A stretch of DNA of 64,000 nucleotides from Clostridia bacterium (lineage in GTDB: Bacteria > Bacillota > Clostridia > Christensenellales > Aristaeellaceae): assembly GCA_017484085.1 (NCBI GenBank), contig JAFUTW010000013.1, positions 95,572 to 159,571 on the forward strand, written 5' to 3'. The notes beneath the pieces were generated by a model that worked only from the letters and a program-made list of their open reading frames with translations, did no database searches and was not told the origin of the DNA. Positions 1 through 64,000 of the stretch are shown piece by piece (position 1 is the first letter of the stretch; the number at the start of each line of letters is the position of its first letter). The position numbers and the translations under genes were made by a program.

Positions 1-490
1 TTGCCGGTGATCTCGCCGGAATAGAAGCCCAGCGCTTTCAGCTTGTTCTGCACGTCGGCCACGGAGCCGGAGGTGTAGGAGGCGCCGGAAGAGCCGCCCA
101 CGCTGCGCAGCTTGGACATCGTCTCGGAGCCCAGCACGCCGTCTGCCGTGAGGCCGTACTTCTTCTGGAAGGCCTTGATGGCCGCGACCGTCTTCGTGCC
201 CGCGTTGCCGGTGATCTCGCCCGCATAGATGCCCAGCGCCTTCAGCTTTTCCTGCGCTTCGGCGATGGAGCTCTTGCTGCCGGTGGAAGCGGAAGAAGAA
301 CCGGAGCTGCTGCCCTTGTAAACCGAGTTCAGCTTCTCAACGGTCTTGCTGCCCGCGACGCCGTCCGCCGTGAGGCCGTAACGCTTCTGGAAGGCCTTGA
401 TGGCCGCGACCGTCTTGTCGCCCGCATGGCCCGTGATCTCACCGGAATAGATGCCCATCGACTTCAGCTTGGTCTGTACATCCTTGATCG
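1..490 (-). repeat. Tandem peptidoglycan-binding modules
   Basis: Three in-frame units lie at about 315-490, 95-270 and 1-65 (cut by the edge), separated by Ser/Gly-rich linkers. The repeat is visible in DNA as well as protein: a GTGATCTC string recurs at 433, 211 and 7. High DNA similarity between units suggests recent duplication or gene conversion. Confidence 0.75.
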
Positions 491-965
491 TGGAAGCCGA
501 TACGGAAGAACCGGAAGAAGAGCTGCTGCCGGAGGAGCTGCTGCCCTTCGCCTCGTTGCGCTTCTTCTGGTTATAGAGACCCACGCGCTTGGTGGGCAGA
601 TTGCCGTCCTTTACACCGAACAGCTTGCTCGCCTGCGTCGCGCTCAGGATCTTCACATAGGTGTCATCCCCGTCCGTCTGGCAGATCCAGCCGGTGAGCA
701 CATCACCCTCATAGCCGCGGTAGCGCACCTGCACGAAGGTGCTGTGCCCGCTGGTCTTGGAGTTTACGACGTAGACACAGGCCTTGTTCGCGATCAGGTC
801 GATCACAGCAGCGCTGGTAGAACCGCTCTCGCGGACGCGGATCTTGTCCTGCGTCTGTCCGTAGACTTTGCTGTAGCTGGCGGCAAAAGCCGGAACGGCA
901 AGAACCGTCAGGAGAACTACCAGCAGCGCCATGCCGAGAATGTGCTTGCCTGTCCTGCTCTTCAT
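1..965 (-). CDS. Exported SH3 / peptidoglycan-binding repeat protein (3' end outside window)
   Basis: The frame opens at an ATG at 965 behind an AGAGGGG ribosome binding site and stays open to the left edge, so the C-terminus is missing. Residues 1-28 are a signal peptide ending AFA. Residues 30-100 look like a bacterial SH3 domain (KIRVRESGSTSAAVIDLI). A Ser/Gly linker follows, then at least three peptidoglycan-binding (PF01471-type) modules with the signature GIYSGEITG...TVAAIKAFQK...GLTADG. Such proteins bind cell-wall glycan outside the membrane. No catalytic domain is visible, but one could lie beyond the edge. It is monocistronic behind its own promoter. Confidence 0.85.
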   Translation of the reverse strand, partial: MKSRTGKHILGMALLVVLLTVLAVPAFAASYSKVYGQTQDKIRVRESGSTSAAVIDLIANKACVYVVNSKTSGHSTFVQVRYRGYEGDVLTGWICQTDGDDTYVKILSATQASKLFGVKDGNLPTKRVGLYNQKKRNEAKGSSSSGSSSSSGSSVSASTIKDVQTKLKSMGIYSGEITGHAGDKTVAAIKAFQKRYGLTADGVAGSKTVEKLNSVYKGSSSGSSSASTGSKSSIAEAQEKLKALGIYAGEITGNAGTKTVAAIKAFQKKYGLTADGVLGSETMSKLRSVGGSSGASYTSGSVADVQNKLKALGFYSGEITG

Positions 966-1045
966 GTCCGTTATCCCCTCTTTCGAATCTGTGCGGAGCG
1001 TATGCAAAATGGGCATAGCTGTCCGCATGCAATCGTCTTGTGGCG

Positions 1046-1074
1046 ATTTTATTACAATTCTGTTAATTTGTCAA
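1046..1074 (-). promoter_or_regulatory. Sigma-A promoter of the SH3/PG-binding gene
   Basis: On the minus strand TTGACA (1069-1074) and TAAAAT (1046-1051) are separated by exactly 17 bp. The implied leader is about 75 nt. Confidence 0.75.
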
Positions 1075-1146
1075 TCGCTTTTTATTATTTTGATTCAAAC
1101 CGGCCGTTTTTTATTAAACGGCCAGCCATTGTTTGTTTCGCAAATA

Positions 1147-1173
1147 GAAAAACCCGTGCTTTACGGCACGGGT
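1147..1173 (-). terminator. Rho-independent terminator of the nucleotidyltransferase gene
   Basis: Arms 1152-1159 and 1166-1173 (ACCCGTGC/GCACGGGT) form an 8-bp stem followed on the minus strand by a run of T. Confidence 0.85.
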
Positions 1174-1186
1174 CGCAGATTGCTTA

Positions 1187-2092
1187 TCAGTCGTGGAGCG
1201 TCGCGGGATACACGCCGCTCTCGTGCAGCGCCTTCAGGTCCGCCTGCACGGTCGGCTTGTCCTCCTTGTAGGTCACGCCGAACCACTGCGCGTCGGTCGT
1301 CAGCATCGGCACCGTGAGGTCGCCCTTCTGCATCAGCGCATCCACCGCGGAAGGCAGCAGGCATTCACCCTTGATGTTGTCGGGCGCCAGGTCCTTCAGG
1401 AAATCCTCGAAATAGGTCTGCAGCTTGCCGAAGATCCACGGCGTGAAGCCCCAGAAGTTCATGCTGACGGGCGCCAGCGGATCCAGCAGCACGCCGGGTT
1501 CGCCTTTTTCGATGTCGCGGATCTCGCCGTTCTCGCAGAGCTTGATCTTGAAGGTCTCGGTGACCTTGGCGAGGTTGCCGTCCTTCGCGGTGCAGACGCC
1601 GCGCGTGACAGTGCCGTTCTTGGATACGGTGTTGCGCAGCTGGTAGCCCACGATCGTGGCCTCTCCCTCGGGGGCGAGGGTCTGCAGCTTGTCGTAGATG
1701 GATTTGTAAGCCGATACGCCGTAGTAGTCATCCGCGTTGATGACCGCGAACGGCTGATGGATCGCGTCCTTCGCGCACAGCACGGCGTGCACGGTGCCGA
1801 AGGGCTTTACGCGCTCCTCCGGGATCTTATAGAAGGAAGGAACGCTGGAAAAGTCCTGGAAGACGTAATCGACCTTCACCTTTTTCGCGATGCGGTCGCC
1901 GCAGATGCCGGCCACCAGCTCCTGCATGCCCGGCTTGATGACGAAGACCACCTGGTCGAATCCGGCGCGGATCGCGTCGTAGATGGAGTACTCCATCAGG
2001 ATCTCGCCGTTCGGGCCCAGCCCATCCACCTGCTTGTTTCCGCCGTAACGCGAGCCCATGCCCGCAGCCATGATTAAAAGCGCAGCGCCCAT
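1187..2092 (-). CDS. NTP-transferase-family sugar nucleotidyltransferase
   Basis: This 301-residue protein begins MGAALLIMAAGMGSRYGG, a form of the GxGxR nucleotide-binding loop of NDP-sugar pyrophosphorylases (PF00483). VINADDYYG near residue 105 matches the metal-binding aspartate region. Family members join an NTP and a sugar-1-phosphate to give an NDP-sugar and pyrophosphate; the sugar cannot be read from sequence. The ATG at 2092 is chosen because GGGAGG lies 8 nt upstream; an in-frame ATG at 2098 is too close to it. The length is somewhat greater than classical UTP-glucose-1-phosphate enzymes and it lacks their usual KP after the loop, so GalU is not assigned. Confidence 0.8.
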   Translation of the reverse strand: MGAALLIMAAGMGSRYGGNKQVDGLGPNGEILMEYSIYDAIRAGFDQVVFVIKPGMQELVAGICGDRIAKKVKVDYVFQDFSSVPSFYKIPEERVKPFGTVHAVLCAKDAIHQPFAVINADDYYGVSAYKSIYDKLQTLAPEGEATIVGYQLRNTVSKNGTVTRGVCTAKDGNLAKVTETFKIKLCENGEIRDIEKGEPGVLLDPLAPVSMNFWGFTPWIFGKLQTYFEDFLKDLAPDNIKGECLLPSAVDALMQKGDLTVPMLTTDAQWFGVTYKEDKPTVQADLKALHESGVYPATLHD

Positions 2093-2128
2093 AGTCATAT
2101 CCTCCCGTAGGTTTATTGTTTCACCGGT

Positions 2129-2157
2129 ATTATAAACCGTTTGGCCGGGGAGGGCAA
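2129..2157 (-). promoter_or_regulatory. Promoter of the nucleotidyltransferase gene
   Basis: Minus strand TTGCCC (2152-2157), 17 bp, then TATAAT (2129-2134). The rest of the gap 2093-2330 shows only AT-rich DNA with no recognisable gene or hairpin. Confidence 0.65.
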
Positions 2158-2330
2158 CAACTCCGTGTGAAAAGTCCATATATCAGAAAAACACTCAAAG
2201 GGGTTGTGCGACCATCAATACTCGGCCATTTTTCTAATATCTCCACAGCATTTAATGGTGGATATGCTAACGTCAATGTTGGTACCTTTCAAGTTTTTAT
2301 TGTTCTCATCAATGCAGGATTTAGGGTTGA

Positions 2331-3206
2331 TTAACGGTTTTGTTTGACAATATCTTGAAATACATTTCTAAAGTAACTTTCTTCCATGAGCATTTTTCGT
2401 ACTTGTGGAGTTAAGTAATCTAATGTTGTAACTGCAATGCCCTTGATTTTGATATGTTTCTCCTCACTATCTTCTTCACCAGTAGACCAAGCCCTAAACC
2501 GGACCACATTTAGTTTTACCATCAGCCAGTTATATTTCATGCTTGTCCTTTGTTTCCAAAATAACTTAGATATACATTGCCGAAGTTCACTGATTAACCC
2601 ATGTTCAACTACTCCTCGTGTAACAGTTGCATTTCTTAATTGAATTCTGTCATTTGTAGTTGCAAATTGATTATGAGCATGATCTCCAAGTATGTGAATG
2701 TAGTAGATTAGTTTAGACATCTCTATACACTCTTCAGTGTATTTCTCTTTCCCTGATCTGTATGTATCTACAGGAAAGCCAAACACCTTGCTAACAGTAG
2801 CAAGTAAGATGTTTTGCCTTAATGCCCACTTTTCTTTATAAGGATAATACTTATAATCCCAACCCAAGTGTGTGTACATCTCATGGTTCTCTTCCGGGAC
2901 ACTGATCTCATTTATTGACTTCGGCAAGCCTTCAACCTTGCAATCTTCATTCAGCTCATCTAACCATTTTTGTCCTTGATTTCCCATTTGATCTATACAC
3001 AAGTAAATAGCGTCTTCTAAGTATCCAAATAATACGGTGGGTGAATTACCATGCTTCTTCGGGTCTTTATCAACTTCCGAAAGCTCCACACCCAAGAATA
3101 TCTGTTCCAACTCTTTTTCATGCTGGGCACCGACACCTGCCACGCACAACGAGCTGAGCATTATAAGCATCGTAGCAACCAGTATACCTACACTCTTTTT
3201 CATCAC
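2331..3206 (-). CDS. Exported all-helical protein, possibly metal-dependent hydrolase-like
   Basis: The 291-residue product has a signal peptide (about residues 1-27, ending VGA) and a helical body. HEMYTHLGW (near residue 108) and YYIHILGDHAHN (near 170) recall the His/Asp metal-ligand pattern of zinc-dependent phospholipase C and S1/P1-type proteins, but the match is too weak to assign activity. Its ATG overlaps the stop of the upstream lipoprotein gene by 4 bp, so translation is probably coupled. Codon use is AT-rich, unlike almost all neighbours, which suggests acquisition together with its partner. I do not recognise a named family. Confidence 0.75.
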   Translation of the reverse strand: MMKKSVGILVATMLIMLSSLCVAGVGAQHEKELEQIFLGVELSEVDKDPKKHGNSPTVLFGYLEDAIYLCIDQMGNQGQKWLDELNEDCKVEGLPKSINEISVPEENHEMYTHLGWDYKYYPYKEKWALRQNILLATVSKVFGFPVDTYRSGKEKYTEECIEMSKLIYYIHILGDHAHNQFATTNDRIQLRNATVTRGVVEHGLISELRQCISKLFWKQRTSMKYNWLMVKLNVVRFRAWSTGEEDSEEKHIKIKGIAVTTLDYLTPQVRKMLMEESYFRNVFQDIVKQNR

Positions 3207-5080
3207 TTTATCTCTTCAAATTCAGCTTTATCTAAAACCAACCATTCTTTTGAGTTTTTAACCTTAAAATGATTTGTGTAAACTACGTCATCATCTGAAC
3301 CGAAGCATTCTATACGAACTATTACTTCTTTTGCTTTCTTGAAATCATAGTTTTCCATCGTTTTACTATGATATGTTGCGAGGAAACTTGTTGTATCAGC
3401 TTTATTTTTTCTTTCGACTTTTGTGATAATCCAATCATCAACATAAATCGTTTTCTCCATCGCTTCCTGCAGAATAACTGTCATTCTCGTATTCGGAGTA
3501 AGATAGTTCGCAGGCATAATAATATCTTTGCCCGTATAACTAATACTGTATCGTTCCTGATTGGCACCATGATATCTCTCAATCATTGGAATGCTAATGA
3601 ACAGAGGCTTCCTGTCCACATAGAGCACTTCTTCCATCTCCTGGATTTCGGAATCACTAAAGCCAAGTTGGTTTGCAAGTGCATAGAGAAGATCGAGGTT
3701 AAGCTTTAAAGGTTCGTATACTGGTGGTATTTCTGTTTCTCTTTCGATCTGTTTTTGTTTGTTGAATGCCTCTATATGCTTTTTCTTTGCATCCGACGCA
3801 CCCTTTGGAATCTCTTCAGGTATAATATCTAATTCATATTCATTGTTTAGCTTTAGCTGTTCGGCTTTTAACTCATTTGCATTCTCCAAAGCTATTTTAT
3901 AGGCTTTTTTAAGATAAGAATTGTCTTGTGTCCGCGCACAAAGATCAATATATGTCTGAGCTGCAAAATATCGAAGCGCCCAATCTTTCTTTATTTCAGT
4001 GTTGCTGATAATCTGATTTGCATATTTCTCAGCAGTCTCGATATATGCGGCATCGTCATACACTTGGCTCGCTGCACCAATAGCAATAGGCAAGACCTTT
4101 GCCAACTCATAATCTTGCCGAAAAATACCAATTTCTAAGTCTTCATATCTTTGAATTGCCTGCAGACATTCTGTGTATTCGTGATTATCATAATGTGCTC
4201 TCGCCCTAGAAAGCCAGTACTGTCCGAATCCCTCATATTCATACTCATGTGTTTTATAAAAATATACACGAGATGCAGGGCTGGCTTCCTCTGTTTTCTT
4301 CTCATCCCATTCAACCAATTTATCCACGTTCTTTTCTGTTAAGGTTAACTCATCGGGAAGCGTATATCCCTTTACTACTTCGACCATATACATGAATGTT
4401 TGCTTGCGCAGGGAATGAATAGTATCGCTCTCGTCATCATCTAACGACCATGAGTCCTCCAAAAATGTTTGTTCCGCAGCACTCATCCCTGAGGTATAAC
4501 TGCTGACAGAATCAATCGCCATATAGACAACTGATGAAACAAGAGATGCTATGTTCATTGAGCTGACTGCGCTAAGCAAACCAATCGGGTTTGGAATAGC
4601 ATTTCGCATTGCTTGTGCTTGGTTTTGCTCGTATAGATATTGGAGTCTTTCTCTTTTGATTAATAACTTCTCAAATTCGTGCAGTCGATCAAGCAAGTCA
4701 TCATAATGAGCTTCCGTGAAATCATTCACCGTACTCGGATTAACATCATTAATCAACGATGTATAAACCTGATCAATATAAACACGATTATTCTTCTTCG
4801 CCAGAATCTCTTGCGTAATATACGCCAGATAATTAAGCATATTCAATGAGTTCTTTTGCTCACCAGTCAGTCCATTTATAACTTCCGAAGAGCTGACAAC
4901 AATTGTTTCGGTTTCGTTTTTTTCATTTGATGGTGCCAATGAAACTTCAACCGTCTGCTCTGGTGAGGGAGTAGTAACAGCTACTTCAACTGCTGTGTTA
5001 TTCGAACTGCATCCCAAAAGGGAACAGACTCCGAATACCATTGTCAGTAATAATGCCGCTTTCCATTTTCTATATCTCAT
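3203..5080 (-). CDS. Large lipoprotein of unknown function with helical-repeat-like middle
   Basis: The start at 5080 is set by GGAGG 8 nt upstream; it gives 625 residues beginning with a classical type II signal and lipobox SLLGC. After a Ser/Thr/Glu-rich spacer the protein is mostly helical; residues about 290-430 (ALRYFAAQTYIDLCART and similar) look like tetratricopeptide-type helical hairpins, and the last 150 residues are predicted beta-rich. It is the only clear lipobox protein in the window. The gene is AT-rich and lies in an operon with the exported protein downstream (ATGA overlap). The two may work together at the cell surface; function is unknown. Confidence 0.78.
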   Translation of the reverse strand: MRYRKWKAALLLTMVFGVCSLLGCSSNNTAVEVAVTTPSPEQTVEVSLAPSNEKNETETIVVSSSEVINGLTGEQKNSLNMLNYLAYITQEILAKKNNRVYIDQVYTSLINDVNPSTVNDFTEAHYDDLLDRLHEFEKLLIKRERLQYLYEQNQAQAMRNAIPNPIGLLSAVSSMNIASLVSSVVYMAIDSVSSYTSGMSAAEQTFLEDSWSLDDDESDTIHSLRKQTFMYMVEVVKGYTLPDELTLTEKNVDKLVEWDEKKTEEASPASRVYFYKTHEYEYEGFGQYWLSRARAHYDNHEYTECLQAIQRYEDLEIGIFRQDYELAKVLPIAIGAASQVYDDAAYIETAEKYANQIISNTEIKKDWALRYFAAQTYIDLCARTQDNSYLKKAYKIALENANELKAEQLKLNNEYELDIIPEEIPKGASDAKKKHIEAFNKQKQIERETEIPPVYEPLKLNLDLLYALANQLGFSDSEIQEMEEVLYVDRKPLFISIPMIERYHGANQERYSISYTGKDIIMPANYLTPNTRMTVILQEAMEKTIYVDDWIITKVERKNKADTTSFLATYHSKTMENYDFKKAKEVIVRIECFGSDDDVVYTNHFKVKNSKEWLVLDKAEFEEIK

Positions 5081-5120
5081 TATTCTTTCCTCCGCTACCG
5101 CAAATATGTATCGCTTTGTG

Positions 5121-5149
5121 ATTTTACTACAATCCGACATTCTTTTCAA
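5121..5149 (-). promoter_or_regulatory. Promoter of the AT-rich lipoprotein operon
   Basis: Minus strand TTGAAA (5144-5149), 17 bp, TAAAAT (5121-5126), followed by the GGAGG site used by the lipoprotein gene. Confidence 0.65.
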
Positions 5150-5156
5150 TTAAACC

Positions 5157-5192
5157 CATCCGCCTCCCCGGGCTTTCCCGGAGAGGCGGATG
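5157..5192 (-). terminator. Terminator hairpin downstream of cellobiose phosphorylase
   Basis: Sixteen-base arms at 5157-5172 and 5177-5192 pair with one mismatch around a 4-base loop. A short T-rich stretch follows on the minus strand, so termination is likely but the U tract is weak. Confidence 0.65.
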
Positions 5193-5199
5193 CTTTTCT

Positions 5200-7626
5200 T
5201 TATTCGATTACGCACTCCACGCTGTGCTCGCCTGTGCCGGCGGGGATCAGCGTTCCGGCAAGCGGCTGTCCGTCCAGCGTCAGGCGGACCGTTCCCTTTT
5301 CGTCGCCGGAGCGGTTTACGATGTGGATGTGATAGGTCGCGCCGCGGAACCGCCGCGTCAGCGTCACCTCCGGCAGGCTGGCCGGCAGGCAGGGGTCTAC
5401 GCGCAGGCCGTCGTAATCGGGCTTGATGCCCAGGATCCCCTGCGATACGGCGTAGAAGCTCCAGGCGGAGGTGCCCGTCAGCCAGCTGTTCTTGGCCTCG
5501 CCGAAGCGCGGCGCATACGGGCCGGCCACCATCTGGCTGTAGACGTAGGGCTCCGTGCGGTGCAGCTGCTGGTCCTCGATGTAGGCGGGACAGGTGCGCC
5601 GGTACAGGTCAAACGCTTTTGCACCGTGGCCCAGCGCCGCCTGCGCCAACACCACCCACGGGTTGTTGTGGCAGAAGATGCCGCCGTTCTCCTTGTATCC
5701 AGGCGGATAAGAGGAGATTTCGCCCAGCTCCAGGTGATAGCGCGTATAGGGCGGCGTCAGGATGGCGATGCCGTAGCGGCTGAGCAGCCGCTGCTCCACG
5801 GAATCCAGCGCCTTCTGCGCGTATCCCTCCTTCACGCCCACGCCCGCCATGACGACAAAGCCCTGCGGCTCGATGTAGATCTGGCCCTCCTCGTTTTCGC
5901 GGGAGCCGATCTTCTGCCCGTAAGCGTCGTACGCGCGCAGGAACCACTCGCCGTCCCAGCCGGAGGTGAGGATCGCCTGCTCCATCTCATCCCGCCAGGT
6001 CTCGGCCTCAAGCGCTTCCTCTTCCAGCCCCTGGATCCGGCAGATCGCCGCGTAATCGGGCGCGACGGCGCAGAACATGCCCGCGATGAAGACGCTCTCG
6101 GCCACGCCCGATTCGAAGTTCGCCGTGGTCTGGAAGCTTTCGCCCGGCTCCCTGGAGAAGCAGTTGAGGTTGAGGCAGTCGTTCCAGTCCGCCCTGCCGA
6201 TGAGGGGCAGGCCGTGGGGGCCGCGGTGCTCCCGCGTGTAGCGCAGGCTGCGGCGCAGGTGCTCCATCAGGGGCTCGGCCAGCTTATCGTCATTGTCAAA
6301 CGGGACGGATTCCCGCAGGATCGTGGTGTCTCCCGTTTCCTTTATATAGGCGGCAACGCCCAGGATGAGCCACAGCGGATCGTCGTTGAAGCCGGAGCCC
6401 ACGCCCAGGTTGCCCCGCTTGGTCAGCGGCTGGTACTGGTGATAGGCGCTGCCGTCCGGGAACTGGGTCGCCGCGATGTCCAGGATGCGTTCCCTCGCCC
6501 GCTCCGGGATGAGGTGAACGAAGCCCAGCAGATCCTGAGTGGAATCGCGGAAGCCCATGCCGCGGCCGATGCCCGATTCGTAGTAGCTTGCCGAGCGGCT
6601 CATGTTGAAGGTGACCATGCACTGGTACTGGTTCCAGATGTTGACGGCGCGGTCCAGCCGCTCGTCGCCGCTCTGCACGCGCAGCACGGAGAGCAGGCCG
6701 CTCCAGTACTCCCTCAGGGCTTCGAAAGCGCCGTCGAACTTCTCCTCCGTGTCAAAGCGGGCCAGCAGCGCAGCTGCAGGCGCCTTGTTGATGACGTTCG
6801 GCGCCGTGAACTTCTCCGCCTCCGGGTTCTCGCAGTACCCCAGTGTGAAGATGAAGCAGCGCCGCTCGCCCGGGGCCAGCGTAAAGCGCAGGTTGTGGCT
6901 GCCGATAGGCGCCCAGCCGCTGGCAACGCTGTCATGCGCCCTGCCCTCTTCCACCGCCGCGGGATCATCAAAGCCACGGTAGGCGCCGAGGAAGCTCTCC
7001 CTGTCCGTGTCAAAGCCGTCCACAGGCGCGTTCACCGCGTACACGGCAAAGTGATTGCGCCGCTCGCGGTACTCCGTCTTGTGGTAAATGGCGCTGCCTT
7101 CGATCTCCACCTCGCCCGTGGAGAAGTTGCGCTGGAAGTTGGTGGAATCGTCCTGCGCGTTCCACAGGCAGAACTCCACAAAGCTGAACAGGGAGATCTC
7201 TTTCCCCTTCCCGCCTGCGTTCACCAGTTCCACCTTCGTCACCAGCGCGTCGGCGCCGCGGGGCACCATGGACGTCTGGGTCACCGAAAGGCCGCCGCGC
7301 TCGCCGCGGATGCGCGTGTACCCCATGCCGTGCCGGCACTCGTAAGCGTCCAGCTGTGCGCGCACGGGCATCCAGCCCGGCGTCCACACGTCGCCGCCGT
7401 CATTGATGTAGAAGTACTGTCCGCCCGCGTCCGTCGGCACGTTGTTGTAGCGGTAGCGCGTGAGGCGCAGCATGCGCGCGTCACGGTAGAAGCTGTAGCC
7501 GCCGGAGGTGTTGCTCATCAGCGTAAAAAAGGCCTCGCTGCCCAGGTAGTTGATCCAGGGAGAGGGGGTATCGGGCCTTGTGATGACAAATTCTCTGTTT
7601 CTGTCGTCATATGTGCCGTACTGCAT
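5200..7626 (-). CDS. cbpA: Cellobiose phosphorylase, GH94
   Basis: The 808-residue cytoplasmic enzyme phosphorolyses cellobiose to alpha-glucose-1-phosphate and glucose, saving one ATP equivalent. It is colinear with clostridial cellobiose phosphorylases from the N-terminus ([23 protein letters not shown]) through [20 protein letters not shown] and [12 protein letters not shown], which holds the catalytic general-acid aspartate (the Asp of the ADWND segment, about residue 480-483). Length is normal for the family. The ATG at 7626 is chosen because GAAAGGGG lies 8 nt upstream; longer forms have no such site. It is transcribed divergently from a LacI gene and has an AAAACGTTTT operator just after its promoter, so it is probably induced with the ABC importer and beta-glucosidase across the divergence. 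Confidence 0.95.
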
Positions 7627-7649
7627 CGTCGTATCCCCTTTCAAGGTCG

Positions 7650-7659
7650 AAAACGTTTT
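7650..7659. promoter_or_regulatory. LacI-type operator AAAACGTTTT at the cbpA promoter
   Basis: A perfect 10-bp palindrome extended as GAAAACGTTTTAG. It sits about 10 bp downstream of the -10 box, over the expected start of transcription, which suits repression by blocking. The same core recurs at 8903-8912. Confidence 0.7.
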
Positions 7660-7669
7660 AGTCGCCCTT

Positions 7670-7698
7670 ATCATACTGCCTCTCTTTTCCAAAATCAA
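7670..7698 (-). promoter_or_regulatory. Promoter of cbpA
   Basis: Minus strand TTGATT (7693-7698), 17 bp, TATGAT (7670-7675). Confidence 0.7.
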
Positions 7699-7792
7699 GA
7701 CCTGCGCCGGATTTTCCGCCGGCAATTTCTCATAATTCCTGTTTTTCTCTATCACGCAGGAAAATAACGCCGCATTTTATCGTTCATGTCAC

Positions 7793-7840
7793 TTGCCAAA
7801 GGTCCCTTTCTTTTTTATAATGAGAAGGCTAAACCGTTTT
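7793..7840 (+). promoter_or_regulatory. Promoter of the lacI gene with an imperfect operator
   Basis: TTGCCA (7793-7798), 17 bp, TATAAT (7816-7821). AAACCGTTTT at 7831-7840 differs by one base from the operator at cbpA and could give weak autoregulation. Confidence 0.65.
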
Positions 7841-7873
7841 CGTTTTCACGGACCCTGAGAAGGGAGGAAAACC

Positions 7874-8881
7874 ATGACACCAAGCATCCGGGATCTCGCC
7901 GCCGCCTGCGGCCTTTCCGTTTCCACCGTCAGCAAAGCACTCAACGGCTATTCCGACGTCAGCGAAAAGACGCGCGAGCAGGTCCGTCAGGCCGCCGAAA
8001 CGCTGGGCTACCATGCCAGCGCCATCGCCAGGTCCCTCAAGACAGGGCGCAGCTTCAACCTGGGCGTGCTCTATTCCGACGACACCGAAAGCGGCTTCAC
8101 GCACAATTACTTCGGGCCGGTGCTCCAGGCCTTCAAAAAGGAAGCCGAGCGCCGCGGCTACGACATCACCTTCATCTCCAAGGGCCAGCAGGGGATGAGC
8201 TACCTGCAGCACTGCAGCTTCCGCAGCCTGGACGGCGTGTGCATCGTCTGCTCCCACTTCTCCGATCCGGAGGTGCAGGAGCTGCTCTCCGGTCCGCTGC
8301 CCGTCGTTACCGTGGACTATGTCTTCAACAACAGGAGCTGCGTCCAGTCGGACAACCGCACGGGCATGGAGCTCCTCACCCGGTACGTCATCGCGCGCGG
8401 GCACCGCAGAATCGCGTACATCGCCGGCGACGACGGGGCGGTCTCCGGCCTGCGCGTCACCGCCTTCCGCCGCGTGCTGCACGAGGCGGGCATCCCGCTG
8501 CCGGAGGATTACCTGGCCGCCGGGCGCTACCACGATCCCGCGACCGCGCGGCGCGTGACCCGCAGGATCCTCGCCCTCCCCGAACCGCCGACCTGCATCC
8601 TGATGCCGGACGATACAGCCGCGCTGGGCGGAATGGACGCCATCCGCGCGGCCGGGCTGCGCATCCCGGAGGACATCTCCATCGCCGGCTTCGACGGCGT
8701 CCCCATCCTGCAGATGTGCAAGCCGAAGCTCACGACCGTGCGCCAGGATACCGAGACCATCGGCATCAGCGCGGCGCGCAAGCTCATCCACCTCATCGAG
8801 CAGCCGGACACCACCTTTACGGAGATCCTGTCCGTCCCCTGTGCCCTCCTGGAGGGTGAAACGGTATCCTCCTTGGTTTGA
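7874..8881 (+). CDS. LacI-family regulator of the beta-glucoside locus
   Basis: The 335-residue protein has an N-terminal helix-turn-helix with hinge helix (SIRDLAAACGLSVSTVSKAL) and a periplasmic-binding-protein-like effector domain from about residue 60. An AGGGAGG site precedes the ATG. It lies between divergent cbpA and the ABC importer, both of which carry AAAACGTTTT at their promoters, so it most likely represses both until a beta-glucoside or a derivative binds. The effector (cellobiose, glucose-1-phosphate or another sugar) is inferred from context only. Confidence 0.9.
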   Translation: MTPSIRDLAAACGLSVSTVSKALNGYSDVSEKTREQVRQAAETLGYHASAIARSLKTGRSFNLGVLYSDDTESGFTHNYFGPVLQAFKKEAERRGYDITFISKGQQGMSYLQHCSFRSLDGVCIVCSHFSDPEVQELLSGPLPVVTVDYVFNNRSCVQSDNRTGMELLTRYVIARGHRRIAYIAGDDGAVSGLRVTAFRRVLHEAGIPLPEDYLAAGRYHDPATARRVTRRILALPEPPTCILMPDDTAALGGMDAIRAAGLRIPEDISIAGFDGVPILQMCKPKLTTVRQDTETIGISAARKLIHLIEQPDTTFTEILSVPCALLEGETVSSLV

Positions 8882-8902
8882 TTTGTAAGTTTTTCACAAA
8901 CA

Positions 8903-8949
8903 AAAACGTTTTAGATTTTCTTGACATTGAAAACAGCCGGCGTTACAAT
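8903..8949 (+). promoter_or_regulatory. Operator and promoter of the beta-glucoside ABC operon
   Basis: AAAACGTTTT (8903-8912) lies 8 bp upstream of TTGACA (8921-8926), which is 17 bp from TACAAT (8944-8949). Both boxes are near consensus. Operator position differs from cbpA (upstream of -35 rather than over the start). Confidence 0.8.
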
Positions 8950-9024
8950 ACTGCCAGAAACGGACGGGGCACCCCGTCCCAAGTGACGGCAGAAGCCGAA
9001 ACAACTAAGGAGGTTCATTCAGCT

Positions 9025-10353
9025 ATGAAGAAGGTCATGAGTCTGGTTCTCGCGCTCGTACTCGTCGCGCTGGCCAGCGCCGTCGTCGCCGACGAGGGCA
9101 AGGTCCTCAACATCTGGTGCTGGAACGACGAATTCCAGAGCCGCTTCAACGACTACTATCCCGGCGTCGCCGAGATCGCGGCCGACAAGTCCACCACCAC
9201 CCTGAAGAACGGTGTGGTCGTCAACTGGGTCATCAATCCGAACGCCGACAACAACTACCAGAACAAGCTCGACGAGCAGCTGGACAAGCAGTTTGACGGC
9301 CAGCTGGCCGACGACGAGAAGATCGACATCTTCCTCATCGAAGCCGACTACGCCCTCAAGTATGTCGCGGACGAGGCCAGCCTCGACGTGCGTGCCGACA
9401 TCGGCCTTGCCGATGCCGATCTGGCCGACCAGTACGATTACACCCAGAAGATCGCCTCCGCGGACGGCGTGCTCAAGGGCGTGACCTGGCAGGCCACCCC
9501 GGGCCTGTTCGCCTATCGCCGCTCCATCGCCAAGGACGTGCTGGGCACCGATGATCCCGCCGCCGTGCAGGAAGCCCTCTCCGATTGGGACAAGTTCAAC
9601 GCCGTGGCCGAGCAGGCCGCCGCGAAGGGCTACAAGATGCTCTCCGGCTATGACGACAGCTACCGCACCTTCTCCAACAACGTGTCCGCTCCCTGGGTCA
9701 CCGGCGACACCGCGACCGTCGACGCGAACATCATGAAGTGGGTCGAGCAGACCAAGGACTTCACCGACAAGGGCTACAACAACAAGACCTCCCTCTGGTC
9801 CGCCGAGTGGGCTGCCGATCAGAGCGCGGAAGGCAAGGTCTTCGGCTTCTTCTACAGCACTTGGGGCATCAACTTCACGCTCGTTGGCAACGCGGGTGAA
9901 GCCGGCTTCGGCGACTGGGCTGTCTGCTACGGCCCGCAGCCGTACTACTGGGGCGGCACCTGGATCTGCGCCGCGAACGGCACCGACAACGTCGAGACCA
10001 TCAAGGACGTCATGCTGGCCCTCTCCGCCGACAAGGACATCCTCAAGAAGATCACCCTCGACACCCAGGACTACACCAACAGCATCTCCGGCATGAGCGA
10101 AATCGCGAACGATCCGGAATTCGGCTCCGACTTCCTCGGCGGCCAGAACCACGTCGCCCTCTTCCTCGAAGCTGCGCAGAAGATCGACATGAGCAACATC
10201 TCCGCTTACGATCAGGGCTGCAACGAGAAGTTCCAGCAGGCCTTCAAGAACTACTTCGACGGCAACGCCACCATCGACGAGGCCAAGGCTGCCTTCGAGA
10301 CCGCCATCAAGGAACAGTATCCTGTCATCACCACCGTGGTGTGGCCGGAGTAA
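9025..10353 (+). CDS. Sugar ABC transporter solute-binding protein
   Basis: The 442-residue exported protein starts at 9025 behind AAGGAGG. Its signal peptide ends VVA with no lipobox cysteine. The mature protein has the two-lobe layout of family 1 (CUT1, PF01547-type) binding proteins with aromatic residues suited to sugar stacking (PQPYYWGGTWICAANG). Together with the two permeases it should import cellobiose or short beta-glucans. No ATPase is encoded in the cluster, so a shared MsmK-type ATPase elsewhere is likely. The gene is followed by a strong hairpin that would leave it in excess over the permeases. Confidence 0.9.
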   Translation: MKKVMSLVLALVLVALASAVVADEGKVLNIWCWNDEFQSRFNDYYPGVAEIAADKSTTTLKNGVVVNWVINPNADNNYQNKLDEQLDKQFDGQLADDEKIDIFLIEADYALKYVADEASLDVRADIGLADADLADQYDYTQKIASADGVLKGVTWQATPGLFAYRRSIAKDVLGTDDPAAVQEALSDWDKFNAVAEQAAAKGYKMLSGYDDSYRTFSNNVSAPWVTGDTATVDANIMKWVEQTKDFTDKGYNNKTSLWSAEWAADQSAEGKVFGFFYSTWGINFTLVGNAGEAGFGDWAVCYGPQPYYWGGTWICAANGTDNVETIKDVMLALSADKDILKKITLDTQDYTNSISGMSEIANDPEFGSDFLGGQNHVALFLEAAQKIDMSNISAYDQGCNEKFQQAFKNYFDGNATIDEAKAAFETAIKEQYPVITTVVWPE

Positions 10354-10388
10354 TCCCCTTCAAACGGAACCCTCAACGCTTTATCGAG

Positions 10389-10418
10389 ACAGGGGCGGGC
10401 ATTGCCCGCCCCTGTTTT
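10389..10418 (+). terminator. Intra-operon hairpin after the binding-protein gene
   Basis: Thirteen-base arms 10389-10401 and 10403-10415 (ACAGGGGCGGGCA and its complement) are followed by TTT. It probably gives partial termination or 3' protection. Confidence 0.75.
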
Positions 10419-10435
10419 AACGGAAAGGCAGGCTG

Positions 10436-11383
10436 ATGCACTCCATGACGGCAATGCGCAAAAAGAAGAAGGGCAGCTCCATCAGTTATGCGAAATACGG
10501 CTATTACTTTATCGCCCCCTTCTTTATCACTTTCATCCTCTTTCAGCTGATCCCCCTGGCATCCACGGTTTACTACAGCTTTTTCTCCTACTTCAGGGAC
10601 GGGCGCAAGTGGATCGGCCCCACCTTTGCCGGCCTTGCGAACTACCAGTATCTCTTCTCCACGGATCTGCCCCGCTATCTCGGCAACACGCTGATCCTGT
10701 GGCTCATCGGCTTTATCCCGCAGATCCTCATCTCCCTGCTGCTGGCTGCCTGGTTTACCGATTACCGGTTGCACCTGCGCGGACAGGCCTTCTTTAAAAC
10801 CGTCATCTACATGCCGAACCTGATCATGGCGTCAGCGTTCTCCATGCTCTTTTATACGCTCTTTGCGGACAGCGGCCCCGTCAACGGTGTGCTGCGCCTC
10901 GTCGGCCTCACCCAGGAAGGCGCGCCCATCCGCTTCTTCGCCAGCATCCTCGGCACGCGCGGCCTCATTGGCCTCATGAATTTCCTGATGTGGTTCGGCA
11001 ACACCACCATCCTGCTGATGGCAGCCATGATGGGGGTGGAAGCTTCCCTCTTTGAGGCCGCGGAGATCGACGGCTGCACCCCGACGCAGATCTTCTTCAA
11101 GATCACGCTGCCGCTCATCCGTCCGCTCCTCATCTACGTGCTGATCACCTCCATGATCGGCGGCCTGCAGATGTTCGACGTCCCGCAGATCTTAACGCGC
11201 GGCTCCGGCGACCCCATGCGCAGCGCCATGACCATGATCATGTATCTGAACAGCCACATGTTCTCCCGCAACTACGGGCGCGCCGGCGCGGTATCCACCG
11301 TCCTGTTCCTCATCTGCGGCATCCTGTGCGTCGTCGTCATGCGCTCGCTGGATACCGACCGTAAGGAGGCGAAGAAGAAATGA
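10436..11383 (+). CDS. Sugar ABC transporter permease 1 (CUT1)
   Basis: The 315-residue protein has about six membrane segments and the conserved cytoplasmic EAA loop (FEAAEIDGCTPTQIFFKITLPL) near residue 205 that contacts the ATPase. It matches MalF/UgpA-type permeases. ATG codons at 10436, 10445 and 10454 are all possible; the lysine-rich MRKKKKG segment would be cytoplasmic in each case. Its stop overlaps the next gene by 4 bp. Confidence 0.9.
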   Translation: MHSMTAMRKKKKGSSISYAKYGYYFIAPFFITFILFQLIPLASTVYYSFFSYFRDGRKWIGPTFAGLANYQYLFSTDLPRYLGNTLILWLIGFIPQILISLLLAAWFTDYRLHLRGQAFFKTVIYMPNLIMASAFSMLFYTLFADSGPVNGVLRLVGLTQEGAPIRFFASILGTRGLIGLMNFLMWFGNTTILLMAAMMGVEASLFEAAEIDGCTPTQIFFKITLPLIRPLLIYVLITSMIGGLQMFDVPQILTRGSGDPMRSAMTMIMYLNSHMFSRNYGRAGAVSTVLFLICGILCVVVMRSLDTDRKEAKKK

Positions 11384-12255
11384 CCACCCAGTCCGTCAAG
11401 CCGCAGGGCCGCGGCGTCTCCGCCGGCCTCCATGCGCGCCGCATCCTGGCTTACGCCGTCCTCGGCGTGCTTTGCTTCCTGTGCCTGTTCTTCTTCTACG
11501 TGCTGGCCGTCAACGCCACGCACAACCACTATGAGATCCTCAAGGGCTTCAACCTCCTGCCCGGCGCGGATTTTTCCAAAAACCTAGCTGCGACCCTCGC
11601 GGACTCCTCCCTGCCGGTGCTCAGGGGCATCGTCAATTCCCTCCTCATCGCCTCGCTTTCCGCCCTGCTGGCGATCTACTTCTCCGCGCTGACGGCCTAC
11701 GGCATCTACGCCTATGACTTTAAGCTGAAGAACCTCGCGTTCACCTTCATCATCCTCATCATGTCCATGCCGACGCAGATCTCGGCGCTCGGCTTCGTCC
11801 GCCTCATCGGCCGCATGGGCGGCACCAACCGCCTCTGGCCGCTCATCCTCCCCTCCATCGCAAGCCCGACGGTATTCTACTTCATGATCCAGTACATGAA
11901 GAGCAGCCTGCCCATGGAGATCGTGGAGGCCGCGCGCATCGACGGCTGCTCGGAATTCGGCACCTTCAACCGCGTCGTGCTGCCCCTGCTCAAGCCGGCC
12001 ATGGCGGTGCAGGCCATCTTCTCCTTCGTCGCCTCCTGGAACAACTACTTCACCCCCGCCCTCATCCTGGACAGCAAGAGCAACCCGACCCTGCCCATCC
12101 TGATCGCGACCCTGCGCAGCAAGGACGTGGCCAGCCTCGACATGGGCTCTGTGTACATGCTGATCGCGGTCGCCATCCTGCCCGTCATCGTCGTGTACCT
12201 GCTGCTCTCCAAGTTCATCGTCGCAGGCGTCACCCTGGGCGGCGTCAAGGGCTGA
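11380..12255 (+). CDS. Sugar ABC transporter permease 2 (CUT1)
   Basis: This 291-residue MalG-type permease has six predicted membrane segments and the EAA loop VEAARIDGCSEFGTFNRVVL near residue 185. It starts inside the stop of permease 1 (ATGA), so the two are translationally coupled, as expected for a heterodimeric channel. The C-terminal GVTLGGVKG tail is typical of the family. The GH1 gene follows after 41 bp. Confidence 0.9.
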   Translation: MTTQSVKPQGRGVSAGLHARRILAYAVLGVLCFLCLFFFYVLAVNATHNHYEILKGFNLLPGADFSKNLAATLADSSLPVLRGIVNSLLIASLSALLAIYFSALTAYGIYAYDFKLKNLAFTFIILIMSMPTQISALGFVRLIGRMGGTNRLWPLILPSIASPTVFYFMIQYMKSSLPMEIVEAARIDGCSEFGTFNRVVLPLLKPAMAVQAIFSFVASWNNYFTPALILDSKSNPTLPILIATLRSKDVASLDMGSVYMLIAVAILPVIVVYLLLSKFIVAGVTLGGVKG

Positions 12256-12296
12256 GAACGCGGACGAATCCTTAAAGAACAGGAGATAATGAAACC

Positions 12297-13664
12297 ATGC
12301 GTTTTCCGAAAGGTTTCCTCTGGGGTGCCGCCACGGCCTCCTATCAGATCGAAGGCGGGTGGAAGGAAGGCGGCAAAGGCCCCTCCATCTGGGACGACCT
12401 GACCCATGACCGAAAGGGCTTCATCCTGGACGGCTCCACCGGGGACGAGGCCTGCGACCACTACCACCGCTTCCGTGAGGACATCGCCCTGATGGCCTCC
12501 CTCGGCATCCGCAACTACCGCTTTTCCGTCTCCTGGCCGCGCATCCTGCCGGACGGCACCGGCAAGGTGAACCCGGAGGGCGTCCGTTTCTATTCCGAGC
12601 TGGTGGACTGCCTGCTGGAGCACGGCATCCGTCCCTTCATCACGCTGTACCACTGGGACCTGCCCCGCGCGATCTACCAGCGCGGCGCATGGCTGAACGA
12701 CGACATGCCGGAGTGGTTCGCCGCCTATGTGCGCGCGGTCGCGCTGGCCCTCGGCGACCGCGTGAAGGACTATTTCACGATCAACGAGCCGCAGTGCGTC
12801 ATCGGCCTCGGCTACTCCTCCTGCGAGCATGCGCCCGCCGTCAGGATGCCGGTGCGCGACCTGGTGCGCATGAGCCACATCCTGATGAAGTGCCACGGAA
12901 AAGCCGTTCAGGTGCTGCGCGAAACCGTGCCCGGCGTGCGCGTGGGCTACGCGCCCTGTTCCGGCCCCGTCCTGCCCGCCACCGGCAGCGCGGAAGACGT
13001 CGAAGCCGCCCGGCGCGCCTACTTCGCCGTCAGCAGCGATCCGGAGGGCTTTATGTGGTCTCCCGCCTGGTTCTCCGATCCCGTGATGCTGGGCGAATAC
13101 CCGGAAGACGCGCTGTCCGCCTTCGGGCAGTATCTGCCTCATGGGTGGGAGCGGGACCTCTCCCTCATTCACCAGCCGCTGGACTGCTACACGCAGAACA
13201 TCTACAACAGCAACCTCACCGTGCGCGCCGCGGATAACGCCGAAGGCTTTGAGACCGTCCCCTATCCCGTCGGCGGAGAGCGGACGCTGATGGGCTGGCC
13301 CGTGACGCCCGACGCGCTCTATTGGGGCCCGAAGTTCCTCTATGAGCGCTACCGCACGCCCATCTTCATCAGTGAAAACGGCATGAGCTGTCACGACTGG
13401 GTCTTCCCCGACGGGCAGGTGCACGACCCGAACCGCATGGACTACCTGCGGCGCTATCTTCTGGCCCTCTCCCGGGCCATCGAAGACGGCACGGACGTGC
13501 GCGGCTACTTCTGCTGGTCCCTTCTGGACAACTTCGAGTGGAAGTTCGGCTACACCCAGCGCTTCGGACTCGTCCACGTGGTTTACGCAACACAAAAAAG
13601 AACGCCGAAGGATTCGGCGCTCTGGTACAAGAAAGTCATGGAGACGAATGGGGGCTGCTTATAA
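12297..13664 (+). CDS. Beta-glucosidase, GH1
   Basis: The 455-residue enzyme has the GH1 N-terminal signature FPKGFLWGAATASYQIEG, the acid/base glutamate in FTINEPQ (E164) and the nucleophile glutamate in IFISENGMS (E360). There is no signal peptide, so it acts in the cytoplasm on imported beta-glucosides. It may instead prefer a phospho-sugar, but the genetic link to an ABC importer rather than a PTS argues for unphosphorylated substrates. With CbpA it gives the cell both hydrolytic and phosphorolytic routes. An AGGAGA site precedes the ATG. Confidence 0.94.
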   Translation: MRFPKGFLWGAATASYQIEGGWKEGGKGPSIWDDLTHDRKGFILDGSTGDEACDHYHRFREDIALMASLGIRNYRFSVSWPRILPDGTGKVNPEGVRFYSELVDCLLEHGIRPFITLYHWDLPRAIYQRGAWLNDDMPEWFAAYVRAVALALGDRVKDYFTINEPQCVIGLGYSSCEHAPAVRMPVRDLVRMSHILMKCHGKAVQVLRETVPGVRVGYAPCSGPVLPATGSAEDVEAARRAYFAVSSDPEGFMWSPAWFSDPVMLGEYPEDALSAFGQYLPHGWERDLSLIHQPLDCYTQNIYNSNLTVRAADNAEGFETVPYPVGGERTLMGWPVTPDALYWGPKFLYERYRTPIFISENGMSCHDWVFPDGQVHDPNRMDYLRRYLLALSRAIEDGTDVRGYFCWSLLDNFEWKFGYTQRFGLVHVVYATQKRTPKDSALWYKKVMETNGGCL

Positions 13665-13738
13665 CAGGTTCCTCCCAAATGACGAACAATCCCTTTCTGC
13701 AGCGATCAACCCCGTTGCAGAACGGGGAGCACTAAAAA

Positions 13739-13770
13739 GCCGGCCTTGCGACTGAGGCCGGCCTTGTTTT
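13739..13770. terminator. Bidirectional terminator between the GH1 gene and pnkP
   Basis: Arms 13739-13746 and 13755-13762 (GCCGGCCT/AGGCCGGC) are flanked by a T run on the plus side and an A run on the other, so both converging transcripts can end here. A smaller CCCGTT/AACGGG hairpin lies at 13711-13726. Confidence 0.85.
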
Positions 13771-13771
13771 T

Positions 13772-16348
13772 TCACAGTCTGGGATCCACCGGTTCGCTCT
13801 CCATGGCCAGCACGCCAAAGGCGCATTCATGCACCTTGTAAAGCGGTTCTTTGCGTATAAACCGCTTAAGGGACTCCATTCCGAGGGAAAACTCCTTGAG
13901 CGCAAGGCTGCGCTTTCGGCTCAAAGAACGCTTTTTGAGACGCCTGAGGTGATCTGCTTCCAGGTATTCTGCGCCGTAGATGATCCGGAGGTATTCGCTG
14001 CCCCGGCACTTTACTGCGGGCTGCAGGAGAGTGCCATTCTGTTTCGCGATATAGGTTTCCGGTTTGACGACCATGCCTTCACCGCCGGCGCCCGTCAGTT
14101 CCAGCCACCACTTGATCCCATCCCGGACGCTTTCTTCGGACTCCGTGTTCACGCAGAGATAGGGCGTAGCCATATATACCGGATCCATCCCGGTCATATA
14201 CTTGCGGATCGTTTCCATGTGCCATACATGCTTCTCTCCGGAGAAAACCTTCCCTTCAACCGCAAGAAGATGGAACGGTGCGATCCGGAAATCATCCGTG
14301 GATTTGACCGTCCAGCAGTATTCCCTGTAAGCGTCGATATACCGCAGGATATCCTCCTGCTTTGCCTTAAAACGCTTCAGCAGGTCCTTCGGGTCCACAT
14401 TCTGTCCGGATGTATTCTCTCCCACATCAAAGGGCCTGTTTTCCCGCGCGCATACCTGTTCAAGCCTGCTGACGACCGCATCCAGGCTGTTTTTGCCGGA
14501 ATTCCCCGTCGCAGCGTACTGCGTCCTGAGCAGGCCCTGTGCCTTTTCGCTCCAGGGCATCAGTTCCGTATCCAGGCAGACCCAATCGGTGCTGAAATCC
14601 TCCCAGAACCGCGTTTGTGACAGCACCGTGTCCAGTCTGTCCAAAAGCGCCGTTTCCGTGCCTGCGTCATCGAAAAAGCGCCTGCCTGTACGGGAGTAAA
14701 TGATCCCCCGGGAACCGTCCGTCACGCCGAAGCGGTTTTCAGCCGTCTTTGCCGTTCTGCAGAGAATGATCACCGCCCGGGATCCCATGTGCTTCTTTTC
14801 GCAGACCACATTCGGTATCCCTCTGCTGCGATAGTATTCGAAAGCCTGCAGGGGATGCTCCAGGAAGCCGTCCAGCCCGCTGGTCTCACAGGGAGACATG
14901 GTTGGAGGCAGATAGATCAGCCAGTGCGGATCCGCCGCAAACCGGGACATGATCTCCAGTGCGGCAGCCGCATTCCCCTCGCTGATGTCGATGGAATGAT
15001 ACAGCTCCGTTTCGATATGCAGCTTGTGATTGAAGTCGCCGACTGTCAGCAAATCTCCCGGATCATCTTCCTGCTTTAGATCCTCCAGCGGCTTTACAGG
15101 TTCATAATACTGCCTCTTCGCCTGCACGCTGATGATTTCCCGTTCCGGGTACCGGAAGGCCGTCAGGCTGCCTCCGAAGACGCAGCCGGTATCGATGCAG
15201 TAAGTGCCGTTCAGGGATTTGACTTCTTTTCCTGCGATATGCCCGTAAACGATGGTGGCCCGTCCGCGGTAGTCCGCAGCCCAGTCAAGGCGGACCGGCA
15301 GGCCGTAGGAATCGACCTCTCCGGTGGTCTCGCCGTACAGGCAGAAGTCGCGCACCCGCATGGACCCGCGGCCTATGTATTCCTGCCTGAGGCCGGCATG
15401 GGCGGTCACCAGCCTGCCGTCATCCAGCACATAATGGCTGACGAGGCTGTCCAGGAACGCAGCGGCCTCCGCCCTGAATGCCTCGCTTTGCGCCTTCATC
15501 TCCTCGATCGTAAGATCGATACCGTGCGTGAGGCGGATATTCTTCCCCTTGAAGTAATTCAGCAGCTTCACGTCATGGTTTCCGGGAACGGCCAGTGCGT
15601 TGCCGCTTTTCACCATCTTCATCGCCAGCTTCAGCACATCTGCATTCCGGGGGCCGCGGTCGCAAAAATCACCCAGGAAGATGACCTTTCTGCCTTCCGG
15701 ATGCGCGTATCCGTCCCCGCCGGGCACATAACCCAGCCGCAAGAGCAGCTCCTCCAGTTCATCGCAGCAGCCGTGGATATCCCCGATGATATCGAAGGGG
15801 CCGTGCTCATCCTTTTTATCATTCCAGAGTTTTGTCCGGATCACCTCTGTGTTTTCCAGCTGCTCCAATGAGTTGATGACATAGATGAACCGGAAGCCTT
15901 CCCGCTTCAGGTTTTTGATCGACCGCTTCACCTCCATGCAGTGCTTGCGGATCACCCGCTCCGGGTAATTCCGTTCCGGGCGGGCCTTGTTCCGCTGCTG
16001 CAGCAGCGCCTCCGGCAGGTTCAGCACAATGGCCACGGAATGCACATTCTGTTCTCTGGCCATGTCGATGATCTTTTTCCTGGCGTATTCTTGGGTGTTT
16101 GTCGCATCGATGACCGTCAGCTTCATGTTGCTCAGCCGCTTGCCTGCAGCGTAGTGCAGCAAATCAAAGGCGTCATTCGATGCACCCTGATCATTCTCAT
16201 CGTCCGAAACCATGCCCCGGAAGAAGTCTGAGGAAAGGACTTCCGTCGGCTTGAAATGCCGAAGGGCAAAGCTGCTCTTTCCGGAAGAGGTCGCGCCGAT
16301 CATGGCCACCAGACAGAACTCCGGGATCTCGATCCTGTACTTATCCAT
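13772..16348 (-). CDS. pnkP: Bacterial RNA-repair polynucleotide kinase-phosphatase-ligase PnkP
   Basis: The 858-residue protein has all three modules of clostridial PnkP. Residues 1-170 are a 5'-OH kinase with P-loop GATSSGKSSF. Residues 180-400 are a metallophosphatase (GDIHGCCDE, GDFCDRGP, PGNHD) that removes 2',3'-phosphates. From about 450 on is a nucleotidyltransferase/ligase with the lysine motif KHMGSR (519-524), which in the family is adenylylated but seals only with Hen1. The ATG at 16348 overlaps the end of hen1 by 8 bp. The substrate is probably RNA cut by ribotoxins, such as tRNA. All catalytic motifs appear intact. Confidence 0.95.
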   Translation of the reverse strand: MDKYRIEIPEFCLVAMIGATSSGKSSFALRHFKPTEVLSSDFFRGMVSDDENDQGASNDAFDLLHYAAGKRLSNMKLTVIDATNTQEYARKKIIDMAREQNVHSVAIVLNLPEALLQQRNKARPERNYPERVIRKHCMEVKRSIKNLKREGFRFIYVINSLEQLENTEVIRTKLWNDKKDEHGPFDIIGDIHGCCDELEELLLRLGYVPGGDGYAHPEGRKVIFLGDFCDRGPRNADVLKLAMKMVKSGNALAVPGNHDVKLLNYFKGKNIRLTHGIDLTIEEMKAQSEAFRAEAAAFLDSLVSHYVLDDGRLVTAHAGLRQEYIGRGSMRVRDFCLYGETTGEVDSYGLPVRLDWAADYRGRATIVYGHIAGKEVKSLNGTYCIDTGCVFGGSLTAFRYPEREIISVQAKRQYYEPVKPLEDLKQEDDPGDLLTVGDFNHKLHIETELYHSIDISEGNAAAALEIMSRFAADPHWLIYLPPTMSPCETSGLDGFLEHPLQAFEYYRSRGIPNVVCEKKHMGSRAVIILCRTAKTAENRFGVTDGSRGIIYSRTGRRFFDDAGTETALLDRLDTVLSQTRFWEDFSTDWVCLDTELMPWSEKAQGLLRTQYAATGNSGKNSLDAVVSRLEQVCARENRPFDVGENTSGQNVDPKDLLKRFKAKQEDILRYIDAYREYCWTVKSTDDFRIAPFHLLAVEGKVFSGEKHVWHMETIRKYMTGMDPVYMATPYLCVNTESEESVRDGIKWWLELTGAGGEGMVVKPETYIAKQNGTLLQPAVKCRGSEYLRIIYGAEYLEADHLRRLKKRSLSRKRSLALKEFSLGMESLKRFIRKEPLYKVHECAFGVLAMESEPVDPRL

Positions 16349-17774
16349 TCTTCGTAAACACCCCCATCTGAGTCGGCTGTCCATGCTCCTCATCTGTGTC
16401 GCCGATACCGGAGATCACACAGGAGTAGCCGAATTTCTCGCAGACATGCGTTGTCCATTGGCGGAACTCCTCCCGCGTCCATTCAAACCGGTGGTCGCCA
16501 TGGCGCAGATGGTCCTTCGGCAGCGATTCATAATTGACGTTGTATTCCCGGTTCGGCGTCGTCAGGATGACTGTGCCGGGTTTCGCATAGCCGAAGATGA
16601 CCCGCTCAAACGACGGGATCCGCATCGGTTCGATATGTTCGATGACCTCCACGATGCATGCGCAGTCATAGCCCTCAAACCGCTGATCCCGGTAGGTCAG
16701 GGAGGCCTGCATCAGGGTCAGCTTGTTTTTCAGCGTCAACGGCATCCGGTTAAGGTTCAGCCGCTGCGCAGCCCTTTCCAGTGCCCTGGCCGCGACATCG
16801 CAGGCGGTCACTTTCTTTATCTGCGGCTCCTTCAGCAGCATCTGCGTCAGCGGAGCGCTGCCGCAGCCAAGGTCGATCACACTGCCGGCCCCGCTGGCGA
16901 GCACGGCAGCCTTAACCGCCTCCAGGCGCAGGGTGTTGAGCGGCGTATGGGCCGCCTTCTCCTCTGCCGCCTCTTCGGCCGCTTCCGCTTCTTCCGCGGT
17001 CTCATCGTCCTCATCCGCACCGGTCGCCAGCCGGTCGATCGCCTTTCTGGCCAGTCCCTTCTTTGAGCCGAAATACCTGCGTACGATCCGCTCTTTGGCC
17101 GGATGATCCGCAAGCCAGCCTTTTCCGTGATCCAGCAGCTTCCGGATCTCGTCCTCATTCATATAATAGTGCTTCTGCCTGTCAAAGACGGGGATCAGCA
17201 CGTACAGATGATTGAGAAGTTCCGACAGTTTGACCTCTCCCGAGATCGTCAGGTCGATATAGGGCGAGTCGCCCCATTCCGGGAACTTTTCATCCAGCCG
17301 GCTCCGTTCCGTTTTCACCGTATAGCCCAGCGGTTCAAAGAGTTCTTTGGCCAGCGTTTCATCGCCCCGGTCCTTGAGAGAGGTCAGTGTGGCTGACAGC
17401 GAGAGCAGCGTATCCGCCAGTTCCTGCCGGTGTTCGCTTCTCCCTCTCATCGCGGAACCGAAGACGCGGTTGATTGCCGTGCTCATGAAGGAGGTTGCGG
17501 CATAGGGCCTGTCATTGACATAGTCAAACAGTCCCCCTTCTCCGCTGCCCACCTTGCCACGTGCCAGATCGATAGGGTCGATATCCAGGACCAGCGCGGC
17601 AGTCGTCCGCTTACTGCTGACTTCCGGATAAAACACATAGGCTCTTCCGTAACTCAGTTCAAACTGCTGCGCACGGTCCGGGTGCTTTGCGAGCAGGTAA
17701 CCCAAATCCTGCGTGTTTTGCCCCTCCCAGGTGATTGTCAACAGCAAATCAAGCGCCTCCTTTTCTCCGGTCAC
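16341..17774 (-). CDS. hen1: 3'-terminal RNA ribose 2'-O-methyltransferase Hen1
   Basis: The 477-residue protein pairs with PnkP. Its N-terminal half (about 10-240) is the ligase-activating domain (TITWEGQNTQDLGYLLAKHP). An acidic Glu/Ala linker at 253-275 leads to a SAM methyltransferase domain (VIDLGCGSAPL near 299) with the Hen1 metal-site residues EVIEH (376-380) and DHLRHGDH (421-428). Hen1 methylates the 3' ribose before ligation so that the repaired site resists recutting. The start is GTG at 17774 behind AAGGA; no ATG fits. It lies just below a terminator and has no clear promoter of its own, so expression may depend on readthrough from the small upstream gene. Confidence 0.94.
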   Translation of the reverse strand: MTGEKEALDLLLTITWEGQNTQDLGYLLAKHPDRAQQFELSYGRAYVFYPEVSSKRTTAALVLDIDPIDLARGKVGSGEGGLFDYVNDRPYAATSFMSTAINRVFGSAMRGRSEHRQELADTLLSLSATLTSLKDRGDETLAKELFEPLGYTVKTERSRLDEKFPEWGDSPYIDLTISGEVKLSELLNHLYVLIPVFDRQKHYYMNEDEIRKLLDHGKGWLADHPAKERIVRRYFGSKKGLARKAIDRLATGADEDDETAEEAEAAEEAAEEKAAHTPLNTLRLEAVKAAVLASGAGSVIDLGCGSAPLTQMLLKEPQIKKVTACDVAARALERAAQRLNLNRMPLTLKNKLTLMQASLTYRDQRFEGYDCACIVEVIEHIEPMRIPSFERVIFGYAKPGTVILTTPNREYNVNYESLPKDHLRHGDHRFEWTREEFRQWTTHVCEKFGYSCVISGIGDTDEEHGQPTQMGVFTKNG

Positions 17775-17796
17775 TATCTATTCCTTATACTGTTCA

Positions 17797-17831
17797 AATA
17801 AAAAACCGCCCGTTCCCGAGAGAACGAGCGG
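17797..17831 (-). terminator. Terminator between the 40-codon ORF and hen1
   Basis: Arms 17806-17815 and 17822-17831 (GAACGAGCGG pairing with CCGCCCGTTC, one G-T) are followed on the minus strand by TTTTTTATTT. It ends only 22 bp before the hen1 start, so readthrough here could set Hen1-PnkP level. Confidence 0.8.
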
Positions 17832-17857
17832 ATGCGGTTATCTTGTCCGGATGATCC

Positions 17858-17980
17858 TTATCTGAGCCCTGTATCCTCCGGGAATCTGCTCGTCCTTATG
17901 CGCATATCAAACAGAACCTTCAGTGTTTGGCTCTGAAAGTTCATCTCATCTAAGCGCATACGGAACGGCAAAAGGATCAT
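17858..17980 (-). CDS. Small ORF of 40 codons upstream of hen1-pnkP
   Basis: An ATG at 17980 follows AAGGAG with 8 nt spacing and opens a 40-residue frame beginning MILLPFRMRLDEMNF and ending EDTGLR. A promoter lies about 40 bp upstream and a terminator follows directly, so a complete small transcription unit is visible. The peptide is basic, with six arginines, and has no membrane segment or known motif. It could be a genuine small protein, a leader peptide controlling readthrough into hen1, or chance translation of a regulatory RNA. I do not recognise it. Confidence 0.5.
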   Translation of the reverse strand: MILLPFRMRLDEMNFQSQTLKVLFDMRIRTSRFPEDTGLR

Positions 17981-18021
17981 TTTCGGAACTCCTTCCACAG
18001 CATAAACAAATATCGATGAAT

Positions 18022-18050
18022 AGTATATCACAGGAAAGAAGGTTTGTCAG
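18022..18050 (-). promoter_or_regulatory. Promoter upstream of the 40-codon ORF
   Basis: Minus strand CTGACA (18045-18050), 17 bp, TATACT (18022-18027). It lies in the short gap after psuG. Confidence 0.65.
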
Positions 18051-18093
18051 TATACCTGCGGTATAAAAACAGCCGCCTCCCGCAGTCTCCTGC

Positions 18094-19020
18094 TTACATC
18101 TTCGCCATTTCCACGGCGATCTTCGCCGCGGCCCTTGCATTGTTAAAGGCGAGCTGGATGTTCGTGGCCAGGCTCTCGCCGCCCGTCTCCTCCACGATGT
18201 GCGCCAGCATGAAGGGCGTGATGTCCTTGCCCTTGACGCCCGCTTCTTCCGCCTTCTTCAGCACGCGGTCGATGACGGCGCTCATTGCGTCAAAATCCAT
18301 CGCGTAGGCCTCCGGCACCGGGTTGCCGATCAGCACGCCGCCGGCAAGGCCCAGATCCCACTTGGCCTTGAGGACCGCGGCCGCTTCCGCGGGGGAATCC
18401 ACGCGCGCATCCGCCTTGTATCCGCTTTTGCGGCAGTAGAAGGCCGGGAAGTCTTCCGTCCCGAGGCCAAGGACCGGAACGCCCATCGTCTCCAGGTACT
18501 CCAGCGTGCGGCCGATGTCCAGGATCATCTTCGCGCCCGCGCAGACGACTGCCACCGGCGTGTGCGCCAGCTCCTGCAGATCGGCGCTGATGTCCATCGT
18601 GACCTCTCCGCCGCGGTGCACGCCGCCGATGCCGCCCGTAGCGAACACGCGGATGCCGGCCATCTCGGCCAGGATCATCGTGGTCGCCACAGTAGTCGCC
18701 CCCGTCAGCTTTTTCGCCACGACGATGGGCAGATCCCTGCGGCTTACCTTGAGAACACCCTTCGCCTCGCACATGCGCACGAGCTCTTCCTCTGTCAGGC
18801 CTGCCTTCAGCCTGCCGTCGATGACCGCCATCGTGGCCGGTACGGCGCCCTCCGCGCGGATGATCTTCTCCACCTCGCGGGCAAAATCCAGGTTCTGCGG
18901 ATACGGCATGCCGTGGCTGAGGATCGTGCTTTCCAGCGCCACGACCGGTTTTCCCTCGGCGACCGCCTGACGGATCTCTTCGGTGATATCCATGAATTGA
19001 GACAGCTTTTCCTTGTTCAT
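18094..19020 (-). CDS. psuG: Pseudouridine-5'-phosphate glycosidase
   Basis: The 308-residue protein cleaves the C-C glycosidic bond of pseudouridine 5'-phosphate to uracil and ribose 5-phosphate. Family signatures are present: PVVALESTILSHGMPYPQN near 25-45, VFATGGIGGVHRGGE, the conserved GLGTEDFPAFYCRKSG near 190 and GNPVP. Length is normal. It starts 4 bp inside the end of the kinase gene (ATGA overlap), so kinase and glycosidase are coupled and act in sequence on pseudouridine from RNA turnover. Confidence 0.95.
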   Translation of the reverse strand: MNKEKLSQFMDITEEIRQAVAEGKPVVALESTILSHGMPYPQNLDFAREVEKIIRAEGAVPATMAVIDGRLKAGLTEEELVRMCEAKGVLKVSRRDLPIVVAKKLTGATTVATTMILAEMAGIRVFATGGIGGVHRGGEVTMDISADLQELAHTPVAVVCAGAKMILDIGRTLEYLETMGVPVLGLGTEDFPAFYCRKSGYKADARVDSPAEAAAVLKAKWDLGLAGGVLIGNPVPEAYAMDFDAMSAVIDRVLKKAEEAGVKGKDITPFMLAHIVEETGGESLATNIQLAFNNARAAAKIAVEMAKM

Positions 19021-19940
19021 GCGATGTACTCCTTTATCACTCTTTCGATTTCGCCGGGGTTCATCCCGGCGCTGATGGTGTTTTCCGAACATACGGCGAT
19101 GATGCCCGCCGCCATAGCGGTCTCCAGCGTGCCGCGGGCGTCCTTCCCGGCGAGCGTCGCGTGGATGATGCCGGCCATCGCCGCGTCGCCTGCGCCCGTG
19201 GCGTTTACCATGGCGGAAAGCGGCCGGCTCCTGCCCCGGATCGTTCCCTCCGGACCGCGGTAGAGCATCCCGTCCGCCCCCATGCTGACAAAGACGCGCC
19301 GCACGCCCTTGCCGCGCAGCACGTCGCAGGCGAAGACGGTCTCCGCCTCGCCGGTGCACGGGAAGCCCGTCAGCGCCTCCAGCTCCATGCGGTTGGGCTT
19401 CACCGTGTCAAAAAAGCCGATGTAGGGCGCGATCTCCCTGGCCCACGCCGTGCTGACGGGATCCAGGTACAGCGGTCTGTCGCACACCTCCGTCAGCCGG
19501 CGCACCGTCTTCCCGGACAGGTTGCCGTCGCAGACGACGAGTTCCGCGCCCAGCAGCAGGGGCGCCGCTTCGTCCACCATCCGCTCGTCCAGCCGCTTGA
19601 TGATGTGCATATCGCTCATCGCCAGCAGCATATCGCCCGTCTCATCCATCAGCGAGATGTAGGAGGAGGTGTGTTCGCCCTCCAGCATCCTCGTATAGGT
19701 CATGTCGATGCCCGCCTCGCGGCACCCTTCCATGATGCTCCGGCCGCTTACGTCGTTGCCCACGACGGTGCAGAGCCGGACATCCTCCCCCAGCCGCGCC
19801 AGGTTCTCGCAGATGTTCCGGCACACGCCGCCCATGGAGGTGTGCAGCGTTCCCGGGTTGGAATCCCGCATGACGAGCGCGGCGTCGCTGCGCCCGTGCA
19901 CATCCATGTTCGCCCCGCCGATCCCGGCTACATAGCCCAT
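19017..19940 (-). CDS. psuK: PfkB-family kinase, probably pseudouridine kinase
   Basis: The 307-residue ribokinase-fold protein has GGANMDVHG at the N-terminus, the GG-rich MGGVCRNICENLARLG segment and the C-terminal catalytic signature VNATGAGDAAMAG with the general-base aspartate. Its function is assigned from coupling to psuG: it should phosphorylate pseudouridine at the 5' position. The ATG at 19940 has GAAGGGGGAAAT just upstream. No pseudouridine-specific transporter is adjacent. Confidence 0.88.
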   Translation of the reverse strand: MGYVAGIGGANMDVHGRSDAALVMRDSNPGTLHTSMGGVCRNICENLARLGEDVRLCTVVGNDVSGRSIMEGCREAGIDMTYTRMLEGEHTSSYISLMDETGDMLLAMSDMHIIKRLDERMVDEAAPLLLGAELVVCDGNLSGKTVRRLTEVCDRPLYLDPVSTAWAREIAPYIGFFDTVKPNRMELEALTGFPCTGEAETVFACDVLRGKGVRRVFVSMGADGMLYRGPEGTIRGRSRPLSAMVNATGAGDAAMAGIIHATLAGKDARGTLETAMAAGIIAVCSENTISAGMNPGEIERVIKEYIA

Positions 19941-19954
19941 ATTTCCCCCTTCTC

Positions 19955-20911
19955 TCAGTTGCGTGAAACGCTTTGCGCCCGTACGGCTTCCAGCAGCGCG
20001 GCGTGATAGCGCCGGGAAACCGGCACATCGATGCCGAGGCGCTCCGCCCTGCGGATGACCGATCCCGTAAACGCGTCCAGCTCCAGCGGTCTCCCCGCGT
20101 CCAGGTCGCGGCGCATGGAGCTCGTCCCCTCCGGCGGCTGCTTCTCCAGCACGAAGGTATACTTCTGCTCCGCGATGTCCGCAGGCAGGTTGACGCCCTC
20201 CGCAAAGCCGACCCTGGCGGCCTCCCACAGCAGGGCATGCAGATCCGCCTTCATTCCCTCGTCCTTACGGATGTCGCCCGAGTACGCGCGGTGCAGCGCC
20301 GTGATCGTGTTGTACGCGCAGTTGAGGATGTACTTCTGCCAGATCTCGCTCTCGATATCCTGCGACCAGCGCGCGTAAAACCCGGCATCCTTCAGCAGCT
20401 CATAGGCCGCGTGGATCTGCCGGGTCTTTTCCTCATCCCCGTATTTGCTGCCGATGAACAGATGCGTATACGGCCCCTTCTGGGTCACGGAAAAATCCTC
20501 GTTGGCGCCGGAGAGCGTGTAGATGAGCGCATCGCCGACCGTTCTCCCGGGAAAGCGCTCCCGCAGGCGGTCGCCCGCGTCCGTGCCGTTCATCACCGGG
20601 ATCAGCACCGTCCCGTCCCCGACAGCGCCTCCCAGCCGGTCAGCCATTTCATCCAGAGAATAATTCTTAACGCAGACAAAGATGAAATCCTGGACGCCGA
20701 TGGCCGCGCCGTCTTCCGCAACGCTGGCCGGATGCGCCGTGATCTCACCGTAAAAATCGCTGTGCAGCCGCACACCTTCCCGACGGAAGCTCTCCGCGCG
20801 CTTCCCCCTGGCGATGAGGGACAGATGATCGCCGTACTTCTTTCCCAGCACGGCAGCCAGGTTGCAGCCGACGCCGCCGACGCCCGCCACGCAGATCTTG
20901 GGATGATCCAT
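19955..20911 (-). CDS. Ketopantoate reductase family protein (ApbA/PanE), copy 1
   Basis: The 318-residue protein has the NADP-binding Rossmann motif VAGVGGVGCNLAAVLG at the N-terminus, VKNYSLDE near residue 83 and the C-terminal helical domain with the catalytic lysine region (EIWQKYILNCAYNTITAL) and EGTSSMRRDLDAGRPLELD, close to the SSMxxD motif of the family. It reduces a 2-keto acid to the 2-hydroxy acid with NADPH; ketopantoate is one possible substrate. It lies 14 bp upstream of psuK in the same direction, an association whose meaning is not clear. A paralogue is at 40610-41524. Confidence 0.85.
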   Translation of the reverse strand: MDHPKICVAGVGGVGCNLAAVLGKKYGDHLSLIARGKRAESFRREGVRLHSDFYGEITAHPASVAEDGAAIGVQDFIFVCVKNYSLDEMADRLGGAVGDGTVLIPVMNGTDAGDRLRERFPGRTVGDALIYTLSGANEDFSVTQKGPYTHLFIGSKYGDEEKTRQIHAAYELLKDAGFYARWSQDIESEIWQKYILNCAYNTITALHRAYSGDIRKDEGMKADLHALLWEAARVGFAEGVNLPADIAEQKYTFVLEKQPPEGTSSMRRDLDAGRPLELDAFTGSVIRRAERLGIDVPVSRRYHAALLEAVRAQSVSRN

Positions 20912-20949
20912 ATCTTTTCTCCTCTCCGTCAGGTCCCACCGCCCGTGTC

Positions 20950-21651
20950 TCACAGGAGCGGGAGGATCCAGTCCATCCATACGGCGCTGACCGGCATCGC
21001 CAGCACCATGGCCGGGATCATGTTGGCCACGGGGATCTGCTGCACCTTCATGATGGTGAAGCCCGTCGCCAGCAGGATGACCCCTCCGCAGGCCTTAAAG
21101 TCGTCGATCATGACGGCGTTGGTCAGCGGCAGGATCACGCGGGCCAGGCCAAACAGCGACAGCATGATGATCAGCTGGGGGATGCCGATCAGCATCGTCG
21201 CCCGCTTCAGCTGGCAGGCGAAGATCATCGCCGTGCAGAAATCCAGTATGGATTTGGCGATGAGGATGCTGTGATCGCCCGTCATGCCGGAGGTCATGGA
21301 GCCGTAGATGCCCGTTCCGCTGGCGCAGAAAAGCACCATGGCCGTCACCATGAGCCCGGTATCCGTATCCTGGCCGGGGTTCATCTTTTGAAGCAAAGCG
21401 CCCGTCCCCCGGCGGATCGCGCCGTCGATATTAAGCGACGTGCCGATGAGCGTCCCGGCGATCACCGCAAAGATGACAGCCGGCATATTGCGCATCAGCA
21501 CCACGGAGGAGATCCCCATCGCCAATGCGCAGATGCCGAAGGTGACCGTCATCTGACGCTTCAGGTTTTCAGACAGCTTTCCGCCGACGCAGCTGCCGAG
21601 CCATCCGCCCAGCACCACAGCGGCCACGTTGATCAGCACGCCATATGGCAT
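20950..21651 (-). CDS. DUF554-family membrane protein
   Basis: The 233-residue protein has six or seven hydrophobic helices and the DUF554 (PF04474) pattern: PYGVLINVAAVVLGGWLGS at the start, GISSVVLMRNMP and GTLIGTSLNIDG. The family is thought to transport small molecules, but no substrate is established. It sits 38 bp upstream of the ketopantoate-reductase-like gene in the same direction and is likely cotranscribed with it and psuKG. Confidence 0.88.
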   Translation of the reverse strand: MPYGVLINVAAVVLGGWLGSCVGGKLSENLKRQMTVTFGICALAMGISSVVLMRNMPAVIFAVIAGTLIGTSLNIDGAIRRGTGALLQKMNPGQDTDTGLMVTAMVLFCASGTGIYGSMTSGMTGDHSILIAKSILDFCTAMIFACQLKRATMLIGIPQLIIMLSLFGLARVILPLTNAVMIDDFKACGGVILLATGFTIMKVQQIPVANMIPAMVLAMPVSAVWMDWILPLL

Positions 21652-21665
21652 TTCTTTCCCCGCCT

Positions 21666-21794
21666 TTATTCAGAATCGCTGGTTTCGCCCTTGCCGTCCC
21701 GGAGCAGCCCTTTGTCCCGGAAGAGCGCCTCAAAGCTCCGGCCGTGCCGCTTTTCGCCCTCTTTGCTGAAAAAGCAGGCCGGGATGAACTGCAT
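21666..21794 (-). CDS. Possible 42-codon ORF upstream of the DUF554 gene
   Basis: The frame MQFIPACFFSKEGEKR... ends 14 bp before the DUF554 start. The only purine-rich stretch (GATAGGA) touches the ATG, which is poor spacing. It could be a remnant of a larger gene. Beyond it the gap 21652-21874 shows nothing. Confidence 0.2.
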   Translation of the reverse strand: MQFIPACFFSKEGEKRHGRSFEALFRDKGLLRDGKGETSDSE

Positions 21795-21874
21795 TCCTAT
21801 CTTATCGCATTTCAGGGAGAATCTCAACAATGAAACGGCACCTTCTCCCGAAAGCTGTGCCTCTTCCCCTGCTC

Positions 21875-22381
21875 TCACCGGATCACTGTCACCAGCAGGC
21901 CCACCAGAACGCCGATGATCAGCGCAAAGAGGGTGCCGGGAAACAGCATCCCCTTTGCGTGGAACCACTTCTGGTGATAGGCCTTGTCCATGTGCTCGGT
22001 CCCCTCCAGGCGGAACATCGGCAGATTGGCGAACAGCACCCAGTCGAGGAAGCAGGTGTCATACAGGCCGATCCAGGCCATCAGACCGAAGGCAAGCCCA
22101 AAGCCCTGCCGGAAGGTCTTCGCTCCGGCGGCAAGGGCGCAGGCCAGCAGGATGAGCGTAAAGAGCAGGATACCAAACCCTTTTGTCAGCAGTACGTTTT
22201 TTGATTTGTAGCTCACGTCAACCCGCTCATGGGTCTTGAAGTATTCCTCCTGTATTTCGGGCGGATAATTGTGAATGGCAGCTGCGCTGTGCTTCTGCCC
22301 GCCCAGGTAAGCAGCCAATACAAGGGCTGTAAAGATCGCCGCAAAGATGACCATTTCACTCAGGATGACTTGGATACTCAT
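21875..22381 (-). CDS. Four-helix integral membrane protein of unknown function
   Basis: The 168-residue protein has four hydrophobic segments (about 8-28, 67-87, 92-118 and 145-167) and a conserved-looking charged loop after the first helix (HNYPPEIQEEYFKTHERVDVSY). GGAGG lies 6 nt before the ATG. I do not recognise the family. Upstream is the inverted repeat GTTAG-N6-CTAAC, found again at 25619-25634 before the ATC-hydrolase/BAAT gene, so both may answer to one repressor. Confidence 0.72.
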   Translation of the reverse strand: MSIQVILSEMVIFAAIFTALVLAAYLGGQKHSAAAIHNYPPEIQEEYFKTHERVDVSYKSKNVLLTKGFGILLFTLILLACALAAGAKTFRQGFGLAFGLMAWIGLYDTCFLDWVLFANLPMFRLEGTEHMDKAYHQKWFHAKGMLFPGTLFALIIGVLVGLLVTVIR

Positions 22382-22447
22382 GTTACGCCTCCGTTTGTCT
22401 TTTCATTTCCGCACAAAACCACACCGGACTCTGCCTTTGTCTTGTGT

Positions 22448-22463
22448 GTTAGTTATAGCTAAC
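22448..22463. promoter_or_regulatory. Inverted repeat GTTAG-N6-CTAAC upstream of the four-helix membrane protein
   Basis: GTTAGTTATAGCTAAC has perfect 5-bp arms and an inner near-palindrome. Same arms and spacing occur at 25619-25634. TetR- or MarR-type repressors use sites of this size; no such gene is in the window. Confidence 0.5.
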
Positions 22464-22550
22464 TCTCGGTTAAACTGAATCCCGTCACACAAACGGCCGT
22501 CTCCGGTTCCGCTGCATGACGGGCACAGGCCTCGTCAGCTTCTGTTTGTC

Positions 22551-22579
22551 ATTATACGCCGCCCAGCCTGCTTTTTCAA
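22551..22579 (-). promoter_or_regulatory. Candidate promoter reading toward the four-helix membrane protein gene
   Basis: Minus strand TTGAAA (22574-22579), 17 bp, TATAAT (22551-22556). It would give a leader of about 160 nt that runs through the GTTAG-N6-CTAAC site. Confidence 0.5.
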
Positions 22580-22604
22580 TTGGAAAGGCTGAAAGCGCGG
22601 TCAA

Positions 22605-23474
22605 TCACTTCGATCCGATTTCTCTTAAAAAATCTGCAAATGCGAGCGCGCTCTTGGGAAGCAGGTTTACATCCAAACAAGTCAGCACCAAATCAAGATC
22701 CATGACTCCTTCGGCTACAGGGATCGCTCTTATCTGGCTCATATCAAAAAGCTGCAATGTACTTTGTGGTGTTGCATAAACACCCATTCCATCAGCTACA
22801 GCAGCACTGATTAATAAAGGGTCTGTAGTAAAAGGGGTTGATTGAACAGATATCTCTTTTTTGTCGCACTCATCATAAAGGGATTGCAGTTCATCAGAGT
22901 TTAAAAGGTTTTGCCCATTTAAGTCTTTTAAGTAAATTAAGCTTTTTGAAGCTATTGGTGAATTCTTGCTGGCTAAAAGCACCGGAGTACCGTGACGGAT
23001 CTTTATGGATTCCAAGCCATAATTGAGCGGAGGGGCAATTGAGCATACTAAATCAATTTCCTTTTGACGGAGAGAAGTCCATGCATCAGAAGATTTCATA
23101 GTCACAAATCTGAAACTGGTCTCCGGATGCTTTTTTTGAAACATTGCAATACGGCCTGGAGTAAAGACTTTTAATGCCAAGAGTGAGAAGGCTACCCGAA
23201 GGGGTTCTTTGGAAACAGAAGAATGCTTACGGATGGATTCCATCATTTCGTCATATTGAGTCAGAATAATCTTACCTTTTTGATATAACTCTTGGCCAGC
23301 GGGAGTCAGAAAGATGCCATGAACATTACGATTAAAAAGGTGAACGCCGATATCGGATTCATAATGCGAAAGAAGCTTAGATAAAGCCTGACGAGATATA
23401 TAAAGACGATCCGCTGCTTTCGAGATGCTCCCACATTCACAAACGCTTATAAAATACCGCAAAGCTTTATCCAT
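22605..23474 (-). CDS. LysR-family transcriptional regulator
   Basis: The 289-residue protein has an N-terminal winged helix-turn-helix (ISKAADRLYISRQALSKLLSHYE) and a two-lobe effector domain from about residue 92. It is divergent from the exported flavoprotein gene, the usual arrangement for a LysR regulator and its target, and an inverted repeat lies between them. Codon use is AT-rich compared with genes on either side, like its partner, which fits joint acquisition. The ligand is not predictable; it may be the electron acceptor used by the reductase. Confidence 0.9.
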   Translation of the reverse strand: MDKALRYFISVCECGSISKAADRLYISRQALSKLLSHYESDIGVHLFNRNVHGIFLTPAGQELYQKGKIILTQYDEMMESIRKHSSVSKEPLRVAFSLLALKVFTPGRIAMFQKKHPETSFRFVTMKSSDAWTSLRQKEIDLVCSIAPPLNYGLESIKIRHGTPVLLASKNSPIASKSLIYLKDLNGQNLLNSDELQSLYDECDKKEISVQSTPFTTDPLLISAAVADGMGVYATPQSTLQLFDMSQIRAIPVAEGVMDLDLVLTCLDVNLLPKSALAFADFLREIGSK

Positions 23475-23494
23475 CGACGACTCACCCCTTTCAC

Positions 23495-23511
23495 GTCAAC
23501 CATAAGTTGAC
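23495..23511. promoter_or_regulatory. Inverted repeat in the LysR/reductase intergenic region
   Basis: GTCAAC-CATAA-GTTGAC has perfect 6-bp arms and lies about 20 bp upstream of the LysR start. It is a candidate LysR binding site. Promoter boxes in this gap are not clear. Confidence 0.5.
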
Positions 23512-23608
23512 ACTACCGATCGATTTCAATGCTTTTCCGTACTTTCATTTAATCTTATCATAATGATGACCATAGAACACTGTCAAGGTTAGAAAGGAGA
23601 AACAAAAG

Positions 23609-25423
23609 ATGAAAAAAGTTCTGGCGTGCATTCTATGCTTATCTATGATGCTATCCGGGATAGCATTGGCAGAGGATTCTAAGATGGTGCCTGGAACGTA
23701 TACGGTAACACAACGTGGTTTTGCAGAAGACTTTACCGTTAGCGTTACGGTTGATGAAAACAGTATCAAGGATGTTTCTGTGGTCGAAACATTGGATTCT
23801 TTAGGAATTGGTGAAATGGCCGAAAAAGAGCTGGCTAAGGAAATTGTTGAGAAACAATCGACAAAACTGGACACTGTCTCGGGGGCAACGATTTCCAGCC
23901 TTACGTTCCTCAATGCAGTGCGCAATGCGCTGAAAGAGGCTGGTGCAGGCAATGAAATGCTTGCTGAAGACTACACGACCACTCGTTTTACCAATAAGGT
24001 GGATCCTGATGCATTTGATGCAGATATCATCGTCGTCGGCGGTGGCTTGGCGGGCGTGGTTTCTGCGATCACAGCAGCTGATGAAGGTGCCAAGGTTCTT
24101 TTGATTGAGCAAACCGGATACCTTGGTGGTACTTCTCTGTATGCGGGCGGTGCCGTAGCTGAAAGCGGCTCTGAGCTTCAGCCGGCTGAGTCTCACAATA
24201 TGATTACCGCTGACAGTCTGAAACTGTGGCTGACGATGTCTAACCAAGGAAATGAGAACTTCTTCCCCGATCTGGGTGCAGCTATGGCAGATGCCTCCGG
24301 CCCTGCCTATGACAATCTGGTAAAATGGGGTATGAAACCTGCTGAGATGACCTTCTTTGGCAATGGTGCCGGATACTATGTATGGCAGGATTCTGGTGAG
24401 TATAAGAGTACCGGTTGGCATATCTTCCACAATATTGAACCCAAGATGGAAGAACTTGTAGACGCGGGCAAGTTGGCCTTTGCAATGCGCACCAAAGCCA
24501 CTGATCTCATTACGGATGAAAGCGGAGCCGTTACCGGCGTTAAAACAGCAAACGATAAAACATACAACGCAAAAGCTGTTATTCTTGCTACCGGTGGATT
24601 CACAAACGATGTTGCTCTTATGGAAAAGATCTATTCCCGCTATGGCAGCTATGGTGCCGGCAGTGCAACAGGCGAGATGTTGGAAGCCGCTATGGGCCTT
24701 GGCGCAAAGACATATGCCATGGATTTGACGCGCTGGGAACCCGGCATGGTAAATGTGACTGGCAAGAACAACGCACAGGTCGAGTATGAAGTTGCCGTTG
24801 CGACCAGCGGATATGTTTGGGTCAATAAGAACGGTGAGCGTGTCTCTGTAGAGGACTCCAAGAATGCCGCTCCGTGGAAGGCTGCTGAGAACAATACGGT
24901 CTATGTTCTGTTGGACCAGGATCTTGTTGATTCTACGACAGTTCTGAAACTGGGCAATGCTTCTAATGCGCAGATGGATCCGGAGAATAAGAATTTCTTC
25001 CGCCTGCTTGAGGAAGGCAAGTGCATCTATTCAGGTAGCACAGCTGAAGAAGTCGCTGAAAAAGCTGGTGTTGATCCTGCTGGTCTAGCTGCTACCATCG
25101 AAAAGTATAATGGCTATTGTGCCGCAGGGGCTGATGCAGATTTTGAGCGTAAGCCGGAGAATTTGAAATCTCTCGAAGGTACACTTTACCTCGTTGAAAC
25201 GATTGGCGGTGTAAAGGGCACTTCCGGCGGTCTCGTTATCGATACAAAAGCCCATGTGCTGAACGAAAAAGATGAGCCGATTCCCGGGCTGTATGCTGCT
25301 GGCGAAATCTGCGGTACGCTCGCGTTCAACGGCAACTGCATCTATAACGGTGGATGCTTCATCATTTGCAACTCCTTTGGCCACATTGCCGCATTGGATG
25401 CCGTTGAGAGCCTTGCAAAGTAA
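23609..25423 (+). CDS. Exported FMN-binding / FAD-dependent reductase (fumarate/urocanate-reductase type)
   Basis: The 604-residue protein has a signal peptide (1-21, no lipobox), an FMN-binding domain (about 25-110) with the covalent-flavin motif DTVSGAT (Thr94), and a FAD domain starting VVGGGLAGVVSAITAADEGA near 142. The layout matches extracellular flavin reductases such as urocanate and fumarate reductases that reduce an alkene acceptor outside the membrane. No haem-binding CxxCH motif is present, so electrons should arrive by a flavin route. FMN attachment needs an ApbE transferase, absent here. LysR control is inferred from the divergent neighbour. The acceptor cannot be named. Confidence 0.88.
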   Translation: MKKVLACILCLSMMLSGIALAEDSKMVPGTYTVTQRGFAEDFTVSVTVDENSIKDVSVVETLDSLGIGEMAEKELAKEIVEKQSTKLDTVSGATISSLTFLNAVRNALKEAGAGNEMLAEDYTTTRFTNKVDPDAFDADIIVVGGGLAGVVSAITAADEGAKVLLIEQTGYLGGTSLYAGGAVAESGSELQPAESHNMITADSLKLWLTMSNQGNENFFPDLGAAMADASGPAYDNLVKWGMKPAEMTFFGNGAGYYVWQDSGEYKSTGWHIFHNIEPKMEELVDAGKLAFAMRTKATDLITDESGAVTGVKTANDKTYNAKAVILATGGFTNDVALMEKIYSRYGSYGAGSATGEMLEAAMGLGAKTYAMDLTRWEPGMVNVTGKNNAQVEYEVAVATSGYVWVNKNGERVSVEDSKNAAPWKAAENNTVYVLLDQDLVDSTTVLKLGNASNAQMDPENKNFFRLLEEGKCIYSGSTAEEVAEKAGVDPAGLAATIEKYNGYCAAGADADFERKPENLKSLEGTLYLVETIGGVKGTSGGLVIDTKAHVLNEKDEPIPGLYAAGEICGTLAFNGNCIYNGGCFIICNSFGHIAALDAVESLAK

Positions 25424-25462
25424 TGGTTATTCGAGCGGATATGGAATAATCAACCTATAGAC

Positions 25463-25493
25463 GAAAACCGGGAACACTCCCGGTTTTCATTTT
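25463..25493 (+). terminator. Terminator of the flavin reductase gene
   Basis: Arms 25463-25473 and 25478-25488 (GAAAACCGGGA and its complement) are followed by ATTTTAA. Confidence 0.85.
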
Positions 25494-25586
25494 AATAATT
25501 CACCATAATGCAAATATGAATAAACACTCAGGGCATTCTTATCAGGAAGATAACCCGGCTTATTCTTTGATGATCCTGTCCCGCCG

Positions 25587-25634
25587 TTGATTCTTTCGGG
25601 CTTCTGCTGTATACTGTAGTTAGTATTTTCTAAC
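25587..25634 (+). promoter_or_regulatory. Promoter and GTTAG-N6-CTAAC operator of the ATC-hydrolase/BAAT gene
   Basis: TTGATT (25587-25592), 17 bp, TATACT (25610-25615). The inverted repeat GTTAG-TATTTT-CTAAC (25619-25634) starts 3 bp after the -10 box and covers the start point, a repressor position. Confidence 0.65.
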
Positions 25635-25650
25635 CGAAAGAAGGGAGTTC

Positions 25651-27117
25651 ATGCATCGGCTGATCAAAGCCGTCTGTGCGATCGCGGCAGAGGAAATCGG
25701 CATGGAAAAAGCCGGCCGGATCGCCGCAGCGGCACAGAAGCGCTATGAAGAACTGTGTACGGAAAACGTCTCGGATTCCAAAGCCCTGCGGGCGCATACC
25801 TACAGGCGGATCTATCCCGAGATCGCTGTTTATGAAGCGATGCGCGCAGAAGAGATCGAAAGTGAGAACGCCGTAGGTTACCTCCGGGAATACTTCAGGC
25901 GGTATACGGAAAGGATCGTCCCGCACCTGCAGAGGATCCTCAGAATCCCCGGATTAGCCCGGCGGATCCCCTCACTTTTCACGAAGATGTCCATCGCCGG
26001 CTTCAGCCCCGATGCCGGCTTCACATACGAGTTTCCGGAGCGGCAGAAAAACGAAGCCCGGTTCAACATCGTAAGATGCCCTTATTTTGAAGCCTGCAGG
26101 CGGTACGGCTGCACCGAGATCGTGAGGGCCTTCTGCGATTCGGACGACACCGCTTACGGCCATCTGCATCCCCGGCTCATCTGGGGCCGCACGAAGACCA
26201 TCGGCCGCGGCGGGGACTGCTGTGATTTCCGGCTGACATACGAGGAGAAAGGATCGATATTGAAAAAGACATCCGTACAGACAGAGGGCTTTGAAAGCAT
26301 ACTGTATCCGGGTAACGGGCGTAAGGACAAGGTGCTCATCGTCATGTCCGGCTCCGACGGCGGCATGCGCCTTACAAAACAGGAATCGGAGTTTTATCAC
26401 CGGAATGGCATCCCGGCATTGGCGCTGGCCCTTTTTAAAACAAAGCAGACGCCTAAAGAACTGTCCCTTGTCCCCGTAGAATACGTTGAAAGAGCGGTTT
26501 CCTGGCTGAAGCAGCAGGGTTATCGGCAGATCGGCATCGACGGCACCTCCAAAGGCAGTGAGATGGCGCTGGTGGCCGCATCCCTGTTCCCGGAGCTTTC
26601 CTGCGTCATCGTACGCGTTCCCTCCCACTTTGTCAGCGAGGGCCTGTCCGGCAGCGGGAAAGACAAAGCGCCCTCCGGCACATCCTGCTGGAGCTATCAC
26701 GGAAAGCCGCTGCCTTACGCCCCCTACCGCAGCCGCTCTTTCAATATCCTCGGCATGTTCCTGAAGGAAAAGGAAATGCATATCATCACCTTCAACCGTG
26801 ATAAAGAGGTCACCCCGGAAACCCTCATACCGATCACGAAAATCAGGGCGCCGATCCTGATGCTGTCCTCCCGTCACGACGAAGTCTGGCCTTCCTTCGA
26901 AAGCGCCTCTCTCATGGAAAAAGAACTGACGGAGGCCGCCTTCCCGTATCCTCATAAGCATGTCGCCTATGAGCATATGAGCCACGCCGTTGTGACAAAG
27001 CTGCCGCTCATCTACAAACTGGCCTTCAAGTCGGAAAGGCGGAATCCGGAAGGGTGCGCCGCAGACCGCGCCGCACTGAAGCAGGAACTGCTTGAGTGGG
27101 TAAACCGGGTGTGGTAA
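25651..27117 (+). CDS. Fusion of an L-2-amino-thiazoline-4-carboxylate hydrolase-like domain with a BAAT-type acyl hydrolase domain
   Basis: The 488-residue protein has two parts. Residues 1-195 resemble the ATC-hydrolase family (PF14196), with FNIVRCPYFEACRRYGC near 138-154, CDSDD and GRGGDCCDF near 186-193. Residues 215-488 are an alpha/beta hydrolase like the C-terminal domain of bile-acid-CoA:amino acid N-acyltransferase and acyl-CoA thioesterases (PF08840): nucleophile Ser300 in GIDGTSKGSEM, Asp410 in SSRHDEVW and His445 in YEHMSHAV. The start has AAGGGAG 5 nt upstream. No signal peptide. Function may be thioester, ester or amide hydrolysis or acyl transfer. The fusion is uninterrupted. 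Confidence 0.8.
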   Translation: MHRLIKAVCAIAAEEIGMEKAGRIAAAAQKRYEELCTENVSDSKALRAHTYRRIYPEIAVYEAMRAEEIESENAVGYLREYFRRYTERIVPHLQRILRIPGLARRIPSLFTKMSIAGFSPDAGFTYEFPERQKNEARFNIVRCPYFEACRRYGCTEIVRAFCDSDDTAYGHLHPRLIWGRTKTIGRGGDCCDFRLTYEEKGSILKKTSVQTEGFESILYPGNGRKDKVLIVMSGSDGGMRLTKQESEFYHRNGIPALALALFKTKQTPKELSLVPVEYVERAVSWLKQQGYRQIGIDGTSKGSEMALVAASLFPELSCVIVRVPSHFVSEGLSGSGKDKAPSGTSCWSYHGKPLPYAPYRSRSFNILGMFLKEKEMHIITFNRDKEVTPETLIPITKIRAPILMLSSRHDEVWPSFESASLMEKELTEAAFPYPHKHVAYEHMSHAVVTKLPLIYKLAFKSERRNPEGCAADRAALKQELLEWVNRVW

Positions 27118-27122
27118 ATCAA

Positions 27123-27168
27123 AAAGGGCTTTCAGCCGCTTTTTCAGCGGATGAAAGCCTTTGTTTTT
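27123..27168 (+). terminator. Terminator after the ATC-hydrolase/BAAT gene
   Basis: AAGGGCTTTCA and CCGCT pair with AGCGG and TGAAAGCCTT across a short T loop, followed by GTTTTTC. Confidence 0.85.
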
Positions 27169-27212
27169 CCTGGCTGCTATGCTGTTTGCTTCCGGTTGCC
27201 CGCAGGCCGTTT

Positions 27213-27587
27213 TCAGGCTTCCGCCTTCCACAGGCCGTGCAGATTGCAGTATTCGTAGGCCGCTACCGGCTCGTCGCCTTCGGTCAGCGCAAAGGAAGCC
27301 TTGGGCTCCTCGCCCGGCTGCAGCTGCTTGCGCTGCATGCCTTCCTTCGTCTCCAGCGCGATCCAGCGGATGGAGTGCGCCTCCAGCATGGGATGGGCGA
27401 CGCTGCCCACCTTCACGGTGACGGTCTGTCCCTCGCGCTCAAGGACGGGGACATGCTTCTCGCCCGCGCCTTCGCTCGTGTTGGGCACCAGCTCCAGCAT
27501 CTCCTCGCCGCAACAGCGCGCGTTGCAGGCGGCTTTCTCGAGGTAGGCGATCATGTTCGGGCACTTCTGGCACTTGTAGAATTTCAT
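27213..27587 (-). CDS. dfx: Desulfoferrodoxin (superoxide reductase)
   Basis: The 124-residue cytoplasmic protein reduces superoxide to peroxide without releasing oxygen, a defence typical of anaerobes. The rubredoxin-like N-terminal iron site is present (C6, C9, C25, C26). The catalytic centre has EKHVP (E43, K44, H45), H65 and H71 in HPMLEAHSIRW, and C114/H117 in YEYCNLHGLW. Both iron sites look intact, so it is the 2Fe type. It has its own promoter; a rubredoxin partner is not adjacent. Confidence 0.95.
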   Translation of the reverse strand: MKFYKCQKCPNMIAYLEKAACNARCCGEEMLELVPNTSEGAGEKHVPVLEREGQTVTVKVGSVAHPMLEAHSIRWIALETKEGMQRKQLQPGEEPKASFALTEGDEPVAAYEYCNLHGLWKAEA

Positions 27588-27629
27588 CGGCAATTCCTCC
27601 CTAAGGCGCTTGCGCCGTTTCTTAAGCGC

Positions 27630-27659
27630 AGTATAGCAGAGCGGCAGAAGGCGCGTCAA
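27630..27659 (-). promoter_or_regulatory. Promoter of dfx
   Basis: Minus strand TTGACG (27654-27659), 18 bp, TATACT (27630-27635). Confidence 0.65.
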
Positions 27660-27692
27660 TCACTCCGTCTCAGAGAATTTACCCCACCGCGC

Positions 27693-28376
27693 TCATTCCA
27701 GCGTGATCTCCTCCCCCGCTTCGATAATGAGCCGGTTCGGGACATCGAAAAGCTCCGCGCGTTCCCTGTCAAAGAGTTTGCCGGGGGACATATGATAAGG
27801 AATGCTGTTGCGCGCATGGACCAGCCCTGCGCAGGCGACAGCTTCCTCCATGTCCATATTGAAGCGGCCGTCACAGACGAAAAACGCGTAATGGATGTCA
27901 CGCGAGCCCAGCTCCGCCATCTGGTCCGTCGTGGAGGTGTCGCCGGTGGCATAGACCGAGATGCCGCCCGGCAGCGTGATGAGCCAGCCGACGCAGACGC
28001 TGATATCGTGGTTCCGGTTGTTTCCGGCCTGCACGGCTTCCACCGTCGCGTAACCGAGGTCGTAGGTCTTGTATTCGCCTTCCGCCAGCGCATCCGTGTT
28101 GTAGATGACCCGGCAGCCGTCCCTGCGGTTCTCGATCAGCTCGACCTTGTTATGATCCTGATGGCCGTGCGATACGAGGATCAGATCAGCCGGGAGGTCA
28201 TACCCCTCTCCCGCGTAGGGATCGACGTAGATCACCTTCCCTTCCGCCGTCACGATCCGCAGGCTCCCGTGCCCCTGATAGAGCAGGCGCGGTGCAGCCC
28301 CGTTTCCCTCTGCAGAGGCTGCTGAAGCGGCAGCAAGCAGCAGAAACGCGCAGCAGATCCCGTACAGTATCCGCAT
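27693..28376 (-). CDS. Exported metallo-beta-lactamase-fold hydrolase
   Basis: The 227-residue protein has a signal peptide (ending ASA near residue 22) and an MBL fold of the UlaG/RomA type: VDPYAG, then VSHGHQDHNKVELI with the HxHxDH-like zinc ligands, NHDISVCVG, and YATGDTST with the bridging aspartate. The last ligand may be H195 in IPYHMSP. Secreted members of this group often have no known substrate. AAAGGAGG precedes both a GTG (28379) and the chosen ATG (28376). Confidence 0.8.
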   Translation of the reverse strand: MRILYGICCAFLLLAAASAASAEGNGAAPRLLYQGHGSLRIVTAEGKVIYVDPYAGEGYDLPADLILVSHGHQDHNKVELIENRRDGCRVIYNTDALAEGEYKTYDLGYATVEAVQAGNNRNHDISVCVGWLITLPGGISVYATGDTSTTDQMAELGSRDIHYAFFVCDGRFNMDMEEAVACAGLVHARNSIPYHMSPGKLFDRERAELFDVPNRLIIEAGEEITLE

Positions 28377-28409
28377 CACAGTTCGTCCCTCCTTTGCGCT
28401 TTTACACTC

Positions 28410-28452
28410 GTTATAAGGTTTCTTCTGTTATTCTAATTTGAAATCTTATAAC
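28410..28452. repeat. Long inverted repeat between the MBL gene and the iron/phosphonate-type ABC operon
   Basis: Arms GTTATAAGGTTTC (28410-28422) and GAAATCTTATAAC (28440-28452) pair at 12 of 13 positions around 17 nt. There is no T run, so it is more likely a paired regulator site than a terminator. The rest of 28453-28539 shows nothing. Confidence 0.6.
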
Positions 28453-28539
28453 TGTCGATATCTGTAATGCATTTTCCGGATGTTTTCCATTCTTTTGTCG
28501 ATTCTTCCGGTTACAGCCCCTGTTTTTTTGTCGTTTATC

Positions 28540-28568
28540 TTGCAGCAGCCGGCTCGCTATGATAAAAT
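28540..28568 (+). promoter_or_regulatory. Promoter of the iron/phosphonate-type ABC operon
   Basis: TTGCAG (28540-28545), 17 bp, TAAAAT (28563-28568). Confidence 0.65.
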
Positions 28569-28624
28569 AGTAACAGAAATTGTGTCGGTACAGGCACAAT
28601 CCGCAGATGAAAGGAGAACCCACT

Positions 28625-29608
28625 ATGAAGAAACTTTGCTCTCTCGTTCTCGCGCTCTGCCTCGTGCTGGCCGCTGCCGGTGCGATGGCTGCCGGCAAGG
28701 TCATGCTGTATTCCTCCATGCAGGAAGCGCAGCTGCAGGCCATTGAGCAGGCGTTTGAAGCCAAGTATCCCGACGTGGATATGGAATACTACTATGCCGG
28801 CGGCGGCAAGCTGGTCACCAAGATGACCACCGAGGCGCAGGACGGCGGCCAGATCGCGTCCGACCTCGTCTGGCTGGGCGACCCCTCCGACTACGAAGCC
28901 TTCAAGGCCAACGGCTGGCTGCAGCCCTACGTCTCCCCCGAGACGGAGCACATCGCCGCCGAGTACATGGATCCGGAAGGATACTACACCGCCGGCCGTC
29001 TGGTCACCATGGGCATCGCATGGTTCATCGGCGTTGAGGAAGAAGATGCCCCCAAGACCTGGAACGATCTGCTGGATCCCAAGTGGAAAGGCCAGATCAT
29101 CATGACCGACCCGTCCCAGGCTTCCACCACGAAGTACTGGATGGCCGCCATGATGCAGAGCCCGAAGTACGGCGAAGCCTACTTCCAGGGCCTCAAGGAG
29201 AACGGCGTGGAGCTGGAGTCCGGCACCACCGCGACCCACAATCGCGTGGCTGACGCCTCCTACCAGGTCGGCATCTGCCTCGATTACGTCTCCGCCAACC
29301 TGATCGCTGAGGGTTCCCCGATGGCCTTCCACTACACCACCGAGGACGTCATCACCATGACCAGCCCCATCGCCATGATCAAGGGCTGCGCCAACGAAGA
29401 AAACGGCAAGCTGCTCATGGACTTCATCCTCTCCAAGGAAGGGCAGGAAGTCCTGGTTGCCAACAACCTGGTTTCCGTCCGTGACGACGTGGAGATGAAG
29501 GTCGATACCTCCGCCATCGCCGCCGTCAACATGCAGGTGGATTACGCTGACCTGGGCGCGAACCTGCAGAACTACCTCGACACCTTCAACAAGATCTTCG
29601 ACAAGTAA
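28625..29608 (+). CDS. ABC solute-binding protein, ferric iron / 2-aminoethylphosphonate / polyamine type
   Basis: The 327-residue exported protein has a signal peptide ending AMA; its internal cysteines do not fit a lipobox. The mature start GKVMLYSSMQEAQL and SDLVWLGDPSDYEAF match the FbpA/PhnS-like class 2 binding proteins (PF13343-type). The paired tyrosines that bind ferric iron in FbpA are not obvious at the C-terminus (ISAN/YVSAN region only), so iron is not certain; phosphonate or another anion is possible. It is first in an operon with one fused permease and two ATPases. Confidence 0.85.
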   Translation: MKKLCSLVLALCLVLAAAGAMAAGKVMLYSSMQEAQLQAIEQAFEAKYPDVDMEYYYAGGGKLVTKMTTEAQDGGQIASDLVWLGDPSDYEAFKANGWLQPYVSPETEHIAAEYMDPEGYYTAGRLVTMGIAWFIGVEEEDAPKTWNDLLDPKWKGQIIMTDPSQASTTKYWMAAMMQSPKYGEAYFQGLKENGVELESGTTATHNRVADASYQVGICLDYVSANLIAEGSPMAFHYTTEDVITMTSPIAMIKGCANEENGKLLMDFILSKEGQEVLVANNLVSVRDDVEMKVDTSAIAAVNMQVDYADLGANLQNYLDTFNKIFDK

Positions 29609-29649
29609 TTTCCCCTGCACAGGGCATGCAGAAGGCTGCTCTTCAATCC

Positions 29650-29679
29650 GGCTTTCCGCCCCGGAAGGGGCGGAAAGCC
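29650..29679 (+). terminator. Hairpin after the binding-protein gene
   Basis: Thirteen-base perfect arms 29650-29662 and 29667-29679 close on a GGAA tetraloop. There is no T run, so it probably stabilises the upstream mRNA rather than terminating fully. Confidence 0.6.
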
Positions 29680-29745
29680 TATTATCCCGATTGATCAGCG
29701 ACGGAGGCATGCCCTCTTTTTATGTACAGGCAAGGAGAGAGACTG

Positions 29746-30831
29746 ATGGCTAACGTCAAATTTGAAAACATCACCTTCCGGTACGGCCAGAACACGGTGC
29801 TGGACAATTTCTCCCTGGAGGTGGAAAGCGGCAAGATCGTCTGCCTGGTCGGCCCTTCCGGCTGCGGCAAAACGACGCTGGTGCGCTGCCTCCTGGGTCT
29901 CGGAAAGCCGGAAACCGGCTCCATCACCGTGGGCGAGCGCTGCCTGTTCGACGCAAAGCGGCGCATCAACGTCCCGGCGGAAAAGCGCAATATCGGCATC
30001 GTCTTCCAGGATTACGCCGTCTGGCCCCACATGACGGTGCTGGAAAACGTGTCCTATCCCCTCAAAAAGCAGCGCCGGCCCAAGGATGAGATCCACAAGC
30101 GGGCCATGCACGCCCTGGAGCAGGTGCACATGACAGAGTACGCCAACCACCTGCCCAACCAGCTTTCCGGCGGCCAGCAGCAGCGCGTCGCCATCGCCAG
30201 GGCCATCGTCGTGGACAGCGACGTGCTGGTCATGGACGAGCCCATCACCAACCTGGATGCCAAGCTCCGCGAGGAGATGCTCCTTGAGATCCGCATGATC
30301 CAGAAGCGGCTGGGCGCCACCATCCTCTACATCACGCACGACCAGCAGTCCGCGCTGCAGCTGTGCGACAAGATGGCCATCATGGAGCAGGACGGCACCC
30401 TGTGCCAGTACGGCACAGACGATGAGATCATCCTGCGCCCTGCCAACCGCTTCACCTTCGAATTTATCGGCGTCTCCAACTTCCTGCCCGTCATGCCTTC
30501 GGGCAGCGGCTTCGCGCTGGACTGCGGCACGCTGTTCCCCTATGACGGCGAGGTGCCGCCGCAGGCGCAGAAAGGCGGCTACGAGCTCGGCGTCCGGCCC
30601 AACGACGTCATCTTTGACAACACCTCCCCCATCCGCGCCAAGGTCGACTCCCGCGTCTTCCTGGGCAGCGAGTACAACTACTTCCTCTCCGTCGGCGACC
30701 GGCAGATCCGCGTGCAGCAGAGCATGCTGGATGCCCGCCAGAGAGGCACGGCTGCCGAAGGCGAAGAGGTTGGCATCCGCTTCCTGAACACGCGCTTCTA
30801 TCCCGCAAAGAAAGGGGGACAGGCAGCATGA
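29746..30831 (+). CDS. ABC transporter ATP-binding protein 1 (iron/phosphonate-type importer)
   Basis: The 361-residue ATPase has Walker A GPSGCGKTT, signature LSGGQQQRVAIARAI, Walker B VLVMDEPITNLD and the switch histidine in ITHDQQ. A TOBE-like C-terminal domain follows from about residue 240. It starts at 29746 behind AAGGAGAG and overlaps the permease gene by 4 bp. It belongs to the FbpC/PotA group. A second complete ATPase of the same group closes the operon. Confidence 0.93.
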   Translation: MANVKFENITFRYGQNTVLDNFSLEVESGKIVCLVGPSGCGKTTLVRCLLGLGKPETGSITVGERCLFDAKRRINVPAEKRNIGIVFQDYAVWPHMTVLENVSYPLKKQRRPKDEIHKRAMHALEQVHMTEYANHLPNQLSGGQQQRVAIARAIVVDSDVLVMDEPITNLDAKLREEMLLEIRMIQKRLGATILYITHDQQSALQLCDKMAIMEQDGTLCQYGTDDEIILRPANRFTFEFIGVSNFLPVMPSGSGFALDCGTLFPYDGEVPPQAQKGGYELGVRPNDVIFDNTSPIRAKVDSRVFLGSEYNYFLSVGDRQIRVQQSMLDARQRGTAAEGEEVGIRFLNTRFYPAKKGGQAA

Positions 30832-32558
30832 GCATGAAAGGCTACAGCGGCGTCAGCGCCGAGCTCGCGGCAGTCGACGGGCGCAAGCGCATCAACATGG
30901 ACAAGGTGATGACCGGCATTTGCTTCGTGCTGCTGCTTATCATCGTCGTCATCCCCATCGTCATGATCATCTACAACGCCTTCTTCAATGAGGGGCGGCT
31001 GGAAATCGAGATGTTCAGCACGCAGATGACCGATCCCAAGAACCTGGACGCCATGTTCAACACCCTTAAGATCGCCATCGGCGCCACCGTCCTGGGCACG
31101 ATCATGGGCGTCTTCTACGCGTGGCTGCTCGGCCGCAGCGACATCCCGGCCAAGGGTCTCATGCGGGCGCTGTTCAACATCCCGTACATGTTCCCGCCCT
31201 TCCTGGGCGCCATGGCGTGGGATATGATGTTCAACGGCCGCTCCGGCTACATCAACAAGTGGCTGGTCTCCGTCTTCCACCTGGAGTCGATGCCCATCAA
31301 CATCAACTCCGTCTGGGGCATCATCTTCGTCGAGGTCAGCTACTACTTCCCCTTCGTCTTCATGCAGGTGGTCTCCGCGTTGGAGCGCATGGACCCCACC
31401 CTAGAGGAATCGGCCCGCATCGCGGGCGCCCGGCAGCACCAGGTCATCTGGAAGATCACCCTGCCGCTGGTCAAGCCCGCCATCTCCGCGGGCGCGCTCC
31501 TCATCCTCACGACCTCGCTCGCGCACTTCGGCGTCCCCTCCATCCTGGGCTACGCCAAGGGCATCTACACGCTGCCCACGCGCATCTACGCGGTCATCTA
31601 CAACTCCGGCGGTTCCTTTGACGGCATCCGCCAGGGCGCGGCGCTCTCCGTCATGCTGGTCATCGTCGTGTCGCTGGCCCTCATCCTGCAGAACCGCATC
31701 CTCTCCGCAGGCAGCTACGACATCATCAAGGGCAAGAGCATGCGCCCCACGCTGATCAAGCTGCGCGGCGCCAAGATCCCGCTCTTCCTGCTGGCGATCT
31801 TCACCCTCGTGCTGATCGTCATCGTGCCCCTGGTCATGATCGTGCTCATCTCCTTCCTCAAGGCGTACGGCCTGCCGCTGCAGTTCAAGAACTTCACGCT
31901 TGCGCAGTACCAGAAGGTCTTCTCCGCCAACGGCACGATCGACTCCATCCGCAACTCGCTCTTCGCCTCCATCACGGCCGGCGTCGTGTGTATGTTCCTG
32001 GGCACGCTCGTGGCCTACGTCGTGCAGAAGATCCGGCCCAAGGGCAAGGAAGTGCTGGAGGTCGTCTCCATGCTGCCCTACGCCATCCCGGGCACGGTGC
32101 TTTCCATCGGCGTCATCCTCGCGTGGAGCGGGCGCATCTTCGGCATCAACCTCTACAACACCATCTGGATCATCCTCGTGGCCTACCTGGCGCGCTATCT
32201 CAGCTTCAGCATGAAGACGAGCTCCGCCGCCCTGCTGCAGGTCCACTCCTCTCTGGAGGAAGCGGCGCGCGTGTGCGGCGCCTCCCATACGGAGGGTCTG
32301 GCGGACATCACCCTGCCGCTGATCCGCCCCGCGATGGTTTCCGGCTTCTTCCTCATCTTCCTGCCGGCCATGCGCGAGGTCACGACCTCCATCCTCCTTT
32401 ACGGCCCCTATACCCGCACGCTGGGCGTTCAGATCTACTCCCTGCGTGACGCGGGCATGATCCCGCAGGCCGCTGCGCTGGCTACGGTCGCCATCGGCAT
32501 CATCATCGTCCTCAATACCATCGTGACCCACGTCACGAAGGACAGGAAGGGGGTATAA
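30828..32558 (+). CDS. ABC transporter permease with two fused membrane domains
   Basis: The 576-residue protein contains two binding-protein-dependent transport domains in tandem, each with about six helices and its own EAA loop (LEESARIAGARQHQVIWKI near 190 and LEEAARVCGASHTEGL near 475). This is the FbpB/PhnV-like arrangement in which one chain forms the whole channel. The start codon lies inside the stop of ATPase 1 (ATGA). ATPase 2 begins 3 bp after its stop. Confidence 0.93.
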   Translation: MSMKGYSGVSAELAAVDGRKRINMDKVMTGICFVLLLIIVVIPIVMIIYNAFFNEGRLEIEMFSTQMTDPKNLDAMFNTLKIAIGATVLGTIMGVFYAWLLGRSDIPAKGLMRALFNIPYMFPPFLGAMAWDMMFNGRSGYINKWLVSVFHLESMPININSVWGIIFVEVSYYFPFVFMQVVSALERMDPTLEESARIAGARQHQVIWKITLPLVKPAISAGALLILTTSLAHFGVPSILGYAKGIYTLPTRIYAVIYNSGGSFDGIRQGAALSVMLVIVVSLALILQNRILSAGSYDIIKGKSMRPTLIKLRGAKIPLFLLAIFTLVLIVIVPLVMIVLISFLKAYGLPLQFKNFTLAQYQKVFSANGTIDSIRNSLFASITAGVVCMFLGTLVAYVVQKIRPKGKEVLEVVSMLPYAIPGTVLSIGVILAWSGRIFGINLYNTIWIILVAYLARYLSFSMKTSSAALLQVHSSLEEAARVCGASHTEGLADITLPLIRPAMVSGFFLIFLPAMREVTTSILLYGPYTRTLGVQIYSLRDAGMIPQAAALATVAIGIIIVLNTIVTHVTKDRKGV

Positions 32559-32561
32559 GCC

Positions 32562-33674
32562 ATGGCAGACCAGATCATTCTGCGCAACGTAACCAAGAAG
32601 TTCACCACCAAGACGCTGGGCGACATCGTCGCCGTGGACAACTTCAACCTGCAGGTTCACGAGGGCGAGTGCTTCTCCTTCCTCGGCCCCTCCGGCTGCG
32701 GCAAGTCCACGACCCTGCGCATGATCGCCGGCTTCGAGGACCTGACGGAAGGCGAAATCGAGCTGTGCGGCAAGCTGGTTTCCAGCAGCAAGAAGAACCT
32801 GTACGTACCGCCGGAAGAGCGCGGGCTGGGCATGGTGTTCCAGGCGTTCGCTGTCTGGCCGCACATGAACGTGTTCGAAAACGTCGCCTTCCCGCTGCGC
32901 ATCGCCAAGGTGAACAAGACGGATATCGACCGCCGCGTCGCCGAAGCGCTGAAACACACGAGCCTCACCGGCCTGGAGAAGGTCTTCCCCGGCGACCTGT
33001 CCGGCGGACAGCAGCAGCGCATCGCGCTGGCCCGCGCCATCGTCACCAACCCCAAGGTCATGCTGCTGGACGAGCCCCTCTCCAACCTGGACCCGAAGCT
33101 GCGCGAAACCATGCGCTTCGAGATCAAGGCCCTGCAGCGCAAGTTCAACTTCACCATCATCTTCGTCACCCACGACCAGAGCGAAGCGATGGCCATTTCC
33201 GACCGCATGATGGTCTGCGATATGGGCAAGATCATGCAGATTGACACGCCGGAAAACCTGTACAACAAGCCCTGCAACCGGTTCGTGCACAACTTCCTGG
33301 GCGAGAGCACCTTCATCCGCGTCGTCCTCAAAGACGGGAAGGCTTATCCTTCCGGCCACATGAATCAGGCGCTGGATATCGCCGTTCCCCCGGATGCAGC
33401 CGGCGAGATGGTCGTCGCCACGCGTCCCAATGAGATCGCGCTGACCGGCCCGGGCGAGGGCGGCTTTGCCTCGCACGTGGAAAAGCGCATCTTCCTCACG
33501 GACCGCACGGAGTACCTGATCCCCGTCGGCGACCAGCTGCTCAAGGTGCAGACGCCGCACCGCGTCACCTTCTCCGAGGGCGAAGCCTGCAGCGTCCACC
33601 TCACGGAGCCCATGTGGTACCCCGCGGACGATGAAGCGGCTGAAAAGGAACGCGCACGCCGCCAGCTGGTGTAA
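32562..33674 (+). CDS. ABC transporter ATP-binding protein 2 (same operon)
   Basis: The 370-residue protein has Walker A GPSGCGKST, signature LSGGQQQRIALARAI, Walker B VMLLDEPLSNLD and FVTHDQSEAMA, with a C-terminal TOBE-like region. It is clearly related to ATPase 1 but differs throughout, so it is an old duplication or a second recruited subunit rather than a recent copy. A single fused permease offers two EAA loops, so a heterodimeric ATPase is possible. Confidence 0.93.
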   Translation: MADQIILRNVTKKFTTKTLGDIVAVDNFNLQVHEGECFSFLGPSGCGKSTTLRMIAGFEDLTEGEIELCGKLVSSSKKNLYVPPEERGLGMVFQAFAVWPHMNVFENVAFPLRIAKVNKTDIDRRVAEALKHTSLTGLEKVFPGDLSGGQQQRIALARAIVTNPKVMLLDEPLSNLDPKLRETMRFEIKALQRKFNFTIIFVTHDQSEAMAISDRMMVCDMGKIMQIDTPENLYNKPCNRFVHNFLGESTFIRVVLKDGKAYPSGHMNQALDIAVPPDAAGEMVVATRPNEIALTGPGEGGFASHVEKRIFLTDRTEYLIPVGDQLLKVQTPHRVTFSEGEACSVHLTEPMWYPADDEAAEKERARRQLV

Positions 33675-33694
33675 TTCCCCGGCAACCCAAAAAC

Positions 33695-33724
33695 GATTCC
33701 CCGGCAGCAGCCGGGGAATTTTAT
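33695..33724. terminator. Bidirectional terminator between the ABC operon and thrC
   Basis: Arms 33696-33705 and 33710-33719 (ATTCCCCGGC and complement) are followed by TTTTA on the plus strand and CGTTTTT on the minus strand. Confidence 0.85.
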
Positions 33725-33740
33725 GTTCTGTTTTGTTTTC

Positions 33741-35240
33741 TTATCCGTTCACCGCATGCAGCACGGCCTCTTCCATCGCGTCCCTCTCACACTCGGCCGT
33801 ATGCCGCACGGGAAGCTCGGGCAGCAGGCGGATGGCGTCGGGCTCGGGCAGGCCGCTCAGCTGCTGCAGCGCCGCGCAGCAGACAAAGTCGTCCTTCCCC
33901 TGTGTGGCTTCCGCGCCCGCCACCGCCGCAAGGACCGCGGGGCCGAACTTGTACGGGCTGGCGGTGGAAACCACCACCGTGCGCCGGGCGTCGCCCGTCT
34001 CTTCCCGGTACTTGCGCAGCACTGCGGAGGCGACCGCCGTGTGCGTATCCATGAGGTAATGCTCCTCTTTCCACATGCGGCCGATTTCCGCAGCCACCTC
34101 GTCCTCGGCGGCAAAGCCCGCACCGTAGCGCTGCTGAAGTGCTTCCAGAACAGCCGGCTCCACGGCGTAGCGGCGCTCGCTTCTGAGGGCCGCCATGAGC
34201 GAGGCGGTCTTTTCGGCATCGCAGTCCTCCAGATCGTAGAGCAGGCGCTCCAGGTTGGAGGAGATGAGGATGTCCATGGAGGGCGATGTCGTCTTGAGGA
34301 AGGCGCGGTTTGAAATGTCGTACACGCCGGTGCGGATAAAATCCGTCAGCACGTTGTTGCTGTTGCTGGCGCAGATGAGCCGCCCCACGGGCAGGCCTGC
34401 CTTCTTCGCGTAATCCGCCGCCAGGATGTCCCCGAAGTTTCCGGTGGGCACGCAGAAGTTGATCTCCTCGCTTGGGGCGATGAGGCCCCTGCCCAGCAGA
34501 TCGGCATAAGCGGAGAAGTAGTAGACGATCTGCGGCACCAGCCGCCCGAAGTTGATGGAGTTGGCGGAGGACAGCACGCGCCCCTGCCTGTCCATCTCCG
34601 CGGCGAAGGCCGCATCGCCGAAGATGCGCTTGACACCGCTCTGCGCGTCGTCAAAGTTGCCGCGCACAGCGATGACGTGCGTGTTGCTTCCCGCCGTGGT
34701 CACCATCTGCAGCTTCTGCGCGCGGCTCACGCCGCCCGCGGGATAAAAGACGCAGCAGCGCGTGCCGGGCACATCCAAAAAGCCCTCCAGCGCCGCTTTG
34801 CCGGTGTCGCCGCTGGTCGCCACCAGGATGAAGATCTCGCGCTTCTCCCCGTTTTTTTCCGCACTTTTTACAAGCAGCCTGGGCAGAAGCTGCAGCGCCA
34901 TATCCTTGAAGGCCAGCGTAGGGCCGTGCCAAAGCTCCAGCGCGTGCGTGTTTTCGCCGCAGTCCGTAAGCTTCGCGATCTCGGGGCAGTCAAAGCCCGT
35001 GCCGTAGGCACCGTGCACGGCCGCTCTCAGCTCCTCCCCGGAGAAGTCGGGCAGGAAACGGGAGAGCACGAAGCAGGCGCGCGCCTCGTAATCCATCCCG
35101 GTGAGGCCAGATATTTCAGAGAGCGTAAAGGAGGGGAATGTTTCCGGTACGTAGAGGCCGCCGTCCGGCGCAAGGCCGCGGAGGATCGCGCGGGAAGGGG
35201 TCACTGCGGCCGCGCCGCGGGTTGAACGCATCATCATCAT
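33741..35240 (-). CDS. thrC: Threonine synthase
   Basis: The 499-residue PLP enzyme converts O-phosphohomoserine to threonine. The N-terminal domain (YVPETFPSFTL) is that of the long, bacterial/yeast-type threonine synthases; the PLP lysine is in HGPTLAFKDMALQL (K112), and the phosphate-binding loop is ATSGDTGKAALEGF. Length fits. Four consecutive ATG codons begin the frame; the first lies 10 nt from AAAGG. It is transcribed alone from a strong promoter overlapping the end of the upstream gene. Confidence 0.95.
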   Translation of the reverse strand: MMMMRSTRGAAAVTPSRAILRGLAPDGGLYVPETFPSFTLSEISGLTGMDYEARACFVLSRFLPDFSGEELRAAVHGAYGTGFDCPEIAKLTDCGENTHALELWHGPTLAFKDMALQLLPRLLVKSAEKNGEKREIFILVATSGDTGKAALEGFLDVPGTRCCVFYPAGGVSRAQKLQMVTTAGSNTHVIAVRGNFDDAQSGVKRIFGDAAFAAEMDRQGRVLSSANSINFGRLVPQIVYYFSAYADLLGRGLIAPSEEINFCVPTGNFGDILAADYAKKAGLPVGRLICASNSNNVLTDFIRTGVYDISNRAFLKTTSPSMDILISSNLERLLYDLEDCDAEKTASLMAALRSERRYAVEPAVLEALQQRYGAGFAAEDEVAAEIGRMWKEEHYLMDTHTAVASAVLRKYREETGDARRTVVVSTASPYKFGPAVLAAVAGAEATQGKDDFVCCAALQQLSGLPEPDAIRLLPELPVRHTAECERDAMEEAVLHAVNG

Positions 35241-35268
35241 AGGGTTTCTGCCTTTCTGTCAACCGTAA

Positions 35269-35321
35269 AGGGGCATCGTTTCGATGCCCCTCATTATACT
35301 GTCGCCGGGTTTCCCGGTCAA
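35269..35321 (-). promoter_or_regulatory. thrC promoter with an inverted repeat at the start point
   Basis: Minus strand TTGACC (35316-35321), 17 bp, TATAAT (35293-35298). The -35 box overlaps the stop codon of the upstream gene. Arms 35269-35278 and 35282-35291 (AGGGGCATCG/CGATGCCCCT) span the expected start, so the repeat may be an operator or a weak terminator for upstream transcripts. Confidence 0.65.
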
Positions 35322-36229
35322 GGCTCCCCGTAAAGCGCCCACGCTTTCCCGAGGAATTCGCCGGCATCCGGCACCGCTTCGCCCTCCGCCGCCTGCGTTC
35401 CGAGCTCCGTGTGCGCGCTGAGCAGCAGCTGGGCGTCCGCCGTCCAGCTTTCCATCGCTTCCCGGTAGGCAGGCAGGACCTCGTCCCGGCCGGGGAGATT
35501 CACCGTCTCCTCTCCGGGCATCGCAAAGGAAGCAAAGCGCCTGTCCTCCACCGTAACGCCCATGCCGTCCTGCAGCCAGAAGACCGTGTAATGGTAATCC
35601 GCTTCGCCCATGATGCCGTAAAAACTGCAGTACAGCAGGTAATCCCATCCGTCCCGGTGCACAAGCATCAGCGTCCCGTTCGCCACGTGCGCCCCGTTGA
35701 CGCCCCGGCTTACAAACCCGGGCTCTTCATAAAACCCGCCGTCCGGCTTGCCCGCAAAAACCTTGATGAAGCCCAGCGACAGCCCGTCCACGAGCTCCGC
35801 AGCGCTTTTGCCCGCTTCATCCGGGGCGATGCTCACCTCGATCTTGTCCGGGATGCCGTCGTGATTCAGATCCGCCGAAAGCACGGCAGCGGTCCGTTCC
35901 CTCCAGGGTCCCTCCGAATCCTCCGGCTGCCACAGGGGATAATGGAGCCCCTGTGCGCCCAGCTGGCCGAAGGACAGAGGGGCACCCAGGTTTTCACCCA
36001 CGCCGAAACAGCTCTCACACCGGCGGTAAGCGGCGTACTCCGAAAGCGCGAACTGCGCCGCGGAGAACTCCACCATCTTCTCCGGGTCCCCGCCCGCGGG
36101 ACAGTGCCTGGCCATGTGGTAAAGCCGGCCTGCGCCGGGGTTTACGAACACCGTCCGCTCTGCCGCCTGCGCGCAGGCCGACAGCAGGCACAGCAGCAGC
36201 GTGATCATCAGGATCCGGGTTCTCTTCAT
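35318..36229 (-). CDS. Exported protein with HxxxHC...CxxC motif and a calcium-loop-like segment
   Basis: The 303-residue product has a signal peptide (ending AQA). Residues 25-75 contain VNPGAGRLYHMARHCPAGG and YRRCESCF, a small His/Cys motif often seen in exported Clostridia proteins and probably metal-binding. DLNHDGIPDKIEV near 120 resembles a calcium-binding FG-GAP/EF-type loop. The rest is not recognised. It follows the SH3 protein gene after 18 bp and is probably cotranscribed with it. Function unknown. Confidence 0.75.
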   Translation of the reverse strand: MKRTRILMITLLLCLLSACAQAAERTVFVNPGAGRLYHMARHCPAGGDPEKMVEFSAAQFALSEYAAYRRCESCFGVGENLGAPLSFGQLGAQGLHYPLWQPEDSEGPWRERTAAVLSADLNHDGIPDKIEVSIAPDEAGKSAAELVDGLSLGFIKVFAGKPDGGFYEEPGFVSRGVNGAHVANGTLMLVHRDGWDYLLYCSFYGIMGEADYHYTVFWLQDGMGVTVEDRRFASFAMPGEETVNLPGRDEVLPAYREAMESWTADAQLLLSAHTELGTQAAEGEAVPDAGEFLGKAWALYGEP

Positions 36230-36247
36230 GGGTCATCCTCCGATCGC

Positions 36248-37510
36248 TTAAAAAGTGTAGTGCACCGCCAGCGCGTCCTTCTCGATAAAACCGATTTCAT
36301 TTTGGAACATCACCTGCACCCAGCCATCCGCACGGACGCCGAGGACGGTCACCGAGTCTCCCTGATGTGCCGTCTGGATCTGCTCCGAGCGCCGCCACGG
36401 TTGCTTGCGCACGGCGGCCCTCTCGGCGCGGACCATCGTCACCGGCGGCTCCTGCCCCTCAGCATACAGCCCGGAGCGCAGATACCGCCTGTCCATCCAG
36501 CCCTCCATGTGGCCGATGCGGACGCTGACAAAGCCGTTTTCTTCCCGCCCGGTGCGTAGCGCGATGGTGCCCGCATAGTACTTCCCGAGGGATTCGCTGC
36601 CTTTGACGGCGCGGCTGCGCAGATTCAGCCGCCCGCCCGCGGCGTCCGTCACCACCACGCAGCAGCGCGTCGGATCGCCCCAGCTGAAGAGCATCCGGCT
36701 CTCCGTCCAGCCCCGGGTCTGCCGGCCGCCGGCCGTGAAGGACACAAAGGCACGGCCGCGCGCTTCGTCGATCTCCTCCACCTCCACCTCCTGCGCATAC
36801 CCCAGGGAAGCGACAGGCGCCCCGCCCAGCGTTCGGTCGGCGTAAACGCCGGCTGTGCCCTGCGCGATGCACCAGGCCTGTCCGGGCAGCAGCAGCCTGT
36901 AGCAGTAGGGCAGCCTGTCCGTCCCGTCCACGCCCGCCGGATACTGTCCGTATGCAGGCGCGGAATAGGAAGCCGCCTGCCTTGTGCCGTATGTGCTGCT
37001 CCCGCTGAAGGAGAGCCTCGGCGTCGCAGTATCGACGGGCACAAAACCTGCTTCATTTCCGCTGATGACATGCAGATACCGCGTGCCGACCCCGAGGACG
37101 GTCACGCCTGTCCCGCTCTTCAGCGTGCCCAGGCTGCTGCTGTCCTGCCAGTTCCGCAGGGACACAGAGCCACCGCCCGGCGAGCGCAGTGTGACGAAGG
37201 GCCGCTCGTCCCGCACGGTTTCCGCATCACGGCCGAAAGCGAGATAGACGGTTTTCATATACCCTTCGAGGTCTCCGATGCCGTTGCCCGCCCCGATGCG
37301 GACACGGGAAAACCCGTTTCCGGCGTCCCTTTCCAGTACCTGCACCTGTACGCCCGAATAGTATTTGCCGTAGGAAATCGCATCCGCGCTCGGTTTGGCC
37401 CTGAGATGCAGTCTGTCCCCGGCCTTGTCATTTCTCACCGCTGCCCACTCGCAAAGCGCGCAGGGCGCCAGCAGGCACAGCAGTGCCAAAAGCGCTAAAA
37501 CCCTTTTCAT
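36248..37510 (-). CDS. Exported multi-SH3 protein
   Basis: The 420-residue protein has a signal peptide and repeated bacterial SH3-like modules: LHLRAKPSADAISYGKYY (about 33), VSLRNWQDSSSLGTL (about 115), GRLNLRSRAVKGSESLGKYY (about 290) and AAVRKQPWRRSEQI (about 365). SH3 modules bind cell-wall peptide or glycan. No catalytic domain is visible. The start at 37510 has a GGGGGG site 9 nt upstream; an upstream in-frame ATG (37519) abuts it. It shares a divergent promoter region with the SH3/PDZ gene on the other strand. Confidence 0.82.
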   Translation of the reverse strand: MKRVLALLALLCLLAPCALCEWAAVRNDKAGDRLHLRAKPSADAISYGKYYSGVQVQVLERDAGNGFSRVRIGAGNGIGDLEGYMKTVYLAFGRDAETVRDERPFVTLRSPGGGSVSLRNWQDSSSLGTLKSGTGVTVLGVGTRYLHVISGNEAGFVPVDTATPRLSFSGSSTYGTRQAASYSAPAYGQYPAGVDGTDRLPYCYRLLLPGQAWCIAQGTAGVYADRTLGGAPVASLGYAQEVEVEEIDEARGRAFVSFTAGGRQTRGWTESRMLFSWGDPTRCCVVVTDAAGGRLNLRSRAVKGSESLGKYYAGTIALRTGREENGFVSVRIGHMEGWMDRRYLRSGLYAEGQEPPVTMVRAERAAVRKQPWRRSEQIQTAHQGDSVTVLGVRADGWVQVMFQNEIGFIEKDALAVHYTF

Positions 37511-37591
37511 CCCGGTCATCCCCCCTGTTTCTTTTTCATTTAGACGCCGGCCTGCGCCGGTTTTATCCCTCTTTCTTCAATTTTTACAAAG

Positions 37592-37659
37592 ATTCTACCA
37601 CGCCCTGCCTAAAGGGTAAAGCTTTGCGATTTGCCATCCGGACAAAAAACTGGTATACT
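37592..37659. promoter_or_regulatory. Back-to-back promoters between the two SH3 protein genes
   Basis: Minus strand: TTTACC (37615-37620), 17 bp, TAGAAT (37592-37597). Plus strand: TTGCCA (37631-37636), 17 bp, TATACT (37654-37659). The -35 boxes are only 10 bp apart, so the two genes may compete or be coregulated. Confidence 0.65.
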
Positions 37660-37717
37660 GACAACGTTATGAAAACAACGCGACGAGCGCTGCCGGAATA
37701 GCGCCGGAAAGGACCCT

Positions 37718-39802
37718 ATGAAACGGATCATCAGTGTGTTTGCCCTCCTGCTCGCCCTGGCCTGCAGCGGCCTTGCCATAGCCGAAGAAGAATCCTACCG
37801 GACCGCAAAACAGGCCAACCTGCGCCGCAAGCCGGACAAGAGCGCCGTCGTCATCGACCGGCTGGATCCGCACACGCGCGTAGAGATCCTGGACAACCTG
37901 GAATCCGGCTGGGAGGAGTATACGCACGTGCGCATCCTGCGCAGCGGCAAGGAGGGCTACATTCTCTCCGATCTGCTGGAGCCCGTCCCCACGCCGACGC
38001 CGAGCCCGACCCCGACGCCCGTGCCGACGCCCAGCCCCACGCCGACCGCCACGCCCGTGCCGACACCGACGCCCACGCCGGAGCCCACGCCCGTGCCCTG
38101 GCCGGAGGGCGAGAAGAGCGATTACCGGACGACCAAGCAGGCCAACCTGCGCCGTAAGCCGGACAGAAACAGCGTCCTGCTGGAAGACATGGGCCGCGGC
38201 ACACCCGTCCGCATGCTCGGGACGATCGAAAGCGAAGGGCAGACCTGGGCCTTTGTGCGCACCCGCCGCTTCAACCGTGAAGGATATGTCCTGTTGGAGC
38301 TGCTGGAACCCGTTCCGGAGCGCATCGAGGAGACCGCAAAGCCGGCCGCCGAAGCAGCGCAGACACCCGGCGGCCCCGTAGCGGTGCCCACCCTGCCTCC
38401 GCGCGAGCTGCTCCCCGGCGAGACCGCGTATGAAGAAGAACATCTCTTCCGCGTCCTCATGCAGGTCAATATCAGGGAAAAGCCGGACGGCGCCCTGCTG
38501 GACCGCGTAGGCGCCGGGACACATCTGAAAGCGGATACCTATGTGGAAACGGAAACCGGAGGCCAGTGGGTCCACGTGCTCGCCGGCGACCACAACCTGA
38601 ACGGCTATGTTCAGTCCGACCTGCTCAAGCAGATCCGGCCCGTCGTTCCGGAAATCGTAGGCGAAGAAGCCGTACGCGAAAAATACCCCGTCATCTCCCT
38701 GGATCCCGTATCGGACATCAAGCGGGACATCCCCTTCACCTATACGGATGAGGAGCTTTCCCGGTATCACACCGTCAGCGTCAATGACCGCGCCGACATC
38801 GTGGAAGACATCCGCGAGCGCCTCTACGAGCTCGGTTATTTCCGCAAGCAGAACCCCGGGAAGGTTTATACCCAGTCCACCGCGGAGGTTATCAGCAACT
38901 TCCAGCGCGACTGCGGCCTTGATCCCACCGGCGAGGCGACGCCTTACACCCAGGCGCTGCTCTTCGACGAGCGCATGGCCGCCATCGCCAAGGAATTCGC
39001 GCCCATCCAGATGGACTACCTGAACAACCGCGAGCAGCCCATCTACATCCAGCGCTGCGAGGTCGGCTCCTGGGATTACTACGGCGCCATCCAGATCTGC
39101 GTAAAGAACCAGACCTCTTCCCGCCTCACCGCCTTCGGCCTCACCATCATTCCCTACCTGTCGGGCGGCAGCCTGGCCGATCCGGCCGAAACCTTTGCAG
39201 AGGAAGCGGTGAAGGACTACCACGTCCGCAACATCTCCGTCCCGGCCGGCTACGGCTACTCCGATTTTGAGATCGAAGAGAACGCCGACTGGGAATACAC
39301 CTACCCCCACTACTTCACCGTCAGCCGGAAGATCTACTTCTCCGGGGCGCAGGTCGCCGTGAAGTGGTACCGCGTCGGCGGCCGCACCACCTACGTGGAT
39401 GACGATCAGCTCGTCTACTTCCCGGCCGGCAAGCTTTCCACCTCCATGCTCATCCGCACGCTGCCCGTCAAGGTCACCATGGAGGAGCACCAGGAGGCGG
39501 CCAAGTGGGATCTCGGCATCGTCTCCCACTACATCAACCCGGTGTGGCAGGAGCACTACAACCTGCCGCAGGGCGCCTACATCGCGAGTGTAGAAGGCTC
39601 CTCTCCCGCGGCGGACGCCGGGCTCCGCGAGGGCGACGTCCTAGTGGGCATCGGCGAGCAGACGATCCTCGGCGCGGCGACACTGCGCAAAGCGCGCGGG
39701 CAGATCAAACCCGGGGACAGCGCCGTGTGCGTCTACTGGCGGGACGGCGAGTACTACACCACCGAGATCATCCGCCCGAAGAACAGCAGCGCGCTCAAAT
39801 AA
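37718..39802 (+). CDS. Exported SH3 x3 / peptidoglycan-binding / PDZ protein
   Basis: The 694-residue protein starts behind AAAGGA. After a signal peptide come an SH3 module (about 25-88), a Pro-Thr linker (89-128), a second SH3 (130-200), a third (245-305), a peptidoglycan-binding-like module (DIVEDIRERLYELGYF...NFQRDCGLDPTGEAT, about 362-412), a beta-rich region, and a C-terminal PDZ domain (YIASVEGSSPAADAGLREGDVLVGIG, about 625-690). No protease domain precedes the PDZ, which is unusual. It may be a wall-bound scaffold or protein-recruiting factor. Confidence 0.82.
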   Translation: MKRIISVFALLLALACSGLAIAEEESYRTAKQANLRRKPDKSAVVIDRLDPHTRVEILDNLESGWEEYTHVRILRSGKEGYILSDLLEPVPTPTPSPTPTPVPTPSPTPTATPVPTPTPTPEPTPVPWPEGEKSDYRTTKQANLRRKPDRNSVLLEDMGRGTPVRMLGTIESEGQTWAFVRTRRFNREGYVLLELLEPVPERIEETAKPAAEAAQTPGGPVAVPTLPPRELLPGETAYEEEHLFRVLMQVNIREKPDGALLDRVGAGTHLKADTYVETETGGQWVHVLAGDHNLNGYVQSDLLKQIRPVVPEIVGEEAVREKYPVISLDPVSDIKRDIPFTYTDEELSRYHTVSVNDRADIVEDIRERLYELGYFRKQNPGKVYTQSTAEVISNFQRDCGLDPTGEATPYTQALLFDERMAAIAKEFAPIQMDYLNNREQPIYIQRCEVGSWDYYGAIQICVKNQTSSRLTAFGLTIIPYLSGGSLADPAETFAEEAVKDYHVRNISVPAGYGYSDFEIEENADWEYTYPHYFTVSRKIYFSGAQVAVKWYRVGGRTTYVDDDQLVYFPAGKLSTSMLIRTLPVKVTMEEHQEAAKWDLGIVSHYINPVWQEHYNLPQGAYIASVEGSSPAADAGLREGDVLVGIGEQTILGAATLRKARGQIKPGDSAVCVYWRDGEYYTTEIIRPKNSSALK
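37982..38100 (+). repeat. Pro-Thr linker repeat
   Basis: A run of about 40 codons, mostly alternating Pro and Thr/Ser/Val, encoded by GC-rich CCGACGCC-type units. Such linkers hold exported domains apart, and the DNA repeat may vary in length between strains. Confidence 0.85.
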
Positions 39803-39822
39803 TCATACAGGATCATACAAAC

Positions 39823-39855
39823 ATGAGACCCGCAGCCTTCAGCTGCGGGTCTCAT
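39823..39855. terminator. Bidirectional hairpin between converging genes
   Basis: Fourteen-base perfect arms 39823-39836 and 39842-39855 (ATGAGACCCGCAGC and complement). It ends the SH3/PDZ gene and the large minus-strand operon. T runs are short on both sides. Confidence 0.75.
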
Positions 39856-39870
39856 CGTATATGCGTTTCT

Positions 39871-40560
39871 TTATCGGGTGAATCCCGGCAGGCCCTCGAT
39901 CGCGTAGGCGCGGATCGGGCAGGAGTCGAGCCCCATGATGGGCAGCGCGGAATAGGACATGAAGAAGGTGTCGCTCTCCAGGCATTCCAGGTTCTTCAGC
40001 ACCTCGAGGAAGGTGATGTCCACTTCCATGCACACGTCGTGGAAGGGCTTCACATCCTCATTGCTACTCTCGATGGAGACGCCGTCGCCGAAGCCGACGC
40101 ACTTGACGCCGTGGTTGCGCATCCACCAGGCGGTGTCGCCGTTCACCAGCAGGCGCTTGTCCTTCTCGGTGTTCGTGTCCGGCGTGAAGGGGGCGAGCTT
40201 GTAAGGGCTGTCCAGGATGACGATGTCTCCCGGCTTTACCCAGCCGCCGCACGCGCGCTCCAGCGCTTCCGGCGTGATGTAGCCGCGCTCCGGCAGGAAG
40301 TCGATCATGACGTAGATGCCGCGGCCCATGAATGCTGTCAGCGGCAGCTCGCCGACGGACTTTCCGTCGTCAAAGTGATGGTACGGGCACTCGCAGTGGG
40401 TACCCAGATGGCTCATCAGGTCCATCGCGGTGTGATAATCGGGGATCGGTCCGCCGGTGTTGTAGCGCAGCAGGTGGCAGCGCCTCGTCTCGGTCTTGGG
40501 ATCCAGCGGCTTGGTCAGATCGACCACGCGGTAACCGTTCAGCTCGTATACCGGATTCAT
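39871..40560 (-). CDS. Cyclase-family (kynurenine-formamidase-like) hydrolase
   Basis: The 229-residue protein belongs to PF04199: SHLGTHCECPYHHF near residue 50 is a form of the HxGTHxDxPxH metal motif, with Glu/Cys in place of the usual Asp. Family members hydrolyse amides, lactones or formamides (kynurenine formamidase, isatin hydrolase). It is last in the LacI-controlled operon, 49 bp after the ketopantoate-reductase-family gene. Here it may open a lactone or amide of the imported compound; the substrate is not known. Confidence 0.85.
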   Translation of the reverse strand: MNPVYELNGYRVVDLTKPLDPKTETRRCHLLRYNTGGPIPDYHTAMDLMSHLGTHCECPYHHFDDGKSVGELPLTAFMGRGIYVMIDFLPERGYITPEALERACGGWVKPGDIVILDSPYKLAPFTPDTNTEKDKRLLVNGDTAWWMRNHGVKCVGFGDGVSIESSNEDVKPFHDVCMEVDITFLEVLKNLECLESDTFFMSYSALPIMGLDSCPIRAYAIEGLPGFTR

Positions 40561-40609
40561 GATGATTCTCCTCCTCTACTGTTGTCGCTCAAGCCGTCCT
40601 GCGGCTTTA

Positions 40610-41524
40610 TCAGCTTTGTTTTCCTTCCATCGCGTGCACCAGCGCGACCATCGCCTCATGTGTCGGCGCGGGGACGCCGTTTCTCCGGCTGGCCGCGACG
40701 ACGCTGCCGCTGATGGTGTCCACCTCCGTCCTGCGCCCCTTGGCCAGATCGGCGCAGATGGAGGTGATCCCCTCCGGGCTCTTCTCGCACACCGCGCGGA
40801 CCTCAGCCAGCTTTTCTTCCACGTCGAAGTCCAGCCCTTCGCCTGCAGCCACCGCCACCGCCTCGCGTACGAGGCGCTCGCACAGCGCCCAGGCGTTCGC
40901 ATCCTTTGCGATGTAGCCCAGCGGCACCTGCAGCACGCCCGTCAGCACGCTTGCCGAGACGTTGGTGAACATCTTGTTCCAGATGAGCTTCATCACATTC
41001 TCGCTGCAGTCGGCCTCAAGGCCGGATTCCGTCAGAGCCTGTGCGATCGGGGCAAGGCGCTTCGCGTCTCCCTCGATGCAGCCCACATGCGTCATCCCGC
41101 TGCCGCCGTGACGGATCTCCCCCAGACCGGTGACCGCGCTGTTGTGCTGCGTCGTCCCGATGACGACGTGCGCCCTGTCGCAGAATTCCATAAGCGTCCG
41201 CTCGTGTCCGCTGCCGTTCTGCAGCGTCAGGATATAGGTATCCTTCCCGATCAGCGAACGGTTGGCTGAAAGCGCGCTGCGGCTGAACATCGCCTTCACA
41301 AACACGATGATAAGGTCCGCCGGCGCCATCCCTTCCGTGTTCACTGCCGCCTGCGGGTGATAGACGGCCTTTGAACCGTCCGGCTCGGCGATGACCAGGC
41401 CTTCGCTGTTGATCTTCTCCACCAGCGCCGCGTTGACGTCGACGATCACGACCTCATGCTTCCGGCTGAGGTACCCACCGTACAGCGCGCCCATCGCGCC
41501 GCCGCCCAATACCGCAATCCTCAT
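40610..41524 (-). CDS. Ketopantoate reductase family protein (ApbA/PanE), copy 2
   Basis: The 304-residue protein starts MRIAVLGGGAMGALYGGYLS, a typical NADP Rossmann motif, with FVKAMFSRSAL near 75 and the catalytic-lysine region KLIWNKMFTNVSASVLTGVL near 170-190. The ATG at 41524 has GGAGG 5 nt upstream, inside the alternative start at 41539 that overlaps the cupin stop. Within this operon it probably oxidises or reduces a 2-hydroxy/2-keto acid. True PanE for coenzyme A synthesis is possible but less likely given the catabolic context. Confidence 0.85.
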   Translation of the reverse strand: MRIAVLGGGAMGALYGGYLSRKHEVVIVDVNAALVEKINSEGLVIAEPDGSKAVYHPQAAVNTEGMAPADLIIVFVKAMFSRSALSANRSLIGKDTYILTLQNGSGHERTLMEFCDRAHVVIGTTQHNSAVTGLGEIRHGGSGMTHVGCIEGDAKRLAPIAQALTESGLEADCSENVMKLIWNKMFTNVSASVLTGVLQVPLGYIAKDANAWALCERLVREAVAVAAGEGLDFDVEEKLAEVRAVCEKSPEGITSICADLAKGRRTEVDTISGSVVAASRRNGVPAPTHEAMVALVHAMEGKQS

Positions 41525-41535
41525 GTTTTCCTCCG

Positions 41536-41886
41536 TCATTCGTACAGGATGAGCGCGATCATCTCCACCGGCTCCTCGCCAAGGCAGCGGATGCCGTGTC
41601 CCTGGCCCGGCGGGCAGATGGTCACGTCCCCGGGGCCGATCTCCGTGAGGTTCCCGTTGTCGTTGTAGAGCGCATGACCGCTCAGGATGTAGTAGGTTTC
41701 CCCGTCGCCGTTATGAATGTGGAAACCGATCTCGCTCCCCGGATATACCGTCGTATGGCCGAAGACACGGCCCTTGCCGCTCATCTCCTCTGGCCCGTTC
41801 AGCAGGTCGCGCACCGTGATCTCGCCGACGCCGTCAAACGGCGCGGGCTTGCGCACCACGTGCTTGTCGCCGCTTTTCCTGATCAT
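41536..41886 (-). CDS. Small cupin-domain protein
   Basis: The 116-residue single-cupin protein has metal-ligand residues in GSEIGFHIHNGDGETYYILSG (His55, His57, Glu62 region) and a second motif PPGQGHGIRC. It has an AAAAGGAG site before the ATG. Such small cupins act as isomerases, dioxygenases or sugar/acid-binding proteins; nothing in the sequence decides between them. It lies between the MATE and ketopantoate-reductase-family genes of the LacI-controlled operon. Confidence 0.85.
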   Translation of the reverse strand: MIRKSGDKHVVRKPAPFDGVGEITVRDLLNGPEEMSGKGRVFGHTTVYPGSEIGFHIHNGDGETYYILSGHALYNDNGNLTEIGPGDVTICPPGQGHGIRCLGEEPVEMIALILYE

Positions 41887-41925
41887 ATTCTACACTCCTT
41901 TTCCTTAAATAGCAACAATTCCATC

Positions 41926-43311
41926 CTACTCCCGGTTGATGTTCCGGATCCATTTCCCGCCCAGGAGCCGCCACAGGCAGAGGAACGTTTTAAAGATGAC
42001 ATCCAGTTTGAGGCACACGAACACCCAGAAGGGCGGCAGCCCCCAGACAAGGCCGGCCAGGTAGCCGAAGGGCACATCCAGCAGCCAGATGAAGATGAGG
42101 TCCGCAAACATCAGGAATGCCGTGTCGCCGCCGCCGCGCAGGATCCCCTTGCTCATCACGGACTGCGCCGCCTGGAAGACCATGAGAAGGCTCATGGCCA
42201 GCATCATTTGCATAGTGGCGTCCACCGCCTGCGGCGAAAGGTTATAACGCCCGACGATAAAGGGGCTGACTGCCCAGATGAGGACGCCGCCCAGCGCCCC
42301 GCCCGCAACGGACAGGAGAAAGAGCGTCTTGCCCTTGCGCTGCGCCGCCTCACGCTTACCGCGCCCGACCTCGTGTCCGATCAGCACGGAGGAAGCATTG
42401 TTGAGGCCCATGATAAACGCCGTGCAAAAGCGCATCGTGGCCAGTGTGATCGCCTGACCGGAGATGACCGCCGTGGACATGTGTCCCAGGATGACGGAGA
42501 GCGCGTTGTCGCCCAAGACCGTCAGGCTGTCGCTGACGATGGGCGCCAGGCCCGTTCGTCTGAACTGCCCCAGCAGCTCTTTTGACAGGCCGCCCGAAAG
42601 ATCCCTCAGGCAAAAGCCGATCCGCTTCCCCCGCCGTGCAAGATAGCCGAAAGTGATCACGAACTCAGCCACCCGGCTGATCAGCGTGCCCAGCGCCGCA
42701 CCTGCGATCTCCATGCGCGGAAAACCGAGCTTGCCGTAGATCAGCACGTAGTTGAAAAAGATGTTCAGCACAAAGGACACGCAGGAGACCGGCATCCCGA
42801 GGAAGTTGACCTCCGCCGTGCGCAGCAGGTTCACCATGATGAGGGAAGTGCCATGGAAGAAGAAGACCGCCGATGTGACGCGCAGGTACTTCGCCCCCTC
42901 CAGAATGATCCCCGGATCTGCCGTGTAAACCGACATGATTCTCTCCGGCAGGCAGAGGGTCGCCAGGGAAAAGAGGACCGCGCTTGCTGCCGAAAGCAGC
43001 ATGGCCAGGCGCCACACCTCGCGCATCATCCGCCGGTTGCCCGCCCCCCAGTACTGGGCGCTGAGCACGCAGGTCCCCCCGGAGATCCCCAGACAGAGGA
43101 TGTAGTAAAGGTTGTAATACTGGTTCGCCAGAGACGAAGCGGAGAGCACCGTCTCCCCGAGCGCGCCGACCATGACGGTGTCCATCAGGTTGACGCCGAT
43201 GTTGATCATCTGCTGAAACGCCACCGGCAGGGCGACAAAGAAGATTTCCCTGTAAAACGCCCTGTCCCGCTCGATCCAGCCGACGCGCCGGAGATCACCG
43301 TTACTCTCCAC
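41926..43311 (-). CDS. MATE-family transporter
   Basis: The 461-residue protein has twelve predicted helices in two halves, with MATE hallmarks FQQMINIGVNLMDTVMVG near residue 30 and NAASV-like NNASSVLIGHEVG near 285. MATE proteins export cations or drugs by proton or sodium antiport. The start is GTG at 43311 with AGGAG close upstream. Its place within a catabolic operon, 22 bp after livF, suggests it exports an intermediate or end product rather than a drug. Confidence 0.9.
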   Translation of the reverse strand: MESNGDLRRVGWIERDRAFYREIFFVALPVAFQQMINIGVNLMDTVMVGALGETVLSASSLANQYYNLYYILCLGISGGTCVLSAQYWGAGNRRMMREVWRLAMLLSAASAVLFSLATLCLPERIMSVYTADPGIILEGAKYLRVTSAVFFFHGTSLIMVNLLRTAEVNFLGMPVSCVSFVLNIFFNYVLIYGKLGFPRMEIAGAALGTLISRVAEFVITFGYLARRGKRIGFCLRDLSGGLSKELLGQFRRTGLAPIVSDSLTVLGDNALSVILGHMSTAVISGQAITLATMRFCTAFIMGLNNASSVLIGHEVGRGKREAAQRKGKTLFLLSVAGGALGGVLIWAVSPFIVGRYNLSPQAVDATMQMMLAMSLLMVFQAAQSVMSKGILRGGGDTAFLMFADLIFIWLLDVPFGYLAGLVWGLPPFWVFVCLKLDVIFKTFLCLWRLLGGKWIRNINRE

Positions 43312-43333
43312 TTGTCTCCTCTTTTTTCTGCCT

Positions 43334-44044
43334 TTACAGGCCGAGATACAGTTTTTTCGTTTCCGCGGAAAGGCTGCCCGTCGCTTCATGGTGAACGACG
43401 GCGCCGCGCTCCAGGATGTAGCAGTCGGAGCTGACACGGATGGCAAACTTGACGTTCTGCTCCGCGATCAGGATGGTCACGCCCTCCGCCAGCAGGTTCT
43501 GCACCATTTCCGCCAGCTGGTTCACGATGATCGGCGCCAGGCCTTCCGTGATCTCGTCCAGCAGCATCATCTTGGGATTCTGCATCAGGCCGCGCGCGAC
43601 GGCCAGCATCTGCTTCTCACCGCCGGAGAGCTTGTCTCCCTTGGAGGTCTTGCGCTCTTCCAGCCTCGGGAAGAATTTGTATACAGTCTCCAGATTCCAC
43701 TTGTCGCTGCCGTCCACGCCCTTGCGCGCCGCCACGCGGAGGTTCTCCTCTGTCGTCAGCGTCGGGAAGATGTGCCGGCCCTGCGGCACATAGGCGATGC
43801 CCAGCCTGGCGATGGCATGGCTCTGCATGCCGACCAGCTCTTTTCCGGCGAAGGTGATGCTTCCCTCCGTGCGGCAGTGCTCCTTGGGGTTCAGCATGCC
43901 CATGATGGTCTTCATGGTCGTCGACTTGCCGACGCCGTTGCGGCCCAGCAGGCAGACGGAAGTCCCTTCTTCCACATCCAGGGTGACCCCGTTCAGAATA
44001 TGGCTTTTGTCATAATAGGCCTGTACGTCCTTCAGCTGCAGCAT
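43334..44044 (-). CDS. livF: Branched-chain-amino-acid-type ABC transporter ATPase LivF
   Basis: The 236-residue ATPase has Walker A GRNGVGKST, signature LSGGEKQMLAVARGL and Walker B MMLLDEITEGLAP, the LivF-specific form. The ATG at 44044 overlaps the livG stop by one base (TGATG) and has GGAGGTGA upstream. It forms the ATPase heterodimer with LivG. The letters liv describe the transporter family; the substrate in this operon may not be an amino acid. Confidence 0.93.
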   Translation of the reverse strand: MLQLKDVQAYYDKSHILNGVTLDVEEGTSVCLLGRNGVGKSTTMKTIMGMLNPKEHCRTEGSITFAGKELVGMQSHAIARLGIAYVPQGRHIFPTLTTEENLRVAARKGVDGSDKWNLETVYKFFPRLEERKTSKGDKLSGGEKQMLAVARGLMQNPKMMLLDEITEGLAPIIVNQLAEMVQNLLAEGVTILIAEQNVKFAIRVSSDCYILERGAVVHHEATGSLSAETKKLYLGL

Positions 44045-44796
44045 CAATCGAGGTCACCTCCCAGATACGCCTCCTGAACATAGGCGTTTTCTTTGATCTC
44101 GTCCGGCGTTCCCGTGGCGATCAGCTCGCCGTCCCGCAGCACGGAGATCTCATCCGCGTAGTTGAAGACGATGTCCATGTCATGCTCGATAAAGATGATC
44201 GTCATGTTCTGGCGCTTGCCGAGGTCGCGGATGAGCTGCATCAGCTTGTAGGCCTCCTCTCGCGCTACGCCGGCGGCCGGCTCGTCCAGGATCAGCAGCT
44301 TGGGATCCATCGCCAGCGCGATGGCGATATCCAGGCGGCGCTGGTCGCCGTAGGACAGATACGCCGCCGTCTCGTTCAGCTTGTCCTCCAGGCCGACGAG
44401 CGAAAGGTAGCGGACGACCTCGTCCTTCAGGTAAGTGTCGCGGACGGGGAAGGGCCGGAAGGTCCGCCGGTTCATTTCGATGCGCGGGATCTGGACGTTC
44501 TCATAGACCGTCAGGTTGTTGAAGAGCTTGGAGATCTGGAAGCACTTCGTCATGCCCTTGTGGACGATCTTTTCCGGCGCAAGGCCGGTGATGTCCTCGC
44601 CGCGGAAGATGACCTTTCCGCTGGAAGGCGCCGTACGGTTGGTGATGAGGTCCATCAGCGTCGACTTGCCCGCGCCGTTGGGCCCGATGATCGCGCGCAC
44701 CTGTCCCTCGGGGACGGTGAAGGAGACGTCCTTCGTCGCGTGCAGGGCGCCGAAAAAGCGGTTCAGCTTTTCCACTTTCAGGATCGGTTCGCTCAC
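44044..44796 (-). CDS. livG: Branched-chain-amino-acid-type ABC transporter ATPase LivG
   Basis: The 250-residue ATPase has Walker A GPNGAGKST, the family's LSYGDQRRLDIAIAL signature and Walker B LLILDEPAAGV, followed by FIEHDMDIVF. It starts with GTG at 44796, overlapping the livM stop by 4 bp, with GGAGG 9 nt upstream. Length is normal for LivG. Confidence 0.93.
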   Translation of the reverse strand: MSEPILKVEKLNRFFGALHATKDVSFTVPEGQVRAIIGPNGAGKSTLMDLITNRTAPSSGKVIFRGEDITGLAPEKIVHKGMTKCFQISKLFNNLTVYENVQIPRIEMNRRTFRPFPVRDTYLKDEVVRYLSLVGLEDKLNETAAYLSYGDQRRLDIAIALAMDPKLLILDEPAAGVAREEAYKLMQLIRDLGKRQNMTIIFIEHDMDIVFNYADEISVLRDGELIATGTPDEIKENAYVQEAYLGGDLD

Positions 44797-45767
44797 TTTC
44801 CGTCACCTCCCCTTGCCTTCTTCGGGATCTCGCCGTAATCCTTGATGTTCTTGTCGCGCAGGATGCCGTTCTGCAGGAACAGCACGCACAGCACGATGAT
44901 CGCGCCCAGGATGAACTGATAATAGTTCGTCATGATGGATACCTGGGTCGAAATAAAGGTGACGATCGCGGCGCCGAGGATCGGGCCGTAGAAGCTGTAC
45001 ATGCCGCCGATGAGGCACATGATCAGACCCTCCGTCGAGGTGTTCGTGGAGAACATCACAGGGAAAGCGCCCATGTTGCGCATCGCGTACAGGATGCCGG
45101 CGATGGTGACGAAGAAGCTGGAGACCATGCAGGCATAGAGGCGCACGCGCGTCGTATTCATGCCCACGAAGGTGAGGCGCTCCAGGTTGTCGCGGCTGCC
45201 CTTCAGCACCGTCGCAAACGGGCTGCGGAAGAACAGGTAGATGAGCACGATGCAGATGAGGCACACGAAGAAGCTGAGATAGAAGTTCCCCTGCGGGCTG
45301 GAAGCGAAGTCCAGCCGCACGCTGCCCGTGATGCCTGTATCGCTGCCGACGTACTGGATCTTATAGACCATGGTGAACAGCAGCGTATTGATGCCCATGC
45401 TCATAAACGCGAAGCCCAGGTCGTCATTCGCCCTGAGGCACAGGATGTTGATGCCCAGCGAGATCAGCATGGACAGGGCCATTGCGCCCACGATGGCAGC
45501 CGGTTTGCCCCAGCCGGCACGGACGACCAGGATGACGTAGGCGTAGCTGCCCATGCCGAAGTACGTCGCCATACCGAGAGGCCGGAGGCCGCCGAAACCG
45601 AGGATGATGTTCAGCGCCGAGGCGAAGAGCATCATGATGACCATGCGGCTCATAAAGTCCAAAACGGGCGTCGAGGCGAAGAACGAGTAAATGAACAGCC
45701 CAAGCGCGATGACGGCGCCGATGGCCGCGTCCCGCTTCGTCTTGGACAGTGCCATGAATGCTTTCAT
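44793..45767 (-). CDS. livM: Branched-chain-amino-acid-type ABC transporter permease LivM
   Basis: The 324-residue permease has about nine helices and the LivM signature LNIILGFGGLRPLGMATYFGMGSYAY near residue 55, plus GGMYSFYGPILGAA near 255. The start at 45767 is just before the livH stop and has GGGAGG 9 nt upstream within the end of livH. Confidence 0.92.
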   Translation of the reverse strand: MKAFMALSKTKRDAAIGAVIALGLFIYSFFASTPVLDFMSRMVIMMLFASALNIILGFGGLRPLGMATYFGMGSYAYVILVVRAGWGKPAAIVGAMALSMLISLGINILCLRANDDLGFAFMSMGINTLLFTMVYKIQYVGSDTGITGSVRLDFASSPQGNFYLSFFVCLICIVLIYLFFRSPFATVLKGSRDNLERLTFVGMNTTRVRLYACMVSSFFVTIAGILYAMRNMGAFPVMFSTNTSTEGLIMCLIGGMYSFYGPILGAAIVTFISTQVSIMTNYYQFILGAIIVLCVLFLQNGILRDKNIKDYGEIPKKARGGDGK

Positions 45768-45768
45768 C

Positions 45769-46635
45769 TCACTTCGCCTCCCTCTTGGTAAAGAGTCCCT
45801 GCGGATTGATGGCCATCGCGATGACCATGAGGGCCGCGGGCAGCAGGTTGTAATACTGCGGCAGGTAGATCGCGCCGAAGGCGTTGACAAGGCCGACCAG
45901 CAGCGCGGCCGGCAGGCAGCCGTCCATGTTCCTGAGGCCGCCGATGACGAGGATCGGCATGACGTTGCCGAAGACGGAGAGGCCTTCCTTCGGCGAGAGG
46001 CCGGTGATGGGCGCGTTGAGCACGCCGCCCAGGCCCGCGATGCCGATGCCGATCATAAAGAGAACGGAGAACATGAAGTTGACATTGACGCCCAGGTTGG
46101 CGACCATGGGGCGGTCCGAGATGATCGCGCGCGTCAGCATGCCCAGCTTCGTCTTGTTGATCATGAACCAGAAAGCGAAGGCGATGAGCGCGGAGACGGC
46201 GATCTCAAACACGTAGTACTTGGGGAACATGATGCCGAAGACGCGGAACCCTCCGCGCAGGAACTGCGGCAGCGCCATGAGGCGGATGCTGTAGCCCCAG
46301 ATCATGACCATCATGTCGCAGATCATATAAGCCACGCCGTAGGTCAGCAGCATGATGTAGAGCATGTTCTTGCCGAAGAGCGGGCGTGTCGCCTTCTCGA
46401 TGAAATAGCCGATAAACCCGACGATGAGCGGCACGACGACAAGCGCCGGCACGAAGCCGACCTTCGCCGCGATCGTGTAGGTGAGATAGGTGCCGAGGAC
46501 GTAAAAGGCGCCCTGGCCGAAATTGATCATATTCATTCCGCTGATGATCAGGGAGATGCCTGCGACCATCAGGTAGGAAACCATTCCGTTGCTGATCCCC
46601 GTGATCAGCGTCTGGAAGAAGAAGGATACGGTCAT
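45769..46635 (-). CDS. livH: Branched-chain-amino-acid-type ABC transporter permease LivH
   Basis: The 288-residue permease has eight or nine helices and the LivH signature ISLIISGMNMINFGQGAFYVLG near residue 30 and GGLRNMDGCLPAALLVGL near 235. AGGAGG precedes the ATG. It forms the channel with LivM. A strong hairpin separates it from the binding-protein gene upstream. Confidence 0.92.
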   Translation of the reverse strand: MTVSFFFQTLITGISNGMVSYLMVAGISLIISGMNMINFGQGAFYVLGTYLTYTIAAKVGFVPALVVVPLIVGFIGYFIEKATRPLFGKNMLYIMLLTYGVAYMICDMMVMIWGYSIRLMALPQFLRGGFRVFGIMFPKYYVFEIAVSALIAFAFWFMINKTKLGMLTRAIISDRPMVANLGVNVNFMFSVLFMIGIGIAGLGGVLNAPITGLSPKEGLSVFGNVMPILVIGGLRNMDGCLPAALLVGLVNAFGAIYLPQYYNLLPAALMVIAMAINPQGLFTKREAK

Positions 46636-46661
46636 GACTTCACCTCAGCCTCCTTTAGGAT

Positions 46662-46694
46662 GGGAAAATGCGGCAGGCGCGCGCCTGCCGCATT
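46662..46694 (-). terminator. Intra-operon hairpin after the binding-protein gene
   Basis: A perfect 28-bp palindrome (arms 46667-46680 and 46681-46694, AATGCGGCAGGCGC) is followed on the minus strand by TTTTCCC. It would leave the binding protein in excess over the membrane subunits. Confidence 0.8.
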
Positions 46695-46707
46695 GGTATA
46701 AGACGGA

Positions 46708-47973
46708 TTACTCGGCGCTCAGGTCGCGGAATTCGTAGCCCATCTCCTGCGCATAGGCAATCATGTCTTCCTTGGTCGGGAGCATTTCGTCGCCGGAGTA
46801 GACGGCATACACGTCGCCGACCGGGATCTGCCACTTGCCGGTGGTGTCTTCCACGGCAGTGACGTAGTAGTAGGTGTGCGCGATGACGTGGTCGAAATCA
46901 CGGAAGTAGAGGTCGTCGCCGTACAGCGTCTTGAAGTGGACGTTCGCCAGCGCCTTGGTCATGGCTTCGGGGCTCAGGTCGTCAGGCGTGGTGCGGGCAG
47001 CCTCGGCGATCGCCTTGATGCCGACATACCAGGTGTAGCCCATCTCGGAGGGGTAGATCTCGGCGTTGTAGTACTTGGCGCCGATGTCGGAATAGGCCTG
47101 AACGAATTCCGCATTGCCCTCGATCTCGTCCATCCAGAACGGCCAGAGGCCGACGCCGTGCACCTTGCCGTACGGATACGCGCCCGCCTGGGCCAGGGAG
47201 GTGGTGTTCGTAGAGTCGCAGGTGTACCAGCCGAGGTAGTCGCACATATCCCACAGGCCGAACTGCTGGCCCTGGTTGATCAGGGAGACGAAGTTCGGGC
47301 CGGCGACCGCGCCGATGATGGTGTCAGGCGCCTTGCCGACGACGGAAGAGATGATGGTGGAGAACTCGGTAGCGTTGGAAGAAACCTGGTTGGAACCGAG
47401 GTTGGCGAAGTCGGGGCCGAGCTCACGGTAGAAGAAGTCGCGGCTGTCGCCGGAGGCGCCGCCGTCGTTGCCGATAAAGAAGGCGCTCTTGTAGCCCTGA
47501 TCGGCCGCGTACTTCGCGTTCATCTTGGCGATCGGCCAGGCCACGAAGCCGCAGGAGAACATGTACTTGGAGGCGTTTTCAATGGTCACGCGGGTATTCA
47601 TCGTGCAGGGCGTAACCATCGGGAACTTGTTTTCTTCCGCCCAGGTCGCGCCGGTCGGCGCTTCGCCGTCGCTCTTGGGGCCGAGGATGGCGATGCAGCC
47701 CTCGTTGACCAGCTCGGTCGCCTTCTGGGCCACGTTCGCGGAGTCGCTCGCGGTGTCGCGGTAAACGAGTTCGAATTCGACGCCGTTCAGGCCGCCCTCG
47801 GCGTTGACTTCTTCCAGCGCGAGGATGGCGCCGGCTTCGGCCCAGGTGACGGTCGCGGCCGCCGCGGAAGAGCGGTCGGTCAGCACGCCGATCTTTACCG
47901 TCTCGGCGGCGGCAAAGGCAGAGAGAGACAGCAGCAGGCAAAGTGCCAGCGCGAGGGACAGGATCTTCTTCAT
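46708..47973 (-). CDS. Liv-type ABC solute-binding protein
   Basis: The 421-residue exported protein has a signal peptide ending AFA/AAA without a lipobox and a type I periplasmic-binding fold (PF13458): IGVLTDRSSAAAA, AILALEEVNAEGGLNG, VAQKATELVNEGCIAILGPKSDGEA. Relatives bind branched amino acids, amides, urea or aromatic acids. AGGAGG precedes the ATG. It follows the two ICL/PEP-mutase-family genes, so the ligand is presumably related to their substrate. Confidence 0.9.
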   Translation of the reverse strand: MKKILSLALALCLLLSLSAFAAAETVKIGVLTDRSSAAAATVTWAEAGAILALEEVNAEGGLNGVEFELVYRDTASDSANVAQKATELVNEGCIAILGPKSDGEAPTGATWAEENKFPMVTPCTMNTRVTIENASKYMFSCGFVAWPIAKMNAKYAADQGYKSAFFIGNDGGASGDSRDFFYRELGPDFANLGSNQVSSNATEFSTIISSVVGKAPDTIIGAVAGPNFVSLINQGQQFGLWDMCDYLGWYTCDSTNTTSLAQAGAYPYGKVHGVGLWPFWMDEIEGNAEFVQAYSDIGAKYYNAEIYPSEMGYTWYVGIKAIAEAARTTPDDLSPEAMTKALANVHFKTLYGDDLYFRDFDHVIAHTYYYVTAVEDTTGKWQIPVGDVYAVYSGDEMLPTKEDMIAYAQEMGYEFRDLSAE

Positions 47974-48034
47974 GTCTTTTCCTCCTTAAGTCAGATGCTT
48001 TATTCTTGCGGTCTTACCGCATTGGAAACAGGAA

Positions 48035-49075
48035 TCACTGCGCGTCCGGGTCGTGGACGTCGTCCTTGCGGACAAAGTAATCCGCGTTGCGCTGGGCGAT
48101 GGAATCCTGCGGCTCCCGCACGTATGCGTTCTCCGCCTCCACCCAGCTGCCGTCCGTCAGGCCGAACATGCTCATGGTCGTAAAGGTCTTATAGCCCGTA
48201 TCGTCAAAATGATAGTCGACGTAGTCGTTGGTCTCTTCCCTGAGGACATGGCGGCCCACATCCAGCATGGCCAGCATGGCCGCGTGCGCCGAGAAGTGGA
48301 CGCCCGTCAGCTTGTAGCAGCGGGAATCCCGGAGGTCCTGCATGGAGATCTCCTCCGGATCATGCGCTTTGCCGCACAGATCGGGATACCACATCGGGAA
48401 ATCGGTGTACCGCTCGCCCAGCGCGTTCAGCGCGTCGCGCAGCTTCAGCATCATCTCCAGCTTCACCGCACGGCTCGGGATCTTGTGCATCCAGAGGATG
48501 CAAAGCATGTCCGCGCCCGCGTCGATGTACGCGCGGCAGCGTTCCACCGTCTCGTCAAACTCATGCACGAGGTCACTGTCGCACCTGGCGATGAGGAAGC
48601 CGTTCATCCCGTTCGCGTCCAGCCCTGCCCGGGCTGCCTTAAAGCGGAGACAGGCATCCGCAATGGAAAGCTGCCCTTTGCGCCCCAGCTCGGAGGTATC
48701 CGTCACCAGAACGCCGGCCGCGCCGGCCTGCATGATCCGCATGCAGCCGTACTGCGCGTTGAGTGCGCGGCCGAGGCCGAATCCGTCGTCCGCATCGATG
48801 ATGAGCGGCATCTGTGTCATCCGCGTGATCTGTTCCGTAACACGGACGAAGTCGTCGATGGACAGAAGCTGCAGGTCCGGGATGCCCGTCATGCCGCAGG
48901 CCAGGTCTCCGCTGGAGACCATGATCACCTCAAAGCCGTTCATCTCGGCCGCCTTCGCGGACAGACAGTCGTACAGCTCCGGAACGATGCGGACCTTGCC
49001 GTCCGCAAGCATCGCCCGCAGGCGGGCCGCTGCCGGCTCCTTTTTGTCCGGCGTCAGGACAAAGGGAATCGCCAT
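48035..49075 (-). CDS. ICL/PEP-mutase-family protein 1
   Basis: The 346-residue TIM-barrel protein has LYDCLSAKAAEMNGFEVIMVSSGDLACGMTG region, the magnesium motif IIDADDGFG (94-100) and IARCDSD in place of the usual ARTDA. The mobile-loop lyase motif K[KR]CGH is not present; GRKGQLS appears to take its place, so classical isocitrate or methylisocitrate lyase activity is unlikely. Candidate activities are hydrolase, decarboxylase or lyase action on 2-keto or 2-hydroxy acids. The ATG at 49075 is 9 nt from AAGGAG. It has a longer C-terminal part than copy 2 and shares only family-level similarity. Confidence 0.85.
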   Translation of the reverse strand: MAIPFVLTPDKKEPAAARLRAMLADGKVRIVPELYDCLSAKAAEMNGFEVIMVSSGDLACGMTGIPDLQLLSIDDFVRVTEQITRMTQMPLIIDADDGFGLGRALNAQYGCMRIMQAGAAGVLVTDTSELGRKGQLSIADACLRFKAARAGLDANGMNGFLIARCDSDLVHEFDETVERCRAYIDAGADMLCILWMHKIPSRAVKLEMMLKLRDALNALGERYTDFPMWYPDLCGKAHDPEEISMQDLRDSRCYKLTGVHFSAHAAMLAMLDVGRHVLREETNDYVDYHFDDTGYKTFTTMSMFGLTDGSWVEAENAYVREPQDSIAQRNADYFVRKDDVHDPDAQ

Positions 49076-49115
49076 TGGCGCCATCTCCTTTCGTTGTTAT
49101 CCGTTTTTCTTGCGC

Positions 49116-50099
49116 TTACAGTCGCTCGGTGATATCAAAGCGCTTGAACTTCTCGGGATAGTCTTCCACCTTGTGGCCTACGATCGTGTATTCCTTGTCG
49201 CCCTTGGTGAACTGATTCTCCAGCGCCAGATACGCCTGGGGGTCAAACAGGCCGGAAGCGGAGAAGCTCTCGATCCCGGAAGCCGGCGCCGTCTCAAAGG
49301 TGTAGGCGACGCTCTGGTCGCGGTAGTTGACCAGCCCGTGCTCCAACATGCCTTCCATGGCCGCCTTCATCGTGTAATGGCTGGAGCACATGACAAAGCC
49401 CAGGGGCGTCAGCTCCTCCATCGTGACTGACGGATGATAATGGCCGTCCGCGCCCTTCGCCGCGCGCACATCCGCAAAGATCTTGGGTCCGGTAACGATC
49501 TTCGCCATCTCTTCCGCCTGCTCCCGGCTGCCCACGAGGACCATCATGGCGATGACGGTCTGTCCCATGGAAGCGCCGATGTCGATCGCCTCCTGCAGGC
49601 GCTCGCAGCCTTCCTTCATCTGCTCCGGGTCATCCGGGTTCGCGTTGCTGCGGGCGATGAGCAGGCAGTCCGTTCCCTCCAGCGCTGTCAGCGCCGCGCG
49701 GACCTTTGCCATATACTTGTCCCTGGGCAGGATCGTCGTCGACTCTTCCATATCCGCGGAGTCTTCCAACTGGATCGCAGCCGCGCCGGCGGCGGACAGG
49801 CGCTTGGCCGCGCGGTATACGGCCAGCGGGCCGCCGAAGCCGTCCTCGATGTCCGCGATGAGCGGGATGGCGCTCGTCGTCGCGACGCGGCTGACCACAC
49901 CCTCCAGGTCCGTCAGGTTGGTAAAGCCGTAATCGATTACGCCGTTCAGTGAAATGGAGACCTCGCCGCCGGAGAGCAGGCTTACCGGAAAGCCGCACAT
50001 CTCAACAGCATGCTGTGAAGCGCAGTCATACACGCACGGGACCAGAAAGCACCCTTTCTGCTCCGCGAGGACCTGCTTCAGCGTCTTTTTGCTGGACAT
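49116..50099 (-). CDS. ICL/PEP-mutase-family protein 2
   Basis: The 327-residue TIM-barrel protein is first in the operon, behind AAGGAGG. It has VPCVYDCASQHAVEMCGF, IADIEDGFGG (81-90) as the metal site, QLEDS (110-114) and ARSNA (149-153) for ARTDA. The lyase cysteine loop KKCGH is replaced by a segment around TTILPRDKY. It differs from copy 1 in the metal motif (ADIEDGFG against DADDGFG), so the two may form a heteromer or act on different steps. Function is not assigned. Confidence 0.85.
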   Translation of the reverse strand: MSSKKTLKQVLAEQKGCFLVPCVYDCASQHAVEMCGFPVSLLSGGEVSISLNGVIDYGFTNLTDLEGVVSRVATTSAIPLIADIEDGFGGPLAVYRAAKRLSAAGAAAIQLEDSADMEESTTILPRDKYMAKVRAALTALEGTDCLLIARSNANPDDPEQMKEGCERLQEAIDIGASMGQTVIAMMVLVGSREQAEEMAKIVTGPKIFADVRAAKGADGHYHPSVTMEELTPLGFVMCSSHYTMKAAMEGMLEHGLVNYRDQSVAYTFETAPASGIESFSASGLFDPQAYLALENQFTKGDKEYTIVGHKVEDYPEKFKRFDITERL

Positions 50100-50195
50100 C
50101 GTAAACGCCTCCTTTTGTTCTTTTGTTTGCCGGTCACCGTTTTCGGGGGGTGCAGGTTCGCCGTCCTGCCGCTCTGGGCCGTCTTCGCAATCGTT

Positions 50196-50209
50196 TGCAA
50201 TCGATTGCA
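50196..50209. promoter_or_regulatory. LacI-type operator 1, TGCAATCGATTGCA
   Basis: A perfect 14-bp palindrome about 16 bp downstream of the -10 box. An overlapping imperfect copy (GCAATCGTTTGC, 50187-50198) lies next to it. It fits the adjacent LacI regulator. Confidence 0.75.
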
Positions 50210-50224
50210 TTTCTGATGTTTTGA

Positions 50225-50253
50225 ATCTTATCAAACAAACCAAAATACGTCAA
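50225..50253 (-). promoter_or_regulatory. Promoter of the ICL/PEP-mutase-ABC operon
   Basis: Minus strand TTGACG (50248-50253), 17 bp, TAAGAT (50225-50230), in an AT-rich 353-bp gap (50100-50452) that also holds both operators and the lacI terminator but no gene. Confidence 0.7.
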
Positions 50254-50340
50254 TATAGTTTCGGTCAATTTTTAAACTTCGTCAATCCTGCACAACATTT
50301 GGGTGAAATCTGTCCAGTGTATTTTGGTAATTATATATAT

Positions 50341-50354
50341 TACAATCGATTGCA
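50341..50354. promoter_or_regulatory. LacI-type operator 2, TACAATCGATTGCA
   Basis: It differs by one base from operator 1 and lies 145 bp upstream of it, about 90 bp upstream of the -35 box. The spacing would allow a DNA loop around the promoter. Confidence 0.7.
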
Positions 50355-50408
50355 TAATTTTGTCTTTCAAGAGGCTGATTGATAACGCATTGTTGCCTTA
50401 TCGATATA

Positions 50409-50434
50409 AAAGAAAAGGCTGCCGATGCAGCCCT
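50409..50434 (-). terminator. Terminator of the lacI-type gene
   Basis: GGCTGC (50417-50422) pairs with GCAGCC (50427-50432) around CGAT, followed on the minus strand by TTTTCTTTTA. It separates the regulator transcript from the operon. Confidence 0.7.
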
Positions 50435-50452
50435 TGCAATTCCTCAGTTTGT

Positions 50453-51442
50453 TCAGGTCGTTTCGCGCTCGCAGATCTCCATATTGAGGATCATCCTGTG
50501 CGCGACCGGCTTGCCTTCCAACGCATCCATGAGCGTCCTGGCCGAACTGATAGCGACCGCCGGTATGATCGTATCCAGCGAGGAGAGTCGCGGCCTGCAC
50601 GCCTCACACAGCCGGGAGTTGTCCTCTCCCATGACCGAAAGCCTTTCCGGCACGTCCAGCCCCATGTCCTGCGCCGCGTGGAGCACGCCGATCGCCAGCA
50701 TGTCCTGCGCGCACAGCACCGCGTCCGTCGCCGGCTCCTCCTCCATGATCCTCCGCAGGACAGCCTCTCCCTCCGGCCCGGTGGCCGGGATCCCTTCATA
50801 AACCCTGCCCTGCACGCCAAAGTCGCGGATGCCCGCTTCAAATCCGCTGCGGATGATCTTTGTGCTGATACGCCCGGCGTCGATCACCAGCGCCATCTGT
50901 TTCCTGCCGCGTTCCGAAAGCATCCTCACGCAGCGCCAGAAGGCGTCCTTCTCATCCACGCCGACGCAGTAGACGTTGCTCATCCCGAAGTCGGTCGCCT
51001 GGTTGACCATGACGACCGGGATATCCGGCAGGCAGCGTGAAATGGCCTGCGAGATCTCGTCACGGTTCATAAAGGTCACGCCGAGCAGCAGCGCGCCGAG
51101 CACGCGGCGGCTGGCGAGCTCCGTCAGGGCCTGCGCGACGGTATTGTCCTTCCCGGTGTACTGGATAAAGCAGGTATACCCGTTCTGCATCAGCTCGCGG
51201 ATGACGCTGTAGAGCACGTTCCCCAGCCGGTGCGTGACCAGGTCGTCCGTCACGATGCCGATCATGCGGGAATTCTGCATGACCAGGGCGCGCGCGTTGA
51301 GGTCCGGCGTATAGTGGTGCTCCTCCAGCAGTCGCTCGATCCTCTCCCTCGTGGACTGCTTTACGCCGGGTTTTTTATTGACGACGCGGGAGACCGTCCC
51401 GGGCGATACGCCGGCAATCTTTGCGATATCATAAATCGTCAT
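50453..51442 (-). CDS. LacI-family regulator of the ICL/PEP-mutase operon
   Basis: The 329-residue protein has an N-terminal helix-turn-helix (TIYDIAKIAGVSPGTVSRVV) with hinge and a binding-protein-like effector domain. AAGGAG precedes the ATG. It is encoded directly upstream of the operon in the same direction, and the intervening DNA carries two TGCAATCGATTGCA-type palindromes, a sequence class bound by LacI/GalR proteins. It should therefore control the transporter and enzymes in response to the imported compound. Confidence 0.9.
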   Translation of the reverse strand: MTIYDIAKIAGVSPGTVSRVVNKKPGVKQSTRERIERLLEEHHYTPDLNARALVMQNSRMIGIVTDDLVTHRLGNVLYSVIRELMQNGYTCFIQYTGKDNTVAQALTELASRRVLGALLLGVTFMNRDEISQAISRCLPDIPVVMVNQATDFGMSNVYCVGVDEKDAFWRCVRMLSERGRKQMALVIDAGRISTKIIRSGFEAGIRDFGVQGRVYEGIPATGPEGEAVLRRIMEEEPATDAVLCAQDMLAIGVLHAAQDMGLDVPERLSVMGEDNSRLCEACRPRLSSLDTIIPAVAISSARTLMDALEGKPVAHRMILNMEICERETT

Positions 51443-51512
51443 ATTCCGTTACGCTCCTTGCTCCTCGTCCGTTCCCCAAAGACCTCTGTCAGGTGATTTC
51501 CCGCATTGCCGT

Positions 51513-52538
51513 CTATGCCCGCTGCGCCGCCGCAGCCATCCCGGCGCACGCCGCGATCATCAGCGCGTACAGCAGCACGTTGGGAAGCGCCGTCTTGTCC
51601 AGCGCCCATTCGATGCCGCCGACAAGCGCCACCAGGCATCCGAAGAGGAGCACCGGCGCAAGATGAAGCCCGCCTCTCTTCTCCTTCATGTTCAGCAGAA
51701 GGACCAGCAGGATCGCCGCGGCGCTCAGCACCTGTGAGACGCGCACGAAACCGACCTTCAGTACGCTGTCCATGCGCAGGCTTTCAAAGACGATCTGGCA
51801 GGCCGCATACAGCAGCAGCGCGCGCTTCGCCCGTGCGCCCCTTCCCGTCGGCACGTTCCGGCACGCCATGAGGATGCACAGCGCCGCCACAGCCTCCGGG
51901 ATGAAGAGCGCCCACTGGTATTCGCCGTAAGCATTCTGCGCGGCAAAGGGCAGGCGGCAGAAGAAGCCCTCCTCCACCCAGTCGCCCAGGCCCTCGCCCG
52001 CAAAGCCCTCTGCCAGACGGCAGAGCGCGATGACGCAAAGCCCGGGGAGCGTCAGCTCATCCATCGCCTCCGCAAACCCGCCCCGCTGCATGCGCTGCAG
52101 CACCGCAGTCGGCCCGTCCTTGCCGCCCGCCGCCCGCATGGTCTTCCGCTCCCGGCGGGTCATGAGCCATGCTGCGGCCGCAACGCCCGCAAGCGCCCCG
52201 TAGAGCAGGAAGCCTCCCTCGCGCGTCATCAGCACATGAAGGAAGCCGACCTCTTTATAATAGGAAAGCCGGAAAAGACAGTACAGCAGCCTGGCGCCGG
52301 CAAAGCCGGAGAGCAGGAAGAGGGCGTCCGTGCCCGCCCCTCCCGGCAGCACGCGCGAGTACCGCTTGCCGGCCAGATCCATCAGCACGATGCCGGCGAG
52401 CGCCGCCAGCGTAACCATGGCGCCGTAAGGCGTCACCGGGACCGCTGCCGGCTCCTCCAGCACAGCCGGGCCCGTCACGCCCAGGACAAGCACCGCCAGC
52501 GCGGCGCCCAGCAGAATATAACCGAAACGAGAACGCAC
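51513..52538 (-). CDS. Lgt-like (prolipoprotein diacylglyceryl transferase family) membrane protein
   Basis: The 341-residue protein has about eight membrane helices and is organised like Lgt (PF01790): TREGGFLLYGALAG near 100 resembles the GGL..YGG segment and CRLAEGFAGEGLGDWVEEGF near 175 resembles RIGNFINGELFG, but the usual Arg-x-Gly-Asn is changed and the HGG motif is not seen. It may be a diverged transferase for another lipid reaction. The start is GTG at 52538, 7 nt after AGGAGG. Confidence 0.65.
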   Translation of the reverse strand: MRSRFGYILLGAALAVLVLGVTGPAVLEEPAAVPVTPYGAMVTLAALAGIVLMDLAGKRYSRVLPGGAGTDALFLLSGFAGARLLYCLFRLSYYKEVGFLHVLMTREGGFLLYGALAGVAAAAWLMTRRERKTMRAAGGKDGPTAVLQRMQRGGFAEAMDELTLPGLCVIALCRLAEGFAGEGLGDWVEEGFFCRLPFAAQNAYGEYQWALFIPEAVAALCILMACRNVPTGRGARAKRALLLYAACQIVFESLRMDSVLKVGFVRVSQVLSAAAILLVLLLNMKEKRGGLHLAPVLLFGCLVALVGGIEWALDKTALPNVLLYALMIAACAGMAAAAQRA

Positions 52539-52610
52539 AGGTGTTCCTCCTCTTTGTTCAGCCTCATGATTTTTCATTGTAGCATACCCCGCCTCTCCCC
52601 GCAAGATTGC

Positions 52611-52640
52611 TTGACAGTCTCCCTCGGCGGCCTGTACAAT
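52611..52640 (+). promoter_or_regulatory. Promoter of the DUF6273-like gene
   Basis: TTGACA (52611-52616), 18 bp, TACAAT (52635-52640). Confidence 0.7.
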
Positions 52641-52670
52641 GGACGCGAACACACAGAAAGAAGGCGCGCT

Positions 52671-53519
52671 ATGGCCGGATTCCGCTTCGCTTCTTTATGC
52701 ACCTGCCTCCTCATCCTCGCCAGCATTGTGCTTCCCGCCGCAGGGCTTGCCACAAAGCTCCCCGGCTATCACGGGGAGGCCGGACGAAACGCGCAGGACG
52801 GCTACACCTTCGTCACCTTCGGCCGTTATCCCTATGAGGAGGACGGCAGTGAGGCTCCCGTGCTCTGGCGCGTCCTCGGTCCCGGGAGCCCGGAGAAGGC
52901 GGACGTGATCGACGCCGTCAACGAGCCGGGACGCAGCTGGAAGAAGGCCGCCAACGAAGACGACCTGACCGGGGAAAACGCCGACCTCTGCTGCCTCATG
53001 ACGGAGTACATCGTGGATGCGCTCCTCTACAACGACGTGAAGGACACGCAGGACGGAACGCCGCTCGATTATGAAAACACCATCGTTTACCGCACGCTGA
53101 ACACGGAGGTGCTCGCCCGCCTGTTTGACGCCGGAGAGCAGGCCGTCCTCCTCGAGATGCCCGACCGCGGGCTGCTGGCCCTGCCCACGCGCAAGGGCGA
53201 ACTCTTCCGCACGGATTACGGCTTCCCCGCCGAGGATTTCACCGAGAGCCGGACGCGGCGCGCCAAGGGCACGCCCTGGGCCTTCGCCCGGGGGCTCAAA
53301 CACACTGCCGGGCAGTACAGCTGGTACTTCACTGCCGACTGGCGGCGCCCGGGTTTCCGCTGGATCGTCGGCGACAACGGCCACATCTCCGTATCGGGCG
53401 CGGACCGCGCAGGCGGCATCCGTCTCGTCTGCTACATCCACACGGACAGGCTGAAGAGCGCCGGCGGTTCCGGTACCTTCGAGGATCCCTTTCGGCTTGT
53501 GCCCGTTTCGGTCAATTAG
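52671..53519 (+). CDS. Exported DUF6273-like protein
   Basis: The 282-residue protein has a signal peptide (about 1-26) and FVTFGRYPYEEDGSEAPVLWRVL, the pattern of the DUF6273-type domain found in many exported proteins of gut Clostridia, followed by ARGLKHTAGQYSWYFTADW and a C-terminal VRLVCYIHTD-like strand. The domain is thought to share a fold with formylglycine-type or lectin-like proteins, but no activity is established. It is monocistronic with its own promoter and terminator. Confidence 0.75.
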   Translation: MAGFRFASLCTCLLILASIVLPAAGLATKLPGYHGEAGRNAQDGYTFVTFGRYPYEEDGSEAPVLWRVLGPGSPEKADVIDAVNEPGRSWKKAANEDDLTGENADLCCLMTEYIVDALLYNDVKDTQDGTPLDYENTIVYRTLNTEVLARLFDAGEQAVLLEMPDRGLLALPTRKGELFRTDYGFPAEDFTESRTRRAKGTPWAFARGLKHTAGQYSWYFTADWRRPGFRWIVGDNGHISVSGADRAGGIRLVCYIHTDRLKSAGGSGTFEDPFRLVPVSVN

Positions 53520-53544
53520 CAAAACCTCCCAAAAAATCAACTGA

Positions 53545-53591
53545 ACAGAACCCGTATTGTCAGTTTTTGCAAAGCGGGTTCTGTATTTTTT
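53545..53591 (+). terminator. Terminator of the DUF6273-like gene
   Basis: Arms 53545-53554 and 53575-53584 (ACAGAACCCG and complement) enclose a 20-nt loop and are followed by ATTTTTT. Confidence 0.75.
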
Positions 53592-53604
53592 AGTAGAGAT
53601 TCGG

Positions 53605-53655
53605 TTGACATCCTTATATAAACTATCTATACTTGATGCAGAGACATCGGATGTC
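53605..53655 (+). promoter_or_regulatory. Promoter and candidate GntR operator of the ABC/transketolase/TRAP operon
   Basis: TTGACA (53605-53610), 17 bp, TATACT (53628-53633), both near consensus. GACAT-CGG-ATGTC (53643-53655) is a palindrome just after the expected start, with a further half-site GATGTC at 53657-53662. This suits autorepression by the GntR gene that follows. Confidence 0.7.
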
Positions 53656-53698
53656 TGATGTCGTGACAGCAGCCGACAGCTGACGGAAGGGAGCCTTC

Positions 53699-54385
53699 AT
53701 GCAGATCGGAATGGCCAGGGGTGTCGCCAACGAAATTCGGTCCCAGATCGAAACCGACGGACTGACACCCGGAGAAAAGCTGCCCACGGAGAGCACGCTG
53801 ATGCAGCGCTACGGCGTCAGCCGCTCCACGGTGCGGGAAGCGATGAAACTTCTGCAGGCGGAGAACGTCGTGGAGATCAGGCGCGGCCTGGGCTCTTACG
53901 TTGCCAGCAATACGGGCATCGGCCCGGATCCGCTGGGTCTTCGTTTTGAGGAGCAAGCCCATCTGCTGGAAGAGCTGATGGAGGCACGCCTCCTGCTGGA
54001 ACCCGGGATCGCCGAATGCGCCGCCAGACGGCGCAGCGAGGCGGACATCGCCCTCATGGAAGCGTCCATCTCCGATATGGAGAAGGCCGCAGCAAACGGG
54101 GAAGACTATGACGCTTACGACTACCGCTTTCACACGGCGATCGCCGAGAGCACGCACAACCGTGTGCTGGAGCGTATCTTCCCCGTCATCCTCGAGGCGA
54201 TCGAAAAGGGCTACGAGCAGACGGCGTACCTGCACGGGAGCGTGGAACGCGCGCTCTCCTACCACCGGCGAATCCTGGATGCGATCCGCATGCAGAACGC
54301 CCCCGAAGCCGGCAGGCTGGCAAGGCTGCACATTGAGCAGACTCTGCGGGATATCGCAGAGCACAAGAAAGGAGCAACCCCATGA
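53699..54385 (+). CDS. GntR-family (FadR subfamily) regulator
   Basis: The 228-residue protein has an N-terminal winged helix (LPTESTLMQRYGVSRSTVREAMKLL) and an all-helical FCD effector domain with metal/ligand residues typical of the group (EARLLLEPGIAE, DYRFHTAIAE, HRRILDAI). FadR-type regulators usually sense sugar acids or other carboxylates. It is first in the operon and its stop overlaps the binding-protein start by 4 bp, so it likely controls its own transcription unit. Confidence 0.9.
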   Translation: MQIGMARGVANEIRSQIETDGLTPGEKLPTESTLMQRYGVSRSTVREAMKLLQAENVVEIRRGLGSYVASNTGIGPDPLGLRFEEQAHLLEELMEARLLLEPGIAECAARRRSEADIALMEASISDMEKAAANGEDYDAYDYRFHTAIAESTHNRVLERIFPVILEAIEKGYEQTAYLHGSVERALSYHRRILDAIRMQNAPEAGRLARLHIEQTLRDIAEHKKGATP

Positions 54386-55599
54386 AAAAGTTTCTGGCAC
54401 TCCTCGTGGCGGTCATGATGCTCGCCGCGGCCACCGCGGTGGCTGACTCCACCATCACCTTCTGGTATTGGGCGGACAACCCCGACTATTCCAAGACCAT
54501 GCAGGACATGATTGCCGACTTCAACGCCACCAACGGCAAGGGCATCACCGTTGTCGGTGAAGAGTATCCCTGGGACGGCGGCGGATTCAGCGGCAACCTG
54601 CTGACCGCGGCGATCGGCGGCGGCGGACCCGACGTTGCCACCTTCAAGCTGACTGCGACCCCCTCCTTCGTCGGCAACGACCTGCTGGAGCCGCTGGACA
54701 GCTATCTGGACGCCTGGGAGAACAAGGACGAGATCAACGACAGCCTCTATGAGGTCATGCGCAGCGCCGGCGGCAAGGACAGCATCTATGTCATGCCGTG
54801 GAACACCCAGGTCCTCTACGTCTACTATCGTCCCTCCATGTTCGAGGCGGCCGGCGTGACCGTCCCCACCACCTATGAAGAGTTCCTCGACGCCTGCGCC
54901 AAGCTGACCCGTGACACCGACGGCGACGGCAAGACCGACGTCTACGGCTTCGGCATGCGCGGCAGCAACGGCGGCCAGGAGCCCTGGGGCAGCTTCATCT
55001 ACGCTGCCGGCGGCAGCTTCGAGCACCTGGACAGCGAAGAGTCCATCCAGGGCATGAAGGACTACATCTCCCTGTTCCAGAACGGCTATGCCCCCGCGAC
55101 CGCCCCGAACGACGGCTTCGCGCAGGTCATCGATGCCTTCAAGTCCGGCCTCACGGCCATGACGATCCACCACATCGGTTCCTCCGCCCAGATGATGGAG
55201 CTCTTCGGCGAGGACGTCGGCGCTTTCATCTTCCCGGCCGGCAAGGGCCAGTGGACCTCCATGGGCGACACCGAGACCGTCATGTTCGCCTCCTGCAAGG
55301 ATAAGGAAGGCGCTTTCGAGTGGATGAAGTACCTCGCGGCCGGCAAGGGCCAGGAGACCTGGTGCACCGTGACCGGCAACGTGCCGGTTGCCGCCTCCGT
55401 GCAGGCGCTGCCCGTCTTCCAGGAGAACCCCTTCATGCAGGTTTCCATCGAAGGCCAGCCCGTGGCCGGCATCCTGCCCGTGCTGGACACCACCACCGAG
55501 TGGATCTCCAACTGGCCGAGCATGATCCAGCAGGCTCTGATGGGCGACATCACTGCCGAGGACTGCATGCAGCAGCTGCAGGCTGCCCTGTGGGAGTAA
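54382..55599 (+). CDS. Sugar ABC transporter solute-binding protein (GntR operon)
   Basis: The 405-residue exported protein has a signal peptide ending AVA with no lipobox. The mature part (FWYWADNPDYSKTMQDMIADFN, YVMPWNTQVLYVYYRPSMFE) matches CUT1-type family 1 binding proteins. A short calcium-loop-like DTDGDGKTD occurs near residue 175. Its ligand should be a sugar or polyol handled by the transketolase downstream. A GC-rich hairpin follows the gene. Confidence 0.9.
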   Translation: MKKFLALLVAVMMLAAATAVADSTITFWYWADNPDYSKTMQDMIADFNATNGKGITVVGEEYPWDGGGFSGNLLTAAIGGGGPDVATFKLTATPSFVGNDLLEPLDSYLDAWENKDEINDSLYEVMRSAGGKDSIYVMPWNTQVLYVYYRPSMFEAAGVTVPTTYEEFLDACAKLTRDTDGDGKTDVYGFGMRGSNGGQEPWGSFIYAAGGSFEHLDSEESIQGMKDYISLFQNGYAPATAPNDGFAQVIDAFKSGLTAMTIHHIGSSAQMMELFGEDVGAFIFPAGKGQWTSMGDTETVMFASCKDKEGAFEWMKYLAAGKGQETWCTVTGNVPVAASVQALPVFQENPFMQVSIEGQPVAGILPVLDTTTEWISNWPSMIQQALMGDITAEDCMQQLQAALWE

Positions 55600-55620
55600 T
55601 CGCTTAAATCAATCCATGGC

Positions 55621-55646
55621 GGTGCGGGAGGTTCGCCTCCCGCACC
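55621..55646 (+). terminator. Hairpin after the binding-protein gene
   Basis: Arms 55621-55631 and 55636-55646 (GGTGCGGGAGG and complement) with a 4-nt loop and no T run; probably an mRNA-stabilising element. Confidence 0.5.
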
Positions 55647-55677
55647 CCCTGTTCCGGTCGGGAAGGGAGGAGTTATT

Positions 55678-56568
55678 TTGCAAAAACGGCGCTCGCGGCT
55701 GGGCGAAAACGGAATCTGGCCGTATGTCCTGCTGCTGCCCGCTCTCATTGTGATGGTCTCCGTCGTGGTGATCCCCATCATCAATGCAGTGGGCATGAGC
55801 TTTCAGTACTATAACCTGACGAGGCCCAACCGGACGGCCTTCATCGGATTGGATAACTACACGAAGATCCTTGGTTCCAAGCTCTTCTGGCAGTCGCTGT
55901 GGCGTACTCTCATCTGGGTCTTCTTCGGCGTCGGCCTCCAGTTTGTGTTCGGCTTCATGCTGGCGCTGTTGCTCAACCGCGACTACCGCGGCCGCGGCGT
56001 CGTGCGCGCAGTCAGCCTCATCCCGTGGGTCACTCCCGGCGTTCTGATCGCCCTCATGTGGCGCTGGATCCTGGACGGCAACTACGGCGTCTTCAATGAC
56101 CTGCTGAAAAAGCTGGGCATCATCTCCGAAAACGTCGCCTGGCTGGCCACCAAGGGAACGGCCATGCCGAGCGTCATCACCACCATCGTGTGGCAGGGCA
56201 TCCCCTTCTTCGCCATCATGCTGCTGGCCGGACTGCAGGGCGTCTCTCACGACCTGTATGAAGCCGCGGACATCGACGGTGCGACGAGGCGGCAGAAGCT
56301 CTTCTACGTCACCATCCCTTCCCTGCGCAACACCATCTACGTCACCACGATGCTGCGCATCATCTGGGTGGCCAACTCCGTGGACGTCATCTGGAACATG
56401 ACAGAGGGCGGCCCCGCCTACGCCACGCAGACCCTGTCGGTCTACATCTATAAAGAAGCCAGTTCCCTCAACATGGGCTTTGCTTCCGCAATGGCTATCC
56501 TGCTCATGCTGGTGCTGCTGCTGGTTGCCATCCCCTACTTGCGTTCGACCTTCGGGCAGGAGGGCTGA
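55678..56568 (+). CDS. Sugar ABC transporter permease 1 (GntR operon)
   Basis: The 296-residue MalF/UgpA-type permease has six helices and EAA loop YEAADIDGATRRQKLFYVTI near residue 195. The start codon is TTG at 55678, supported by AAGGGAGG 7 nt upstream; no ATG fits. No ATPase gene accompanies it, as in the beta-glucoside cluster. Confidence 0.9.
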   Translation: MQKRRSRLGENGIWPYVLLLPALIVMVSVVVIPIINAVGMSFQYYNLTRPNRTAFIGLDNYTKILGSKLFWQSLWRTLIWVFFGVGLQFVFGFMLALLLNRDYRGRGVVRAVSLIPWVTPGVLIALMWRWILDGNYGVFNDLLKKLGIISENVAWLATKGTAMPSVITTIVWQGIPFFAIMLLAGLQGVSHDLYEAADIDGATRRQKLFYVTIPSLRNTIYVTTMLRIIWVANSVDVIWNMTEGGPAYATQTLSVYIYKEASSLNMGFASAMAILLMLVLLLVAIPYLRSTFGQEG

Positions 56569-56571
56569 GTC

Positions 56572-57417
56572 ATGAAAAACACAACCTTCCACGAGTCCCG
56601 TGCTTTCCGCTTCTTCACGCTGTGGCTGCCGCTCATCCTGTTTTTGCTGTTCCTGCTGTTCCCCTTCTACTGGACGCTCGTGACCAGCCTCAAGACGGAT
56701 GCGGAGCTCCATTCCCTCACCGTCGTGTACTGGCCGCAGCAGCCGACAATGGCAGCCTACCGTTACCTGTTCCAGCAGTACAATTTCCTGCATCCCATGC
56801 GCAACAGCCTGCTCGTGGCTGTCATCACCATGGCGCTCAGCCTTACGGTCTCCACGCTGGCGGCGTACTCGTTCTCACGTTTCCGCTTCCCGGGCCGCAA
56901 GCCGCTGATGATGCTGTTCCTCACCAACAACATGTTCCCCACCGTGCTGCTGCTGATCCCGCTGTTTACCAACATGAGAAAGCTGGGGCTGCTCTACACG
57001 CCCTGGTCCCTCGTGCTGTCCTATACCACGTTCACCATCCCCTTCTCCGTGTGGCTGATGAACGGCTACCTCAACGACCTCCCCGTCTCCCTGGAGGAGG
57101 CGGCTATGGTGGACGGCGCCAACCGCGCGCAGGCTTTCCTGCGCATCGTGCTGCCCATCCTGCTGCCCTGCCTGCTGGCTACGGGTGTCTACATCTTCAT
57201 GCAGAGCTGGAATGAGTACACGTTCGCGGTGCTCTTCACCAACGAAAAGAGCCGTACGATCCCGGTCGCGCTCAAGAACCTCATCGGTCAGCTGGGCGTG
57301 CAGTGGGAGCTCATCACCGCCGGCGGCATCATCACCATCATCCCGGTCTGCATCATGTTCTTCTTCGCTCAGAAGCGGCTGGTATCCGGCCTGACGGCAG
57401 GCGCCGTCAAGGGATAA
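56572..57417 (+). CDS. Sugar ABC transporter permease 2 (GntR operon)
   Basis: The 281-residue MalG-type permease has six helices and EAA loop EEAAMVDGANRAQAFLRIVL near residue 180, with the family tail SGLTAGAVKG. It begins 3 bp after permease 1 ends. A 48-bp gap leads to the transketolase genes. Confidence 0.9.
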   Translation: MKNTTFHESRAFRFFTLWLPLILFLLFLLFPFYWTLVTSLKTDAELHSLTVVYWPQQPTMAAYRYLFQQYNFLHPMRNSLLVAVITMALSLTVSTLAAYSFSRFRFPGRKPLMMLFLTNNMFPTVLLLIPLFTNMRKLGLLYTPWSLVLSYTTFTIPFSVWLMNGYLNDLPVSLEEAAMVDGANRAQAFLRIVLPILLPCLLATGVYIFMQSWNEYTFAVLFTNEKSRTIPVALKNLIGQLGVQWELITAGGIITIIPVCIMFFFAQKRLVSGLTAGAVKG

Positions 57418-57465
57418 CGCGCTTTTGAATACATCTTCACTTCATCTGAAAAGAGGAGACGCATT

Positions 57466-58269
57466 ATGGCAAATTTTGAAGCAAAGGCGAAGCAGATCCG
57501 CGCTGACGTCGTGGATTCGCTTTACGCCGCGCAGTCCGGCCATCCGGGCGGATCGCTGTCCTGCGTGGAAATCCTGCTCGCGCTGTATGAAAACGGCGTC
57601 GTGCGCTACGACCCGAAGAACCCCAAGTGGGAAGAGCGGGACCGCGTCGTGCTCTCCAAGGGCCACGCCTGCCCCACGCTCTACGCCGTCCTGGCGGACG
57701 TCGGCTTCTTCCCCCGCGAGGAGCTGCTGACTCTGCGCAAGCTGGGCAGCCACCTGCAGGGACACCCCGACATGAACAAGTGCCCCGGCGTGGACGCCTC
57801 CACCGGCTCCCTGGGCCAGGGCATGAGCATGTCCGTCGGCTACGCGCTGGCCGGCAAGCGCCCGGAGCATGACTTCAACGTCTATGTCGTGACCGGCGAC
57901 GGCGAGAGCCAGGAAGGCATCGTCTGGGAGGCCGCTATGGCCGCCGCGCACTACAATCTGGACAACCTCACCGTGCTGCTGGACCACAACGGCCTGCAGA
58001 TCGACGGCACCAACGACCAGGTCATGTCCCTGGGCGACATCGTCGCCAAGTACGCCGCCTTCGGCTGGGAGACCTGCGTTGTGGACGGCCATGACGTGGA
58101 TGCCATCGCCGAGGCCTGCAAGGCGCCCCGCTGCGGCAAGCCGCGCTTCATCTGCTGCAACACCGTAAAGGGCAAGGGCGTCTCCTTCATGGAGAACCAG
58201 GTCGGCTGGCACGGCAAGCCCATCAACGAGGAACAGTACAAGGCCGCCAAGGCTGAACTGGGGGTGTAA
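57466..58269 (+). CDS. Transketolase, N-terminal subunit
   Basis: The 267-residue protein is the thiamine-diphosphate-binding half of a split transketolase: SGHPGGSLSCVEIL near 25, LSKGHACPTLYAVL, and the ThDP/magnesium motif GDGESQEG...N at about 145-175. It must pair with the C-terminal subunit encoded 2 bp downstream. AGGAG precedes the ATG. Split forms occur both as general pentose-phosphate enzymes and as specialised enzymes of sulfosugar or branched-sugar breakdown; its position between sugar importers favours a dedicated role. Confidence 0.92.
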   Translation: MANFEAKAKQIRADVVDSLYAAQSGHPGGSLSCVEILLALYENGVVRYDPKNPKWEERDRVVLSKGHACPTLYAVLADVGFFPREELLTLRKLGSHLQGHPDMNKCPGVDASTGSLGQGMSMSVGYALAGKRPEHDFNVYVVTGDGESQEGIVWEAAMAAAHYNLDNLTVLLDHNGLQIDGTNDQVMSLGDIVAKYAAFGWETCVVDGHDVDAIAEACKAPRCGKPRFICCNTVKGKGVSFMENQVGWHGKPINEEQYKAAKAELGV

Positions 58270-58271
58270 CC

Positions 58272-59210
58272 ATGGCTGAAATCAAATCGACGCGTATCGC
58301 TTACGGCGAGGCGCTGGCCAAGCTGGGCGCAGTGGATGACAAGGTTCTCGTCTGCGACGCTGACCTCGCCCATGCGACCATGACCGCTTTCTTTGCGGAC
58401 AAGTATCCGGACCGTTTCTACAACTTCGGCATCGCCGAGTGCAACATGATGGACGCCAGCGCGGGCCTCGCCCACTGCGGCTACACCGTGTTCGCCAGCA
58501 CGTTCGCCATCTTCGGCGCGGGCCACGCCTTTGAGCAGGTCCGCAACGCCATCTGCTACACCAACGCCAACGTCAAACTGGGCCTCAGCCACGCCGGCCC
58601 CAGCTGCGGCGAGGACGGCGGCAGCCACCAGGCCGTTGAGGACATCGCCCTCATGCGCACGCTGCCCCGCATGACCGTCATCGCGCCCTGCGACGCCGTT
58701 GAGATGGAAAAGGCCGTCTTCGCCGCCGCGAAGACCTACGGCCCCATGTTCATCCGCACCGGCCGCCTGCCCACCGAAGTCATCACCGACGAGAGCACGC
58801 CCTTTGAAATTGGCAAGGCGGTCACGCTGCGCGAAGGCAAGGACGCCGCGATCATCGCGTGCGGCATCATGGTCGCCCAGGCGATGCACGCCGCGGAGAC
58901 CCTCGCTGCCGAAGGCATCGAGTGCCGCGTGATCAACATGCACACCATCAAGCCCCTGGACAACGAGGCTGTCCTGGCCGCTGCGCGCGACTGCGGCGCC
59001 ATCGTCACCGCTGAGGAGCACTCCGTCATCGGCGGCCTGGGCGGCGCCGTTGCGGAAGCGCTGTGCGGCAACGCCTGCGTGCCCTTCGAGCGCGTCGGCA
59101 TCCAGGACCGTTTCGGCCAGAGCGGCACGCCCGCCCTGCTGGCGAAGGAGTACGGCCTCACCGACAAGGAGATCGCCGAAGCCGTCCGCCGCGCCGTGGC
59201 AAAGAAGTAA
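58272..59210 (+). CDS. Transketolase, C-terminal subunit
   Basis: The 312-residue protein has the pyrimidine-binding domain with the catalytic glutamate in NFGIAECNMMDASAGLA near 58, and the C-terminal transketolase domain (VINMHTIKPLDNEAVLAAA, AEEHSVIGGLGGAVAE). It completes the enzyme with the preceding subunit. Codon use is like the rest of the operon. Confidence 0.93.
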   Translation: MAEIKSTRIAYGEALAKLGAVDDKVLVCDADLAHATMTAFFADKYPDRFYNFGIAECNMMDASAGLAHCGYTVFASTFAIFGAGHAFEQVRNAICYTNANVKLGLSHAGPSCGEDGGSHQAVEDIALMRTLPRMTVIAPCDAVEMEKAVFAAAKTYGPMFIRTGRLPTEVITDESTPFEIGKAVTLREGKDAAIIACGIMVAQAMHAAETLAAEGIECRVINMHTIKPLDNEAVLAAARDCGAIVTAEEHSVIGGLGGAVAEALCGNACVPFERVGIQDRFGQSGTPALLAKEYGLTDKEIAEAVRRAVAKK

Positions 59211-59225
59211 TCGAGGCGAATGAAA

Positions 59226-59627
59226 ATGCAGAAGATTCAGGAATACACCTACGAAGGCAAAGGCCTCACCCGCGTCTTTGAAAACGAAAAGTGGATGGTC
59301 GGCATCAAGAACTGGAAGCCGGAGAACGACATCACCGGCATCACCTGCCTGGAGCGCCACAACATCACCGACGAGCTCTTCATCCTGCTCGCCGGCCGCT
59401 GCACCCTTCTCTACGCCAACGAGACCGAAAACGGCCTCGTCATCGAGAAGGTCGAGATGGAGCCCATGAAGGTCTACAACATCCCGACCGGCCTCTGGCA
59501 CAACACCGTCACCCAGCCGGGCGTCAAGCTCATCCTCGTCGAGGACAGCGCCTGCTCCGGCGAGAACTCCGATGTTCTGAACCTCACCGAAGCGCAGCTG
59601 GACACCGTCCGCAAGCTCGTCGGCTGA
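59226..59627 (+). CDS. Small cupin-like protein
   Basis: The 133-residue protein looks like a single cupin barrel (DELFILLAGRCTLLYANE, VYNIPTGLWHNTVTQPGVKLILVEDS), with only one clear histidine pair region, so metal binding is uncertain. A GAGG site lies 9 nt before the ATG at 59226; another in-frame ATG (59220) is too close to it. It may be a sugar or sugar-acid isomerase serving the transketolase, but this rests on context. Confidence 0.72.
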   Translation: MQKIQEYTYEGKGLTRVFENEKWMVGIKNWKPENDITGITCLERHNITDELFILLAGRCTLLYANETENGLVIEKVEMEPMKVYNIPTGLWHNTVTQPGVKLILVEDSACSGENSDVLNLTEAQLDTVRKLVG

Positions 59628-59629
59628 GA

Positions 59630-59690
59630 CCCTCTCAGTCACCTCCGGTGACAGCTCTCCCAAAGGCATCGCCCTGCCGGAGAGGGCCCC
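59630..59690. repeat. Dispersed intergenic palindromic repeat, copy 1
   Basis: CCCTCTCAGTCAC, a small hairpin, ACAGCTCTCCC and a closing GAGAGGG form a cruciform-like element resembling repeats scattered in gut Clostridia genomes. CTCAGTCAC is shared with the element at 62641-62760 on the other strand. Confidence 0.55.
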
Positions 59691-59737
59691 CAAGTTATAA
59701 ACGGTGGAAACACCGTCAATAAAAGGAGGAAACCCCT

Positions 59738-60724
59738 ATGAAAAAGTTTCTCGCACTGCTGCTGAGCGCCGTCATGGTGCTGGCCGCCGTCTCCGCCCTG
59801 GCGGAGGCTGAGCTGAAGCTCACCATCTATTCCCCGGGCAACGTCGAGTCCGTTCCCACCAAGACGATCATCGAGTATGCGCGTCTGGTGAACGAAGCTT
59901 CCGACGGCAAGATCGAGCTGACCGTGCACCACTCCGGCGAGCTCGGCAACGACGCCGAGGCTCTCCAGTCCGTGCGTATGGGCACCATCGACATCATCTT
60001 CGCCGGCACCTCCGGATACACCGAGTTCTATGACAAGGCGAAGATCCTGGACCTGCCCTTCCTCTTCAAGAGCGCTGAGCAGGCTTACGAGATCGTCAAC
60101 GGCGAGATCGGCGAGAAGATCTTCGCGGACCTCGGCAACGCCGGTCTGGTTTACCTCTCTGAGGGCGACAACGGCATGCGTCACATCTCCACCACCAACC
60201 GCCCGGTGCACACCGCTGCGGACGTGGAAGGCCTGAAGCTGCGCGTTCCCACCAGCCAGATGTACCTCGACTGCTGGAAGGCGCTGGGCGCCAACCCCGT
60301 AGCCCTCGCGCTGAACGAGCTGGCCATCGCCCTGTCCAACGGCACCGCCGAGGGCCAGGACAACGCCACCTATCACCTCGTCGCCAACGCGACCTATGAC
60401 GACATCAAGTACTTCTCCTACATCAACTACATGTGGATGGGCTGCACCATGGCCGCCAATGCCGCTACCTGGAACAAGATCGCTCCCGAGTATCAGGAGA
60501 TCCTGAAGGAGCAGGCCAAGGTCGCCGCGAAGTACTCCTTCGACACCATCGCCCAGGACAACGTGACCGCGCAGGCCACCCTGGAAGCCGCCGGCGTGCA
60601 GTTCGACGAGGAGCCGGACGTCCAGTCCTTCAAGGACAAGCTGGGCATCCCCGCTTACTACGAGAACTACAAGGATCAGCCCTGGTACAACCAGGAGATC
60701 ATCGACGCCATCCTGGCGCTGTAA
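59738..60724 (+). CDS. TRAP transporter solute-binding protein DctP
   Basis: The 328-residue exported protein has a signal peptide (ending ALA, no lipobox) and the DctP fold: SGELGNDAEALQSVRMGTIDI near 70, and LKLRVPTSQMYLDCWKALGANPVAL near 165 with the conserved arginine that binds the substrate carboxylate or sulfonate. AAGGAGG precedes the ATG. With DctQ and DctM it forms an ion-driven importer for an organic acid or similar anion. Confidence 0.93.
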   Translation: MKKFLALLLSAVMVLAAVSALAEAELKLTIYSPGNVESVPTKTIIEYARLVNEASDGKIELTVHHSGELGNDAEALQSVRMGTIDIIFAGTSGYTEFYDKAKILDLPFLFKSAEQAYEIVNGEIGEKIFADLGNAGLVYLSEGDNGMRHISTTNRPVHTAADVEGLKLRVPTSQMYLDCWKALGANPVALALNELAIALSNGTAEGQDNATYHLVANATYDDIKYFSYINYMWMGCTMAANAATWNKIAPEYQEILKEQAKVAAKYSFDTIAQDNVTAQATLEAAGVQFDEEPDVQSFKDKLGIPAYYENYKDQPWYNQEIIDAILAL

Positions 60725-60742
60725 TCCGTCACCCGCACCCCG

Positions 60743-60778
60743 CCGGGGGAAAGATTTCTTTCCCCCGGTTTTCTTTCC
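60743..60778 (+). terminator. Hairpin between dctP-like and dctQ-like genes
   Basis: Arms 60743-60754 and 60757-60768 (CCGGGGGAAAGA and complement) are followed by TTTTCTTT, a strong terminator that would favour binding-protein excess. Confidence 0.8.
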
Positions 60779-60804
60779 GGATATTCAGGAAAGGGTTTAA
60801 AGCT

Positions 60805-61308
60805 ATGCAGACTTACAAAAAGATCACCGACGGCTTCATCCGCGTCGTCGAGATCATCGAAACGCTGCTCATCGCGGGCATCGTGGGCGTCATGCTCTAC
60901 GAGATGATCCTGCGCAACTTCTTCAACAAATCCTTCAGCTCCAGCACGGAACTCTGCGGCTTCCTGTTCATGTGGATGGCCTTCCTCGGCGTCTGCATCC
61001 TGTATGACAAGGAGCGCCTCATCACCCTGGATATCGTCTATGCGCACGCCCCCGAAGCGCTGCGCCAGCTCTTCTGGTTCCTCGGCAAGGCTGCTGCCCT
61101 GCTGTTGGGCATCGTCATGATCATCGCCTACGTCGGCATGTACCCCATCAATAAAACCAGCTATTTCTCCACGATGCAGTGGCTCTCCAAAGCGTGGCAC
61201 TTCCTGCCCATGGCCATTGCGGGCGGGTTTATAACGGTCAAAACCGTCTGGCAGCTGCTGGACAGGGTCCTGACGCTGACCGGTAAGCAGAAGGAGGTGC
61301 GCGCATGA
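60805..61308 (+). CDS. TRAP transporter small permease DctQ
   Basis: The 167-residue protein has four helices and DctQ features (LYEMILRNFFNKSFSSSTELCGFLFMWMAFLG, then DKERLITLDIV). AGGAAAGGG lies upstream of the ATG. Its stop overlaps the large permease gene by 4 bp. Confidence 0.92.
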   Translation: MQTYKKITDGFIRVVEIIETLLIAGIVGVMLYEMILRNFFNKSFSSSTELCGFLFMWMAFLGVCILYDKERLITLDIVYAHAPEALRQLFWFLGKAAALLLGIVMIIAYVGMYPINKTSYFSTMQWLSKAWHFLPMAIAGGFITVKTVWQLLDRVLTLTGKQKEVRA

Positions 61309-62573
61309 CACTCTTCTTTGTCTCGTTCCTCGTTTTGCTGATCGCCGGCGTGCCGATCTCCATCTCCATCGGCGCCAGCGCCGTGCTGGGCTGCCTGCAG
61401 CTCGGCTATCCCATGATGGTCATCGGCCAGAAGATGGTCACCGGCATCGACTCCTACCTGCTCATCGCCATCCCGCTGTTCATCCTCGCGGGCAACCTGA
61501 TGAACAGCGGCAAGATCACCGAGAAGATCTTCAACTTCGCCAAGGAAGTCGTGGGCTGGATCCCCGGCGGCCTCGGCCATGCGAACATCGTCGCCTCCGT
61601 CATCTTTGCCGGCATGAGCGGCTCCGCCACGGCGGACGCCGGCGGCCTCGGCACCATCGAGATGGAAGCCATGACCACCAACGGCTACGATCCGGAGTTC
61701 TCCGCCGGCGTTACGGCGGCCAGTTCCGTCATCGGGCCTATCTTCCCGCCCAGCATCCCGCTCATCATCTACGGCGCGACGGCCAGCGTATCGGTCGCCA
61801 AGCTGTTCATGGGCGGCGTGGTGCCAGGCCTGGTCATGGGCGTCGCGCTGATGATCCTGGTTTACATCTTCGCCGTGCGCCGCAAGTATGAGCGTCATCC
61901 CTTCAATCTGCGCGCGCTGGGCAAGCAGTTTGTCAGCTCCATCCTGTCCCTGATCACGCCCATCATCATCCTGCTGGGCTTCACCACGGGCATCTTCACG
62001 CCGACCGAAGCCAGCTCCATCGCGGTGGCCTACTCCCTGCTGATCGCCTGGCTCGTGTACCGCACGATGACCTGGAAGGACTTCAAGAAGTGCCTGCTGG
62101 AGTCCGCCATCACCAGCGCCAACACGCTGTTCATCATCGGCACCTCCACGCTGTTCACCTACGTGCTGGTCCGTGAGGGCGTCTCCACCAAGATCGCCGA
62201 CTTCATCCTGTCCATCTCCAGCAACCCCGCCGTCATCCTTCTGGTGATCAACATCGTGCTGCTGGTCCTCGGCATGTTCATGGAGCCCGGCGCCATCCTG
62301 ACGCTGATGCTGCCCGTTCTGCTGCCCATCGCCAAGGCGCTGAACCTGGACCTCGTCCACTTCGGCGTCATGATGGTCCTGAACCTGATGATCGGCCAGG
62401 TCACGCCGCCCTTCGGCGTGTGCCTCTTCGTCATCTCCGACGTGGGCAAGGTCAAGCTGGACAAGCTGTACACGGCCATCCTGCCCTTCCTCATCCCGCT
62501 GATCATCGTGCTCTTCATGTGCACGTACGTCCCGGGACTCGTCACCTGGCTTCCGAATCTGCTGCTGGGCTAA
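61305..62573 (+). CDS. TRAP transporter large permease DctM
   Basis: The 422-residue protein has twelve or more helices and hallmarks of DctM: AIPLFILAGNLMNSG near 65, AGMSGSATADAGGLG near 105, FPPSIPLIIYG near 150, and IGQVTPPFGVCLFV near 365. It starts within the dctQ stop codon (ATGA) and ends the operon before a terminator. Confidence 0.94.
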   Translation: MTLFFVSFLVLLIAGVPISISIGASAVLGCLQLGYPMMVIGQKMVTGIDSYLLIAIPLFILAGNLMNSGKITEKIFNFAKEVVGWIPGGLGHANIVASVIFAGMSGSATADAGGLGTIEMEAMTTNGYDPEFSAGVTAASSVIGPIFPPSIPLIIYGATASVSVAKLFMGGVVPGLVMGVALMILVYIFAVRRKYERHPFNLRALGKQFVSSILSLITPIIILLGFTTGIFTPTEASSIAVAYSLLIAWLVYRTMTWKDFKKCLLESAITSANTLFIIGTSTLFTYVLVREGVSTKIADFILSISSNPAVILLVINIVLLVLGMFMEPGAILTLMLPVLLPIAKALNLDLVHFGVMMVLNLMIGQVTPPFGVCLFVISDVGKVKLDKLYTAILPFLIPLIIVLFMCTYVPGLVTWLPNLLLG

Positions 62574-62595
62574 CAGAAAACTGAAAACGGAAAAT

Positions 62596-62632
62596 GACCG
62601 GCTGCGCGCTGCAGCCGGTCGCTTCTTATGTT
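62596..62632 (+). terminator. Terminator of the ABC/transketolase/TRAP operon
   Basis: Arms 62596-62605 and 62611-62620 (GACCGGCTGC and complement) with a GCGCT loop, followed by a T-rich stretch. Confidence 0.75.
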
Positions 62633-62640
62633 TATGTAAG

Positions 62641-62760
62641 CTGTGACTGAGGGGTTTAACCCCACCACCATTCGCTTCGCTCACGGTCCCCCGGCTGGGG
62701 ACGGAAGCTAAAGCCGGCAGGGCTCCCCTGAAAGGGGAGTTGTCAAGGCGCTGCCGAGAC
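62641..62760. repeat. Dispersed intergenic palindromic repeat, copy 2 (degenerate)
   Basis: On the minus strand it reads CTCCCCTTTCAGGGGAG ... ACCCCTCAGTCAC, the same type as copy 1 with an insertion-like stretch between. It fills most of the gap 62574-62776. Confidence 0.55.
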
Positions 62761-62776
62761 AGAAGAGTCATAACCT

Positions 62777-64000
62777 TCAGGGCACATATTCTATGAACGA
62801 ATACCCGTGTTCTTCGGCATAGGCCTGTACCGCACTCCCGGCAGGGGTACAGAAAGTGAGTTCTGCCGCGCAGCCGACAAAGGCGGTGTCCGCAATCGCC
62901 GTATCCCCGCCTAGGAAGATGACTTTCTTCAATTCCGTGCAGTCTGCAAACGCCCCGGCTTCAATATTTTCCACATTCTCCGGACAGACGACGCTCTCAA
63001 AGCCCGTCCCCGCATAAGCGCGTTCCCGGATTTCCCGCAAACCGGATGGCAGCACCAGCCTCGACGTCATCCGGGGGATCCCGAAGTTCAGCCCCAGCGT
63101 CATGCTCTGTCCGCTTTCCCAATACGGCTTCAGGCACAGCGAGCAGGTTTCTCCCTCATCGAGCCACGCAGACAGGGTCAAACCCTCCTGCGTGCTTTCC
63201 GTGGCCGTTTCCTCCAGCTTCCCTTCTCTCCCATACAGCGCAGCCTTTACATACGCGTTTTTCCCACTCTTGCTGATCTCTATCGTATACGTTCCGCTGC
63301 AATCTGCTTTGAAAGCGTACCAGCGTTCCGCCTGCGGTATGCTGCAGGTCACTTGTTTCTTTGTTTCCATCAGCAGGGTCCCGAGGTACTTCTCGGCTTC
63401 CCACACGGCATAAAGCGTTGTATTTGTGCCTGTCGTGAAAGAACCGGACGGCAGGTATTCGGCCGTGGCAGCGGTTTTGCTCTTGCTCCAGCCCAGGAAG
63501 TTATAGTGCGCGCGATACGGCACTTCCCAATTCAGTTCGGCCGCTTTATTCGCTTCCACCGTCTGCTTTTCAGGGACTTTGCCAAGCTCGCCGCCGTTGG
63601 CGTTATAGGTAACGGTGCGGGCGTTTTCGCCGGTGGAGGGGACGCCGATGGAGAGGCGGAGGGGTAATCCTTTTTTTGTATCACCCCAATACGCATACAC
63701 ACGTAAATAGTATTTCTTCCCTTTCTCCAATTTTGCAGTTAATGATGTCTCTGTATCCCATCCGCCTATCTCTCCTTGGGTAATCTCATTTAAATATGTA
63801 TCACCATACTCCGTTTTATACTCTGAAATGCTTGCATATATCTCATAGTACCTGTCCGTATTCTCAGTGTCATTCAATGTTCCCACAAACATATGGTTGC
63901 CACTGCTTCCAGCTACAAATTCATACCATACTGATGAACTCTCATACTTCATTGTCATCGATACCGTTTTGTCTGCAGTTATCGTTCCCAAAGCTTTATA
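62777..64000 (-). CDS. Surface protein with InlB-type repeat and leucine-rich segment (5' end outside window)
   Basis: The frame is open to the right edge, so the N-terminus is missing; at least 407 residues remain. In order it shows a beta-rich segment (KGKKYYLRVYAYWGDTKKG), an InlB B-repeat/Flg_new module (TVTYNANGGELGKV ... NFLGWSKSKTAA), a second beta-rich domain, and a BspA-type leucine-rich segment near the C-terminus (LPSGLREIRERAYAGTGF, IEAGAFADCTELKKV). These modules occur in cell-surface adhesins. There is no sorting signal or membrane helix at the C-terminus, so it is released or held by N-terminal domains not seen here. Confidence 0.8.
   Translation of the reverse strand, partial: YKALGTITADKTVSMTMKYESSSVWYEFVAGSSGNHMFVGTLNDTENTDRYYEIYASISEYKTEYGDTYLNEITQGEIGGWDTETSLTAKLEKGKKYYLRVYAYWGDTKKGLPLRLSIGVPSTGENARTVTYNANGGELGKVPEKQTVEANKAAELNWEVPYRAHYNFLGWSKSKTAATAEYLPSGSFTTGTNTTLYAVWEAEKYLGTLLMETKKQVTCSIPQAERWYAFKADCSGTYTIEISKSGKNAYVKAALYGREGKLEETATESTQEGLTLSAWLDEGETCSLCLKPYWESGQSMTLGLNFGIPRMTSRLVLPSGLREIRERAYAGTGFESVVCPENVENIEAGAFADCTELKKVIFLGGDTAIADTAFVGCAAELTFCTPAGSAVQAYAEEHGYSFIEYVP

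Follow-up and report, generated by a model that had tools for sequence, protein, structure and literature searches.

In Escherichia coli yiaKLMNO forms the 2,3-diketo-L-gulonate system (YiaK model NF009750), and among the lyases of the isocitrate lyase (ICL) superfamily the cysteine-type isocitrate, methylisocitrate (PrpB) and dimethylmalate lyases carry the catalytic loop K[KR]CGH. A cysteine loop is also used by oxaloacetate acetylhydrolase, a member of the same superfamily that makes oxalate. The operon described here contains two proteins of this superfamily (ICL1 and ICL2), a Liv importer, an ApbA/PanE-family reductase (KPR) and a cyclase-family hydrolase (CYC). In some related loci homologues of YiaK, DUF386 and the TRAP importer accompany KPR-CYC behind the same operator, whereas the operon itself lacks YiaK, TRAP and DUF386 (no match in the window, that is, in the whole stretch of 64,000 nucleotides that was analysed) and has KPR, CYC, the Liv importer and the ICL pair instead. 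Similarly, part of the set has KPR-CYC in one locus or operon with hexuronate systems made of a TRAP importer and UxaABC, whereas this operon uses an ABC importer and has no Uxa gene. From the sequences, the most likely role of the operon is the import and breakdown of a sugar-like acid by way of two unusual isocitrate lyase relatives. We give a probability of about 0.5 to the reading that LacI represses this operon and that its genes break down an imported sugar-acid derivative, where both the substrate and the reaction order are what we infer.

All twelve genes, lacI and eleven others, were found in the ORF list of the window, on the minus strand between 39871 and 51442 (Table 1). After lacI the order is ICL1-ICL2-SBP-LivHMGF-MATE-cupin-KPR-CYC, in a single direction, with the binding protein, two permeases and two ATPases of a complete Liv/HAAT ABC importer in order. 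The families named in an earlier note on this DNA (LacI, two ICL/PEP-mutase proteins, Liv, MATE, cupin, KPR and cyclase) are backed by profile scans, except for LivG, which takes its identity from homologues. The same note gave overlaps, or gaps of at most 72 bp, for the whole set. This holds from ICL1 to CYC, where genes are separated by 1 to 72 bp or overlap by 4 bp, but not between lacI and ICL1, where the gap is 353 bp if the ATG at 50099 is taken as the ICL1 start, a choice supported by orthologues that start with MSSKKTL or near it. The likelier start of MATE is the GTG at 43311, which is preceded by AGGAG and leaves a gap of 22 bp to LivF. The eleven genes are a real set in a gut-type bacterial genome, and this set is probably under repressor control.

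Table 1. Genes and predicted regulatory sites of the operon, in coordinates of the window
Feature	Position	Strand	Basis
LacI-family repressor	50453..51442	-	PF00356 and PF13377 over cut-off
Terminator-like hairpin directly following lacI	50414..50435	-	consensus match only
Operator site, 2 mismatches to TTGCAATCGATTGCAA	50340..50355	.	consensus search
Promoter-like site TTGACG-17-TAAGAT, TG before second hexamer	50225..50253	-	consensus match only
Operator site, 1 mismatch to TTGCAATCGATTGCAA	50195..50210	.	consensus search
Operator site, 2 mismatches to TTGCAATCGATTGCAA, overlaps the 50195..50210 site	50185..50200	.	consensus search
ICL1, PEP-mutase/ICL-fold, without KKCGH cysteine loop	49116..50099	-	PF13714 84.6 bits; orthologues 58-80%
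ICL2, second distinct PEP-mutase/ICL-fold, without cysteine loop	48035..49084	-	PF13714 112.8 bits
Liv-type (HAAT) substrate-binding protein (SBP)	46708..47973	-	PF13458 172.8 bits; orthologues 67-75%
LivH permease	45769..46635	-	PF02653; orthologues 75%
LivM permease	44793..45767	-	PF02653; orthologues 60%
LivG ATPase	44044..44796	-	ORF; homologues 72-77% in orthologous operons
LivF ATPase	43334..44047	-	top NCBIfam UrtE/LivF models, sub-cut-off; orthologues 65-69%
MATE exporter (start GTG 43311)	41926..43311	-	PF01554
Small cupin	41536..41886	-	PF07883; orthologues 59-63%
KPR, ApbA/PanE-family 2-keto acid reductase	40610..41539	-	TIGR00745 243.1 bits, cut-off 141.35
CYC, cyclase-family metal-dependent hydrolase	39871..40560	-	PF04199 profile and fold
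Terminator-like hairpin, 15 pairs, past CYC, operon end	39823..39855	-	consensus match only

The gap between lacI and ICL1 holds three copies of the predicted operator TTGCAATCGATTGCAA, a consensus common to related loci, against 0.33 sites expected in the window, and no other site with up to two mismatches occurs elsewhere in the 2.43 Mb of the incomplete source genome. In 82 CYC loci (the best 80 of 205 CYC relatives, together with G214 and the window) 42 such sites were counted with an operator that had been derived from 21 upstream regions of the same loci; 40 lie at module-gene starts, and five Markov simulations gave 0. Exact matches outside those 21 regions are present in L034, L067, L070, L076, L078 and L084. 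One LacI-family cluster is represented in 33 of the 82 loci. With an HTH and a ligand domain, and with palindromic predicted sites at the operon promoter, LacI has the features of a local repressor. Promoter-like and terminator-like consensus matches occur at chance level in total, so that it is the position of those in Table 1 that forms the argument. A role of LacI as a hexuronate (Uxa) regulator gained no support: the operator is absent within 350 bp of 22 UxaA/B/C genes in related loci, even at three mismatches, and in the incomplete source genome no site with up to two mismatches lies outside the operon. In Hungatella hathewayi the operator was not found near ICL1, which, like its absence from the Uxa genes of related loci, counts against the sugar-acid reading of the operon.

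Two genomes, that of the human gut isolate H. hathewayi WAL-18680 and a Spirochaetales MAG, have ICL1-ICL2-SBP-LivHMGF and the cupin in the same order, with protein identities of 59-77% (71-75% for ICL1 and ICL2), and this recurrence indicates that the gene order is beyond chance. MATE is in neither operon and falls outside the conserved core. In H. hathewayi the KPR-CYC pair is not linked to the ICL1-Liv operon. The co-occurrence that the earlier note proposed to look for is seen for the ICL pair with LivHMGF and the cupin, but not for MATE. Its view of a single catabolic operon under LacI control is supported, and the operon is conserved in certain other gut bacteria. The note knew of no described pathway with this set, and our searches of an open-access library likewise gave no published description of such an operon.

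ICL1 and ICL2 both pass the PF13714 cut-off of 31.5. They share this family and its aspartate and arginine positions with 2,3-dimethylmalate lyase, methylisocitrate lyase and oxaloacetate acetylhydrolase, but lack KKCGH and fall far under the cut-offs of those families; the family glutamate position is kept in ICL1 and lost in ICL2. The orthologues have other residues in place of the cysteine loop. The loop K[KR]CGH is found in 0 of 23 CYC-linked ICL-family proteins and in seven of eight hand-picked comparison proteins. ICL2 has orthologues with 72-74% identity in two genomes and 43-49% in two more. An ordinary methylisocitrate lyase, which the earlier note would have taken as evidence against its proposal, was not found: TIGR02317 scores 82.1 for ICL1 and 99.9 for ICL2 against a cut-off of 354.4. 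Neither protein matches the PanB family in profile searches up to E 0.001. By these sequence criteria ICL1 and ICL2 are neither methylisocitrate lyases nor PanB. This bears on the suggestion, made earlier, of a pantoate-like pathway run in reverse. KPR passes the ApbA/PanE subfamily cut-off of TIGR00745, as such a pathway would have it, but all ketopantoate reductase equivalog models stay below theirs, ICL1 and ICL2 match PEP_mutase rather than PanB, and KPR-CYC occurs without ICL proteins in a sister species and in most CYC stretches. We consider a reversed pantoate route very improbable.

KPR and CYC occur together in 75 of the 82 loci, with records of the module from Lachnospira, Treponema and Hungatella. 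The fold of CYC is closest to formamidases, isatin hydrolases and their kin, including a kynurenine formamidase match, and it is plausible on this basis that CYC is a putative opener of an amide or lactone. The metal motif of PF04199 usually has D; unlike kynurenine formamidase and isatin hydrolase, CYC has E at this place, in 82 of 82 proteins, a count biased towards E by the scan patterns (HCECPYH and IPD[YF]HT[AI]M). CYC stays below the arylformamidase cut-off (TIGR03035 48.1 against 223.05). The idea that CYC-KPR replaces KduI, in the place of unsaturated-uronate enzymes, has no support, because 17 of 19 hand-picked CYC genomes contain a member of the KduI/IolB family. A search of plasmids for CYC gave no match at 1e-30, and around the CYC of G035 informative neighbours are absent.

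These similarities raise the possibility of an amino-acid or amide substrate, imported by Liv, opened by CYC in the manner of kynurenine formamidase and processed as a 2-keto acid by KPR and the ICL proteins. Amino acids or amides are the usual cargo of Liv importers, which counts against a sugar acid, as do the ICL-like genes of Agrobacterium vitis, which lie with five-gene ABC importers and amide- or aromatic-type enzymes and not with sugar-acid genes; aminotransferase, amidohydrolase and histidine ammonia-lyase genes are near the Agrobacterium homologues. We nevertheless regard an amide substrate as unlikely, given the arylformamidase score of CYC, the lack of an ammonia-handling gene among the eleven and the repeated association of KPR-CYC with glucuronate-type TRAP, YiaK-like, DUF386 or Uxa genes.

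This association is what points to sugar acids. KPR-CYC is found in part beside glucuronate-type TRAP importers, YiaK (an equivalog match of 464 bits against a cut-off of 316), YhcH/YiaL and UxaABC, and CYC-KPR-DUF386-UxaB-UxaA-UxaC form one run in L045, L048 and L051. The TRAP binding protein of related loci is closest to 4N91, described in PMC7660916 as a D-glucuronate binder. UxaC is present in eight of the 82 CYC loci. Of the hand-picked CYC genomes 18 of 19 have it, compared with 122 of 248 across the order; this comparison mixes lineages, so that shared ancestry or gut lifestyle may explain part of it. The source genome has UxaC, UxaA and Eda homologues on a different contig. Next to the ICL1 homologue of Sphingopyxis are genes for L-idonate 5-dehydrogenase, gluconokinase and a 2-hydroxyacid dehydrogenase.

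A more specific sugar-acid route would be vitamin C breakdown, in which CYC would act on a dehydroascorbate-type lactone and open it. The ICL pair would hydrolyse 2,3-diketo-L-gulonate to oxalate and L-threonate, much as oxaloacetate acetylhydrolase forms oxalate, with YiaK or KPR as the reductive branch elsewhere. YiaK-like, DUF386 and TRAP genes do lie behind the operator in L026, L028 and L034, the YiaK-like gene of L034 being the YiaK equivalog, and the L-idonate-type neighbourhood in Sphingopyxis would fit. Oxaloacetate acetylhydrolase is among the ICL1 matches, and the cupin, tested as KdgF, has as its best solved match a protein named putative oxalate decarboxylase. However, the cysteine loop of the acetylhydrolase is missing from ICL1 and ICL2, the 3-keto-gulonate-phosphate decarboxylase matches in L065 are far under every cut-off, and YiaK-like genes are found in 0 of the 12 loci with the ICL family (ICL+) against eight of the 70 without (ICL-). 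Vitamin C breakdown thus seems quite unlikely. Because the ICL+ loci have other transporters than the ICL- loci and no YiaK, the substrate of the ICL branch may be a different one, a point against the sugar-acid reading.

The difference in transporter is that part of an ABC importer is found in 11 of the 12 ICL+ loci and TRAP in 19 of the 70 ICL- loci. Eight ICL+ loci have DppA, the window and L061 have Liv genes, and L064 has a Liv-type binding protein; the two DppA loci counted as ICL-, L054 and L071, come from genomes that do contain the ICL family. This would suit the import by Liv or Dpp of a plant compound conjugated to a sugar acid, which the ICL pair would split, MATE or MFS pumps exporting the aglycone and KPR-CYC using the sugar acid. 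MFS or MATE pumps are present in several loci, and old-yellow-enzyme (L054), SnoaL-like (L053), Dabb (L071) and amidohydrolase (L061) genes in single ones. Against this, the extra enzymes differ between loci, both closest orthologous operons lack MATE and MFS, and no glycosidase stood out in these operons; we think conjugate import improbable.

For the operon as a LacI-repressed system for an imported sugar-acid derivative, which we prefer, the following course can be proposed. Without inducer LacI would occupy the operators that lie immediately downstream of the promoter-like site; repression would be lifted by the imported acid or its product. The Liv importer would bring in an organic acid, ICL1 and ICL2 would carry out an early cleavage or rearrangement at a bond adjoining a carboxylate or keto group, KPR would form a 2-hydroxy acid by reducing a 2-keto acid and CYC would hydrolyse a lactone or similar ring. 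KPR-CYC would finish the route, and the product would enter hexuronate/keto-hexonate catabolism; the MATE pump may be a lineage-specific extra that exports a by-product. If so, gut and rumen Clostridia and Spirochaetes would have an undescribed sugar-acid pathway with two uncharacterised lyase-like families of testable chemistry and a regulator with a defined operator, H. hathewayi WAL-18680 would be a cultured host for testing, and the function of the KPR-CYC module would follow. We speculate further, with considerable doubt, that ICL1 and ICL2 represent two new cysteine-free catalytic families acting as a matched pair that splits an imported, possibly conjugated, sugar acid, on a cassette with an ABC importer that has been exchanged between gut Clostridia and Spirochaetes, has kin in Alphaproteobacteria and connects to a common finishing module, KPR-CYC.

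The distribution of the operon is patchy. A sister species lacks the 10-kb block and retains KPR-CYC only, and a DNA search of 12 genomes with the 9.9-kb block gave mainly short matches to LivG/LivF, a single match to the cupin (287 bases, 76%) in the genome of L025 and nothing else informative. The ICL family is inside 12 of the 82 fetched CYC stretches and absent from 70 (KPR being in 64 of these), where absence is weak evidence since each stretch is cut off at 10 kb or where its contig ends. Of the 70, at least L054 and L086 have an ICL pair just outside, upstream. Genes were called by our own longest or most-conserved ORF script, so that there are antisense artefacts among unlabelled genes and members were possibly missed. 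Five of 12 hand-picked CYC genomes without the ICL family in the stretch have it elsewhere, and G779, which is not in the profile, has KPR-CYC-ICL-Dpp; together with the 12 stretches and with L054 and L086 this links the ICL family to KPR-CYC and speaks for the sugar-acid reading. At the L054 place there are two ICL-family copies, one with two internal stop codons.

All twelve genes claimed for the operon in an earlier note were found, every one on the minus strand, and profile matches bear out their families. The tight spacing claimed for the set holds from ICL1, the first of two PEP-mutase/ICL-fold genes, through the cyclase-family hydrolase gene CYC (gaps of 72 bp or less, or 4-bp overlaps), but not between lacI and ICL1, which are 353 bp apart. 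In this gap lacI is followed by a terminator-like hairpin, and there is also a promoter-like site. Two overlapping palindromic sites lie just downstream of the latter, and another such site is located roughly 130 bp upstream of the pair. A long terminator-like hairpin follows CYC at the end of the operon. Promoter-like sites (2 versus 3.1 expected) and terminator-like hairpins (9 versus 7.7 expected) are in total at chance level, and the argument therefore rests on their positions rather than their existence. The operon is real, is conserved in part of its range and is very likely under the control of its own LacI. The end of a convergent gene, encoding a 694-aa protein with SH3, peptidoglycan-binding and PDZ domains, adjoins the final hairpin.

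Coordinates of the operon, its surroundings and features in related loci
Feature	Sequence	Position	Aligned position in L021
Operon, minus strand	window	39871-51442	
ICL1 start	window	50099	
Convergent gene	window	37718-39802	
Segment shared with L021, three pieces	window	51535-60295	8981-1
Segment shared with L021	window	39875-41541	10686-9025
Block absent from L021	window	41542-51534	8981-9025
Stretch with ICL1 homologue	L181, Sphingopyxis sp. FD7 plasmid	5971-17571	
Four related genes in a row	L053	14467-17404	

The putative LacI operator, TTGCAATCGATTGCAA, was found by ranking the best palindromes upstream of corresponding genes in related loci. It occurs three times in the window, where 0.33 sites are expected. 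Across the source assembly (49 contigs, 2.43 Mb, 80.75% complete) ten places match it with three or fewer mismatches and only three with two or fewer, all in the lacI-ICL1 gap. None of 22 UxaA, UxaB or UxaC genes in related loci has an operator within 350 bp. This suggests a LacI devoted to this operon, which the repressor appears to serve alone. CYC has 205 relatives among 84,980 species genomes scanned, and the best 80 of these, together with the window and G214, a genome from another family, make up a set of 82 loci. This set contains 42 operator sites with two or fewer mismatches, where five Markov simulations gave none; 40 are at the starts of CYC, KPR (ApbA/PanE-family), DUF386, LacI, cupin, ICL, YiaK-like or DppA genes, and two are elsewhere. 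The sites are spread over 31 loci, representing 16 of the 44 groups formed at 90% CYC identity. A LacI gene belonging to one and the same protein cluster is present in 25 of the 31, and eight loci have such a gene without a site. In both Clostridia and Spirochaetes, the related module carries this operator.

KPR is present in 75 of the 82 loci, in 62 of them no more than 100 bp from CYC, and the ICL family in 12 loci, representing 10 of 44 groups; KPR-CYC thus forms the core, with the ICL proteins as an optional front end. Other companions are DUF386 (YhcH/YiaL; 39 loci), LacI (33), a TRAP membrane subunit (20), cupin (12), YiaK-like LDH2 (8) and UxaC (8, in 5 of 44 groups). DppA accompanies 8/12 loci with the ICL family versus 2/70 without, and TRAP 1/12 versus 19/70; other ICL-bearing loci have Liv genes (the window and L061) or a Liv-type binding protein (L064). 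The two DppA loci counted as lacking the ICL family, L054 and L071, come from genomes that have it. Cupin is found with the ICL family in seven of its 12 loci, and for all of the other five except L058 (L054, L059, L071 and L086) the family is encoded at another place in the genome. Among 12 hand-picked CYC genomes with no ICL gene in the fetched stretch, five encode family members beyond its limits that score at least 280 bits. In two of these (the genomes of L086 and L054) they lie shortly upstream on the contig that carries the stretch, and in three on different contigs. In G214 a single stretch encodes LacI (34% identity to the window), cupin (58%), KPR (56%) and cyclase (64%), with a Dpp-type importer, two ICL pairs, MFS (by eye), MATE and DUF386. 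Near KPR-CYC in L032, L033, L041 and L099 there is a recurring cluster of hydantoinase/oxoprolinase-like (family checked in L032 only) and permease-like genes, with a YiaK-like gene in three of the four.

The same modularity is displayed by the sister species locus L021 (RUG12645), where the aligned DNA is collinear with the window and 80-90% identical. The distance from the Lgt-family gene (PF01790) to KPR is about 10 kb in the window versus about 43 bases in L021, where KPR (89%) and CYC (97%) directly follow the Lgt-family gene. The block with lacI, the ICL pair, the Liv importer, MATE and cupin is absent, and none of the remaining operon proteins was detected in the L021 stretch. The two genomes also differ downstream of CYC.

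CYC (1e-40) and ICL1 (1e-10) each match only 3 of 248 genomes of the order, the window's own included, and are thus rare there. Judged by sequence, the CYC-linked ICL family is distinct from ordinary family members. When 398 genomes from the phylum were searched with its profile, 69 had a match at 1e-20 and only two exceeded 300 bits: the window's own and G779, which was outside the profile's input and has a KPR-CYC-ICL-Dpp-MFS arrangement (MFS by eye). The next tier reaches at most 206 bits, and in five of six genomes inspected the gene is beside LeuC/LeuD-like genes (by eye). The K[KR]CGH loop is found in 0/23 CYC-linked proteins versus 7/8 comparison proteins, and in a tree the eight comparison proteins fall on one side of a branch, with the L055 protein adjacent on a long branch. 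ICL1 orthologues carry DIED, QLED, ADMEEST or close, and IAR[ST]N, whereas ICL2 orthologues carry DAD[DE], VTD or ITD, and IARCD or LARCD, so that ICL2 lacks the glutamate retained by ICL1.

Conserved co-occurrence, for which the earlier note suggested a search, holds for the ICL pair, LivHMGF and cupin, common to Hungatella hathewayi WAL-18680 (L173) and a Spirochaetales MAG (L172), but not for MATE, found in neither locus. Identities to the window in H. hathewayi are 73% (ICL1), 72-73% (ICL2), 75% (the substrate-binding protein, SBP), 75, 60, 77 and 69% (LivH, LivM, LivG and LivF) and 63% (cupin). This locus also carries DUF386, has a divergent GntR gene in place of lacI and has no operator over 20 kb; KPR-CYC is on a separate contig (L095). 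In the Spirochaetales MAG, ICL1 (72%), ICL2 (71-72%), SBP (67%), LivHMGF (60-75%), KPR (47%), DUF386 and cupin (59%) are consecutive, LacI and CYC are about 4 kb further, and immediately before ICL1 lies an operator that deviates at 2 to 3 positions. Of the 378 Hungatella-family genomes searched, two have an ICL1 orthologue (1e-60), Hungatella itself and G1188. In G1188, ICL1 (80%) is near a D-2-hydroxyacid dehydrogenase and neither ICL2 nor CYC was found in the 20 kb examined.

As the earlier note supposed, no paper on this combination was found in the open-access literature, of which coverage was incomplete. The operon most likely serves to import a sugar-acid derivative and break it down. 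We infer the substrate and the order of reactions: the ICL pair would be the substrate-specific front end, followed by KPR-CYC as a shared finishing module. The neighbours of KPR-CYC point to sugar acids. The L034 LDH2 gene, behind a perfect operator, matches the YiaK equivalog at 464 bits (cut-off 316) and the YiaK structure at 332 bits. In L037, a CYC-KPR-DUF386-TRAP operon, the TRAP binding protein is nearest to 4N91 (207 bits), and for that of L034 4MHF is joint top match (131 bits); PMC7660916 lists these structures as binders of D-glucuronate and of glucuronate and galacturonate, respectively. In L045, L048 and L051, CYC, KPR, DUF386, UxaB, UxaA and UxaC all run in one direction. UxaC is present in 18/19 chosen CYC genomes versus 122/248 genomes of the order, a weak test because the lineages differ. 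In the genome of the window, homologues of UxaC, UxaA and Eda are encoded on contig 20. The CYC relatives include records from Treponema parvum and Lachnospira, which require uronic acids or pectin. In six spirochaete loci (L075, L080, L083, L088, L089 and L097) KPR-CYC lies behind a conserved set that includes genes for a KdgK-like protein, an Eda-type aldolase and an SGNH-like esterase (only the esterase by eye), company that suggests a pectin setting.

The neighbours of ICL genes give a more mixed picture. On the Sphingopyxis plasmid an ICL1 homologue (56-58% identity) is accompanied by SDRs, a 2-hydroxyacid dehydrogenase, L-idonate 5-dehydrogenase, LacI, gluconokinase and a TonB receptor, which favours a keto-hexonate-type acid. 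Such an acid is not favoured by Agrobacterium vitis plasmids (L182, L183 and L184), where ICL2-like genes (41-43%) and, on one plasmid examined, also an ICL-like gene (33%) are surrounded by genes annotated as aminotransferase, UbiD/UbiX, amidohydrolase, Zn-hydrolase and histidine ammonia-lyase. An ABC importer adjoining the ICL gene is a repeated pattern; it was not found in the examined stretches of Sphingopyxis, G1188 and L055, and each of the A. vitis genes has a five-gene importer, Dpp-like by order. Inside the ICL-Dpp operon of L053 there are four related genes in a row, the first SnoaL-like by profile.
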